Under the pieces are notes generated by a model. It was not told the origin of the DNA and made no database searches. It was given only the letters and a program-made list of their open reading frames with translations. Below, piece after piece: positions 1 through 44,137 of a stretch of DNA of 44,137 nucleotides (the first letter of the stretch is position 1; each line of letters starts with the position of its first letter). Location: contig JAJPIG010000009.1 in NCBI GenBank assembly GCA_021324855.1, positions 1 through 44,137 on the forward strand, in the 5' to 3' direction. A program made the translations under genes and the position numbers. The stretch is from Pseudomonadota bacterium (lineage in GTDB: Bacteria > Desulfobacterota > Binatia > Binatales > Binataceae).

Positions 1-107
1 ACCGGCGCGGTGAAATGCTGCCACTGACCCAGCAGATCGATGAACTTCAAGTCCACCATCACCGCCCCCTTCTCCCGCATCAGCTCCAATACTTGCTTCG
101 GCGTCAC
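1..107 (-). CDS. glnA: glutamine synthetase type I, N-terminal fragment
   Basis: This is the first 35 codons of a gene that runs off the left edge. The reverse-strand translation begins (V/M)TPKQVLELMREKGAVMVD and continues LKFIDLLGQWQHFTAP. That matches the conserved N-terminus of type I glutamine synthetases, where this beta-grasp segment precedes the ATP-grasp-like catalytic part. The enzyme makes glutamine from glutamate, ammonia and ATP in the cytoplasm. The start is a GTG at 107-105, supported by a strong AAGGAGG ribosome site at about 118-124, 12 bases upstream. The catalytic region lies outside the window, so completeness cannot be judged. Identification rests on a short but characteristic stretch. 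Confidence 0.85.
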   Translation of the reverse strand, partial: MTPKQVLELMREKGAVMVDLKFIDLLGQWQHFTAP

Positions 108-438
108 GATTTAAACGATCCTCCTTGATGCCCCGCGATCGAAACATGGTGTCGCGAGGATTGATATTGCTCCGCGTTAACGCCGCGCTGAATCATCGGC
201 ACGGCACGCTGAAATGATATGGTTTACAGCCGTGCGAGGTATTCTTCACGAAATCGCTTCAAACGCAAACCCTCCAAAAATGCGCGGCTTGCAAAATGCA
301 ATCGCCGCCGCGTCAAGACCACTTGGTTTGCAGAGGATGCGCAATCATAATTCTTCTTTGGCAGTAGGCGGCCGTTCAGATGGAGCCGCTCGGGGATTCG
401 GTGCAAACCGCGAGTTGCCGACTTCGGGGCTGACCAAG
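108..438. other. intergenic region upstream of glnA and of the FxLYD-like gene
   Basis: This 331-base divergent region separates glnA (minus) from the membrane protein gene that starts at 439. Apart from the glnA ribosome site at about 118-124, I see no convincing promoter. I looked for a sigma-54 site (TGGC...TTGC) ahead of glnA and did not find one. An open frame in phase with the next gene extends back to 214, but it carries no recognisable domain and no ribosome site. Confidence 0.5.
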
Positions 439-795
439 ATGCCAAACGTACGCAAGAGTTCCATCGCGATTTCCATAGTGCTGGCAGGCTTCACGCTGTT
501 TGTGATCTATTCCCTGCTCAATATCTCGCCGGTCAGCGTCGTCGAAAGCCACCTCCAGCGCAGCGGCGACCAGGTGTGCGTCGTCGGGGAACTCAGCAAT
601 GCGAGCAGGAATCCCGCGCCTATCGATCTCGAAGTCCATTATTTCGACAGCGCCGGACGGGCGATCGGACAGAATATGGTGAGCCTCGATGCGGTCCCCG
701 GACGGCACGAGTTCAGGACGCCGCCGATGATGCTCGGCGGGGTGTCGGCCTTTTCGCTTTACCTGAATCACGGGCGCAATCCGTACGGCAATTGA
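439..795 (+). CDS. membrane-anchored FxLYD-like domain protein
   Basis: This 118-residue protein has one N-terminal membrane segment (about residues 8-27, SIAISIVLAGFTLFVIYSLL). A beta-rich domain facing outside the cytoplasm follows (about 30-115). The pattern VVGELSNASRNPAPIDLEV then YFDSAGR resembles the FxLYD/DUF3426 type: a conserved 'N' after a V-G-E/T strand, then a residue-D-G/R turn. Such domains are usually structural or regulatory and have no known catalytic role. The ATG at 439 is preferred because it places the membrane helix at the N-terminus; the frame stays open back to 214 without similarity to anything. The next gene, an XRE regulator, starts 35 bases downstream on the same strand. 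Function unknown. Confidence 0.65.
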   Translation: MPNVRKSSIAISIVLAGFTLFVIYSLLNISPVSVVESHLQRSGDQVCVVGELSNASRNPAPIDLEVHYFDSAGRAIGQNMVSLDAVPGRHEFRTPPMMLGGVSAFSLYLNHGRNPYGN

Positions 796-830
796 AACCT
801 GTTGTGAGGGCTGCGCAGAGACCGCCGACG

Positions 831-1262
831 ATGGCTACGAAACAAGAGCGGAGCTTTGGCGAGACGATTCGGGAGCGTCGTCGTCAACTCGATTTGACGC
901 AGGAAGAAGTCGCGCGGCGTATCGGGACGTCGATCCCGTACGTGGGCCATCTCGAGTCCGGCAAGCGCCATCCGTCGGAGCGCATTGTCTCGCGCCTGGC
1001 CGAGGTGCTTGGACTCGATCGGCGCAAGCTCTATTTCCTCGCCAATCCGTCGGCGCGGGAAATGATCGAACCGAAGCGTCGTTCTGCTGATGGCGCCGTA
1101 TGGGAGAAGTTTCGGCGCGATGAACGGCTCAGAAAGGTCCATCGCGTCACCGACGACGAGATGGAAGTGCTTGGCCGCATCGCGAGAATGGGCGAGGTGC
1201 GCAGCGTCGAAGGCTTAATCCATCTGCTCGAAACGATTCGTTACGTGCTGTCCGAGCGATGA
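831..1262 (+). CDS. XRE-family helix-turn-helix regulator
   Basis: This 143-residue cytoplasmic DNA-binding protein has an N-terminal HTH_3/Cro-C1 domain at about residues 9-65. It contains the characteristic RRRQLDLTQEEVARRIG and YVGHLESGKRHPS helices. The C-terminal half (about 75-143) is charged and helical, without a recognisable ligand domain. The ATG at 831 puts the HTH close to the N-terminus, as is usual for the family; a longer in-frame reading back to 576 lies inside the previous gene and is not credible. The 3' end overlaps the 3' end of the convergent phosphatase gene by 22 bases. Target genes are unknown. Confidence 0.85.
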   Translation: MATKQERSFGETIRERRRQLDLTQEEVARRIGTSIPYVGHLESGKRHPSERIVSRLAEVLGLDRRKLYFLANPSAREMIEPKRRSADGAVWEKFRRDERLRKVHRVTDDEMEVLGRIARMGEVRSVEGLIHLLETIRYVLSER

Positions 1263-2116
1263 AGTTGCACCACGCCGCGCGGCCGAGCGCGGGCGAGCCG
1301 CGCGAGCTTCGGGTAGAGCAGGCGATTCGAGGCAATCAGGCCGGGCAATCTGACACTCGGTTGATTGAGCCTGACGGGCTCGCCTTCAAGGTCCGTGACG
1401 CAGCCGCCGGCCTCCAGTATCAGGGCCGCGCCCGCCGCGATATCCCATTCATTTTTCGGCAGCCGCGTGAAAGTCGCGTCGCCCATCCCCGCGGCGACCA
1501 TCGCGAGCTTGTATGCGACGCTGCCGGTCGGACTCACTCTGAGCTGGCCGTGAAACACCTGCCATTCGCCGCGCGCGGTTTCGCTGCGGCTGGCGAGCAC
1601 CGTCGCCCGACGTAGTGTGCGGGTGCGGCTGACACGCACGCGCCGCCGATTCAGATGACATCCGAAGCCGCGAGCTGCCCAAAACATCTCGCGCCGGACC
1701 GGATTGTAGGTTACGCCCAGCACCGGCTCGTGATCCTCCGCCAGCGCGATTGCGATCGAAAACTCAGGCACGCCGCTGATGAACTCTTTCGTGCCGTCGA
1801 GCGGATCGACTATCCAGACGCGCGAACACTGCAGCCGCGTCCGGTCGTCCTCGGTCTCCTCGGAGAGCCATCCATAGTTGGGGAACGCATCGCGCAGATT
1901 CGCGGCGATCGCGCGGTCGGCCTCGAGGTCAGCGGAAGTCACCGGACCATTGTGACCTTTGGAGCCGATCGAAAAGTCGCGCGCGTGCCAGTGACGCATC
2001 AGGATGCTGCCGGCCGCACGCGCGGCGGCGATCGCGCGCGCAAGCGCCCGTGCAAGCTCGCGATCGGCGGCTGCCTTCCGTGCGGGAGCGCGTCGATGAT
2101 GATAGACGGGCCGCAT
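1241..2116 (-). CDS. inositol monophosphatase family / CysQ-type 3'(2'),5'-bisphosphate nucleotidase
   Basis: This 291-residue Mg-dependent phosphatase has all the family's metal-binding motifs. These are E86-E87 in WLSEETEDD, the core WIVDPLDGTKEF (D104 and D107, about residues 101-112) and EWDIAAGAALILEAGG with D225. The 'GTKEF' variant and the W-D-I-A-A-G end motif favour CysQ-like 3'-phosphoadenosine phosphatases over true inositol monophosphatases, but the substrate is not proven. The basic N-terminal extension (about 20 residues) is longer than usual, so the true start could be slightly downstream. It lies 17 bases after the deoxyhypusine-synthase-like gene when the minus-strand ATG at 3255 is used for that gene, so the two may be cotranscribed. 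Confidence 0.85.
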   Translation of the reverse strand: MRPVYHHRRAPARKAAADRELARALARAIAAARAAGSILMRHWHARDFSIGSKGHNGPVTSADLEADRAIAANLRDAFPNYGWLSEETEDDRTRLQCSRVWIVDPLDGTKEFISGVPEFSIAIALAEDHEPVLGVTYNPVRREMFWAARGFGCHLNRRRVRVSRTRTLRRATVLASRSETARGEWQVFHGQLRVSPTGSVAYKLAMVAAGMGDATFTRLPKNEWDIAAGAALILEAGGCVTDLEGEPVRLNQPSVRLPGLIASNRLLYPKLARLARARPRGVVQLHRSDST

Positions 2117-2133
2117 CGATCAGCAGTTTGACA

Positions 2134-3255
2134 TCATCGGCGGCCGCCCCTAAGCCGCCGCCGGCGCACCTTCTCATAGGCTGCTGTCAGATCGGCCAAC
2201 AACTCTGCGCGGCGCTCGTAGAGCCGCCGCGGCTTGCGGGGCTTGCGGCGCGCGAGCGCGTACGCGGTGATCAAGGGCAGCGCGACGGTGCTGTCGACGT
2301 AACACACGACAGAGTCAGGCAATCGCGACGGGTCGATCTTGCCCCAGCTCACCGCTTCGGCAGGAGTTGCTCCGGAAAGCCCGCCGGTGTCGGGGCGCGC
2401 GTCCGTGACCTGCAGGAAATAATCGTGGCCTTTCTCCGCCACGCCCATCACTTCCTGGATCTGCGGTTCGGTCTGCAACACAAAGTTCTTGGGCGATCCG
2501 CCGCCTAGAATAAAGACCCCGCTCCTGCCGCCGCTGTGTTTTGCCGCCCATACGATGGCAGCCGTTTCATTGACGTCGGCCAGCGGGTCGAGCCGGATGC
2601 CCAGGCCTTCCATCTGCAACACCGCGAGGTTCATCCCGATTGACGAGTCGCCGGGCGATGAAGTGTAGATCGGGACGGCGTGCTGGTAGGCGGCGGCGAG
2701 CAGCGAGCGACGGTCGAGCTTGAGCACGCGCTCGCGTTCGGCAACATAGCGTCCCGCGCGATAGTGGAACTCAGCGCTGCTCATCGGATGCTGAAACTCG
2801 GATTCGCTCGCGATGCGCCGGAAGAATTCGTCGGTCGAGAGCAGCACCTTATAATCGAAAAAGATGTCGTAAATGCGCACCACGCCGGCGCGTCGGAGCG
2901 CCACGTCATCGGCTTCGGACGATCCCTGGAACATTTTAAGCCCGAGTCCGAAATGCGTATCGTGATATAGGTTCGCGCCGGTCGAAACGATCCAGTCGAC
3001 GAAGCCGTGCTCGATGAGCGGTATGAGGCACGACATGCCTAGACCGGCCGGCGTCAACGCGCCGGTCAGGCTCATCCCGACGGTCACATCGGGGGCGAGC
3101 ATCTTTTCCGCGAACAGCCGGCAGGCCTCGCGCAAACGCCGACCGTTGTAGGCAAGAAACGCGGTGTCGACGAGTTCCGCGACATTCATGTCGCCACGGA
3201 CCGGTACGGGATCGATCCGCGCACCCGACAAATGATTTAAACGATGCCTGGCCAT
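2134..3255 (-). CDS. deoxyhypusine synthase family protein
   Basis: This 373-residue homologue of deoxyhypusine synthase (DHS; Dys1) is an NAD-dependent aminobutyl transferase acting on spermidine. Visible family features are [14 protein letters not shown] near residue 60, [12 protein letters not shown] near 95, the S-P-G-D-S-S-I-G segment near 200, and [13 protein letters not shown] near 250. In the last of these, Lys256 aligns with the lysine that carries the aminobutyl intermediate in eukaryotic and archaeal DHS. Bacteria lack eIF5A, so bacterial members are thought to act on small-molecule amines (homospermidine synthesis) or on unknown acceptors. The start at 3255 has an AAGAGG site 6 bases upstream; an ATG at 3261 is in frame but abuts that site. 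Confidence 0.85.
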
Positions 3256-3292
3256 CCGCATCCTCTTGGGCGGCAGGTGATATCGGCAGAGT

Positions 3293-3321
3293 TTGCCAGT
3301 TTTCGAGCGCCGACTTAAGAT
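3293..3321 (+). promoter_or_regulatory. candidate sigma-70 promoter for the kinase-like/BON gene
   Basis: TTGCCA (3293-3298) and TAAGAT (3316-3321) are separated by 17 bases, giving 5/6 and 4/6 matches to the -35 and -10 consensus. It lies 44 bases upstream of the ATG at 3366, in the divergent region between the deoxyhypusine-synthase-like gene and the kinase-like gene. The prediction comes from the sequence pattern only. Confidence 0.45.
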
Positions 3322-3365
3322 TGGGGCGGGGAGTCCTTACGTCAGCGGCCTTGGGGGCGTCGAAA

Positions 3366-4187
3366 ATGGCAGTCGCAGTTATTACCCAGCAGATCGGGAG
3401 TCGCGGCGCCGAGATTGCGGAGCTTGCCGCGCGCGAACTCGGATACCGTTTGATTACAGGCCAGGAGCTGGTCGCGGAGACCTCGCGCCGGTATCACATC
3501 ACGCCCGAGCAGTTGCTCGTGGTTGATGAACGCACGCCGCATTTCTGGGAGCGGCTGCGCACCGACACCAATCGGTTCCTTGCCTTCCTGCGCGCGGTGC
3601 TGTTGAGAGAGCTGGCGAATGATCGGCTGATCGTGGTGGGCCGCGGCAGCGCGCATCACCTGCCGCGCTCGGGATGCGGAATAAGAGTCCATGTGATCGC
3701 GAATCTCGACGAACGTGTCGCGCGCGTCGCCGCCGATGAGAAGCTGAGCCGCGGCGCTGCCGAGAAGCGCGTGCGCGATTACGACCAGGAAATCCGCAGC
3801 CGGGTACAGACCGTGTGCGGGCTCGATATCGAGGACCCTGACGTGTACGGGATGGTGCTCAACAGCTCGGGAACAAGCGTTGAGGTCGCGGCTGCGGCTC
3901 TGGTCGGGGCGGCGCGCGAGATCGATTCGCGGGTTACTGCCGCCGATTGGCAGCAACTGCGCGATGCGGCGATCGGAGCGCAGGTGCGCGCTGCGCTGCA
4001 CGCACATCCGCAACTGAACTCGTCGCAGATAGAAATCGAATGCGCCAACGGCGCGGTCCGGATCAACGGTCCCGGTTTGGTGCCGCCGTGGGACGTTCTG
4101 ACGGACCAGGTCGCGCGCCAGGTCGATGGTGTGGCTTCGGTCGAGATCACGGCCGACGGCGCCGCGATGCCGATCCTGCCCGAATAG
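3366..4187 (+). CDS. cytidylate kinase-like protein with C-terminal BON domain
   Basis: This 273-residue protein has two parts. Residues 1 to about 185 match the cytidylate-kinase-like family (Cytidylate_kin2). A modified P-loop region, ITQQIGSRGAEIAELAAREL, is followed by ...GYRLITGQELV and VVGRGSAHHL. The segment LSRGAAEKRVRDYDQ resembles the lid region that precedes an R-x-x-x-x-x-x-x-G-L-D-I-x-D-P motif. Residues about 205-265 resemble a BON domain, with a hydrophobic/glycine pattern IEIECANGAVRINGPGL and a terminal V-A-S-V-E-I. Standard CMP kinases lack a BON domain. The substrate is unknown. The ATG at 3366 is chosen because the P-loop strand starts immediately after it; upstream readings add only 15 unsupported residues. 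Confidence 0.7.
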   Translation: MAVAVITQQIGSRGAEIAELAARELGYRLITGQELVAETSRRYHITPEQLLVVDERTPHFWERLRTDTNRFLAFLRAVLLRELANDRLIVVGRGSAHHLPRSGCGIRVHVIANLDERVARVAADEKLSRGAAEKRVRDYDQEIRSRVQTVCGLDIEDPDVYGMVLNSSGTSVEVAAAALVGAAREIDSRVTAADWQQLRDAAIGAQVRAALHAHPQLNSSQIEIECANGAVRINGPGLVPPWDVLTDQVARQVDGVASVEITADGAAMPILPE

Positions 4188-4267
4188 CGCTGCGCTCTCA
4201 TATTTTTCCGGAATGCTTATCGGCGCGATGCCGCCCGTGCTATCGTCGCGCGTTCGAAACGGCGGCG

Positions 4268-4729
4268 ATGCGCTCTCTCATCATCTTCCTGGCCACCGGC
4301 TTTTACTCCGGCTACTCGCCAATCGCGCCGGGGACGGCCGGATCGGTTGTCGGCGTGCTCATCTGGTGGCTGACATTTATCCCGCTATGGCATCGGTCGC
4401 CCGCCGCGAGCATCGCGCTCTGGACCATCATCTTCGCCGCCGGATGTTATATCGCCGATCGAGCGGAGGAGATCTTCGATGAGAAGGATAGCCCACGGAT
4501 CGTAATCGATGAGATTGCGGGGATGGTCGCGACCATGTTTTTCGTTCCACGGGGATGGCCGTGGATTGTCGCAGGCTTCGCCGCGTTCCGGTTCTTCGAC
4601 ATCGTGAAGCCGTTTCCAGCCGGCCTCATCGATCGCCGGATGCCCGGCGGGGCGGGTGTGATGTTCGACGATCTGTCAGCGGCGATCTACGCCAACCTGA
4701 TTCTACAAATGGCGGCGCGCCTGCTATGA
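4268..4729 (+). CDS. pgpA: phosphatidylglycerophosphatase A
   Basis: This 153-residue inner-membrane enzyme dephosphorylates phosphatidylglycerol phosphate to phosphatidylglycerol. Diagnostic motifs are TGFYSGYSPIAPGTAGS near residue 10, the acidic segment around DSPRIVIDEIAGM near residues 75-90, and FRFFDIVKPFPAG near residue 115. Hydrophobic segments are visible at about 25-45, 50-67, 88-110 and 135-150. The length matches the family (150-170). It sits 33 bases upstream of cinA, a frequent bacterial pairing. The segment between the kinase-like gene and this start (4188-4267) shows no clear promoter. Confidence 0.92.
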   Translation: MRSLIIFLATGFYSGYSPIAPGTAGSVVGVLIWWLTFIPLWHRSPAASIALWTIIFAAGCYIADRAEEIFDEKDSPRIVIDEIAGMVATMFFVPRGWPWIVAGFAAFRFFDIVKPFPAGLIDRRMPGGAGVMFDDLSAAIYANLILQMAARLL

Positions 4730-4762
4730 GAATGGAGAGACGCGGTCCGTGCGAGGAGACGT

Positions 4763-6046
4763 ATGATTAAGCGGGCGATTATCCTCTCCACCGGCGACGA
4801 ACTGACCACTGGCCGCGTGGTCGACACCAATTCCAATTATCTCGCCGGCAAACTCGCTGAGATCGGCATCGATACCGCCGCGGTAATCACGGTCGGCGAC
4901 GTGCCCGAACGGCTTGAATGGGCGTGGCGCACGGCGATCGCGATGGGCGACGCGGTAATTTCCACCGGCGGCATCGGACCGACCGCCGACGATCTGACCA
5001 CCGAGACAGTGGCGCGGATCGCCGGAGTCGAGCTGCGGCGCGATCAGCCAACGGTCGACCGAATCCGGCAGCTCTTTGCTGCGATGAATCGCGTGATGCC
5101 GGAGAACAACCTCAAGCAGGCACTCTTTCCCGAGGGCGCGACGATCGTGCCGAATCCGATCGGCACCGCGCCCGGCTTCCGCATCCCAATCGCAATCGAG
5201 GGCCATCGCGCCGAGGTGATCGTATTGCCGGGCGTACCGCGTGAAATGAAGCCGATGATGGAGGAGACCGTCATCCCCTGGCTGGTTGCTAATCGCGGGG
5301 TGGACACGATCTTCGCAGTGCGCGTCTTCCAGACCTTCGGCATCAGTGAGTCCGGTCTCGACGAAGAGGTTGCGGGCCTGATCAGACCGGACGAGGGGCG
5401 CGTCGCATTCCGCGCCTCGTTCCCGCAGATCTCGTTGCGGGTGACGGTCGAAGGACGACCCGGCGAGGCGGAGCGCAAGCTCGAGGAGCTATGCGGCCGC
5501 GTGCGCGCGAAAATCTCGCAATGGATCTATGCCGAGGGCGACGCCACGATGGAGGAGGTGGTGGGCAGGCTGCTTACCGAGCGCGGATTGAAGCTCGCGA
5601 TTGCCGAGTCCTGTACCGGCGGTCTAATCGGCCATCGCCTGACGAACGTACCCGGCAGCTCGCGCTACTTCATCGCCGACCTCGTTACCTATTCGAACGA
5701 AGCCAAGATGGCGCTGCTCGGCGTCAGCGAACGGACGCTCAAGGAGCACGGCGCGGTAAGCGAGGAGTGCGTGAGCGAGATGGCCGAGGGAGCGCGAGCG
5801 CGTGCCGGCGCCGATGTCGCGATCGCCACTTCGGGCATCGCGGGGCCCGAAGGCGGCAGTCCTGGCCGTCCGGTCGGCACGGTCTGCATCGCGCTGGCGG
5901 CAGCCGACCAGAACGTCTCGCGCCGCTATCAGTTGCGCGGAACGCGCGATTGGGTGAAGCTCTGGACGTCCCAGATCGGACTTGACTGGATTCGGCGCTA
6001 CGTTCTGGGTCTGCCGCTCAGCGAATCGGGCGTGCTGCGGCGCTAA
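4763..6046 (+). CDS. cinA: CinA family protein (putative competence/damage-inducible protein, NMN amidohydrolase-type)
   Basis: This 427-residue full-length two-domain CinA has an N-terminal molybdopterin-binding-like domain at about residues 1-170, with AIILSTGDELTTGRVVDTNS, then GGIGPTADDLTTETVA and LPGVPREMKPMM. The C-terminal CinA domain spans about 255-415, with AIAESCTGGLIGHRLTNVPG and IATSGIAGPEGGSPGRPVGT. The C-terminal domain deamidates nicotinamide mononucleotide in characterised relatives; the N-terminal domain hydrolyses ADP-ribose in some. A GAGGAG ribosome site lies just upstream of the ATG. The pgpA-cinA order is conserved widely. Here recA does not follow; pyrF does. Confidence 0.93.
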   Translation: MIKRAIILSTGDELTTGRVVDTNSNYLAGKLAEIGIDTAAVITVGDVPERLEWAWRTAIAMGDAVISTGGIGPTADDLTTETVARIAGVELRRDQPTVDRIRQLFAAMNRVMPENNLKQALFPEGATIVPNPIGTAPGFRIPIAIEGHRAEVIVLPGVPREMKPMMEETVIPWLVANRGVDTIFAVRVFQTFGISESGLDEEVAGLIRPDEGRVAFRASFPQISLRVTVEGRPGEAERKLEELCGRVRAKISQWIYAEGDATMEEVVGRLLTERGLKLAIAESCTGGLIGHRLTNVPGSSRYFIADLVTYSNEAKMALLGVSERTLKEHGAVSEECVSEMAEGARARAGADVAIATSGIAGPEGGSPGRPVGTVCIALAAADQNVSRRYQLRGTRDWVKLWTSQIGLDWIRRYVLGLPLSESGVLRR

Positions 6047-6113
6047 GTATCGGCTGCGCGCAAACTCCGCGCCAGGCGCGCCAAATTCGGTCGATGTCCC
6101 GCCCGCTCTTTAC

Positions 6114-6139
6114 TTGACATCCGCGATCGGCGGCATAAT
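6114..6139 (+). promoter_or_regulatory. candidate sigma-70 promoter for pyrF
   Basis: There is a perfect -35 hexamer, TTGACA (6114-6119). The best -10 match, CATAAT (6134-6139), lies 14 bases away, which is short. The overlapping TAATTT (6136-6141) gives a better spacing of 16 but a poorer match. It lies in the 157-base gap after cinA and would leave a leader of about 55-60 bases before the pyrF ATG. Confidence 0.45.
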
Positions 6140-6203
6140 TTCGATCGAAAGACCTGCTTTCAACTTCGGAGGCCTCGGTCAGAGTCGAGGTCGCGATGCC
6201 ACC

Positions 6204-6989
6204 ATGAATCAGTACTGGCCATTTTCGGGCTTGACACGGCCAGGGACGCTGCGTGAGCGGCTGATCGTGTCGCTCGATTTCGGCGGACCGCGCGAAGCGC
6301 TCAAGCTCGTGGATGAGCTTGGACGCGTGGTGCGGACCTTCAAGGTCGGTCGTCTGCTCTATCGCAACGGCGGTCCCGACTTCGTCCGCGAGATTCGCCG
6401 CCGCGGCGCCGAGGTCTTTCTCGATCTCAAATTTCACGACACGCCCGCCACGATGTGCAAGCTCGCCGTCGAAGCGAGCCGGCTCGGCGTACGCATGTTC
6501 GATCTCCATCCCGGGAGCCACGACACTATGGAGCGGGTGCGCGGCGAAGTGAATCGGGTGTGCCGCGCCGAGGGCTTGCGACGCCCACTGATACTCGCGG
6601 TCGCAATGCTCGCCGGGCTCAATCATCGCGAAACGGCGGCCGATGCGGAGGGCCGCGCCGTACGCTTGGCGCGAGCCGCCGCCGACGCGGGGCTCGACGG
6701 CGTACTGACCTTGACGGCCGAGACCGCGGCGGTACGATCAGCGTGTGGCCGCCGGTTCCTCATCGTCACGTCCGGCTGCGGCGCGCAGCCCGGATGGAAC
6801 CGATGGAGCGATGGGGCAGGGCCGGCGGAAGCGATGCGCGTGGGGGCCGACTACCTCGTTGTCGGCGCGCTGATCCGGCGCGCTGTGGAACCGGTTCGCG
6901 CCGTACGCGAGCTGCTGGAAGAGATGGAACGTGGGATTCGCCTCGGATCGCGCAGTGCGATCGAGTTATTCTCGTCGCGACCGTTCTGA
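6204..6989 (+). CDS. pyrF: orotidine 5'-phosphate decarboxylase
   Basis: This 261-residue cytoplasmic enzyme converts OMP to UMP, the last step of pyrimidine synthesis. The catalytic tetrad is visible: D25 (IVSLDF), K47 (FKVG), and DLKFHDTPATM with D74, K76 and D79. The phosphate-binding C-terminal strand reads MRVGADYLVVGALIRRA, with the usual 'P' of the family's T-P-G-I-R loop replaced in the segment VTSGCGAQPGWNR. The final 20 residues are an unmatched tail. The start at 6204 lacks a strong ribosome site, and a GTG further in is possible. No other pyr genes are adjacent, so expression probably comes from its own promoter at 6114. Confidence 0.92.
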   Translation: MNQYWPFSGLTRPGTLRERLIVSLDFGGPREALKLVDELGRVVRTFKVGRLLYRNGGPDFVREIRRRGAEVFLDLKFHDTPATMCKLAVEASRLGVRMFDLHPGSHDTMERVRGEVNRVCRAEGLRRPLILAVAMLAGLNHRETAADAEGRAVRLARAAADAGLDGVLTLTAETAAVRSACGRRFLIVTSGCGAQPGWNRWSDGAGPAEAMRVGADYLVVGALIRRAVEPVRAVRELLEEMERGIRLGSRSAIELFSSRPF

Positions 6990-7028
6990 CCGTGGCCCGC
7001 TCGCAATCCTTCCGGTAAGCTTGGTCTC

Positions 7029-7051
7029 GCCGCATCCGGCCGGATCGCGGC
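7029..7051. terminator. GC-rich hairpin downstream of pyrF
   Basis: A near-perfect inverted repeat, GCCGCATCCGG/CCGGATCGCGGC with one bulged base, lies 40 bases after the pyrF stop. There is no T-run, so it is at best a weak or factor-dependent terminator, or an mRNA-stabilising stem. The 131-base gap to the next gene otherwise shows nothing. Confidence 0.35.
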
Positions 7052-7120
7052 ATGAGCTATGAAACAACTTCTCGTCTGTGGCGCACGCTTCCGAATTTCT
7101 GAAGGGAATACAACTCGTCG

Positions 7121-7948
7121 ATGCTGACAGTGCTCGGGGGATTGCTCGCGCTGGCGGTCGGCGCCGGCTTTGTCGGCGCGTTGTCCGGGCTGGGCGGCGG
7201 CGTGTTCATCGTTCCGGCGCTGGTGATCGTCGCTCACATCCCGATGTACGACGCCGTCGGCGCGAGCCTCATTTCGGTCGTCGCAACAAGTGCCGGCGCA
7301 TCGGTTGCCTTCGTGCGCGATGGATGGACCAACCTGCGCGTCGCAATGGTCCTGGAGTGCGCGACTGTGACCGGTGCGGTCGTGGGCGCCTTTATGGCGG
7401 GCCATATCGCGCCCTGGATCCTTGAGCTTTTGTTCGCGCTCGTGATGCTGCAATCGGCCTACTTCACCATCCAAAAGAAAGATGTTGAAACCCTTCCGGG
7501 GCCCGATCCCTTGTGTCGCTGCCTGAAGCTCGAAGGCGAGCTGCCCGGTGATGACGGCCGTCCGATTCGTTATGGAGCCCGCAATCTCCCGGGCGGCGCG
7601 ACCCTGATGCTCATCGCAGGCATCACGTCGGGCCTGCTTGGAATCGGATCGGGCGCACTCAAGGTGATCGCGATGGACTACGTGATGCATCTACCGCTCA
7701 AGGTCTCGAGCGCGACCTCGAACTTCATGATCGGCGTGACGGCAGGAGCCGGTGCGCTGGTCTTTCTGTCACGCGGCGCGATGGCCGGTTCGATCGCGGC
7801 GCCGGTCGCGCTGGGAGTAACCGCGGGCGCGCTTGCCGGCAGCCGCGTGCTGCCCCATGCCAACGTGCGGGCGCTGCGCGCCATGTTCGTGGTGATTCTC
7901 ATCTTGATTGCGCTCGAAATGGGATGGCGAGCGTTGAGGGGAATCTGA
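7121..7948 (+). CDS. TSUP (TauE/SafE) family sulfur-anion/organic-anion exporter
   Basis: This 275-residue polytopic inner-membrane protein belongs to the sulfite exporter TauE/SafE family. The two family signature half-repeats are visible: GAGFVGALSGLGGGVFIVPAL near residues 14-34 and AGITSGLLGIGSGALKVIAM near 165-185. Seven to eight hydrophobic segments are apparent, with a soluble loop at about 122-155 containing DPLCRCLKLEGE. Family members move sulfite, sulfonates or other anions, and the substrate here is not evident. The gene is followed after one base by a DUF1634 membrane protein, a common neighbour of this type of TSUP protein, so the two likely form a complex and an operon. Confidence 0.9.
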   Translation: MLTVLGGLLALAVGAGFVGALSGLGGGVFIVPALVIVAHIPMYDAVGASLISVVATSAGASVAFVRDGWTNLRVAMVLECATVTGAVVGAFMAGHIAPWILELLFALVMLQSAYFTIQKKDVETLPGPDPLCRCLKLEGELPGDDGRPIRYGARNLPGGATLMLIAGITSGLLGIGSGALKVIAMDYVMHLPLKVSSATSNFMIGVTAGAGALVFLSRGAMAGSIAAPVALGVTAGALAGSRVLPHANVRALRAMFVVILILIALEMGWRALRGI

Positions 7949-7949
7949 G

Positions 7950-8384
7950 ATGGCGGAGCCGTTGAAGAGACTGCAATCTGCCGCGTCGCAGGATCAGACC
8001 ACACGCGATGAAGAGCGGATTCTTAGGCGATGGACCCCGATTCTGCTGCGTACGATCCTAATCGTCGCCAGCCTGATTCTCGCGATTGGCCTCTTTATGA
8101 TGGCGCGGCAGGCGCCCGGCGCGTATGTAGAGCGTTTTCACGCGGTACAGGCCGGCAGGATTTATCCGCAGGATCCGCTGGGCAAGATGCTCACCCAAGC
8201 CGAGCATGGCGATCCGCATGCGATCGTGGTTTTCGGACTGATGGTGCTAACGCTGGTGCCGCTTGCGCGCGTCGCGTTCTGCTTCCTGCTGTTCATCCGC
8301 GAGCGCGATTGGACCTATGTTGCGTTCACGGCCTACGTGCTCTGTGGACTGGTCGTCGGTGTTCTACTCGGCCGCGTTGGTTAG
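7950..8384 (+). CDS. DUF1634 membrane protein
   Basis: This 144-residue membrane protein has three hydrophobic segments at about 30-50, 91-113 and 122-141, and a conserved loop of the form Y-P-x-D-P-L-G-K (about residues 71-78). This matches the DUF1634 family, nearly always encoded next to a TSUP exporter. The ATG follows the exporter's TGA by one base, so translation is probably coupled. The first 25 residues are hydrophilic and basic/acidic, likely cytoplasmic. Its role is presumably accessory to the exporter. It is convergent with the small cysteine-containing protein gene; the 28-base gap leaves little room for a terminator. Confidence 0.85.
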   Translation: MAEPLKRLQSAASQDQTTRDEERILRRWTPILLRTILIVASLILAIGLFMMARQAPGAYVERFHAVQAGRIYPQDPLGKMLTQAEHGDPHAIVVFGLMVLTLVPLARVAFCFLLFIRERDWTYVAFTAYVLCGLVVGVLLGRVG

Positions 8385-8412
8385 GCGCTTCGACTGGAAA
8401 TCTCAGCGATGC

Positions 8413-8688
8413 CTATTGAGCGGCCATGTCGCGGAGTCGTTTTCGATCCTTATCATCGTTTTCCCTGATGACTCCAGGGCAAACCTCTGCCAGCCACTGG
8501 TTGCTAACCGCGCTTTCGAGCGCGCGGCCCTCGCTGTCGATCGCCCAGACCCCGTGGCTTAGCATGCTGAAACGCGAGAACCCACGGCCGCAACGGCGGC
8601 ACATGTACGCCAGTCGAGAGCCTCGGGCTGCGGACCAGTCGAGCATCTTCACCTTGAAATCATGAGTAGTCCATTGATCTTCTGGCAT
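8413..8688 (-). CDS. small CxxC-containing protein of unknown function
   Basis: This 91-residue soluble protein has a possible zinc-knuckle pair, Y-M-C-R-R-C-G (about residues 28-34), and a single later cysteine in E-V-C-P. A central W-A-I-D-S-E-G-R-A-L-E-S motif follows. I do not recognise the family. It is believed to be real because a good ribosome site (AAGGAG) lies 5 bases before the ATG. It also follows the RRM gene on the same strand by 49 bases, suggesting cotranscription. The cysteine arrangement and the association with an RNA-binding protein make a nucleic-acid-related role possible but unproven. Confidence 0.65.
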   Translation of the reverse strand: MPEDQWTTHDFKVKMLDWSAARGSRLAYMCRRCGRGFSRFSMLSHGVWAIDSEGRALESAVSNQWLAEVCPGVIRENDDKDRKRLRDMAAQ

Positions 8689-8737
8689 GTTACTCCTTGG
8701 TTGCCTTCCCGGAGTGATATTCAGTTTGCATCATGGA

Positions 8738-9019
8738 CTAGCCCGCCACTGCCCGGTTGCGTGCTTTTCCATTTTTCAACGACGGTTCAATCTCGATCGT
8801 AATTCGGCGTCCCTTCAACTCGCTGCCGTTCAACAGGCTGAAGGCGACCGCCACATCCGCCAGCTCCGCCATATCCACGAATCCGAATCCCCGACAAAGC
8901 CCTGAGATTTTATCGGTGACCGCGAGTGCGCCCCGAGTGTCACCCACGTGTGAGAAATGCCGGAGAAGATCACGGCTGGTGACCGAGCCGGCGAGATTGC
9001 CTACGTACACCCTGGGCAT
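8738..9019 (-). CDS. RRM-domain RNA-binding protein (divergent copy)
   Basis: This 93-residue single-RRM protein has RNP2 VYVGNL (residues 4-9) and RNP1 RGFGFVDM (43-50), the two signature strands that stack on RNA bases. The rest, beta-alpha-beta-beta-alpha-beta, ends at about residue 80 and is followed by a short basic tail without the glycine-rich extension seen in the neighbouring paralogue. Bacterial single-RRM proteins are typically small, abundant and often cold-induced. The start has a GAGGAGG site 8 bases upstream. Residue C42 replaces the usual S/Q before RNP1. It is divergent from a second RRM gene at 9326. Confidence 0.92.
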   Translation of the reverse strand: MPRVYVGNLAGSVTSRDLLRHFSHVGDTRGALAVTDKISGLCRGFGFVDMAELADVAVAFSLLNGSELKGRRITIEIEPSLKNGKARNRAVAG

Positions 9020-9204
9020 TCCACAAGCCTCCTCTGTTTCAAGCGGTTCGGACCGTCCCGGCGAGCGAGAAGGGCGTGTCGAAGAAGGGACCGACCGAAG
9101 GCGAGCTCCCCGATCCTACACTCATTGAATAAATAAGTATACGCGGCCGGCATCGATGGCCCGCCATTTCGGATTAAATTCTGGGAAATCGCTCGGGACT
9201 ATCT

Positions 9205-9231
9205 TTGTCGCACCGAAGCAGATACTATAAG
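9205..9231 (+). promoter_or_regulatory. candidate promoter for the plus-strand RRM gene
   Basis: TTGTCG (9205-9210) and TATAAG (9226-9231) are 15 bases apart; shifting the -35 to TTTGTC gives 16. The -10 hexamer matches 5/6. Transcription from here would give a leader of about 85-90 bases containing the hairpin at 9264-9283. Confidence 0.45.
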
Positions 9232-9263
9232 GAGCGAAACGTTCGGACGTTCCTTTCATCTCT

Positions 9264-9283
9264 ATCCGGGAATTAGCCCGGAT
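9264..9283 (+). promoter_or_regulatory. leader hairpin upstream of RRM gene
   Basis: ATCCGGG and CCCGGAT form a perfect 7-bp stem with a 6-base loop (AATTAG). It lies about 30 bases before the GGAGGG ribosome site of the RRM gene at 9326. Its position in a long leader of a probable cold-inducible gene suggests post-transcriptional control, but this is inferred. Confidence 0.4.
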
Positions 9284-9325
9284 TCTCTGTTCGGAGCCAC
9301 CCCGACACAACTCTCGGAGGGCAAA

Positions 9326-9640
9326 ATGCCCACTAAACTGTACGTAGGTAATCTCGCCTACTCGGTCACAAATGACGATCTCCGCGACCTCTTCTCGCAG
9401 GTCGGTCAAGTGCAAAGCGCCACGGTGATCACGGATAAATTCTCTGGACAGTCGAAAGGCTTCGGCTTCGTGGAGATGACAACCGCCGATGAAGTCGCAA
9501 ACGCGATCCGGCAGTACAACGATTCCGAACTCAAAGGACGGAATATCAAGGTCAACGAGGCCAAACCGCGCGAGTCAAACTTTGGCGGCGGTAACCGCGA
9601 TCGAAGCGGCGGCGGAAATCGCGGACGCAATCGCTGGTAG
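9326..9640 (+). CDS. RRM-domain RNA-binding protein with Gly/Arg-rich tail
   Basis: This 104-residue protein has one RRM: RNP2 LYVGNL (residues 5-10) and RNP1 KGFGFVEM (44-51). A short glycine/arginine/asparagine tail follows (about 86-104, with GGG-N-R-D-R and GGG-N-R-G-R repeats), like the plant and cyanobacterial glycine-rich RNA-binding proteins. Such proteins bind single-stranded RNA and often rise in the cold. The start is fixed by a GGAGGG site 4 bases before the ATG. Compared with the divergent neighbour it has the classic RRM plus tail, so the pair probably arose by duplication and specialised. Confidence 0.95.
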   Translation: MPTKLYVGNLAYSVTNDDLRDLFSQVGQVQSATVITDKFSGQSKGFGFVEMTTADEVANAIRQYNDSELKGRNIKVNEAKPRESNFGGGNRDRSGGGNRGRNRW

Positions 9641-9675
9641 ATAGAGCCATCAGTCCAGCCATGGCTTGATCCTAA

Positions 9676-9707
9676 GTGGGTCCGGCCCGCAGAGCGGCCG
9701 GACCCAC
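9676..9707 (+). terminator. perfect 12-bp inverted repeat after the RRM gene
   Basis: GTGGGTCCGGCC (9676-9687) is followed by an 8-base loop and its exact complement (9696-9707). It lies 35 bases after the RRM stop codon. There is no T-run after it, so intrinsic termination is uncertain. It may act as a 3' stabiliser or as a terminator isolating the RRM gene from the small basic protein gene at 9759. Confidence 0.5.
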
Positions 9708-9758
9708 CACGCTCGGAGTCACGATTCGATCGCTTACCGCCCTTGGAGGGATAACGGT

Positions 9759-9929
9759 ATGGAAAAGCGTTTACGAGAGCGGGTCCGGAAGCAGAAACAA
9801 CAGACCAAGGAAGAGCGGCGCAATCAACGCGCCGCTCAACGCCGGGGACGCGAAGTTAGCGGGAAAGATGCCGACCTGAAGGACATCGTTCCCGGGCCGC
9901 AGCCCGGGCAAATCATCGACCTGTCCTGA
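9759..9929 (+). CDS. small basic protein ending in PGPQP motif
   Basis: This 56-residue, very basic, probably helical protein is rich in Lys, Arg, Glu and Gln over its first 35 residues. It ends in D-L-K-D-I-V-P-G-P-Q-P-G-Q. I recall small uncharacterised bacterial proteins with a charged helix and a terminal (G)IVPGPQP element, and this looks like one; no function is known to me. A GGAGGG ribosome site lies 8 bases before the ATG at 9759. The upstream in-frame region back to 9666 spans the hairpin and is not coding. Nucleic-acid or ribosome association would fit the charge, but is speculative. Confidence 0.7.
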   Translation: MEKRLRERVRKQKQQTKEERRNQRAAQRRGREVSGKDADLKDIVPGPQPGQIIDLS

Positions 9930-9963
9930 ACCCCAGGTGATTCGCCTCGGGCGCTTTGGCTCC

Positions 9964-11073
9964 TCAAGACTTTTCGGGAGTCGGCCAGCGCTGTAGTTCG
10001 GGGAGGACCCGGGTGCCGAGAATCTCGATCGTTTTCATCACACGCTCGTGCGCAATCGCGCCGTACTGCACCATGAAGAGCAACTGATCAGCGCCGATCC
10101 GATGATAGCGCGCGGCGACGCGGATAATCTCCTCCGCCGTGCCGATCGCGACCAAATCGGCTGATTTCATGTAGTCGAAATAGCTCGCGGTTATCTCCGC
10201 CGGGTCTATCCGCGCTGCGTTGTGCAGATAATGGTAGGACTGCTCGGTGCGGGGCGCGTTGCGCGCCACCTCCTGGATCAGCTCGAGTCCGCGCCGCGCA
10301 TACCATAGCGCCGCATCGCGCGCGTCCCGTTCAGCCTCGCCGCATTCGTCGCCTGCCATGCATAACAGGTTCAGGGAGACCTGATTATTGACCGTCGCAC
10401 CGAGCGGCCGGGCGTTGCCGATCGCCGCGCGATAGAGCTGCACCCGCGCCGCGACCTGGTCCGGTTCAACTCCTAGCGTGAAGCCGAGCGCGCCCAGACC
10501 GCACTCCGCGGCAAGACGAAAGGTATCCGGGCTCACCGCGGCGACCCAAAGCGGCGGATGCGGCTTCTGGAGCGGTTTGGGAATCACCGAGACCGGGCGG
10601 CTGACGGTCCAGAAATGCCCCTGCCATGTAAACGGTTCGTCGCGCCACATCCGCGGGATCATCTCGATCGCCTCGCGCCATCGCGGCCGCGTCTCCTCGG
10701 GCATCATGCCGAAACCGAGCATCTCGTCCATCGTGGTCGAGCGTCCGGTGCCGAACTCGACCCGCCCATTAGACATGATATCGAGTACCGCGACTCGCTC
10801 GGCCACCCGGATCGGATGGTTGAACGGCAGCACCGCCACGCCGTGACCGATACGAATCCGGCTGGTGCGCTGACTGACGCATCCAAGGAAAACCTCCGGC
10901 GCCGACGAGTACGAGAACTCGGTCAGGAAATGATGCTCGACGGCCCAGACCGAGTCGAAGCCGAGCCGATCGGCGAGCTCGATCTGCGCCATCGTGTCCC
11001 AGAAGACGCGATATTCATGGCCGGGCGCATGCGGCTTGACCGATTCGATTTCGTAGATAAGCCCGACCTTCAT
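9964..11073 (-). CDS. LLM class flavin-dependent oxidoreductase
   Basis: This 369-residue bacterial-luciferase-like TIM-barrel monooxygenase or F420/FMN-dependent oxidoreductase has typical features. These are the N-terminal strand MKVGLIYEIE, the SVWAVEHHFL segment (about 40-50), LGCVSQRTSRIRIGHGVAVLP (about 63-83), NGRVEFGTGRST, and KPLQKPHPPLWVAA near 170. The His-His of VEHHF is the usual active-site region in alkanal-monooxygenase-like members. Substrate cannot be told from sequence. The start has a GGGAGG site 9 bases upstream. It stands alone, with the small basic protein gene convergent on one side and a lipoprotein gene upstream on the same strand. Confidence 0.9.
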   Translation of the reverse strand: MKVGLIYEIESVKPHAPGHEYRVFWDTMAQIELADRLGFDSVWAVEHHFLTEFSYSSAPEVFLGCVSQRTSRIRIGHGVAVLPFNHPIRVAERVAVLDIMSNGRVEFGTGRSTTMDEMLGFGMMPEETRPRWREAIEMIPRMWRDEPFTWQGHFWTVSRPVSVIPKPLQKPHPPLWVAAVSPDTFRLAAECGLGALGFTLGVEPDQVAARVQLYRAAIGNARPLGATVNNQVSLNLLCMAGDECGEAERDARDAALWYARRGLELIQEVARNAPRTEQSYHYLHNAARIDPAEITASYFDYMKSADLVAIGTAEEIIRVAARYHRIGADQLLFMVQYGAIAHERVMKTIEILGTRVLPELQRWPTPEKS

Positions 11074-11166
11074 CGTGCGCCGCCTCCCGCCAGTTCGAGC
11101 GCGGATAGTTGATTTCGCGAGGATACACCCGATCGACTGTCGGACGGGAGCCTATGGGATGGAAAT

Positions 11167-11670
11167 CTAGTAACTGCGCTGGATTTCGAAGCGGCCGCGT
11201 TCTTCGAGTCCGCCACCCTGATAGCAGGCGTAAAAGCCCTTGATTCGGTTTGCGCCGTCGAGGTTGCCATCGTAAAGACAGCTCGACCCGTCCTGCATCG
11301 AAATCCTGATCGCTAGATGCGTGCCGGTCATTTCGGCGCTGGCGAAGTTGCCGCTATCGTTCTGATTCAAGCAATCCATGGTGTCGAACGAGCACTTGTA
11401 AAAACCGCTGAGTCCGGATGGGTTGTTAATCATGGTGAGCGCGATTCGATTGAGCCCGCCACATCGCGTATTGACCATCATCGGTCGAAAATGGAGGCAT
11501 CCCACCCTCAGAGTGCCCTCCCACGAGCCGGTTGGATCAAAACTTTGGATGTTTGCGGTCGCGGTCTCGCCTGACGTCGGTTTGGACGCCGCGCATCCGA
11601 GCAACATCAAGGTGATCGTTGCGGCTGCGAACACGCAAGTCAGCGTGAGCGCGCGGGTACGACCATCCAT
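11167..11670 (-). CDS. putative lipoprotein of unknown function
   Basis: This 167-residue protein has an N-terminal lipoprotein signal: a basic start, a hydrophobic stretch (TCVFAAATITLMLL) and a lipobox L-L-G-C at about residues 23-26. Cys26 would be lipidated. The mature part has eight further cysteines in pairs (for example V-G-C-L, N-T-R-C-G, Y-K-C-S, M-D-C-L, S-C-L-Y, Y-A-C-Y), suggesting a disulfide-stabilised beta-rich domain. S-F-D-P-T-G-S-W-E-G-T-L at the start of the domain resembles small lipocalin-like or 'extracellular' domains, but I do not recognise a family. A longer frame to 11739 is open; the ATG at 11670 gives a proper signal peptide. Probably membrane-tethered in the periplasm or outer membrane. 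Confidence 0.65.
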   Translation of the reverse strand: MDGRTRALTLTCVFAAATITLMLLGCAASKPTSGETATANIQSFDPTGSWEGTLRVGCLHFRPMMVNTRCGGLNRIALTMINNPSGLSGFYKCSFDTMDCLNQNDSGNFASAEMTGTHLAIRISMQDGSSCLYDGNLDGANRIKGFYACYQGGGLEERGRFEIQRSY

Positions 11671-11984
11671 AACGGCCTCGCTTGCGCAGCACGTCGCGCA
11701 AGACCCCGACACCCTCGTGTCAGTTTGCGGCCCGGCCAACCTTGGCGTCGGAACGCAGGTTGAGTGAGCGTCGACCGACGCCGATCTGGATCAGACAAAA
11801 ACCGGTCAGCCGATGCAAGCCTGAGGCCTGAATCCGGCGCCGCTATAACATCAGGCGAAGCTTTTTTTGGCTGCAGCCGCCCGCATCACGCGGCGTTCGC
11901 CGTGCGGGGTCAAAATGGGGGGTTATTTTCGATTATCGACAGCGTGCGAAAGCCCGAAAAAAGTCTCGCTTCCCGATGCGGAGA
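11671..11984. other. structured intergenic region
   Basis: This 314-base region lies upstream of the lipoprotein gene and downstream of the minus-strand excisionase-like gene. It contains a GCCTGA/TCAGGC pair (11826-11831, 11851-11856) followed five bases later by T7 (11862-11868). It also holds a strong hairpin at 11880-11908 (CCCGCA/TGCGGG arms with an inner CGGCG-TT-CGCCG stem) and a candidate terminator for the excisionase-like gene (11957-11985). Open frames on the plus strand here have no family features. No plus-strand gene ends just upstream, so the T7 hairpin is unexplained. Confidence 0.5.
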
Positions 11985-11985
11985 T
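11957..11985 (-). terminator. candidate intrinsic terminator of the excisionase-like gene
   Basis: Read on the minus strand, the stop codon leads directly into TCTC(C)GC, an 8-base loop, GCGAGA, one C and then T6 (11962-11957). The stem is short (6 bp with one bulge), but the T-run is uninterrupted. Confidence 0.45.
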
Positions 11986-12209
11986 TAGTTGTCTCCGTCC
12001 GTTACGCCGCTGCGCTTCAGATTGCCCTCGAGGCACCAGCGATCAATAACTTCGGCGTTAAAGCGCCAGTCGGTGCCGATACGGAAGCCGGGGAGCTCTC
12101 CGCGCCGGAGCAGCTTGTAGATGGTCGACGGATGTACCCGAAGGTACGAGGAAAGCTCCTTTACCGTCATCACTTTCGGCATACTGTAGTTGTTCTTGTC
12201 AGTCGCCAT
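11985..12209 (-). CDS. excisionase-family (HTH_17) DNA-binding protein
   Basis: This 74-residue DNA-binding protein has the MerR/excisionase helix-turn-helix seen in HTH_17: KVMTVKELSSYLRVHPSTIY and then KLLRRGELPGFRIGTDWRF. It is followed by EVIDRWC. These small proteins act as recombination directionality factors on phage and plasmids, or as ordinary regulators. No integrase or attachment site is visible nearby, so a regulatory role is more likely. The start is uncertain: ATG at 12209 gives the usual short N-terminus, while an in-frame GTG at 12245 with an AAGGTGG element just upstream would add 12 residues. The gene is divergent from the PEBP protein gene. Confidence 0.8.
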   Translation of the reverse strand: MATDKNNYSMPKVMTVKELSSYLRVHPSTIYKLLRRGELPGFRIGTDWRFNAEVIDRWCLEGNLKRSGVTDGDN

Positions 12210-12409
12210 GACCTCACCCACTAAGTCTGAGAACGTTTGCTTCACCCCACCTTAAATCCCATGCTGAAGCTAACCCCTACTAACTTATGCCCAGTATTGA
12301 CTAAGCGTCACAATCAATCAAGTGGGGCGGTTAAAATACGATTGAAATAACGATGGACCGCGCGAACAGCTATATGCAAGAAAAACTTACGAGCGTGAGG
12401 AATTTTACG

Positions 12410-12958
12410 ATGTTCCACCTGCGAAATTTGTGGGTCGGGTTAATCCTCCGATGCGGATTGTGTCTTTCAGTCATCGCGATGGCTTCGCAGGCGTACCCCG
12501 CGGAAACGGCGCATTTCTCGTTAAGCAGCACCGCGTTCGCTGATAACGCGAAAATTCCCGCGCAATACAGTTGCAGCGGCGAAAATCAATCGCCGCCGCT
12601 GCTCTGGCACAATCCACCCGCCAACACGCGCTCCTTCGTGTTGATCGTGGACGATCCCGATGCGCCTGCAGGCGATTTCATTCATTGGGTGGTATTTGAT
12701 ATCCCGGCTGACACGCATTCGCTCAGACCGGGCATCGACCGGAGAGATCCTCCGCCGCAAGGCACCAATAGCTTCGGCCGCGTCGGCTACGATGGACCCT
12801 GTCCGCCGCCCGGTCCGGCTCATCACTACCATTTTCATTTGAGCGCGCTCGATTCGATGCTTGGGCTGAATCCCGGTGCATCCGCCGCCGAGGTCCAGTC
12901 TCAAGTTGCGGTCCATCGGATTGCCACGACAGAACTGGTCGGTGTTTTCGCCCGTTAG
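12410..12958 (+). CDS. YbhB/YbcL (PEBP-like) protein with signal peptide
   Basis: This 182-residue member of the phosphatidylethanolamine-binding-protein superfamily has a signal peptide (about residues 1-31, hydrophobic core WVGLILRCGLCLSVIAM, ending near Q-A-Y-P-A), so it is probably periplasmic. The family motifs are FVLIVDDPDAPAGDFIHWVV (about 80-99), FDIPADTHSL, the G-Y-D-G-P-C-P-P-P-G loop and H-H-Y-H-F-H-L, which line the anion-binding pocket. The biochemical role of bacterial YbhB proteins is not known. The ATG at 12410 is preferred to 12353 because it has a TGAGGA site at good spacing and puts the signal peptide at the N-terminus. Confidence 0.9.
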   Translation: MFHLRNLWVGLILRCGLCLSVIAMASQAYPAETAHFSLSSTAFADNAKIPAQYSCSGENQSPPLLWHNPPANTRSFVLIVDDPDAPAGDFIHWVVFDIPADTHSLRPGIDRRDPPPQGTNSFGRVGYDGPCPPPGPAHHYHFHLSALDSMLGLNPGASAAEVQSQVAVHRIATTELVGVFAR

Positions 12959-13134
12959 CGACGATTAAACTTTGTTCCGAATGGAGTCGTTTTGGAGCAG
13001 GTCGATGCGCCCCGTGGCTTAACCGTGGCTCCGTGCACGTGGAATCCCGCCATGGGTTGCATCCGGCCATCACTCGCGGAAGGATGGCCGAAGAGATTTC
13101 CCGCCGATGCCGGCGGTGGACCTGCGAAGCCACG

Positions 13135-14247
13135 ATGGGCGATCGACGCGAGATAAACCCGCTCTATAACCAACATCGGCTGAAGCTCGGAACCTTCTCG
13201 TCCAATTTGAGCGGCGGTTGCGCGATCACCACGATCGACGGTGTGTTGCAGGCCACTTGGCCGGACACGCTCGAGCTTGCGCGAATGGCAGACGAGATGG
13301 AGTTCGAAGCGCTGGTGCCGGTCGGCCGATGGAAGGGCTTCGGCGGCGTTACCAACTTCAACGGCGCCGGATTCGAATGCCTTACGTGGGCGGCCGGAAT
13401 TGCGGCCTCGACCAAGCGCTGCGGAATTTTTTCAACCACGCACGTCCCGACCATCCATCCAGTGATGGCGGCGAAGCAGGTCACGACCATCGACCACATC
13501 AGCAACGGCCGGTTCGCGCTGAATATCGTCACCGGTTGGTATACCGGCGAGATCGACATGTTCGGCGAAACGCTGATGGATCATGATCAGCGTTACGATC
13601 GCGCGCTGGAGTGGCTCGAAATCCTGAAGCTGCTCTGGACCCGGGAAGAGGAGTTCGACTATGTCGGTCGCTTCTACCAGGTGCGCAAGGGATGGCTCGC
13701 GCCCAAGCCGCTCCAGAAGCCGCACCCGGTCGTGATGTGTGCGGGTGGCTCGGGCAAAGGGCGCGACTTCGCCGCGCGACATTGCGACGTTGCTTTCGTT
13801 GCCTGCAATACCGAGGATCTCGATGAAACCCGGGCGCGCATCGCCGACTATCGCCGCTACGCGCGCGAGGAATGTGGCCGCGAACTGATGATTTGGAGCA
13901 ACGCCTACATCGTGCAGGGGCCGACCGAGAAGGAAGCGCGCGACTTCCATCATTACTATGTCTACGAAAGGGGCGATTGGGAGGCGGCGACCAACCTGGT
14001 CGAGACGATGGGCGCGCGCACCGAGATTATGACCCCGGAAATCCTGCGCGCGATGAAGGCCAACTTCATCGGAGGATGGGGCGGTTATCCGCTGGTTGGG
14101 ACGCGCGATCAGATCGTCGATGGCCTTCGGATGATGTCCGGGCTCGGCCTCGACGGCACGCTGCTCTCGTGGCCGCGCTATATCGCGGGAATGCGTGAAT
14201 TCCAGACCGAGACCTTCCCGCTGCTCAAGCAGGCGGGTTTACGCTAA
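13135..14247 (+). CDS. LLM class flavin-dependent oxidoreductase (SfnG/RutA/SsuD-like)
   Basis: This 370-residue luciferase-like TIM-barrel protein is closer than the other two LLM proteins of this window to the FMNH2-dependent monooxygenases SsuD, SfnG and RutA. The basis is RLKLGTFSSNLSGG at the N-terminus, then FEALVPVGRWKGFGGVTNF (about 57-75), CGIFSTTHVPTIHPVMAAK and SNGRFALNIVTGWYTGE (about 129-145), and LMDHDQRYDRALEWLEIL. These enzymes cleave sulfonates, sulfones or pyrimidine rings. The substrate is not identifiable here, and no reductase gene is adjacent. The start is uncertain: in-frame starts at 13033 and 13084 exist, but homology begins after the ATG at 13135. No strong ribosome site is visible. 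Confidence 0.87.
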   Translation: MGDRREINPLYNQHRLKLGTFSSNLSGGCAITTIDGVLQATWPDTLELARMADEMEFEALVPVGRWKGFGGVTNFNGAGFECLTWAAGIAASTKRCGIFSTTHVPTIHPVMAAKQVTTIDHISNGRFALNIVTGWYTGEIDMFGETLMDHDQRYDRALEWLEILKLLWTREEEFDYVGRFYQVRKGWLAPKPLQKPHPVVMCAGGSGKGRDFAARHCDVAFVACNTEDLDETRARIADYRRYAREECGRELMIWSNAYIVQGPTEKEARDFHHYYVYERGDWEAATNLVETMGARTEIMTPEILRAMKANFIGGWGGYPLVGTRDQIVDGLRMMSGLGLDGTLLSWPRYIAGMREFQTETFPLLKQAGLR

Positions 14248-14283
14248 GCGATTGTCCCTTTTGCTCTCCGGCGGAAGAAGCAT

Positions 14284-15060
14284 CTAGCGACGCGGAGTGG
14301 CTGGACCACCTCCGCCACCTGAAAAGCCGCCTGCACCCGCATAGCCGCCGATGATCGCGCCCTCCAGCACCGCCGCCGCAGCGGTAGAGTAAAGCGCGAT
14401 TGCTCCCATTCCGGGAGCCGGAGCAATTGGCGCCGCACCGCAAGCGACCGTCGTGCTTTGATTCGGACCAATAGTCACAGATTGCGAAGGATTGGCGAGC
14501 GCGGTGACCTGGACCGTTCCCTGACGCGTATAAACGTCGGTGAAATTGAGGCAGTTCGGATAATTCGCGCGATGGACGTTCTGATGGTACGCGGTGTCGA
14601 AATCGGTGCCGCGCGCCGCCGCGATTGCGTTCGGCGTATGCACTTCGAAGTTCGGCGTGGTACCCGAAGTCACATGCACGATCGATCGCATCAGGCCTGA
14701 AAACAGGCTCACCCGGGTCGAGACCGCGCCGCCGGCGCCCAACGTCTGGTCGTTGAGCACCAGGTCGCTCGAGTCATACATATCGAGCGTGCTTTGATCG
14801 TTGAGCAGGATCATCAGACGGCCGTTAGTTCCGGTCGTGAAGTGGTCGCCTCGCATCACGCCCAGACCCACCGCGATCGGCACCGGCTTCGACGCACGCA
14901 CGAGCCTGACGTCGCCTGCATAGGTCTGAACGGAGCCGACCGCCTGCGCGCCTGCTGTCGAAACCCACAGTAGTAAAGTTGGAAGGACGACAATTGCGGC
15001 AAATGTTATGGAGTAATGTCTGAACCCAAAGCCCTTTCGGTAATCATTGCGCAATAGCAC
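14284..15060 (-). CDS. FecR-domain exported protein with glycine-rich C-terminus
   Basis: This 258-residue protein has an N-terminal signal sequence (about residues 17-39, ITFAAIVVLPTLLLWVSTAGA). A FecR-like domain follows (about 45-165): GDVRLVRASKPVPIAVGLGV, MRGDHFTTGTNGRLMILL and a later TPNAIAAARGTDFDTAY. The FecR fold is beta-rich and in other bacteria senses or scaffolds in the periplasm. There is no adjacent sigma factor or TonB receptor, so it is unlikely to be a FecIR regulator. The C-terminal about 45 residues are Ala/Gly-rich (GAIIGGYAGAGGFSGGGGG), perhaps a membrane or matrix-anchoring tail. Start codon GTG at 15060, with a GAGGAGG site only 3 bases upstream; TTG at 15054 has better spacing. 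Confidence 0.75.
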   Translation of the reverse strand: MLLRNDYRKGFGFRHYSITFAAIVVLPTLLLWVSTAGAQAVGSVQTYAGDVRLVRASKPVPIAVGLGVMRGDHFTTGTNGRLMILLNDQSTLDMYDSSDLVLNDQTLGAGGAVSTRVSLFSGLMRSIVHVTSGTTPNFEVHTPNAIAAARGTDFDTAYHQNVHRANYPNCLNFTDVYTRQGTVQVTALANPSQSVTIGPNQSTTVACGAAPIAPAPGMGAIALYSTAAAAVLEGAIIGGYAGAGGFSGGGGGPATPRR

Positions 15061-15245
15061 TCGCCTCCTCGCAAACTGGGTCCGCCCACACCGCGCGTAC
15101 TAATTAACACGCCAGATGCCTCAGCCCAACACGGGTTGCCAAAAAATAACATCATTACGCGCGATTTAACATAGATGGCATTTGCCCCGAGTTTGCTTTT
15201 GTCTCCGTCATTTTGCACCGTAAGAATGTTGGAGGTGACGGACTC

Positions 15246-16733
15246 ATGAGCGGCCGCAATGGATTATCGCGATCGGCAAAGATTCGTGCCCGTCTGTCCC
15301 ATCCGGTGATCGATTGTGACGGACATTGCGCCGAATTCGAGCCGGTTTTGCTCGACTACCTGCGCGAAATCGGTGGTCCCGGCATCGTCGAACGCTACAA
15401 GTCCCTGCCTGAGAATCCGTTTTCCTACCGATGGCACAAACTGACGCCTGCCGAGCGGCGCGCAGAGCGCGTCCCGCGTCCCAACTGGTGGGGCCATCCA
15501 ACCAGTAATACCCTCGATCGTGCGACCAGCTCGCTACCGAAGCTGATGTACGAGCGGATCGGCGAGATGGGCCTTGATTTCTGCGTGCTCTACCCGAGCA
15601 TCAACCTGAATTCATCGCATATTGGCGATGCCGAGGTGCGACGCGCTGCCTGCCGCGCGTTCAACCTGTATCAATCCGAAGTTTTTCGTGAGTTTGCCGA
15701 TCGCCTGACGCCGGTCGCGGTGATTCCGATGCACACGCCGGAGGAGGCGATCGAAGAACTCGACTACGCGGTCGGCACGCTCCATATGAAGGCCATCGTG
15801 ATGCCGGCCTACGTGCGCCGCCCGATCCCGGCCCTCGCGGCGAAAGCGCCCGAGGTCGCCAACCATCTACAATGGCTCGACACCTACTGCCTCGACAGCG
15901 ACTACGATTACGATCCGGTGTGGCGGCGATGCGCCGAGCTCAGGGTCGCGCCGACCTTCCATTCGCGCGGCACCGGCCTAGGGACCCGCGTTTCAATCTC
16001 GAATTTCACCTATAACCACATCGGGCATTTCGCCTACTCCGCCGAAGGCATCTGCAAGGCGATCTTCCTGGGCGGCGTGACGCGGCGCTTTCCGGGGTTG
16101 CACTTTGCGTTCCAGGAAGGGGGCGTCGGGTGGGCGCGCTCGCTCTACGGCGATCTCGTTAGCCATTGGAAGACGCGCAATCCCGCCGCCGTCGCATCGC
16201 GCAATCCCGCCCTTCTCGACCACGAAATGTTTCGCGATCTTGCGCTACGCTACGGGGGCAAGCGCTATGCCGATAAGTTCCCGATCAAGCCGGGCGACGT
16301 TTCGATGGTGATGTGGGGGACGCCGGAGCGCGATGAAGACCTCGATGAATTCGCGCGCTGCGGGATCGAGCGTGATGAGGACATCCGCGATCTGTTCGTG
16401 AACAATTTCTTTTTCGGATGCGAGGGCGATGACCCGTTAACCGGTCTCGCTTTCCGCCGCAAGCTGAATCCGTTCGGTGCGCGCCTCAACGCGATCTACG
16501 GCTCTGATCTAGGGCACTTCGATCTTCCCGACATGCGCGATGCAGCGTACGAGGCGTGGGAGCTGGTCGAAAACGGCGTCATCGACGAGGCCGAGTTCCG
16601 TGAGTTCGTGTTCGCCAATCCAGTCCGGCTGCACGCCGGGATGAATCCGGATTTTTTCAGTGGCACCGCCGTCGAGCGCGAGGCCGCGGCGGTGATGGCC
16701 GAAACCAGCGCGGCCGCGAGCGCGGCGCGCTGA
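15246..16733 (+). CDS. amidohydrolase family protein (Amidohydro_2 type)
   Basis: This 495-residue metal-dependent hydrolase or decarboxylase of the amidohydrolase-2 (ACMSD-like) superfamily has visible elements. These are the N-terminal metal motif region VIDCDGHCAEFEP (about 20-32), GEMGLDFCVLYPS, PTFHSRGTG (second metal-binding His), FAFQEGGVGWARSLYGDL and the late IYGSDLGHFDLPDM with the conserved aspartate. The first metal motif reads D-G-H-C rather than the usual H-x-H, as in several uncharacterised aerobic-degradation members. Substrate unknown. The start at 15246 is well fixed by GGAGGTGA (15231-15238). It lies 185 bases from the divergent FecR-domain gene and 12 bases upstream of engB. 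Confidence 0.85.
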   Translation: MSGRNGLSRSAKIRARLSHPVIDCDGHCAEFEPVLLDYLREIGGPGIVERYKSLPENPFSYRWHKLTPAERRAERVPRPNWWGHPTSNTLDRATSSLPKLMYERIGEMGLDFCVLYPSINLNSSHIGDAEVRRAACRAFNLYQSEVFREFADRLTPVAVIPMHTPEEAIEELDYAVGTLHMKAIVMPAYVRRPIPALAAKAPEVANHLQWLDTYCLDSDYDYDPVWRRCAELRVAPTFHSRGTGLGTRVSISNFTYNHIGHFAYSAEGICKAIFLGGVTRRFPGLHFAFQEGGVGWARSLYGDLVSHWKTRNPAAVASRNPALLDHEMFRDLALRYGGKRYADKFPIKPGDVSMVMWGTPERDEDLDEFARCGIERDEDIRDLFVNNFFFGCEGDDPLTGLAFRRKLNPFGARLNAIYGSDLGHFDLPDMRDAAYEAWELVENGVIDEAEFREFVFANPVRLHAGMNPDFFSGTAVEREAAAVMAETSAAASAAR

Positions 16734-16744
16734 CGTCGAACGCG

Positions 16745-17341
16745 ATGAAGCTGGCGGCGCGATTCGTTACTTCGGCCTTTACGGTCGAGGGATGCCCGCG
16801 ATGGGATCGCGCGGAGATCGCGTTTGCCGGCCGATCCAACGTGGGCAAGAGTTCGATGCTCAACGCATTGGCCGGAGCGCGCGGTTTGGCGCGGATCAGC
16901 CGGACGCCCGGACGCACGCGTTCCTTGAATTTCTTCGAGCTGGGCGATTCGCTCGCGCTGGTCGACCTGCCGGGCTACGGCTACGCCGCGATGTCGCACG
17001 CTGAGGCGGCGCGAATCGCAGCGCTGCTCAAAAACTATTTGCGGTTACGGCGCAACCTCGCCTTGCTCGTGATGCTGATCGACGCCCGGCGCGGCCCCGG
17101 CGCCGAAGAGCGGGAGCTTGCCGCCGTGGTCACGGAGCGAGGCATCGACCTGATTGTCGCGGCCACCAAATGCGACAAGCTTCGCAACGCTGAGCGCGCC
17201 GCAGTTCCCAGGCTTTTCGCCCCGCTCGGGGTGGCGCCCGTTCTCACTTCGTCGCGTGATGGCGAAGGTATAGATCAGCTCTGCCGGCGCATCCTGCATT
17301 ACGCCGGCCGCGCCGCGGCGGATGAACCCGCCCGCGAGTAG
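16745..17341 (+). CDS. engB: ribosome biogenesis GTP-binding protein EngB (YihA/YsxC)
   Basis: This 198-residue TRAFAC GTPase is essential in many bacteria for assembly of the 50S subunit. G motifs: G1 GRSNVGKS (residues 29-36), G2 T54 region in SRTPGRTRSLNFF, G3 DLPGYG (74-79) and G4 TKCDK (141-145), where the usual TKADK has Cys in place of Ala. The last residues (SSRDGEGIDQLCRRIL) match the G5 region and terminal helix. The length is standard. Its 3' end overlaps the glycosyltransferase gene by 20 bases. It begins the long plus-strand cluster that runs to 26109. Confidence 0.94.
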   Translation: MKLAARFVTSAFTVEGCPRWDRAEIAFAGRSNVGKSSMLNALAGARGLARISRTPGRTRSLNFFELGDSLALVDLPGYGYAAMSHAEAARIAALLKNYLRLRRNLALLVMLIDARRGPGAEERELAAVVTERGIDLIVAATKCDKLRNAERAAVPRLFAPLGVAPVLTSSRDGEGIDQLCRRILHYAGRAAADEPARE

Positions 17342-18296
17342 CGCATCGTCGGATCCGGTGGCTTCCGCCGTCAGCGTAATCATTCCGACTTACAACCGGG
17401 GTGCGATGGTGCGCGAAGCGATCGCGTCGGTGCTGGCACAGCGCGATATTGACTGTGAACTGATTGTCGTTGATGACGGCTCGATTGACGGTACTGAAGA
17501 GGATCTCGCGGAACATGCGGCGGCTCATGGCTATCAAGTGATACGCACAGCTCATCGCGGGGTAGCCGCAGCGCGCAATCGCGGCGTCGCCGAAGCGCGC
17601 AGCGAATTCGTCGCTTTTCTCGATTCCGATGATCTGTGGATGCCGTCGAAGCTCGCGCGCCAGGTCGATTTCATGCGCGCGAACCCGCATTTGCAAATCT
17701 CGCAATGCGGCGAGCGCTGGAGGCGGCGCGGGCGCTGGGTAAATCCGGGCAGGCGGCATCGCAAGCGGGGCGGCGACTTCTTCGTGGACTCGCTCCGCAC
17801 TTGTCTGGTGAGCCCGTCGGCGGCCATCATGCGGCGTGATTTTTTCTGCGCGCTTGGCGGCTTCGATGAGACCCTTGCAGCGTGCGAGGATTACGATCTG
17901 TGGCTCCGTGTGCTGGTTGAAAACGAAATTGGGCTGCTGGACGAGCCGCTCGTCATTCGCCGCGCCGGCCATCCGGATCAGCTCTCGACAAGCATCCCGG
18001 CGCTCGATCGCTTCCGGATCATAGCGCTGCTGAAAATTCTTCGTGAGCCGCGATTTTCAGCTCAGCGCCGCGATGCGGCGTGCGAGGTCCTGATTGAGAA
18101 GTGCACAATTTACGGAGATGGGCTCGCGCGGCGCGGTAGATCCGTTGCGGCGCGGACCTGTTACTCGATCGCGAACGCTGCATCCGCATGGCTCGCCGGC
18201 CCGGACGACGCACTTGTCGAATCGATTGCGCTGATGCGCTCGATGATTCAGGCAGACCACGACCCTGGCGCATCCGCCAGCGAAGCGCTGCGATGA
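17322..18296 (+). CDS. glycosyltransferase family 2 protein
   Basis: This 324-residue GT-A fold enzyme has VIIPTYNRGAMVREAIASVL at about residues 19-38, VVDDGSIDGTEE (48-59), the DxD metal site region FLDSDDLWMPSKL (about 97-109), and CEDYDLWLRV with the probable catalytic base (ED). It transfers a sugar from a nucleotide donor; donor and acceptor are unknown. The first 15 residues are Ser/Ala-rich. The C-terminal portion is helical with one TPR-like helix pair (GLARRGRSVAARTCYS), but it lacks the RTFLP tail found in the four GT2 enzymes at 26-32.6 kb. The start ATG lies inside the 3' end of engB, and the stop overlaps the next start (ATGA), so translation is coupled on both sides. Confidence 0.88.
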   Translation: MNPPASSASSDPVASAVSVIIPTYNRGAMVREAIASVLAQRDIDCELIVVDDGSIDGTEEDLAEHAAAHGYQVIRTAHRGVAAARNRGVAEARSEFVAFLDSDDLWMPSKLARQVDFMRANPHLQISQCGERWRRRGRWVNPGRRHRKRGGDFFVDSLRTCLVSPSAAIMRRDFFCALGGFDETLAACEDYDLWLRVLVENEIGLLDEPLVIRRAGHPDQLSTSIPALDRFRIIALLKILREPRFSAQRRDAACEVLIEKCTIYGDGLARRGRSVAARTCYSIANAASAWLAGPDDALVESIALMRSMIQADHDPGASASEALR

Positions 18297-18832
18297 GCGC
18301 GGACACCGAAGCCGCGATCCGCCGCTGGGCGGCCGCCAAGCATCTGTCCGAACCTGCGCTCGCGCGATGGCTCGCTCTCGACGAGGCGGCCCGCGCCCGG
18401 CTTCTGGCGTTTGCACAAGAGTTGCGTCTGCGCACCGCGCAGCTTGCGAATCTGCTCGATCTGCTCGAAGAGATAGCGCTCCGCGAGCATCGGAGCGTGC
18501 TATCGATCCTGGAGAGCGACGAGATAAGCAACGCCGCAGCATCCGGCGGTTCCGGGCCGGCGCGCGCCAGCCGCGTGCTCGCCGCGCTGCGCGCGGTCCG
18601 GTTTCCGCGTCTCACCCGCATCCGCTCCGAGCTCGAAGCGCGGCTTCGCGCGCTTCGCATCCCGCCGAACCTCCGTGTCCGGTTGCCCCGCGAGCTTTCC
18701 TCTGATGAGCTTACACTCGAGCTGCGGGCCGCCTCGCGCGCCGAGCTTGAGACGGGATTGAACGCATTGGAACGAATCGGGCCCGACCTGGCCCGCATCG
18801 TGGAGCGGCTCGGTGGCACTGATGAAGCTTGA
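18293..18832 (+). CDS. helical protein of unknown function, partner of SPL-like gene
   Basis: This 179-residue protein is almost entirely helical by composition and rich in Ala, Leu, Arg and Glu. There is a compact N-terminal part (to about 75, with IRRWAAAKHLSEPALARWL and LLDLLEEIALRE) and a C-terminal segment (about 95-175) with RSELEARLRAL and ELSSDELTLELRAAS. The first part loosely recalls a ParB-type helical region, but I do not recognise a family. It has an ATGA overlap with the upstream GT2 gene and overlaps the start of the SPL-like gene by 20 bases, so the two are translationally coupled. A dedicated partner or regulator of the radical SAM enzyme is a reasonable inference. Confidence 0.7.
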   Translation: MSADTEAAIRRWAAAKHLSEPALARWLALDEAARARLLAFAQELRLRTAQLANLLDLLEEIALREHRSVLSILESDEISNAAASGGSGPARASRVLAALRAVRFPRLTRIRSELEARLRALRIPPNLRVRLPRELSSDELTLELRAASRAELETGLNALERIGPDLARIVERLGGTDEA

Positions 18833-19919
18833 GCTGGATGCGATCGTGATCGAAGAAGCGTGCCGAGAAAGCGCGCTCGCGCGGCGGATTCTCGCGCGCG
18901 CCGACGGCATTCCGATCGACTACGTCGCCGATACACGCGCATCGATCGTTGCGGATCGCTCGGCGCGCGACGCATTCGCAGCCGCCAAGCGCCGCATGAT
19001 CGTCACCAGCAAGCGCGGCGGCTTCGTGATCGCGTGTCCGGCGGCATCGTCGAAATTCGCCTGCTGCGGCTATCTCGTGATGAACCTCGCGTCGAACTGT
19101 CCGATGGATTGCAGCTACTGCTTTTTGCAGGAATATCTGGCCGACAATCCCGGTTTCCGGATCTACGCGAATTACGCTGACGCGTTCGACGAGCTCGAGC
19201 GTCTGAGCCGCACTGCCGGCGGGCGAAGCCTCCGAATCGGCACCGGCGAGCTGACCGACTCGCTCGCCTTCGACCGTCTGACGAGCGTCAGCGTCGATTT
19301 GGTCGAATTCTTCGCGCGTCAATCGAGCCTTGTGCTCGAACTCAAGACCAAGACCGACGAGATCGAGAATCTGATGCGCGTCGATCCGCGCGGTCAGACG
19401 TTGGTCTCATGGACGCTGTCACCCGATGCGGTGTTTCGCAGCTCCGAGCGCGGCACGGCGTCGCCGGCGCTGCGAATCGCGGCGGCGCGCCGCGTGCTCG
19501 ACGCCGGTTATCGCGTGGCGTTCCATCTCGATCCGATCATCGCCTACCCCGGCGCGCAAACCGATTACACCGCGCTGCTCGAAGCGCTGTTCGACACCAT
19601 CGCTCCGGAACGCATCTCGTTCATGAGCCTGGGCGGCCTTCGGATGACGCCCGCCCTTCGCCGCATCGTGCGAAGTCGCTTTCCAAACGATCCGATGATG
19701 GTGGGCGAGGATGTCTTATCACCCGACGGCCGGTTTCGCGCCTTCGCGCCGCTGCGCGTCGGGCTCTACCGTGCGCTTCACGATCGAATCCGTCGCGCCG
19801 GCGTCGTATCGCCGTTGTATCTATGCATGGAGCCGCCGAGCGTTCACGAGCGCGTGTTCGGAACCCGACCTGCCTCGCCGGGCGCGCTCGGCGAATGTTT
19901 GGTGCAGGAGCGCGGATGA
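18813..19919 (+). CDS. spore photoproduct lyase-like radical SAM protein
   Basis: This 368-residue protein is of the spore photoproduct lyase (SPL) family. The radical SAM cluster motif is C96-PMD-C100-SY-C103 (CX3CX2C as in Bacillus SPL). Later segments HLDPIIAYPGAQTDYTALL (about 246-264) and RISFMSLGGLRMTP match the substrate-binding and C-terminal part of the family. True SPL repairs the thymine dimer photoproduct of spore DNA; relatives in non-sporulating bacteria have no settled role. GTG at 18813 has a GGAG site 7 bases upstream, and an ATG at 18822 is in frame. Its stop overlaps the murI start (ATGA). Confidence 0.88.
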   Translation: MALMKLELDAIVIEEACRESALARRILARADGIPIDYVADTRASIVADRSARDAFAAAKRRMIVTSKRGGFVIACPAASSKFACCGYLVMNLASNCPMDCSYCFLQEYLADNPGFRIYANYADAFDELERLSRTAGGRSLRIGTGELTDSLAFDRLTSVSVDLVEFFARQSSLVLELKTKTDEIENLMRVDPRGQTLVSWTLSPDAVFRSSERGTASPALRIAAARRVLDAGYRVAFHLDPIIAYPGAQTDYTALLEALFDTIAPERISFMSLGGLRMTPALRRIVRSRFPNDPMMVGEDVLSPDGRFRAFAPLRVGLYRALHDRIRRAGVVSPLYLCMEPPSVHERVFGTRPASPGALGECLVQERG

Positions 19920-20794
19920 CGCAACGAGCGCGAGGCGCACGCGTCACGTCAGCCAATGGCCGCGTGAGACCGTCGTCGGTCGGCTCGGCAGCGGATAATC
20001 GCGGCCGGCCGATCGGCGTGTTCGATTCAGGAATCGGCGGCCTGACGGTGCTGCAAGCGCTTGTCGAGCTGATGCCGCACGAGGATTTCATCTATCTCGG
20101 CGACACCGCGCGGCTCCCGTACGGAACCAAGTCGAACGAGGTCATCATCCGCTATTCGCGCGAGAACACGGAATTCCTGCTCGCCAAAGGTATTAAGCTG
20201 CTGGTGGTGGCGTGCAACACCGCGAGCGCGGTCGCGCTGGACGAGATCGCGCGCGCCACGATCGTGCCGGTGATTGGCGTCATCGAGCCGGGCGCCGCGG
20301 CCGCGGTCAAAGCCTCGCGCAGCGGCAGAATCGGCGTGATTGGCACCGAGGCGACGATCGCTTCTGGCGCCTACACGCGCGCGATCCAACGGCTTCGGCC
20401 GCGCGCCGAAATCTACACTCGCGCCTGTCCGCTGTTGGTGCCGCTGGTCGAGGAGGGATGGACCGACAATCCGATCGCCGAGCAAACCGTCGCACATTAT
20501 CTCGGCAGCCTCAAAGACAGCGGGATCGATACGCTGCTGCTGGGATGCACGCATTATCCATTGCTGAGCGGACTTATCGCGCGAATCCTTGGGCGGGGCG
20601 TACGTATCGTCGATTCGGCGACGGCGACCGCAGCGGCGGTGCGCCAACGGCTCGCGTCGCTCCATATCGCGCGGCGTGACGGACTTGGCGGACGTCAAAG
20701 TTTCTTCGTCACCGAAACGCCGGAGCGGTTCATCCGCGTCGGCAGACGCTTTCTCGGTCCGCAGGTCGAGAGCGCGGTCCGGCTCGAACGCTGA
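19916..20794 (+). CDS. murI: glutamate racemase
   Basis: This 292-residue cytoplasmic enzyme makes D-glutamate for peptidoglycan. The motifs are D37-S-G-I-G-G, ACNTAS with catalytic Cys100, and LGCTHYPLL with catalytic Cys211. LGDTARLPYGTKS (61-73) and the P-V-I-G-V-I-E-P-G segment are also present. A 30-residue Arg/Ser-rich N-terminal extension precedes the core, so the true start might be later; but the ATGA overlap with the upstream SPL-like gene favours this one. In-frame sequence back to 19409 belongs to the SPL-like gene in another frame and is not coding for this protein. Confidence 0.93.
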   Translation: MTQRARGARVTSANGRVRPSSVGSAADNRGRPIGVFDSGIGGLTVLQALVELMPHEDFIYLGDTARLPYGTKSNEVIIRYSRENTEFLLAKGIKLLVVACNTASAVALDEIARATIVPVIGVIEPGAAAAVKASRSGRIGVIGTEATIASGAYTRAIQRLRPRAEIYTRACPLLVPLVEEGWTDNPIAEQTVAHYLGSLKDSGIDTLLLGCTHYPLLSGLIARILGRGVRIVDSATATAAAVRQRLASLHIARRDGLGGRQSFFVTETPERFIRVGRRFLGPQVESAVRLER

Positions 20795-20871
20795 AAAAAC
20801 CTTTCGCGTAATGTAAACTGAAGGCCACGCCCCTGGCAGTAGCGGCGTGCTGCGAGGAATCTCAATAGGAC

Positions 20872-23547
<2,676 letters not shown>

Positions 23548-23592
23548 TTTCGTTCGATCGGAATCGCGCGCACTGTGCTTGCGTCCGCGTTG

Positions 23593-23617
23593 AGCCGCCA
23601 CGTATAAATCGGCGGCT
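23593..23617 (+). promoter_or_regulatory. hairpin abutting the argJ ribosome site
   Basis: AGCCGCC (23593-23599) and GGCGGCT (23611-23617) form a 7-bp stem with an 11-base loop in the gap between secA and argJ. The GGAGG of the argJ ribosome site begins at 23618, directly beside the stem. It could act as a weak terminator after secA or influence argJ translation; neither is shown. No T-run follows. Confidence 0.4.
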
Positions 23618-23629
23618 GGAGGACGGCGG

Positions 23630-24826
23630 ATGGAGGTACGAACAGGCGCAACGCCGGTGCGCGGCTTTCACTTCGCGGGCGTCAGCGCGGGACTCAAGAC
23701 CAATCCCGGGGTGAAAGATCTCGGGCTGATTGTCGCCGATTCCGAGGTTGCTGCGGCGGGCGTTTTCACTGCTAATCGCGTGCAGGCGGCGCCGGTCGCG
23801 ATCGCGCGGCAATCCCTCGCGCGCGGACGGCTGCGCGCGATCGTCGCCAATTCCGGATCGGCGAACTGCTTCACCGGCCGCGCCGGCTTGAAACTCGCGC
23901 GCGATTCCGCGGCTGCGGTGGCCCGCGAACTGGGATGCGCTCCGGGAGCAGTCGCGCCGTGCTCCACCGGCGTCATCGGTCATCTTTACGATTTCGACAA
24001 ATACCGGCGCGGCGTGAACGAGGCGGTCGCCGCGCTCGCGCCCGATGGGCTCGAAGGCTTCGCGCGCGCCATTATGACCACCGACACGCGCCCGAAGCTC
24101 GCTTCGGTCGCGCTTCGACTAGGCGGCGCCGAGTTGACCATCGCGGGCGCGGCGAAAGGGGCCGGAATGATCGAGCCGCATATGGCCACGATGCTGGCGT
24201 TCATCGTGACCGATGCGGCGGTTCCCGCCGCCGCCCTGCGCGGCATCCTGAGGCGCATTCTGCCGGTCAGCTTCAACGCGATCACGGTCGATGGCGACAT
24301 GTCGACCAACGACACGCTCATCCTGATGGCCAGCGGGGCGGCTGGTAATCGGCGACTGTCGTCGCGCGAGTTCGCTTCGTTCGAAGCCGGGGTGCGCGAA
24401 GTGGCGCGATCCCTGGCATGGCAATTGGTCTACGATGGCGAGGGCGCGACCAAGCTGGTTCCGATCGAGGTGCGCGGCGCGCGCAACGAAGCCGACGCCT
24501 TTCGTGTCGCGCGCAAGATTGCGAACTCGCCGCTGGTGAAGACCGCGTTCTTCGGCTGCGACCCCAACGTCGGCCGAATCATCGCGGCCGCCGGCGCATC
24601 CGGCGTCGCATTCGATCCCGAACGGCTCGATCTGCAGGTCGGCGGGGTGCGCATCGCCGCGCGCGGCGCGTTGCTCGTCGATGCGCTGCCCGAGGCGCAG
24701 GCGCGGATGCGCGAGCGCGAGTTTCGCGTCATCCTCGATCTCAAGCAGGGCCGCGCGCGGGCGGTCGTCCTGACCAGCGATCTGAGCTTCGACTATGTTA
24801 AAATCAACGCCGAATACACCACCTGA
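23630..24826 (+). CDS. argJ: bifunctional glutamate N-acetyltransferase / amino-acid N-acetyltransferase ArgJ
   Basis: This 398-residue enzyme recycles acetyl groups in arginine synthesis. It self-cleaves into alpha and beta chains at the A-T bond of GAGMIEPHMATMLAF, where Thr187 becomes the nucleophile. The family usually has 'GSGMIAPNMATM', so the G-A-G and E-P-H variants are slightly unusual. N-terminal FTANRVQAAPV, the oxyanion-hole segment SCSTGVIG as P-C-S-T-G-V-I-G (about 110-117), and C-terminal FFGCDPNVGRI with ...EYTT at the end all match ArgJ. The ribosome site GGAGG is 7 bases from the ATG. No other arg genes are adjacent. Whether it is monofunctional or bifunctional cannot be settled here. 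Confidence 0.94.
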   Translation: MEVRTGATPVRGFHFAGVSAGLKTNPGVKDLGLIVADSEVAAAGVFTANRVQAAPVAIARQSLARGRLRAIVANSGSANCFTGRAGLKLARDSAAAVARELGCAPGAVAPCSTGVIGHLYDFDKYRRGVNEAVAALAPDGLEGFARAIMTTDTRPKLASVALRLGGAELTIAGAAKGAGMIEPHMATMLAFIVTDAAVPAAALRGILRRILPVSFNAITVDGDMSTNDTLILMASGAAGNRRLSSREFASFEAGVREVARSLAWQLVYDGEGATKLVPIEVRGARNEADAFRVARKIANSPLVKTAFFGCDPNVGRIIAAAGASGVAFDPERLDLQVGGVRIAARGALLVDALPEAQARMREREFRVILDLKQGRARAVVLTSDLSFDYVKINAEYTT

Positions 24827-24847
24827 TTGATTCGAAGGGAGGCGGGC

Positions 24848-25153
24848 TTGGCGTTCAGAAAAGTCGCGCAGCGCGGCGAAGTCGCGGAAGGCAGCGGGCG
24901 CATCATCGAGGTCGCTCCCGGTCGCTTCATCGCCTTGTTTAACGTGGGCGGAAACTTTTACGCGCTCGACAACGAATGTCCGCACGAAGGCGGGCCGCTC
25001 GGCGAAGGTGATGTCGATCGCGGATGCGTCACCTGCCCGTGGCATGGCTTTCGTTTCGATCTATCAAATGGCGCATGCCTCAACGCGCCGCGGCTTAAGG
25101 TCGCGAGCTTTGCGGTTCGCCTCGAAGGCGAAGATGTCCTGGTCGATGCATGA
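24848..25153 (+). CDS. Rieske [2Fe-2S] ferredoxin-like protein
   Basis: This 101-residue single-domain Rieske protein has cluster ligands C44-P-H46 and C63-P-W-H66, the classic C-x-H...C-x2-H pattern. They lie in loops of a small beta-barrel, followed by G-F-R-F-D-L-S-N-G. This is the nitrite reductase small subunit/dioxygenase ferredoxin type. An extra cysteine (C60) lies near the second loop. The start is a TTG at 24848 with a very strong AAGGGAGG site 5 bases upstream; a TTG at 24827 immediately after argJ has no such site. No oxygenase or reductase is adjacent, so the electron partner is unknown. Its TGA overlaps the methyltransferase ATG (ATGA). Confidence 0.88.
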   Translation: MAFRKVAQRGEVAEGSGRIIEVAPGRFIALFNVGGNFYALDNECPHEGGPLGEGDVDRGCVTCPWHGFRFDLSNGACLNAPRLKVASFAVRLEGEDVLVDA

Positions 25154-26109
25154 TGCCGGGTCGGGCACGACTTGATGCCGCGATAATCCGTGAGCGGATC
25201 GAGCGGGTGTACGCCGAGCAGACCGTGCTCGATGAAGCTGGCGTCAGCCACAAAATTCTACCGATCGCAGTGACTCCCGAGCGCGGCGCGTTTATCGCGG
25301 ATCTATGCCGCGCCGAGCGGCCATCGAGGACGCTCGAAATCGGGATGGCGTGGGGACTCTCGACGCTCCACATCCTGCTCGCGCTGGCCGAGGATCGTGG
25401 CGATGCGGCCGGCGAGCCGCATCTCGTGATGGATCCGTTCCAGGGTTCGCGCTTCCGCAATGCGGCGTTGCGCTTGGTGGGCGAAGTCGGCGCGGAAGCG
25501 ATGCTCGAGTTTTATCCTGAGCCGTCGGAGATCGTGCTGCCGCGGCTGCTCACGGCCGGCAGGCAATTCGATCTGGTGTTCATCGACGGCGACCATCGCT
25601 TCGATCCCGGCTTTGTCGATTTCTTTTACGTCCATCGATTGCTGAAGCCCGGCGGCCTTGTAATCTTTGATGACGTGCTGTTCGACGGCATCTATCTGAC
25701 CACGCAATGGGCCGAAACTAATCTTGGTTACGAGCCGGTCGCGACCCATCCGCCGGCGCCGCGACGTTCACGTCGCAGCCAAATCAGCCGGCTGCAGCGC
25801 GCGCACATTGGCGCGTGGCGAAAGCCGATGCGCGAGATCGAGCGCGATCGCTTCCACTTTGTTCCGTTCTTCAACGGCTTCGTGCCATTGAAGGACATCC
25901 CGAAACCCGACCCTCGACGCGTCGAGCGCAATCGGCTGAATCATGACGGTCTGCTCGCGTTGCGGGCGGGCGATCGCGTGGGCGCGCGGCGCGCCTTCGC
26001 GGCGGCGCTGAAGCTCGATCCATCGTACACGGCGGGTTATCTGCGCTGGATGCGGACTTTCCTGCCGCCGGGCATCGCGGCGATGCTGACCGGGCGAACG
26101 CGCGGCTGA
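25150..26109 (+). CDS. class I SAM-dependent methyltransferase with C-terminal TPR-like/RTFLP tail
   Basis: This 319-residue protein begins with a Methyltransf_24-type Rossmann domain. The SAM-binding strand is TLEIGMAWGLSTLHILLAL (about 61-79), the acidic end of strand 4 is DLVFIDGDHRFDPG (about 140-154), and LLKPGGLVIFDDVLFDGIYL follows. The last about 57 residues are a separate module, G-L-L-A-L-R-A-G----AR-AF-AAL---P then MRTFLP---AAMLTGRTRG. It is nearly the same as the tails of the four GT2 enzymes encoded next door. A small O-methyltransferase acting on the glycan or its lipid is a plausible role. The ATG is coupled to the Rieske gene (ATGA). The 3' end faces a GT2 gene tail-to-tail, 22 bases apart. 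Confidence 0.85.
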   Translation: MMPGRARLDAAIIRERIERVYAEQTVLDEAGVSHKILPIAVTPERGAFIADLCRAERPSRTLEIGMAWGLSTLHILLALAEDRGDAAGEPHLVMDPFQGSRFRNAALRLVGEVGAEAMLEFYPEPSEIVLPRLLTAGRQFDLVFIDGDHRFDPGFVDFFYVHRLLKPGGLVIFDDVLFDGIYLTTQWAETNLGYEPVATHPPAPRRSRRSQISRLQRAHIGAWRKPMREIERDRFHFVPFFNGFVPLKDIPKPDPRRVERNRLNHDGLLALRAGDRVGARRAFAAALKLDPSYTAGYLRWMRTFLPPGIAAMLTGRTRG

Positions 26110-26194
26110 GCCGGGCGCCGAATTTCGATCGTCAGGCTTTGCGGGTGCGGCCGGTCAACATCCGCGCGAGCGGCGTCGGTAGAAACGTGCGCAT
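26050..26194. repeat. imperfect inverted repeat from tail-to-tail coding ends
   Basis: The last codons of the methyltransferase (26050-26103, plus) and of the GT2 gene (26194-26141, minus) encode the same RTFLP tail. Aligned codon by codon they match at 39 of 54 bases by hand count. The arms lie 37 bases apart. This is an inverted arrangement of two gene ends rather than a designed site. It may favour local recombination. Confidence 0.5.
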
Positions 26195-27064
26195 CATCCG
26201 AAGGGTGTTTTTGAGATTGATCGGGTCGTAGCCAAGCGCACCTATAAAATCGCGGCGGGCGTCGATGAAGCGCCCCTCGCGCATCGCGAGCAGTCCGCGA
26301 TGGCCCAATTCGTTGGCGTGCGCGCGCCGGTTGTCCTTCTCGATCGATTCCATCAGCCGCCGCCCGCGAGCTCCGTATCGCGCGATGACCATCTTGCCGA
26401 GCGCCTTGCGGCCTTCGTTGTTGGTCTCGATGTAATCGGGGTAGGGCAGAATCCGGTAGCGGACGAGAATTTCGGGGACGTAATGGAAATGGCCGAGCTC
26501 GCGGAGCCGCAGCCACATGTAAACGTCCTCGCACGCCTTGAAGACGCCCGGCGCCTCGAAGAAGCCGCCGACCTCCTCGTAGGCTGTGCGCCGGATGACG
26601 GCGAGGCTCGGCACGATCGGCCACCAATGCGCAAGCATCTCATCCAGTGTCGGCGCGTGGTCGCGTTCCGGAAGAACGAAGGCGCCGCGCTCGCGGCCGC
26701 TGTCCTCGAACATTTGCGCATTCGAGGAGACCAGCACGCACCCCGGATCGGTCTCGAGAAGCGGAACGGTATGCGCGAGCTTTTCCGGCATCCATTCGTC
26801 GTCGGCGTCGAGGAACGCGATGAACTCGCCGCCGGCGGCACGAATCCCGGTGTTCCATGCCGCGCTGCATCCTCCGCGTTCACGATTCACGATCCGGATG
26901 CGATCGCCGTAGCGGCTGAGGATCGCCGCGGTGCCGTCGGTCGAGCCGTCGTTGACCGCGATCAGCTCGAAATCCCGCCAGGTTTGCGCGAGCCCGCTTT
27001 CGAGCGCGCGCTCCAGCGTGCGCTCGCTGTTGTAAACCGCCGTGATGATCGAGACGGACGGCAT
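26132..27064 (-). CDS. glycosyltransferase family 2 with C-terminal TPR-like/RTFLP tail (copy 1)
   Basis: This 310-residue GT-A enzyme has SVSIITAVYNSERTLERALE at the start, AVNDGSTDGTAAIL (about 37-50), the DxD site FLDADDEWMPEKL (about 82-94), and ACEDVYMWLRLRELGHFHYV (about 175-194) with the probable catalytic ED. The C-terminal module (about 250-310) is H-R-G-L-L-A-M-R-E-G---DAR--F--AL--DP, then NTLRMMRTFLP---ARMLTGRTRK. It starts 4 bases after the preceding GT2 gene on the minus strand, so they are cotranscribed. Sugar and acceptor unknown. It is closely related to the next two upstream genes, consistent with tandem duplication. Confidence 0.9.
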   Translation of the reverse strand: MPSVSIITAVYNSERTLERALESGLAQTWRDFELIAVNDGSTDGTAAILSRYGDRIRIVNRERGGCSAAWNTGIRAAGGEFIAFLDADDEWMPEKLAHTVPLLETDPGCVLVSSNAQMFEDSGRERGAFVLPERDHAPTLDEMLAHWWPIVPSLAVIRRTAYEEVGGFFEAPGVFKACEDVYMWLRLRELGHFHYVPEILVRYRILPYPDYIETNNEGRKALGKMVIARYGARGRRLMESIEKDNRRAHANELGHRGLLAMREGRFIDARRDFIGALGYDPINLKNTLRMMRTFLPTPLARMLTGRTRKA

Positions 27065-27068
27065 CGGG

Positions 27069-27998
27069 TCAAGCGTACCGCGAGCGCCCGGTCAATCGCC
27101 GCGCGATGCCTTCAGGCAGGAAGGTGCGCATCAGGCGCAGCGCATTCCTGATGCTCGTCGGATCGCAGCGGAGGGCATAAGCAAAATAGCGGCGTGCGTC
27201 CGCGCTCCGCCCCTCGCGCATTGCGCGCAGCCCCAGGTACCCGAGCTGATTGACGTTATAGCTTCGCTGCCGATTGCGCGTTCCCCGCGCCAAACGCCGC
27301 CCCTTCTCGCCGTAGCGCTCGACAATTCGTCGCAGGGCGTATTTTTGCCCGCCCTTGTACTGCCAAATGTTGTCGGGAAAAGGGCGCGCGGAATACATCG
27401 CGAGTTTTTCCGGCACATAATGAAAATGTCCGAGTTCGCGAAGCCGCAGCCACGTGTAGATGTCGGAGCAGGTGTTGTAGACGCCCGGCACCGTGAAGAA
27501 GTATCCGACCTGCTCGAGTGCGCTGCGGCGGACCACCGCCGTAGTCGAGATGATTGGCCACAGATGCGTCAGCATCTCGTCGAGCGTTGGCGCGTGAGCC
27601 AGCTCCGGGTGGACGAAATCGTCAAGGGTTTCGCCGGTCTCGAGAAACTTTCCCGCGTTGGAGAAGACCAGCACGCAATCCGGATCGCGTTCGAGCGGCG
27701 ATACCGTCATCGCAAGCTTATTCGGCATCCAGATATCGTCGGCATCGATCCACGCGATAAACTCGCCGCGCGCCGCGCGGCATCCCGTGGTCGACGCGCC
27801 TTCGCATCCGCTGCGCGCCTGCCTGATCACCCTGATCCGATCACCATAGCTGGCGAGGATCGCGGGTGTTGCGTCGGTCGAACCGTCATCGACCACGATC
27901 ATCTCGAAATCATCAAACTGCTGGGCGAGCGCGCTGTCGAGCGCGCGCCGCAGCGTGCGCGCGCCATTGTAAACCGGTGTGACGACCGAGACTTTCAT
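27069..27998 (-). CDS. glycosyltransferase family 2 with C-terminal TPR-like/RTFLP tail (copy 2)
   Basis: This 309-residue GT2 paralogue has KVSVVTPVYNGARTLRRALD at the start, VVDDGSTDATPAIL, the metal site WIDADDIWMPNKL and TCSDIYTWLRLRELGHFHYV. The acidic pair here is S-D rather than E-D, still keeping the aspartate. The tail reads LGLRAMREGRSADARRYF, then AL--DP and NALRLMRTFLP--IARRLTGRSR. The ATG at 27998 is overlapped (ATGA) by a 12-codon reading frame that carries the strong ribosome site of this locus, so translation may depend on it. It lies 212 bases from the GT2 gene upstream on the same strand. Confidence 0.9.
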   Translation of the reverse strand: MKVSVVTPVYNGARTLRRALDSALAQQFDDFEMIVVDDGSTDATPAILASYGDRIRVIRQARSGCEGASTTGCRAARGEFIAWIDADDIWMPNKLAMTVSPLERDPDCVLVFSNAGKFLETGETLDDFVHPELAHAPTLDEMLTHLWPIISTTAVVRRSALEQVGYFFTVPGVYNTCSDIYTWLRLRELGHFHYVPEKLAMYSARPFPDNIWQYKGGQKYALRRIVERYGEKGRRLARGTRNRQRSYNVNQLGYLGLRAMREGRSADARRYFAYALRCDPTSIRNALRLMRTFLPEGIARRLTGRSRYA

Positions 27999-28033
27999 CG
28001 ATTCCGCTGCACAACTTTATCCGAGATTTTCAT
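27995..28033 (-). CDS. possible 12-codon leader peptide coupled to the GT2 gene
   Basis: This short frame reads MKISDKVVQRNR. It has a strong GAGGGGG ribosome site 7 bases upstream of its ATG at 28033, and its TGA overlaps the start ATG of the GT2 gene (ATGA). The GT2 gene has no such site close to its own start. The first 13 bases (ATGAAAATCTCGG) match the GT2 gene start (ATGAAAGTCTCGG) at 12 positions, so it may be a relic of a duplicated gene start that now serves translation coupling. Whether it is translated is unproven. Confidence 0.4.
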   Translation of the reverse strand: MKISDKVVQRNR

Positions 28034-28210
28034 GATTGTTCCCCCTCAAGCCTCGCGGAAGACCGCGATGGCCACCTTGGAACCGATTATCGCCGCAACC
28101 ATCACTCGGCCCGGCCAACGCGAGCCAGCTCCGGTGAGCATATTTTTTCCTCTCCAAGGTTCGCCCGAGTTGGCGTTTCAAGACCCTAAAGCGAGCAATT
28201 TATAGGACTG

Positions 28211-29152
28211 TCAGCCGGCGCGCGACCGACCGGAGAGCGCGCGCGCCATCGAGGCGGGCAGGAAGGTCCTGACCAGACGCAGCGCGTTCTTGATGTCACC
28301 GGGGTTGTGGCGCACGGCTCGCATGAAGAACCGGCGCGCGTCGGCGGTTCGTCCCTCGCGCATCGCGACCAGCCCCAGATGGCCGAGATTGTGCCGATGG
28401 TCACGCTTGATCGCACGATTCATCCCGCGCATTAACCGTCGGCTCGCCGCCGCGCCGTAGCGCTCCCTTACCAGGCGCACAAAGACCTTGCGGCCTGCCG
28501 CGTTTTTCTCGATGTAATCGGGATAGTCGGAGGCCTCGAGCATCACGAGCGGCTCCGGAATGTAATGGAAATGCCCCAGCTCGCGCATCCGCATCCACAG
28601 AAAACCGACGCCGTTGGCGCGATACGCGCCGGGCTCCTCCCAAAAGCCGCCCGCCTGGTCGAAAGCCGCGCGGCGCATCACGGTCATGCTCTCCACGATC
28701 GGCCAGTAATAGTTGAACATTTCGTCCAGCGCGGGCGCGTGCGCCGACTCCGGGCCGACATAGGGACCGAGCACACGCCCGGCGCGATCGATCAGCGTGC
28801 CATTGGAATAGACCAGCACGCATCCGTGATCGCGATCGAGCACGGGCACGGTGCGCGCCAGCTTGTCGGGCAACCAAACATCGTCGGCATCGAGGAAGGC
28901 GAGATACTCGCCCTGCGCATGCTGTTGGATGGCGCGATTTCGCGCGGGACCGTTGCCACGGCGCTCGCCGCCGATCACGATCACGCGTCCGGCGTAGCGC
29001 TCGAGGATTTCTGCGGTCGCGTCAGTCGAACCATCGTTTGCGACGATAATTTCGAACGCGGGCGCCCCGCGCTGCGCGAACGCGCTGTCGAGCGCGCGCG
29101 CGATGGTTGCCGCCCCGTTGTAGACCGCCATGATGACCGAGACCTTGATCAC
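28211..29152 (-). CDS. glycosyltransferase family 2 with altered catalytic-base motif (copy 3)
   Basis: This 313-residue GT2 paralogue has IKVSVIMAVYNGAATIARAL, VANDGSTDATAEIL, FLDADDVWLPDKL (metal site) and LWMRMRELGHFHYI. Where the related enzymes carry E-D or S-D before the WLR motif, this protein has RANGVGFLWMRM: no acidic residue. The catalytic base thus seems missing, though a nearby residue could substitute. The tail reads GLVAMREGRTADARRFF, then NALRLVRTFLP--MARALSGRSR. The start GTG at 29152 overlaps the sulfotransferase stop (GTGA). An ATG-type start in the same frame further up lies within the sulfotransferase gene. Confidence 0.87.
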   Translation of the reverse strand: MIKVSVIMAVYNGAATIARALDSAFAQRGAPAFEIIVANDGSTDATAEILERYAGRVIVIGGERRGNGPARNRAIQQHAQGEYLAFLDADDVWLPDKLARTVPVLDRDHGCVLVYSNGTLIDRAGRVLGPYVGPESAHAPALDEMFNYYWPIVESMTVMRRAAFDQAGGFWEEPGAYRANGVGFLWMRMRELGHFHYIPEPLVMLEASDYPDYIEKNAAGRKVFVRLVRERYGAAASRRLMRGMNRAIKRDHRHNLGHLGLVAMREGRTADARRFFMRAVRHNPGDIKNALRLVRTFLPASMARALSGRSRAG

Positions 29153-29949
29153 GCGCCCGGCCCCGATTCGCGATAGCCGGCAAGCTCGCACAAACGCCGG
29201 TAGATCTTGAGCGCCTTCGCGGGCACGGCGCCGCTCGCCTGCGAGCGTCGGAGCGCCGGTTCGGCGAACCCGCGATCGATCGGTGCGTGCAGCGCCGCCT
29301 CGATCTCATCCCAGCGACTGCCATCCATGAGCTGGTCGTAATGCACGAAGATCCAGTGGCCTCCGGCAGGATGCTGAATCTTCAGGATGTAACGATAGAT
29401 GTCGTACCAGATTCGAAGCGCCCAATCGCGGTTCATCGCGACGTCGCTGAGATAATTGGCGGTGGCGCACTCGGTCACGATGCTTGCCGCGGTGATCGCC
29501 GGATGACGGAAGGCGCAAATGAACACCGCGTCCGTCACGAACGGACGCCATGCGCCGAGCGTGTATGAGAAGCGCGGATCCTTGAAGCAGTACGGTTGGC
29601 GGGCGGTGACGGCCTCGATGCGCCGCGTGATCTCAGGCGTCGTCGCGATCTTGACCGACGGCGGCAGCGCAGCGAGCCATCGTTGCGGATAATGCATTTT
29701 CAGATCGCGTCGCCGCTGCGGCCGGAACAGCTTGGTCGTCAGACGCCGGCGATACTTGCGCATCGGTCCGGCGATCAGATCCTCGTTGATCGCGTTGATC
29801 TCATGATCCTCGAATTGACCCTTGGGATTCGCGGGACGCAGGCCCGCTTCATCGACAAGGTCGCCCATGAAGTAGCCGGCGCGTGCGAGCAGTCCCGCAG
29901 CGAGGCTGGTGCCGCTGCGCCCGCTTCCGAGAATCAGGCAATTACGCAT
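29149..29949 (-). CDS. sulfotransferase family protein
   Basis: This 266-residue PAPS-dependent sulfotransferase-like protein has the 5'-phosphosulfate-binding loop in LILGSGRSGTSLAAGLL (about 5-21). A central R-H-P motif (FICAFRHPAITAAS) corresponds to the 3'-phosphate-binding region, and FKDPRFSYTL carries the D-P-R element of prokaryotic and Stf0-like members. It presumably adds sulfate to a sugar or lipid of the glycan made by this locus; the acceptor is unknown. It starts 6 bases after the VIT gene and overlaps the next GT2 gene by 4 bases. Confidence 0.85.
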   Translation of the reverse strand: MRNCLILGSGRSGTSLAAGLLARAGYFMGDLVDEAGLRPANPKGQFEDHEINAINEDLIAGPMRKYRRRLTTKLFRPQRRRDLKMHYPQRWLAALPPSVKIATTPEITRRIEAVTARQPYCFKDPRFSYTLGAWRPFVTDAVFICAFRHPAITAASIVTECATANYLSDVAMNRDWALRIWYDIYRYILKIQHPAGGHWIFVHYDQLMDGSRWDEIEAALHAPIDRGFAEPALRRSQASGAVPAKALKIYRRLCELAGYRESGPGA

Positions 29950-29955
29950 CGATCG

Positions 29956-30687
29956 TCAGCGTCCCCCAAAAATCCAGCCGGCCCCGTAGGTCACGATCGC
30001 GGCCGCCACGCCGACGGCGAGGCTCTCGAGCCCGCTCCTCCACCATGAACGGGAAGTAAGTATCGTTTTCAGCGCGCCGACCGCGAACAGCGCCGCGATC
30101 GTTACGAACGCCGAGACCATTACCGCGACCGACGGAGCGAGAATTGTGTACGGAATGATCGGAATCGCCGCGCCGAGCAGGTACGAAATGCCGACGCGTA
30201 GCGCCGAACGGTGCGGCACTTCGAGATGCTCATGATGAAGCCCCAGCTCCTCGCGCATCATCACGTCGCTCCAGCGTTCGGGGTCGGCCGTGATGTGCGC
30301 GACGATCTCGTCGAGCAGCCGTCCGCTGAAGCCCTTGTTGCGATAAATCGCGCGGACCTCGTCGCGCTCGCGTTCGGGCCAGCGCGCCATCTCGTCGCGT
30401 TCCCGCGCAATTTCACTGTGATAGAACTCGAGCTGCGAGCGCGAAGAGATAAAGGCCGCCGCGCCCATCGAGATTCCCCCGCCCAGCATCTCGGCAATCC
30501 CCGCCATCACGACCACGCGCGCCACCGAAAAGGCCGCCGCGACCCCCGAAGTTACGGCAAACGATGCCACCAGGCCGTCGTTGAGCCCGAGCATCACATC
30601 GCGCATCCAGCCGGGTTCGGCGGCCTGCTCGTTTTCGGGATGCTGCGGGTGGTGCTCAAGCCTGCGTTTGGGAATCGGCAATGCCAC
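29956..30687 (-). CDS. VIT/CCC1 family Fe(II)/Mn(II) transporter
   Basis: This 243-residue membrane protein of the VIT1/CCC1 family has DVMLGLNDGLVASFAVTSGV, the first membrane helix with the conserved N-D-G, at about 30-49. GGGISMGAAAFISSRSQLEF lies at about 68-87. A Glu-rich cytoplasmic segment (about 90-150, with E-R-D-E-M and P-E-R-E-R-D-E) corresponds to the metal-binding domain, then three C-terminal helices follow. Family members move Fe(II) or Mn(II) out of the cytoplasm or into vacuoles. GTG at 30687 has a CGGAG site 7 bases upstream and is preferred; it overlaps the kinase 3' end by 32 bases. Its position between glycan genes is unexpected. Confidence 0.87.
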   Translation of the reverse strand: MALPIPKRRLEHHPQHPENEQAAEPGWMRDVMLGLNDGLVASFAVTSGVAAAFSVARVVVMAGIAEMLGGGISMGAAAFISSRSQLEFYHSEIARERDEMARWPERERDEVRAIYRNKGFSGRLLDEIVAHITADPERWSDVMMREELGLHHEHLEVPHRSALRVGISYLLGAAIPIIPYTILAPSVAVMVSAFVTIAALFAVGALKTILTSRSWWRSGLESLAVGVAAAIVTYGAGWIFGGR

Positions 30688-31549
30688 TTGACTTCTCCGG
30701 GATGTAATCGGTGCGCCGGTCACGGACCTCCGCCGAGCGACACCACCTCAGGGCTGATGTCGTTTCATTGCGCGCGGGCCTCGATGCGCGCCGATCGAGC
30801 CGCGCCCGCATCCGCAGCAGCCGCCCGGCGACGCGGCGCAGTTCCGTGCGATCGTGCCCCGGTTCCAGGTACGCGCAAAGAAAACGGAGCCGCCCGGCGC
30901 GGTTGACAAACCGGCCGATGCTGCGATCGAGATGCATAAGGTTGCTGAGCCTGCGACGGATCGCGACGCTGCGCGCGCTTGCGAAATCCTCGAGATCGAG
31001 GAAGTAGACGCGGTAGCCGTCAGCGTCGGTTTCGAGCATCAGGTTGGTCTCCTGCAGATCGCGCGTATAGAGACCTGCGTCGTGCATTCGGCGGACTGCC
31101 TTCGCGACCACGCGCGTGATCGCGACCCGCCGGCTCATATCGCGCCGCAATTCACCGCGCCGACCCAGCGCGAAGACACTCAGCGTCTGAGCGCGTTGGA
31201 GTGCCTCGCTCACCAGGTATGAGCGGGTGACCGCGCCTAGCGCCGAACGAATTTCGAGCGCGGCGAGCGGCGCGGGATGTTCGATGCCGGCCGCTGCGAG
31301 CATCGCAGAGCCGCGTACGGCGCGCTGTGCGCGAGATCCGCGGATTCGCTCGATGAGCCCGCTGACCGTCGAGCGCGTCTCAATCTGCTTCACAAAGACT
31401 CTGTCGCCATCTTTAAGGTCAAGCAGACCGGCGCGGACCCGCCCCTCGGCTTTATGGACAGTGAAGCCCGCACCCCCGCATAGCTCATCAAGATGCGGCG
31501 CGAGATCGGCCCATCGCGGGGAACGGGCGTAAACCAGATGCGAACGCAT
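30656..31549 (-). CDS. lipopolysaccharide kinase (WaaP/Kdo kinase-like) family protein
   Basis: This 297-residue protein-kinase-like fold is of the Kdo/WaaP type. The nucleotide-binding lysine is K54 in RVFVKQ. The catalytic loop reads Y-T-R163-D164-L-Q-E-T-N169, where the family usually has H-x-D, so the His is replaced by Arg. The metal-binding D185 is in YFLDLEDF. WaaP-type enzymes phosphorylate lipopolysaccharide core sugars at the inner membrane; other members act on proteins. The start ATG at 31549 is preferred to 31660, because the longer frame adds only an unsupported Arg-rich segment overlapping the divergent gene. It begins the minus-strand glycan operon and diverges from the GT2 gene at 31641. 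Confidence 0.8.
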   Translation of the reverse strand: MRSHLVYARSPRWADLAPHLDELCGGAGFTVHKAEGRVRAGLLDLKDGDRVFVKQIETRSTVSGLIERIRGSRAQRAVRGSAMLAAAGIEHPAPLAALEIRSALGAVTRSYLVSEALQRAQTLSVFALGRRGELRRDMSRRVAITRVVAKAVRRMHDAGLYTRDLQETNLMLETDADGYRVYFLDLEDFASARSVAIRRRLSNLMHLDRSIGRFVNRAGRLRFLCAYLEPGHDRTELRRVAGRLLRMRARLDRRASRPARNETTSALRWCRSAEVRDRRTDYIPEKSSGIADSQTQA

Positions 31550-31640
31550 GCGCGCATAGCTTAGCCGATCATCGCGCGATGGGCATCCGTTGGCGATCGC
31601 GCGCGGCGGCCGGGTGCATGTGCTAGCGTGGCCATCCACG

Positions 31641-32561
31641 ATGCGTGCGTCGGTGATCATACCCGTCTATAACGGCGCGGCGACGCTCGCCGCCGCGATC
31701 GACAGCGCGCTCGACCAGGATTTCACCGGCGGCTTTGAGGTGATTGTGGTCAATGACGGATCGACCGACGCGACCGGCGCGGTGATCGATCGTTATCGCG
31801 GCCGGATCAAGGCCGTGATGCGCAGCAACGGCGGTCTCTCGGCAGCGCGCAATTCGGGCGCAGCCGAAGCGACCGGCGACTACCTCGCTTTCCTCGATGC
31901 TGATGATTTGTGGCATCGCGAGCGGCTGCGCGCGACCGTCGAGCCGCTCGATCGGAATCCCGCCGCGGTGGTCGCCTATTGCGATGCGGTCCAGGTCGAT
32001 GAGGCCGGCCGCGAAATCGCGCCTAACTTTGTCAGCCCCGGGCTGGCGCGGGCCCCGACGATGTCCGATTTGCTGGAGCGATGGTGGCCGATCCTACCGA
32101 GCGCCGCGACGGTCCGGAGATCGACGTTCGAACAGCTCGGCGGGTTTTTCGCTCCGATGCGCTCGTACGAGGACATGGATTTCTGGATGCGCGCGCGCGA
32201 GATGGGCGAGTTCGAGTACGTGCCGCGCGCGCTGGTGGTCTACCGCGTGACGCCGGCATCGGAACGTCTGGTGAAGTACGAGCAGAGCTATGCATTGTTC
32301 GTTGAGCGGATGACTACGCGTTATGGCGCTGCTGTGCGGCCGCTGATTCGCGCGATTCGCCATGCTCACGCGACGGCGCTCGGCTCGCGCGGGCTTATCG
32401 CGATGAATCGCGGCGCGATGGCCGAGGCGCGCCGCAGCTTCATCCGCGCGCTCCGCTATGAGCCTGGCCTCCGCAACGCGCTCAGGCTCGCGCGAACCTT
32501 TCTGCCGCGGACCATCGCGCGCGCGCTTGCCGGCCGCAGCGCGCGGATGCCTGCGGACTAG
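31641..32561 (+). CDS. glycosyltransferase family 2 with C-terminal TPR-like/RTFLP tail (copy 4)
   Basis: This 306-residue enzyme has ASVIIPVYNGAATLAAAID, VVNDGSTDATGAVI, the metal site FLDADDLWHRERL and SYEDMDFWMRAREMGEFEYV, with an intact catalytic E-D. The C-terminal module is GLIAMNRGAMAEARRSF, then AL--EP and NALRLARTFLP-TIARALAGRSA, with five extra residues. It is the only GT2 of the locus on the plus strand and is less similar to copies 1-3 in the middle part. ATG at 31641 is chosen because the GT-A fold begins right there; the frame extends upstream to 31590 without support. Divergent from the kinase gene, 91 bases away. Confidence 0.9.
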   Translation: MRASVIIPVYNGAATLAAAIDSALDQDFTGGFEVIVVNDGSTDATGAVIDRYRGRIKAVMRSNGGLSAARNSGAAEATGDYLAFLDADDLWHRERLRATVEPLDRNPAAVVAYCDAVQVDEAGREIAPNFVSPGLARAPTMSDLLERWWPILPSAATVRRSTFEQLGGFFAPMRSYEDMDFWMRAREMGEFEYVPRALVVYRVTPASERLVKYEQSYALFVERMTTRYGAAVRPLIRAIRHAHATALGSRGLIAMNRGAMAEARRSFIRALRYEPGLRNALRLARTFLPRTIARALAGRSARMPAD

Positions 32562-33577
32562 CGGTTAAACTCGGAGGTGAGCTTCCGCCAGGCGTCATCG
32601 TCGACGCCCGCACGGTACGGCATGTAAAACGCAATGCGATCGAGCAATCCGGCGTAGCGATCCTTCACCCGCGCGCCGATTTCGTCGAACGTGCCGCTGA
32701 CCGAATAGGTATCGACCATCTCGTCGGTGATCTCGGCGGCCATCCCGTTCCAGTCGCCGCGCGCCGCGCGTTGATTAAGCCGCTCGGCGACCTCACCCCA
32801 CCCGTGAGTTTCAAGCACGATACGATAGGTGCGGGTTGATGCGTAAAAGGCGATCTGACGCCGGACCTCTTCGCGCATCCGATCAATTTCCGCGCGATCG
32901 CGTCCCGTGATAACGAAGGCGATCGTCGCCATCGTGACGTCGTTGCGGGTGCGTCCCGATTTCGCGAGTCCCGCCTCGAGGTTGGGGAGCACGAACTCGC
33001 GCAGGTACTTCGGCGAATGGAACGGATGAACGTGCAGGCCATCGCAGATTTCGCCTGCGAGCCGGATGATCTTTTCGTTGACGCCGGCGATGTAGATCGG
33101 AATGTTGCTGAATTCGTGCAGCGCTGGCGTAAAGAACGGCGTCATCAGCGAAAAACTGTAGAAGCGTCCGCGATAATCAAGCTTGGCGCCGCCCTCCGCC
33201 CAGCATTTGAAGATCGCGCGCAGCGACTCGACGTACTCGCGAAGCCGCGGCGCCGGTGCCTCCCATTTGACGCTGTAGCGCCGCTCGTTATGGCCCTTGA
33301 CCTGCGTGCCGAGGCCGAGAATGAAGCGCCCGCGCGAAAGCCCCGCGAGGTCCCACGCGATCTGCGCCGTGACCATCGGGCTTCGCGGAAACGCCACGGC
33401 AATCGCCGTGCCGAGCCGGGCGTGCGCGGTATGCTCCGCCGCCATCACCAGCGGCAAAAAGGGATCGTCGCCAGTCTCGAGCGTCCAGAGCGCGGCGAAG
33501 CCTGCCTCCTCGGCGGCCCTGGCGGCGCTGGGCACAATGCGCAGGTCGCGCGTGACGAGGGCTGTGTCGAGTTTCAT
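32558..33577 (-). CDS. LLM class (F420-dependent type) oxidoreductase
   Basis: This 339-residue luciferase-like TIM-barrel protein starts MKLDTALVTRDLRIVPSAAR. Other segments are FAALWTLETGDDPFLPL, ARLGTAIAVAFPRSPMVTAQ and LSRGRFILGLGTQVKGHNER (about 80-99). The G-x-x-V-K-G-H segment and the C-terminal DGLHVHPFHSPKYL match the subgroup annotated as F420-dependent oxidoreductases in actinobacteria and related groups. Cofactor use here is not proven, and no F420 synthesis gene is in the window. It starts 5 bases after the anti-sigma-like gene on the same strand, so it may belong to the sigma-factor operon. Its 3' end overlaps the convergent GT2 gene by 4 bases. Confidence 0.88.
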   Translation of the reverse strand: MKLDTALVTRDLRIVPSAARAAEEAGFAALWTLETGDDPFLPLVMAAEHTAHARLGTAIAVAFPRSPMVTAQIAWDLAGLSRGRFILGLGTQVKGHNERRYSVKWEAPAPRLREYVESLRAIFKCWAEGGAKLDYRGRFYSFSLMTPFFTPALHEFSNIPIYIAGVNEKIIRLAGEICDGLHVHPFHSPKYLREFVLPNLEAGLAKSGRTRNDVTMATIAFVITGRDRAEIDRMREEVRRQIAFYASTRTYRIVLETHGWGEVAERLNQRAARGDWNGMAAEITDEMVDTYSVSGTFDEIGARVKDRYAGLLDRIAFYMPYRAGVDDDAWRKLTSEFNR

Positions 33578-33582
33578 CGCTC

Positions 33583-34008
33583 TCAGTAGCCGCCCCCTTC
33601 TGTCAAATCCGTGCGCTGAATCGCACCCTGATCGAACCCGAGCGCGGCGCCGAGCGAGGTCGCATCGTTCTGATAGCGGGCGCTTAGATTTTCAATCGGC
33701 GCAGCATCCGGAAAAAAATATCCGCTCACGGTCGGCGCGGTACTCGTATCCCATCCGAGCGGCCATCCCGCTTGTTCGATATTGGATTCGCTCCACGATG
33801 CAGCCGCCGCGCTGTGATCCGTTTGATAAGACGGAAGCTGCGTGCCGCGAAGCGCGATGAATACGAGCATGCTGGCGGCCACCAGAGCGGCGGCGAGTGC
33901 GGCGCGCTGTCGATGGATGCGACGCATGCGTTCCACGCGCACGCGATCGATAACGCGTACGGCGAAATCGGGGCTGAGCGCCGGTTCGTTCATTGCATCA
34001 TGACTCAT
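33583..34008 (-). CDS. putative membrane-bound anti-sigma factor
   Basis: This 141-residue protein has a short cytoplasmic N-terminus (1-35, with LSPDFAVRVIDRVRVERMRR), one membrane segment (about 38-55, RAALAAALVAASMLVFIAL) and a periplasmic part of about 85 residues without recognisable domain. The position right after an ECF sigma gene, with an 11-base overlap, and the single-span topology fit an anti-sigma factor, although no zinc-binding HxxxCxxC motif is present. The ATG at 34008 has GGAGG 8 bases upstream; an ATG at 34023 is in frame but sits on that site. The N-terminal helix would be the sigma-binding part. Confidence 0.6.
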   Translation of the reverse strand: MSHDAMNEPALSPDFAVRVIDRVRVERMRRIHRQRAALAAALVAASMLVFIALRGTQLPSYQTDHSAAAASWSESNIEQAGWPLGWDTSTAPTVSGYFFPDAAPIENLSARYQNDATSLGAALGFDQGAIQRTDLTEGGGY

Positions 34009-34609
34009 TCGGTTCGCCTCCATCGGCGATTAATTGCCTTAATCTCGCGCGGACGCGAAACAGCCGGGACTTGAGTGCGCCGATGCTGAGGTTGGTGAGG
34101 CGAGCGAGTTCACGATGGCTTCGGCGTTCATCCAGCGCCAGGTCGATAAGTTCGCGATCGGGCGCCGGCAGCCGCGCGATCGCGCGCTCGAGATCCGCCT
34201 GCCTGGGATCGGGACCCTCGGGTTCGGCCGCGACCGATTCATGTTCGCTATCGAGCGCGAAGAACATCCGCTGCCACCATCTGCGATGCCGCAGGTGATC
34301 GATGCAGACGTTGCGCGCGATCCGAAACAGCCACGACTCGAAAGTGACGGGCTGCTTCAGCTTCGGGATTGCCAGCGCCATCTTCACAAAAATCGTCTGG
34401 CAGAGGTCCTCGTAATCGTGACGCTCGCCGGTCTGCGCGATCACGAACCTTGCGATGCGTCCCTGGTAAATGCGGATGAGATCTTCGAGCGCGCGTTCGT
34501 CGCCGGCGCAGGCGCGCGCGATGGCGCCGAGCGGGGGAGCGGCGGCATCGCTCTGATTCACGCCCGATGCGGACCGGAGAGCCATCACGAGCATTATAGT
34601 TGAGCGCAT
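33998..34609 (-). CDS. ECF-family RNA polymerase sigma factor
   Basis: This 203-residue sigma factor has region 2 (about 38-105: ALEDLIRIYQGRIARFVIAQ, YEDLCQTIFVKM, ESWLFRIARNVCIDHLR) that binds core and the -10 element. Region 4 (about 140-195: LPAPDRELIDLALDERRSH, then LARLTNLSIGALKSRLFRVR) binds the -35 element. The extra N-terminus is Ala/Ser-rich; starts at 34594 (M6) or 34585 (M9) are possible. A TATAAT lies just upstream of the ATG at 34585, raising the chance that this is the true start. It lies downstream of the Spy-like gene and overlaps the anti-sigma candidate. Confidence 0.88.
   Translation of the reverse strand: MRSTIMLVMALRSASGVNQSDAAAPPLGAIARACAGDERALEDLIRIYQGRIARFVIAQTGERHDYEDLCQTIFVKMALAIPKLKQPVTFESWLFRIARNVCIDHLRHRRWWQRMFFALDSEHESVAAEPEGPDPRQADLERAIARLPAPDRELIDLALDERRSHRELARLTNLSIGALKSRLFRVRARLRQLIADGGEPNES
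34593..34598 (-). promoter_or_regulatory. isolated -10 element near the sigma factor start
   Basis: A perfect TATAAT on the minus strand ends 7 bases before the ATG at 34585. A matching -35 at 16-18 bases is not evident. If used, transcription would start within a base or two of that ATG, giving a nearly leaderless mRNA. The chance occurrence of a hexamer is high, so this is weak. Confidence 0.25.
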
Positions 34610-34620
34610 CTCAAAGCGCG

Positions 34621-34659
34621 CTCCCGCCGCGCACCAGGGGGAGGGTACGCAGGCGGGAG
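34621..34659 (-). terminator. possible hairpin between the Spy-like and sigma factor genes
   Basis: On the minus strand, CTCCCGCC and GGCGGGAG form an 8-bp stem around a 23-base loop in the 71-base gap after the Spy-like gene. A short TTT follows a few bases on. The large loop makes it a weak terminator candidate; it may reduce read-through into the sigma gene. Confidence 0.3.
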
Positions 34660-34680
34660 GCGCCGACCTGCGGGCGGGTG

Positions 34681-35214
34681 TTACTCGGGGCTGCCCGGCG
34701 GTCCCATAATCGAGCGCATCTGCTCGAACAAGCTCTTCATCTTCTGATGGGTTTGCGCGACCTTCTTTAACTGATCGGCGCTCAGGAGCGCGCGAATTTT
34801 GAGCGCGGTCTGCAATCGCTGCTCATCCATCTGCTGCTGGATCTTTTCCGCCTGCTTCTGCAGGGGTTCGAGATCCGCCGCGGAGACCGAACCCGGCGAA
34901 AGCAACTTATCGGCGATCTGCTCATGGATACTATGTAGTTTCTCGAAGTTACCGCGCGCCGTGGCGCGGTCCGACTCCAGGATTTGGCGGACCTGCTTTT
35001 GCTGATCGGCGTTCAGATTGGCGGACCTGAGCAGCATCATGAAGGGCGGCGGTCCGCCCGGGCCGTGCATCATCATGTGCGGTCCACCGAAACCCATGCC
35101 CGGTCCCGGCCCGGGTCCCATCTCCTGCGCCAGCGCCGCGCCAACGACCACCGATGCGACTATCGCGGCCACGGCGAAAATCCTGACCACGTTGCGATAC
35201 TTTTTAACTTCCAA
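34681..35214 (-). CDS. Spy/CpxP/CnrX-like periplasmic protein
   Basis: This 177-residue exported protein has a signal peptide (about 1-29, FAVAAIVASVVVGAALAQ). Next is a Met/Gly/Pro/His-rich stretch (about 32-60, GGPHMMMHGPGGPPPFMM) that could bind metal. A four-helix Spy-like region follows with two L-x-x-x-Q-type motifs, LNADQQKQVRQIL (about 67-79) and LSADQLKKVAQTH. Relatives are periplasmic chaperones (Spy), stress repressors (CpxP) or metal sensors (CnrX). It precedes an ECF sigma factor and its probable anti-sigma factor on the same strand, as expected for a CnrX-type sensor. Start TTG at 35214 with GGAGG 10 bases upstream. Confidence 0.8.
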   Translation of the reverse strand: MEVKKYRNVVRIFAVAAIVASVVVGAALAQEMGPGPGPGMGFGGPHMMMHGPGGPPPFMMLLRSANLNADQQKQVRQILESDRATARGNFEKLHSIHEQIADKLLSPGSVSAADLEPLQKQAEKIQQQMDEQRLQTALKIRALLSADQLKKVAQTHQKMKSLFEQMRSIMGPPGSPE

Positions 35215-35292
35215 GCGGCTAAGTCCTCCGTTCTGCTCGAAAAGACGGACTGCACGGTGAAAGGTTTCAGGGTCGGGAAAAGCCGGAATGGG

Positions 35293-36090
35293 TTAATTGC
35301 CGGTGACCTTCAGCAGCCGGGCGGGAAAGTCGGTCAGGATTCCGTCTACGCCCATCGCGAGCATCGCGCGCATCTGCGGCTCCTCGTTGACCGTCCAGAC
35401 ATGAAGCTCGATTCCGGGCCGATGCGCCGCGACGACGCTAGCCGGTGTCGCGAGTTCCATGCCCTGGTATCGGGGTGGAATCTGCAGCGCATCGGCCGGC
35501 GCTCGATAACCATCTATCCCTGAGTTCAGCGCTGCGAAGAACTCCGCGACCTCCGGCGCCGAAAACCCGGTGGGCAATTCGGGGCGCAGCGCGCGCACCT
35601 CGTCGAGCGGCGCCTGATGTTCGCTTGCGATTAGCACTCGCCGCGCCATCTCGAAGCGATCGATGAGCGCGAGCATCGCAGGCACCACGCTCGGCATCGT
35701 CTGCTTGATCTCGATGATAAACCGCTGCTGCCGGCAGACGGCAAAGACTTCGGCTAGCCTTGGAATCCTGATTCCCCGGCCGCGAAAGGGAAATGTGATG
35801 CCGTCGAGAGTGAAGCCGAACCCGGCATCCGCAGTTGCGAGGGAGGCGAATTCGAGTTCGCGGATGATACCGTCGCGCCCGCAGGTCCGGCGCAGGTCGG
35901 GATCGTGCGACACGACGACCACCCCGTCGCGCGTTGCGTGGATGTCGAGCTCGGCATACGGAATGCCGAGGGCTGCGGAGGCCTCGAACGCGACGAGAGT
36001 ATTTTCCGGGAAATGGCCGGCACCGCCCCGATGAGCGATCAAACGTGGCAGCGGTAGCGCGAAGAAATCGCTCTCCATCGCGCGCATCAT
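35293..36090 (-). CDS. glycerophosphodiester phosphodiesterase
   Basis: This 265-residue GDPD TIM-barrel enzyme has the motif set HRGG (20-23), PENT (28-31), AELDIHATRDG with E47 and D49, VVSHDPDLRR with H62, IEIKQ, and a C-terminal VWTVN followed by GVDGILTDFP. It hydrolyses glycerophosphodiesters from lipid breakdown to glycerol 3-phosphate plus alcohol. There is no signal peptide, so it is probably cytoplasmic (UgpQ-like). The start could be the ATG at 36090 or the one at 36078. It lies 78 bases from the Spy-like gene start on one side and 67 bases downstream of the M23 peptidase gene on the other. Confidence 0.93.
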   Translation of the reverse strand: MMRAMESDFFALPLPRLIAHRGGAGHFPENTLVAFEASAALGIPYAELDIHATRDGVVVVSHDPDLRRTCGRDGIIRELEFASLATADAGFGFTLDGITFPFRGRGIRIPRLAEVFAVCRQQRFIIEIKQTMPSVVPAMLALIDRFEMARRVLIASEHQAPLDEVRALRPELPTGFSAPEVAEFFAALNSGIDGYRAPADALQIPPRYQGMELATPASVVAAHRPGIELHVWTVNEEPQMRAMLAMGVDGILTDFPARLLKVTGN

Positions 36091-36157
36091 ACGCCGCCGG
36101 CCCCTTCTACAGGAGACGTGAAATCAAATCAAAAGCGCAGCTTATGCTTATTCGGAA

Positions 36158-37630
36158 CTAGAGGCCGCCCTCGTAGCTGGCCGCCGGGTTTAGCTGCGCG
36201 GTGCGGTAGCGATGGTACCGATGGTGCGAATGATGGTGAAACCGAACATGAATTCCGCCACCGTTCTCAACAGCGGAGTTATTCTCAGCAACCGGAGTCG
36301 CCGGCGACCGGGTCGCGGCGGTTTCAGTGACGGGGCTTTGGCCAAAGTCGGGCAGGCTATTAAGCGCCGCCTCGTAGCGCTCTTTTATCTCATTGAACAG
36401 CGCGCGCATCCGCGGCGAAATTGGATGGTTCTCGCCAAGGTGCTCGGTCAGCGGATTCACGAAACGATCTCCGTCGACGACAGCGAAATGGAGATGCGGT
36501 CCGGTCGAAAGTCCGCTCGATCCGACCTTCCCGATCACCTGTCCGGCATAGACGTGCGTGCCCGGCGCGACCTGCGTACCGATCTGCGACAGATGCCCAT
36601 AGACAGTCGCGACATCACCCGAATGAGCAATCCGCACGCAGCGGCCCAACTCGCCGCACCATCCTGCGGTCGTTACGCGGCCGTCGGCGACAGCTTTGAC
36701 CGGCGCGCCATAGTGGGCGACCAAGTCGATACCTAAGTGAGGACGGTAGGTGTGGAGCAGCGGATGATAGCGCGAGGGCGAGAAGCCCGAGGAGATATAT
36801 TCGAAGTTGACCGGGAAGCGCAGCGTCTGCACGTCGAGCGCCCGTCCCTGGTCGTCATACAGATGGGCGTTGCTGTGGCCGTCGCTGAACGCGAACGCAT
36901 CGAGCGTTTTGCCCGAGGCCAGCGAAAGGCGCGCCGCTTCAAGACCGTTGGGCAGACGCCAACTGCCATCGCGCGCGACCTTCTCCTGGTAGATCAGTTT
37001 GACCGTCGAACCCGTTTCCAGCCGATTCAACGGATGACGGCTGTCGAAGGCCTTTTCGAGCGCATTGACAATCAACTTCGGGACGCCGTGACGCTTGGCT
37101 GCTTCACGAAAATCGCCGTGGACGGGAAATGCAACCAGCACGGGTCTGAGTTCGTACTGGATGGGCATCTGCCAGACCCGGATGAGTCCGGCACCGAGAT
37201 CAAGTTCGATCACGGCCCGACGATAATCGACGTTGTAACGGAAGCCGCGCAGCGCGCCGCTGTCGGGATCCTTGAAAAGTGTGAGGGAATGCCCCGCGAG
37301 CATTACGGGGGAGTGCGAATGGCGCACAAATTCCGCCACCCACTGCTCGGCTTGACTGGCATCGAGGCCCGCATCCTCAAGGTAGCGCAACGCGGACTCG
37401 GTGCGATTGAGGACTGTGCTGATTCTTACGGCGGCAGCCGCTGGTTGTGCGGTTTCGACCTTGAACGGGATCCTGGTTTCGGTGGCGCCGGCGGCTAGTC
37501 CGCGGATCGGCTGCGTGACTGTCCCGGAAACTGCCGGATTACCGTGGATAATGAGGAATATCGCGCTGAACGTGACGGCGAAGGCGACTGCCAATGCGGA
37601 TATAATCCACCCCTTGCCCATCCCCAGCAT
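36158..37630 (-). CDS. M23 family metallopeptidase, MepM-like murein endopeptidase
   Basis: This 490-residue membrane-anchored periplasmic protein has a transmembrane segment at about 8-29, then a linker and a regulatory region (about 70-275, with the E. coli MepM-like FEYISSGFSPSRYHPLLH). The M23 (LytM) domain follows: H298-L-G-I-D302, then GHLSQIG and H379-L-H381-F, the zinc ligands. It cuts peptide cross-links in peptidoglycan. The C-terminus has a His-rich tail (HVRFHHHSHHRYHRYR) that is not part of M23 and may bind metal. ATG at 37630 has a GCGAGG site 5 bases upstream and is preferred to 37699. Divergent from ruvX. Confidence 0.9.
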   Translation of the reverse strand: MLGMGKGWIISALAVAFAVTFSAIFLIIHGNPAVSGTVTQPIRGLAAGATETRIPFKVETAQPAAAAVRISTVLNRTESALRYLEDAGLDASQAEQWVAEFVRHSHSPVMLAGHSLTLFKDPDSGALRGFRYNVDYRRAVIELDLGAGLIRVWQMPIQYELRPVLVAFPVHGDFREAAKRHGVPKLIVNALEKAFDSRHPLNRLETGSTVKLIYQEKVARDGSWRLPNGLEAARLSLASGKTLDAFAFSDGHSNAHLYDDQGRALDVQTLRFPVNFEYISSGFSPSRYHPLLHTYRPHLGIDLVAHYGAPVKAVADGRVTTAGWCGELGRCVRIAHSGDVATVYGHLSQIGTQVAPGTHVYAGQVIGKVGSSGLSTGPHLHFAVVDGDRFVNPLTEHLGENHPISPRMRALFNEIKERYEAALNSLPDFGQSPVTETAATRSPATPVAENNSAVENGGGIHVRFHHHSHHRYHRYRTAQLNPAASYEGGL

Positions 37631-37710
37631 AAGAGCCTCGCCCCGAACCCTAGGACATCGTGGCGCCGAACGCAACACCTCGACATCGCGTTGTTTCAAT
37701 ACCTGTGCTT

Positions 37711-37746
37711 TGGTTTGTTTTTAAACCAGTGAGACTTTTTTAAACC
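37711..37746. promoter_or_regulatory. direct and inverted repeats in the shared upstream region of ruvX and M23 gene
   Basis: TTTTTAAACC occurs twice (37718-37727 and 37737-37746), 19 bases apart. TGGTTT/AAACCA arms (37711-37716, 37723-37728) surround a 6-base spacer. An AT-rich TATATT (37754-37759) lies 13 bases before the ruvX ATG, without a good -35. The arrangement looks like an operator pair between two divergent genes; no regulator is identified. Confidence 0.4.
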
Positions 37747-37771
37747 GCTGTTTTATATTTTGGGATGTGTA

Positions 37772-38194
37772 ATGATTGTCGCAGGCTTGGATGTGGGCGA
37801 AAAACGAATCGGAATCGCGATCTGCGATACCGAAATCGGCGCGGTGCATCCGATCGCGACAGCAACCCGCCATTCGATCCGCCAGGATCTGGACATCCTG
37901 CGGCGCGAACTTGAATCCCGCGCAGTCGAGAAGATCGTCGTCGGACTACCACTGAATATGGATGGCACCGAGGGACCGGCGGCGCGCCGGATGCGAAGCT
38001 TCGCATCAGAGGTTGAGCGCGTACTTGGAATTCCGGTCGAATGCTGCGACGAGCGGCTGACGAGCTTCGAGGCGCGCGAGCGTATCCGCGGCCTGCCGGG
38101 CGCGCGATCGCGGCGACAGCAGGCCGTCGATGCGCTCGCTGCGATGTTGATCCTCGAAAATTGGCTGGAGAAGAACCCGCATTTGCGGCGCTAA
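37772..38194 (+). CDS. ruvX: RuvX (YqgF) family nuclease, Holliday junction resolvase-like
   Basis: This 140-residue RNase H-fold protein has MIVAGLDVGEKRIGIAICD at the N-terminus, with the first acidic residue D7. Later come IVVGLPLNMDGTEGP (about 57-71), C-D-E-R-L-T-S with the D-E pair (about 95-101) and the C-terminal D in QQAVDALAAMLILENWL. The length matches the family. RuvX members process 16S rRNA precursor ends and resemble resolvases. The ATG at 37772 is chosen over an in-frame TTG at 37760. The ruvX-mltG order is conserved in many bacteria; the gap here is 49 bases. Confidence 0.93.
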   Translation: MIVAGLDVGEKRIGIAICDTEIGAVHPIATATRHSIRQDLDILRRELESRAVEKIVVGLPLNMDGTEGPAARRMRSFASEVERVLGIPVECCDERLTSFEARERIRGLPGARSRRQQAVDALAAMLILENWLEKNPHLRR

Positions 38195-38243
38195 CCGCTC
38201 GCGATGCGCGCCGCGAGCGATTCTTCGCTAATCTTGATAGTCG

Positions 38244-39281
38244 ATGAAGTCTGCCGCCGTCGTGACCGCGATCGTGCTTGTCATCGCTGCCGGTGCGGTC
38301 GGTGTCTGGACCTTCCTTATCCGGCCGGTTCCCCGGTTTTCGGCTCCACGGATCGTGACCATCAATCGGGGTGATTCTTTCCGCGTAATCTCGCGCAAGC
38401 TCGAGCGCGCAGGGGTGATCCGGAGCGCAATCGCGCTGGTTGGCTGGGCTGAGTTTACCGGTGAGGCGCGATCGGTCAAGCCCGGCGACTACGAGTTCGC
38501 GGGCGGCGAAGGAATTGGCGATGTCCTGCGCCACCTGGTGCGCGGCGATTACCTCGTCGTCATCGTAACGATTCCCGAGGGCCTGACGATTCATCAGATC
38601 GCCGAGCGAATCGAGCGCGCCGGGCTTGCCTGTCAAGCCGACTTCGATTTCCAGGCCCGGCGCGGTCCGCTGATCGAGGCGCTCGGCCTGCTGCCGCTTG
38701 GCGCCGAGGGCTATCTCTTTCCTGCCACCTATCGATTTTCGCCGCGCGCCAGCGCCGAAACGATAGTCGCGCAGATGCTGGAACGCTTCTATGCGCTGCT
38801 GACGCCGGCGGTCGAGAATCGGATGTTCGAGCTTGGGATGGATGCGCGCCAAATCGTCACGATGGCCTCGATTATCGAGAAAGAGGCGCATGTGCCTGGA
38901 GAGCGGCCGATTGTCGCAAGCGTCTTCTACAACCGGCTGCGGCTCGGTATCCCGCTTCAGTCCGATCCCACCGCCCAGTATAATCCAGGGGGCGTAGCCG
39001 AGCCGGCGCTAACCGCCGTGCATCGCAATTCGCAGTTTAATACTTATGATTTTGTGGGTCTGCCGCCGGGTCCAATCGCGAATCCCGGCGAATCGTCGAT
39101 TATGGCGGCGCTCTATCCGGCACAAACCGATTACCTGTATTTTGTCGCGCGGGGCGACGGGACCCATATATTTTCACGCACGCTAAAGGAGCACGAACGT
39201 GCGATCGCGATGCTCAGAAAGCGCAACTCACGGCCGCATGCGGCTGCCAGCCCCTCGAAACTCACGCCAAATAGGTTATAA
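38244..39281 (+). CDS. mltG: endolytic murein transglycosylase MltG
   Basis: This 345-residue membrane-bound lytic transglycosylase cuts nascent glycan strands, ending their growth. It has an N-terminal membrane segment (about 5-25), then a LysM-like region (about 35-110, VTINRGDSFRVISRKLERAG) and the YceG catalytic core. The catalytic Glu lies in ASIIEKEA (about 208-215), followed by RPIVASVFYNRLRLGIPLQS and DPTAQYNPGG. The C-terminus HIFSRTLKEHERAI matches the family. The ATG is well placed next to the membrane segment. The next gene begins 8 bases downstream of the stop. Confidence 0.95.
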   Translation: MKSAAVVTAIVLVIAAGAVGVWTFLIRPVPRFSAPRIVTINRGDSFRVISRKLERAGVIRSAIALVGWAEFTGEARSVKPGDYEFAGGEGIGDVLRHLVRGDYLVVIVTIPEGLTIHQIAERIERAGLACQADFDFQARRGPLIEALGLLPLGAEGYLFPATYRFSPRASAETIVAQMLERFYALLTPAVENRMFELGMDARQIVTMASIIEKEAHVPGERPIVASVFYNRLRLGIPLQSDPTAQYNPGGVAEPALTAVHRNSQFNTYDFVGLPPGPIANPGESSIMAALYPAQTDYLYFVARGDGTHIFSRTLKEHERAIAMLRKRNSRPHAAASPSKLTPNRL

Positions 39282-39289
39282 ACCTCATC

Positions 39290-40855
39290 GTGGCTGAACC
39301 GATCGAGCTGTTAGGCGCGGCCCATCGCCGCCTCGCCCTGATCGCCGGCGCGCGAGCGGCGGCGTTCTGGGTCGTACCGGCGCTGACGGTGATTGTGATC
39401 GCAGCGTTGTTGGGCCACATCGGCGCCATCACTTGGACACGACTCGGTTATCAACTGATTGCCTTCTCCACGCTGCGGCGCGCGATTCTGATCGCGGGGC
39501 TCGCAATGCTTGCCGTGGGCGCGGTCCGCGGATGGCTGGCGTGGCGCGCAACCGGATTCGTCGAGGCCGCCGGACGGGTCGATAATGCCCTCCAGGGGCG
39601 TCAGGAAATCCTCACCTTCGCCGCGCTGAGCCAGGAAAAGGACTCTGATGTCTACCAGCGTAGCACGCTCTTTTCCCTCCTGCGGCGACGCGTTTCGTCG
39701 CGGCTTGATTCATTCGATCCGCACATGTTCCGGCTCCGGTTGGGCGATCCGATCCGACGCTCGTCGAGCATCGCCGCGGCAGCAATTGCGATTATCGCGC
39801 TCACGACGCTCTCCTTGATCCGCCGAATCACCCCGGATCAGGCCGCAGCCAGCAAGCTAATCGAACTCGCGCGTGAGATCGGCAACACGCCCGCTGAGAG
39901 CGGACCGACCCAGGAGATAATCGCGGCGGCCGAGAGAGTGGAAAGCTCGAAGCTGCCGCCCGAGCAAAAGCTCCAGCAGCTTGCCGACCTGGCCAATCAA
40001 CTCAAGCAGCAGCAACCCCAACCCAAGCCAAAGGACCCAAAGCAGCCGCAGTCCGGCGCACATCCGCGGAATCAGAGCGCGAATAATCAGACCGGAAAAT
40101 CGAGCGGCGGCAGCGGGAACGGCAAGGGTCAGGCGAACAATGCCGGGGGCAACGGCGGCAGCGAGGGAGGGAAAGGGGAGGGACCCGGGAAGGGTTCGGG
40201 CAACGGCGGCTCCAACCAGGGCACGGGTAACGATCAAAAATCAAAGGCCGACGCCAATGCGAATCCGAAGCCCGGTGACAAGCAGAAGACCAATGAGCAA
40301 ATCGCCGAGCTGCAGGATCAGATCGCGAAGGCGCAGGCTCAAATCCAGGCCGAGCATGCGAGTACTCCCGGCCCGAAGACCGAACCCGGTGGCCATGACA
40401 AGGGCAGCGGGCTCAAACCTGACAAGAACGGCGATCAACGGCTCGCCTCGGCCGATCAGAGCGGCAAGGGCGGCAACCAGATGAACCAGCCGGGTCAGAG
40501 CGGCAACCAAAAGCCTCAAGGACCCAAGCCCGGCAGTAATGCCGGCAACACTCAGGGCGGCACGAAGGGCGATACGCACCTTGGCGAGTTCCCCGCTCCG
40601 GTCGCCTACCAACGTTTCTATCAGCCGGGCGAGCATGGTCCCCCGATCGCGATTCATGATGCACGTTACGTCTTGTTTCGATTGCCGGAGGCAATCATGG
40701 CCGCGCCCAACGGCGGCAAGCTGATGCTCGACGTGAACACGCCGCGCGCCACCACGCCCTACGTCAATGTGCCGCTCAACGAGAATCATCCGCTGGAGGT
40801 TGCGCCCAACGAGCAGCAATTGGTACCGCCTCGTTATCGCGACTTGATTCGATAG
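39290..40855 (+). CDS. membrane protein with long low-complexity domain, MoxR-operon member
   Basis: This 521-residue protein starts with GTG. Hydrophobic segments lie at about 24-46, 62-82 and 158-178, with a hydrophilic stretch at 90-155 between the second and third. From 239 to 428 it is Gly/Asn/Lys/Gln/Pro-rich and presumably disordered (for example GGSGNGKGQANNAGGNGG), broken by one helix (333-356, IAELQDQIAKAQAQIQ). The last about 90 residues are again ordered, ending P-P-R-Y-R-D-L-I-R. I do not know a named family; similar proteins sit before moxR in other bacteria. It starts 8 bases after mltG and ends 16 bases before moxR, so it is part of one operon. Function unknown. Confidence 0.75.
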   Translation: MAEPIELLGAAHRRLALIAGARAAAFWVVPALTVIVIAALLGHIGAITWTRLGYQLIAFSTLRRAILIAGLAMLAVGAVRGWLAWRATGFVEAAGRVDNALQGRQEILTFAALSQEKDSDVYQRSTLFSLLRRRVSSRLDSFDPHMFRLRLGDPIRRSSSIAAAAIAIIALTTLSLIRRITPDQAAASKLIELAREIGNTPAESGPTQEIIAAAERVESSKLPPEQKLQQLADLANQLKQQQPQPKPKDPKQPQSGAHPRNQSANNQTGKSSGGSGNGKGQANNAGGNGGSEGGKGEGPGKGSGNGGSNQGTGNDQKSKADANANPKPGDKQKTNEQIAELQDQIAKAQAQIQAEHASTPGPKTEPGGHDKGSGLKPDKNGDQRLASADQSGKGGNQMNQPGQSGNQKPQGPKPGSNAGNTQGGTKGDTHLGEFPAPVAYQRFYQPGEHGPPIAIHDARYVLFRLPEAIMAAPNGGKLMLDVNTPRATTPYVNVPLNENHPLEVAPNEQQLVPPRYRDLIR

Positions 40856-40871
40856 GCAGGAAGGAGAACGG

Positions 40872-41894
40872 ATGGGAGCCGCTCCACAGAAACAAATGTC
40901 CCCCGACGCGCGCGTCGCTGAGTTTCGCAAGACCTTCAGCCGCGCGGAAACCGAGGTCGGCCGCGTCATCGTCGGCCACCAGCAGGTGATCCGGAAGGTG
41001 CTCACGGCGCTGTTCAGCGGCGGTCACGTGCTGGTGGAGGGCGTCCCCGGGCTGGGGAAGACGCTGATGATCAAGACCGCCGCCGACGCGCTCGGGCTGA
41101 GCTTCAAGCGCATCCAGTTCACGCCCGACCTGATGCCCTCTGATATCATCGGCACCCAGGTGCTGACCGAGAGCAACGGCCGGCGCGAGTTCAGCTTCCG
41201 TCCCGGCCCGATCTTCGCGCACATGGTGCTCGGCGATGAGATCAACCGCGCTACTCCCAAGACCCAGTCCGCGGTGCTCGAGGCGATGGAAGAGCACCAG
41301 GTGACGGTGTTCGGCGATACCTACAAGCTCGACGCGCCGTTTATCGTGCTCGCGACGCAAAATCCGATCGAGCTCGAAGGCACTTATCCGCTGCCCGAAG
41401 CGCAGATGGATCGCTTCCTCTTCAAGGTCGTGATGACTTCGCCGAAGCCCGATGAACTCCGCGAGATCATGAAGCGCACCACCGGCTCCGAGATGCCTAA
41501 GACGCAGCCCATCTTTGATCCCGCGCTCGCGCCCAAGCAGATCGAGACCCTCAAGACCCTTGTGCGCGAAGTGATCGTGGCCGAACCGCTCGAGCGCTAC
41601 GCGATCGCGATAATCGCGGCCTGTACGCCGGCCGGCCCGGGCGCGGTCCCCGAGGTCTCGCAATATCTGCGCTTCGGCCCGAGCCCGCGTGGTCTCCAGG
41701 CGCTGATCCTGTGCTCCAAGGTCAACGCGCTGCTCGACGGACGGGTCAGCGTCGCTTACGACGACATCGATGATGCAGTCGTTCCGTCGCTCCGCCATCG
41801 CCTGCTCCGCAACTTCCAGGCCGAGGCCGAGAACGTGACCACCGAATCGATTCTCGAACAGGTGATGAAGCGCGTTAAACGTCCGCGCGCCTAG
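40872..41894 (+). CDS. MoxR-family AAA+ ATPase
   Basis: This 340-residue ATPase has Walker A GVPGLGKT (57-64), Walker B in MVLGDEINRATPKTQSAVLEAMEEHQVT (about 116-143, read in parts) and sensor 1 in LATQNPIELEGTYPLPEAQ. The C-terminal MoxR lid includes GPSPRGLQALI. MoxR ATPases act with VWA-domain proteins as chaperone-like systems, assembling or activating enzymes or envelope components. Followed directly by a DUF58 gene and a BatA-like gene, the typical set. An AAGGAG ribosome site lies a few bases upstream of the start. Confidence 0.95.
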   Translation: MGAAPQKQMSPDARVAEFRKTFSRAETEVGRVIVGHQQVIRKVLTALFSGGHVLVEGVPGLGKTLMIKTAADALGLSFKRIQFTPDLMPSDIIGTQVLTESNGRREFSFRPGPIFAHMVLGDEINRATPKTQSAVLEAMEEHQVTVFGDTYKLDAPFIVLATQNPIELEGTYPLPEAQMDRFLFKVVMTSPKPDELREIMKRTTGSEMPKTQPIFDPALAPKQIETLKTLVREVIVAEPLERYAIAIIAACTPAGPGAVPEVSQYLRFGPSPRGLQALILCSKVNALLDGRVSVAYDDIDDAVVPSLRHRLLRNFQAEAENVTTESILEQVMKRVKRPRA

Positions 41895-42796
41895 TGATGC
41901 TCGGTCTGCCGCAGGAATTCAGCTCCGACTTTCTCGCCCGGCTCGAGCAGCTGCGCATCAAGACCCGGCGCGAGTATGCAGGACTCGGCAAAGGCGGCCA
42001 TCTGTCGCCCCGGCGCGGCTCCTCGCTCGAATTCAACGATTATCGCCATTACTCGCTCGGCGACGACTTCCGCTTCATTGATTGGGGATTATACGGCCGC
42101 ACCGACAAGCTCTACATCAAGCTCTTCGCCGAAGAAGAGGACCTGCTGACTTATATCTTCATCGATGCGAGCGCTTCGATGGCGCTGCCGGCCGCCGATC
42201 GCAAGTTCGAGATGGCGGTCGCGACCGCGCTCGCGCTGGCCTATGTTGCGCTCTCCTCCGGCGACCGCGTGATGATTCGCGTACTGGCCGGTGAAGGCGC
42301 GAAACCCTCGCCCGGACTGGTGCTCGGACGTCATCGGATAGTCGACCTGGCGCGTTATCTGTCCTCGGCAAAGCCGGCTGGAGAGCTTGATTTGGCGCAT
42401 GCGCTGGCCAGTGAATTGGTAACCATTCGTCGCGCCGGCAAGGTCTTTCTGATTTCCGACTATTTGATGATGACCAACTCGGTTACGCGCGGGCTCGGAC
42501 TCTTCACCGCCGCCAACATGGACGTGACCGCGGTGCAGATTCTCGGCGCCGGCGAGCTCGACGGCTCGGGCCTCGACGGCGATGTTGAGCTGGTCGATGC
42601 GGAGAGCGGCGAGACCGTGCGCGTCTCGATCGGCGAGCGCGAACGCGAGCGGCATCATCAGACCATGCTGCGGCTGTCGCGCGAGATCCGTACCTTCTGT
42701 TTTCGCAATGGACTTCATTACGTGCTTTACGTCACGGGCGCCGATTTCCACGAATTCTTCCTGCGCGCCGTGAGCGAGCTCGGCCTGGTTCATTGA
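41894..42796 (+). CDS. DUF58 / VWA-like domain protein
   Basis: This 300-residue protein has the DUF58 signature RRGSSLEFNDYRHYSLGDDF (about 41-60) then RFIDWGLYGRTDKLYIK. A von Willebrand factor A-like domain follows, whose metal site reads D91-A-S93-A-S95, intact. The remainder (IRVLAGEGAKPS, KVFLISDYLM, then LYVTGADFHEFFLRAV) completes the domain. DUF58 proteins are the standard partners of MoxR ATPases. The start overlaps the moxR stop by one base (GTG at 41894), with an ATG at 41897 as alternative. It ends 10 bases before the BatA-like gene. Confidence 0.92.
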   Translation: MMLGLPQEFSSDFLARLEQLRIKTRREYAGLGKGGHLSPRRGSSLEFNDYRHYSLGDDFRFIDWGLYGRTDKLYIKLFAEEEDLLTYIFIDASASMALPAADRKFEMAVATALALAYVALSSGDRVMIRVLAGEGAKPSPGLVLGRHRIVDLARYLSSAKPAGELDLAHALASELVTIRRAGKVFLISDYLMMTNSVTRGLGLFTAANMDVTAVQILGAGELDGSGLDGDVELVDAESGETVRVSIGERERERHHQTMLRLSREIRTFCFRNGLHYVLYVTGADFHEFFLRAVSELGLVH

Positions 42797-42806
42797 AGTG
42801 CCGCCG

Positions 42807-44137
42807 ATGGGATTTGCGTACCCGGGCGCTCTCGCGCTGTTTGCGCTGACGCCCCTGCTTGTCATCGCGTATCTCACGCGCGAGCGGCCGCGGCGTGTCC
42901 GGATTTCGAGCGTGATGGCGTACCGCGTGATGGGCGCGACGCGAAGCCGGCGGTTCGGCGGATGGCCGCAGCTCGACTGGCTGTTCTTCGTCGAACTTCT
43001 GATCCTGTGCCTAGCAGTGCTGGCCGCGGCCCAGCCGTACGTGATTCATAGGGATCGCAATTTCGCCGTCGTGCTCGATAACTCCGCTGCGATGCAAGCG
43101 CGGACACCCGACGGGAAGACGCGCTTCGCGGGCGCAATCGCCGCGCTGAGAGATATCCTCGGTCGGCAGAATTTCCCGGCCAATCTGACGGTCTACCTGA
43201 CCGCCCCGCAGCCGCATCAGTTGTCAGCGCCGTTTACCTCGTTCTCCGCGGCGCGCCGCGCGCTTTCCTCTGTCGAGGTCACCGATGCGCCTGCCGATCC
43301 GGGCGCGCTCAAGGATCTGATCGCCGGTCTGCTCGCGAATCCGCGGCTTAACGGAATTTATTATGCGGGCGCTTACGCGGTCGCTTCGCCACTGCCGCCA
43401 CGACTCATCGCGCGCTCTTTCGATGTTCCAATCGCTAACGCTGCGCTGAGTAACTTCACGTTGCGCCGCGAATCTTTCGGGTCACCGACGCTCCACGGTC
43501 ATGTTGCGGTCGCGAACTTCAGCCCCTTGGCGCAGACGCTGACCGTCTCAATCAGCGCCGGCAAAACCGAGCTGGCCCACGCGCAGACCCATCTAGGACC
43601 CGACGAAATCGGCAGCGTCGATTTTCCGTCGCTGCGCACCGCCGAGGTCTACCAAGCCCGGCTCGAACCCGCCGACGGCTTCGATCTTGACAACACGGCG
43701 TGGGCGACGGCCGGCGCGGTGCGCGCGATTTCAGTGCTGTTCGTGAGCCCGGCGCCTGCCGATGCGCACGGACTCGATGCGCTTCCGGGGGTCAAAGTCA
43801 TCACCCGCAAGCCCGATGCCTACACGCCCGAGGATCTGGCCGGCGCCGATGTCGCGATTTTTGAGTACGGCGTGCCCAAGGAACTGCCGAGCGTCAACAC
43901 GCTGCTCGTCATGCCGCCGCCGGGCGAGCCCGTGTTCGACTTCGTAATCACTCCCGCGGCGCATCTCTCGATCACCGGATGGAACGCGACCGATCCGTTG
44001 ACGGATGCGGTCAATTTTCGCCTGCTTAATCCGCGCGTCGGTGAATTCTTCGGCGTGCACGCCTGGATGAAGCCGGTGGCGACCGGACCGTCGGGCGCGC
44101 TCGTGATGCGCGGTGTGCGCGGCGGCCATCGATTCGT
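42807..44137 (+). CDS. BatA-like membrane protein with VWA domain, C-terminus cut by window end
   Basis: The open frame runs from the ATG at 42807 to the last base, 443 codons without a stop. It has a BatA-type N-terminus (MGFAYPGALALFALTPLLVI, hydrophobic 4-24), R-P-R-R-V-R-I-S-S, a second membrane segment (58-77) and a VWA-like domain starting FAVVLDNSAAMQ. Here the metal-site motif DxSxS is D91-N-S93-A-A95, so the third position is lost. The later part (about 245-440) is beta-rich. Such proteins are membrane partners of MoxR and DUF58. The C-terminal end is outside the window. Confidence 0.85.
   Translation, partial: MGFAYPGALALFALTPLLVIAYLTRERPRRVRISSVMAYRVMGATRSRRFGGWPQLDWLFFVELLILCLAVLAAAQPYVIHRDRNFAVVLDNSAAMQARTPDGKTRFAGAIAALRDILGRQNFPANLTVYLTAPQPHQLSAPFTSFSAARRALSSVEVTDAPADPGALKDLIAGLLANPRLNGIYYAGAYAVASPLPPRLIARSFDVPIANAALSNFTLRRESFGSPTLHGHVAVANFSPLAQTLTVSISAGKTELAHAQTHLGPDEIGSVDFPSLRTAEVYQARLEPADGFDLDNTAWATAGAVRAISVLFVSPAPADAHGLDALPGVKVITRKPDAYTPEDLAGADVAIFEYGVPKELPSVNTLLVMPPPGEPVFDFVITPAAHLSITGWNATDPLTDAVNFRLLNPRVGEFFGVHAWMKPVATGPSGALVMRGVRGGHRF

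Follow-up and report, generated by a model that had tools for sequence, protein, structure and literature searches.

Five neighbouring genes in a 44,137-nt stretch of Binataceae DNA (the whole stretch analysed, here called the window) end in the same C-terminal tail of ~60–63 residues, which closes one SAM-dependent methyltransferase (MT) and four GT2 glycosyltransferases. The tail is homologous across these two folds, recurs in other genomes, is under constraint and, in part of the genomes, shows synteny with LPS-type genes. The MT is a 319-residue Methyltransf_24 protein (PF13578; 25150..26109, + strand; Pfam 1.6e-16, 61.6 bits against a cut-off of 26.3; AlphaFold mean pLDDT 89) with its catalytic part at about residues 10–240 and the tail at 259–318 (25924..26106, +), the latter seen both in the model and by the tail profile (E 2.5e-30). 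Convergent with it is GTa (26132..27064, − strand; PF00535 7.8e-35), whose gene end lies 22 bp away, inverted, and whose tail spans 26135..26320 (−; E 4.8e-34; AlphaFold mean pLDDT 87). GTb (27069..27998, −; PF00535 1.1e-36) has its tail at 27072..27257 (−; E 8.4e-34), GTc (28211..29191, −; PF00535 9.8e-31) at 28217..28402 (−; E 3.0e-33) and GTd (31590..32561, +; PF00535 1.1e-35) at 32367..32549 (+; E 4.9e-28); all five tails are themselves rows of the profile that gives these E values. The four GT2s reach 107–127 bits with PF00535, where the cut-off is 23.3. Two further enzymes of the window are tail-less: a Sulfotransfer_3 sulfotransferase (29149..29949, −; PF13469 2.2e-9) matched the tail neither by blastp nor by profile, and a Kdo/WaaP-type LPS kinase family protein (30656..31660, −; PF06293 1e-13) gave at most 2.5 bits against the tail profile with filters off.

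The alignment of the five tails has 22 invariant columns over about 62. By blastp, the MT matches the four window GT2s within the tail at 40–52% identity (E 2e-15 to 3e-6), and the only MT–GT2 match outside it has an E of 0.14 or worse. When a profile is trained on 39 GT2 tails, with no MT included, it recovers the MT at 71.3 bits; of 2000 shuffles of the MT run against it, 26 scored at all, the highest at 10.7 bits. The end module that the original prediction had placed on these five neighbours is therefore confirmed. Third codon positions among the five tails are 34–52% identical, which indicates protein homology and not a recent DNA copy. The TPR-like half of the tail had also been assigned to a GT2 at 17322, and this did not hold up: with all filters off, the place meant (residues 270–284) scores 1.2 bits, another part of the protein scores 2.0 bits, the whole-protein E of 0.082 in an 8-protein search is not significant, and Pfam shows no TPR at that place.

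AlphaFold models of the MT and GTa predict the same arrangement behind both folds: a TPR-like hairpin, a third helix, a break at LP and a short basic helix. The helices fall at residues 255–272, 276–289, 294–302 and 307–314 of the MT; in GTa the tail comprises the end of helix 216–262 and helices 266–279, 284–292 and 297–302. The first half of the module had been described as a TPR unit and the second as a basic helix; the TPR-like hairpin stands, and the second half is refined to a third helix, with (R)T(F/Y)LP at its end, and then the short basic helix. The MT model has a class I MT fold: its top fold match is mycobacterial MeT1 (6g80; Z 21.9, rmsd 2.3 over 184 residues), and further COMT-like enzymes score within 1 of it. 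For GTa the match is to 6p61 (Z 26.7, rmsd 1.7 over 187 residues), a GT-A fold. These whole-model lists are filled by catalytic domains and so carry little information on the tail. Like the TPR domains of Pfam (TPR_2, TPR_14), the first half has the TPR residue pattern in a 34-residue helix-turn-helix, with the helices predicted, and profile columns 3–44 align in register with PDB TPR proteins, weakly per unit. Unlike them, it is one unit, and its TPR_2 scores stay below the cut-off of 27 bits (MT 15.9, GTb 17.9, GTc 19.2, GTd 14.9); GTa has no TPR match in Pfam, just HemY_N, below its cut-off. Models and alignment show a single hairpin and no tandem superhelix, and the other half, with its conserved (R)T(F/Y)LP, does not belong to TPR. 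In a sequence search of the PDB the TPR columns were matched, with nothing notable for the LP half. Among the NCBIfam models listed for the window and related proteins none covers the tail, and the SunS model, in those window GT2s where it is listed, covers the catalytic part only. Behind the TPR part, the net charge is +4 to +7 in the seven tails examined (five from the window, two from the Acidobacteriota genome G871, below). Amphipathicity of the third helix reaches shuffle p 0.005–0.05 in the four GT2s of the window and is not significant in the window MT (0.13) or the two G871 tails (0.21, 0.48); for the last helix the five window tails are not significant (p 0.27–0.84) and the two G871 tails borderline (0.04, 0.05). 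The amphipathic signal is thus weak.

Within the uncultured family Binataceae (Binatota), 35 of 41 genomes carry the tail. The loci that we fetched hold 83 copies (scoring 31 bits or more, with the alignment extending to column 47), 77 of which end no more than 25 residues from the C-terminal end of their frame: 65 on GT2s, 14 on Methyltransf_24 MTs from 13 genomes in 6 genera, two on Methyltransf_9/23-type MTs of a further genus (g4), and two on fragments. The g4 proteins stop directly behind LP and have no last helix. Together with the g4 proteins, the fragments make up the four copies labelled as neither GT2 nor Methyltransf_24. One fragment, L079, is truncated where its contig ends and, as its sequence closely resembles a GT2 copy already listed from that genome, is possibly counted twice; the other, L058:553-729, is a 59-residue frame. 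On contig C25, a frame of 1104 residues probably does not encode a giant fusion, as Met763 opens an ordinary MT and codon-position G+C differs upstream. Sulfotransferases and kinases, on which tails had been hoped for, account for none of the 83 copies, though such enzymes occur in the same loci.

Beyond the family the tail is scarce. Among 80 MT loci from GTDB species genomes, the five from Binataceae all have it and the other 75, outside Binataceae, do not (0/75). Class-mates outside Binataceae gave 2 of 107 with a tail, both GT2-like and weak; 395 genomes drawn from the phylum gave two outside Binataceae (one GT2 with an RTFLP ending, one TPR-only); the genomes behind loci of other lineages gave 1 of 38, TPR-only; and the phylum of an Alphaproteobacterium gave 1 of 299, also TPR-only. 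The phylum of Candidatus Acidiferrum (Acidobacteriota) gave 4 of 199, three TPR-only plus G871. As 15–42 candidates per genome were scored in the class, phylum, alphaproteobacterial-phylum and Acidobacteriota surveys, weak copies may have been missed there. These few, mostly weak or TPR-only matches speak against wide occurrence of the Binataceae version. At the G871 locus, a related tail sits on six GT2s and one Methyltransf_11 MT, seven tails in all, and the locus adjoins an ABC ATPase; the Acidobacteriota and Binataceae tails match profile to profile with probability 96.8 and E 2.5e-10. The Acidobacteriota case is one genome. Two, and probably three, MT families have thus acquired the tail. 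The window MT is accordingly not the sole exception that the original prediction had allowed for. A second possibility raised there, a generic GT2 ending, is partly right: one GT2 subfamily ends this way and GT2s of other lineages carry weaker relatives, but in the source genome just 4 of 18 GT2s have the tail.

In genus g6 purifying selection is equally strong on the tail of the MT and on its catalytic part (median dN/dS 0.240 vs 0.225; 15 pairs, 6 genomes with the MT). With the sole exception failing and the generic ending half true, movement of the module between enzyme families and its retention by selection are supported. The g6 MT lies in a conserved neighbourhood (glyoxalase, AI-2E transporter, SDR) with no GT2-like frame, viewed over 7–12 kb in five genomes and over 3.7 kb in the sixth. 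In g6 and in genome G057 the tailed MT does not adjoin tailed GT2s, and G017 has a tailed MT and no second tail at E 1e-6, so that docking of MT and GT2 through matching tails cannot be required there. On a tail tree (66 of 88 rows and 62 columns, leaving out rows below 60 bits, partial or with an identical core), five changes between MT and GT2 labels are needed, compared with 12.9 on average when labels are shuffled. The AU test does not reject a single clade for the MTs (p 0.24); one acquisition inside Binataceae therefore stands, and the tree does not prove repeated ones. The GT2s are the probable source of the tail, and we infer a direction from GT2 to MT.

Our best reading, held with about even confidence, makes the tail a transplantable module by which surface-glycan enzymes dock through their C-terminal ends. 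A tail from the GT2 subfamily would have been added behind the catalytic part of the Binataceae Methyltransf_24 MT; its TPR-like hairpin would present the third helix (ending in TFLP/TYLP) and the short basic helix, and these two may keep enzymes that would otherwise be soluble at one site on the inner side of the cytoplasmic membrane, through a common partner or lipid head groups. The GT2s and the MT might then take turns on a single acceptor, either lipid-linked or LPS-core. We count as a precedent the O-antigen terminator MT WbdD (E. coli O9a, Klebsiella O3). In the sections of the sources cited, the non-catalytic C-terminal region of WbdD, which has a membrane-associated amphipathic helix, recruits the polymerase WbdA and so unites, at the membrane, an MT and a glycosyltransferase that serve one glycan pathway (PMC3482155, PMC11231755). 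The cases differ in that WbdD has a coiled coil and a recruitment site, with no homologous partner tail indicated in those sections, whereas the Binataceae module is on both kinds of enzyme. Nor does the window MT, at 319 residues and with short tail helices, have in its model a long helix behind the catalytic part, as a WbdD-type coiled-coil ruler would. ORF7 of Klebsiella O4, set beside the tail by description only, likewise has TPR-like helices in a glycan-terminating enzyme, there in a bundle before a coiled coil; the part of the paper describing it mentions no tail common with its glycosyltransferases (PMC11231755). CheR–TPR fusions also join an MT to TPR units, but these, as far as the cited section goes, are chemosensory and not a case of a tail common to glycosyltransferases (PMC3447774). 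In the titles and abstract openings of the open-licence literature searched for the shared tail, its parts and Binatota, no such tail is described. A broader and more doubtful proposal is that any enzyme receiving the tail (GT2s and two or three kinds of MT) joins one putative membrane-bound glycan assembly line with lineage-matched versions, much like the docking domains of multi-enzyme natural-product pathways.

Some GT2s, such as SunS, TarP and TarS, have oligomerising C-terminal helical parts, and the tail could be such an element, forming homo-dimers or -trimers of each enzyme and gained likewise by the MT, with no mixed complex. The window GT2s resemble these proteins in having a GT-A fold and then C-terminal helices; TarP and TarS chains are among the GTa fold matches, with the aligned range reaching model residues 283–307. 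We know of no oligomerising GT2 of this kind whose C-terminal part also occurs in another enzyme family. WbdD goes from trimer to monomer on removal of its C-terminal helix, according to the section cited (PMC3482155), and a tailed MT standing alone, as in G017, also fits. By itself, however, oligomerisation leaves unexplained why one lineage-specific version is found on both GT2s and MTs of a locus, in two lineages, and we consider it rather unlikely. Less probable again is a structural cap, in which an extension of the GT2 C-terminal helix was fused to the MT by chance and kept as a stabiliser. The GTa tail does continue the long helix 216–262, and related endings occur on GT2s of several lineages; yet 14 of the 18 GT2s in the source genome have no tail, nor have the MT relatives outside Binataceae, two, probably three, MT families have gained it, and in the MT it is joined to the catalytic part via a low-confidence stretch (residues 241–250, mean pLDDT 61). 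A local gene-end accident between MT and GTa is very improbable and, as the sole explanation, refuted: the two are adjacent and convergent, as are the MT and a tailed GT2 in the genus mate G001, but tailed MTs span 13 genomes in 6 genera, some standing alone, the MT and GTa tails have diverged in DNA sequence, the g6 tail is constrained, and MT labels cluster strongly on the tail tree, where one origin is not rejected.

If the docking reading is right, the tail would give a sequence handle on which enzymes cooperate in surface-glycan assembly, a standing problem given how difficult it is to predict GT2 specificities and complexes. It would also offer a portable part for building enzyme assemblies, and would mark MTs that may belong to glycan pathways though encoded elsewhere, as in g6. 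That the window MT acts on a sugar hydroxyl is suggested only by its locus and by its likeness to MeT1, which we take to be a sugar methyltransferase. The gene order in the window is secA–argJ–MT–GT2s–sulfotransferase–VIT1–Kdo kinase, and in G013 it is secA–argJ–sulfotransferase–MT–two sulfotransferases–GT2–ABC protein–GT2–sulfotransferase–VIT1. The MT of G017 lies near argJ and a Kdo kinase, and LptD is present at the g4 locus.

Five neighbouring genes in the window end in a common module of about 62 residues: the Methyltransf_24 methyltransferase (MT; 25150-26109, + strand) and four family 2 glycosyltransferases (GT2s; 26132-27064, 27069-27998 and 28211-29191, all - strand, and 31590-32561, + strand). 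In blastp the MT tail was 40-52% identical to the GT2 tails (E 2e-15 to 3e-6), and outside the tail only a chance-level stretch was seen (E 0.14 or worse). A tail profile of 39 GT2 rows and no MT rows gave the window MT 71.3 bits, against 10.7 for the best of 2000 MT shuffles, confirming the shared ending put forward in the original prediction. Third codon positions of the window tails are only 34-52% identical, so they do not result from a recent copy. The GT2 at 17322, which had been credited with the TPR-like part, gave no significant match by profile or Pfam, even for half a tail.

AlphaFold models of the MT (27-row alignment, mean pLDDT 89) and of the GT2 at 26132-27064 (7 rows, mean pLDDT 87) predict the same tail elements on both folds: a hairpin (residues 255-272/276-289 in the MT; the end of helix 216-262 plus 266-279 in the GT2), a third helix (294-302; 284-292) and, beyond a break at the LP motif, a short last helix (307-314; 297-302). 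Only one hairpin is present; it resembles a TPR unit but scores below the Pfam cut-off, and the net charge C-terminal to it is +4 to +7. In shuffle tests the third helix was amphipathic in the four window GT2s (p 0.005-0.05) and not significantly so in the MT (p 0.13) or in two tails of G871, an Acidobacteriota genome (p 0.21, 0.48). For the basic last helix the moment did not reach significance in the window proteins (p 0.27-0.84), and the pair of G871 tails gave borderline values (p 0.04, 0.05).

The tail is real and conserved. With a 49-row profile it was found in 35 of the 41 genomes of the window's family, Binataceae (within Binatota in NCBI taxonomy), including 28/34 good-quality genomes and 15/17 genera, and in 2/107 other members of the class. 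Among the fetched loci, 83 deduplicated copies reach the RTFLP half; by Pfam, their hosts are 65 GT2s, 14 Methyltransf_24 proteins (one a 181-residue piece), two Methyltransf_9/23-type methyltransferases of genus g4, and two fragments, one of which may repeat an already counted GT2. The 14 Methyltransf_24 proteins are spread over 13 genomes and 6 genera, which disposes of the case held against the original prediction, that the window MT is the sole non-GT2 host. Of the 18 GT2s in the genome that the window comes from, 4 are tailed, all inside the window. This genome also has a second tailed Methyltransf_24, on contig C25 (L013:8857-12168, -); its open frame of 1104 residues is inflated, residue 763 being the probable start of the gene. 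In genus g15, short frames with a partial tail adjoin tailed GT2s (L063:6228-6410, -; L058:553-729, +) and are apparently broken gene copies.

The window reads secA-argJ-MT-GT2s-sulfotransferase-VIT1-Kdo/WaaP kinase, the sulfotransferase, VIT1-family transporter and Kdo/WaaP-type kinase lying at 29149-31660. Genome G013 has secA-argJ-sulfotransferase-MT-two sulfotransferases-tailed GT2-ABC protein (MsbA type)-tail-less GT2-sulfotransferase-VIT1, so that a sulfotransferase and VIT1 stand beside MT and GT2 in both; a cut frame after its VIT1 resembles a kinase end, with no Pfam match. In G021 the order is sulfotransferase-GT2-sulfotransferase-GT2-MT, with both GT2s tailed. The locus looks like one for LPS-core or O-chain modification. 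The expected spread of the tail to other folds holds for methyltransferases but not for the sulfotransferases and kinases of these same loci, which lack it.

Judging from the models, the tailed enzymes appear to have no evident membrane span, and such enzymes would need access to a lipid-linked acceptor located at the inner membrane. Sharing a tail could tether them to the surface of the membrane, to a partner that they have in common or to one another. When enzymes act on one glycan, a tail that they share is most plausibly interpreted as a putative dock. WbdD offers a precedent: the C-terminal region of this terminating methyltransferase recruits the mannosyltransferase WbdA and contains a membrane-associated amphipathic helix (PMC3482155, PMC11231755). 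The tail would be a variation on an already known principle, C-terminal recruitment of glycan enzymes; no description of such a tail was found in the open-licence papers searched. Alternatively, it could be a homo-oligomerisation element or a structural cap. Obligatory MT-GT2 pairing is unlikely because in G017 the tailed MT, which lies between argJ and a Kdo kinase, carries the only tail in the genome at E 1e-6.

Six genomes of genus g6 have the MT (L044, L117, L118, L130, L131, L238), in every case on a contig other than those of the tailed GT2s. It stands there away from sugar genes and in conserved surroundings (glyoxalase, AI-2E transporter, SDR); no GT2-like frame accompanies it over 7-12 kb in five genomes and 3.7 kb in G020. 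Median dN/dS there (6 genomes, 15 pairs) was 0.240 for the tail versus 0.225 for the catalytic part, and 0.257 and 0.253 for the tail halves: the MT tail is maintained by selection. The MT of G057, a genome from another genus, likewise sits among unrelated genes.

An MT-alignment scan of GTDB species genomes gave 80 MT loci. Five were tailed (L129-L133), all from Binataceae (G033, G006, G030, G001, G061), and none of the 75 outside the family was, 23 of these aligning well along the MT domain and the rest being distant methyltransferases. Many of the closer tail-less MTs stop at the aromatic motif after which the Binataceae tail starts; some extend 30-40 further, unrelated residues. Class-level distant relatives also lack it (G016, G014, G059, the second MT of G013, G078, G088), and at E 1e-6 neither G014 nor G016 shows a tail anywhere in its genome. 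Related endings do occur on GT2s outside the family, in G187 (same phylum, '..YLRTFLP..') and in G122 and G133 (class). From these sequence comparisons we therefore infer that the MT gained its tail within Binataceae, with a GT2 the likely donor. A single gain for all 14 MTs was not rejected (AU p 0.24).

A distant second lineage likewise has a locus in which GT2s and an MT carry a common tail, there with an MT of another family. In G871, the one genome of its family that the analysis covered and the one genome on which this pattern rests, six GT2s and one Methyltransf_11 share one tail version (L217, C1:1345000-1364900, at 8370-15518), adjoining an ABC ATPase and a GT4 on a 2.4 Mb contig. The MT tail is 38-57% identical to the six GT2 tails, and the G871 and Binataceae tail profiles match with probability 96.8 (E 2.5e-10) in an alignment of 45 columns that reaches as far as the LP motif. 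Weak matches were found in 3/395 other genomes of that phylum, on a GT2 wherever the host was identifiable. The tail is certainly present on two MT families, unrelated to each other, from two lineages. The g4 methyltransferases (L066:5255-6241, -; L064:5806-6726, -) are probably a third such family; the one scanned is TIGR04290-like, below cut-off. They lie 21-27 kb from tailed GT2s (G004, G018), in G004 within a large polysaccharide locus that also contains genes for GT4, FkbM-type and LptD proteins. Both terminate directly after LP and lack the last helix, and in G004 the profile match continues beyond the stop codon. Finally, one protein of the g4 polysaccharide locus (L128:5186-6694, +) combines a GT2 domain with a class I methyltransferase domain.
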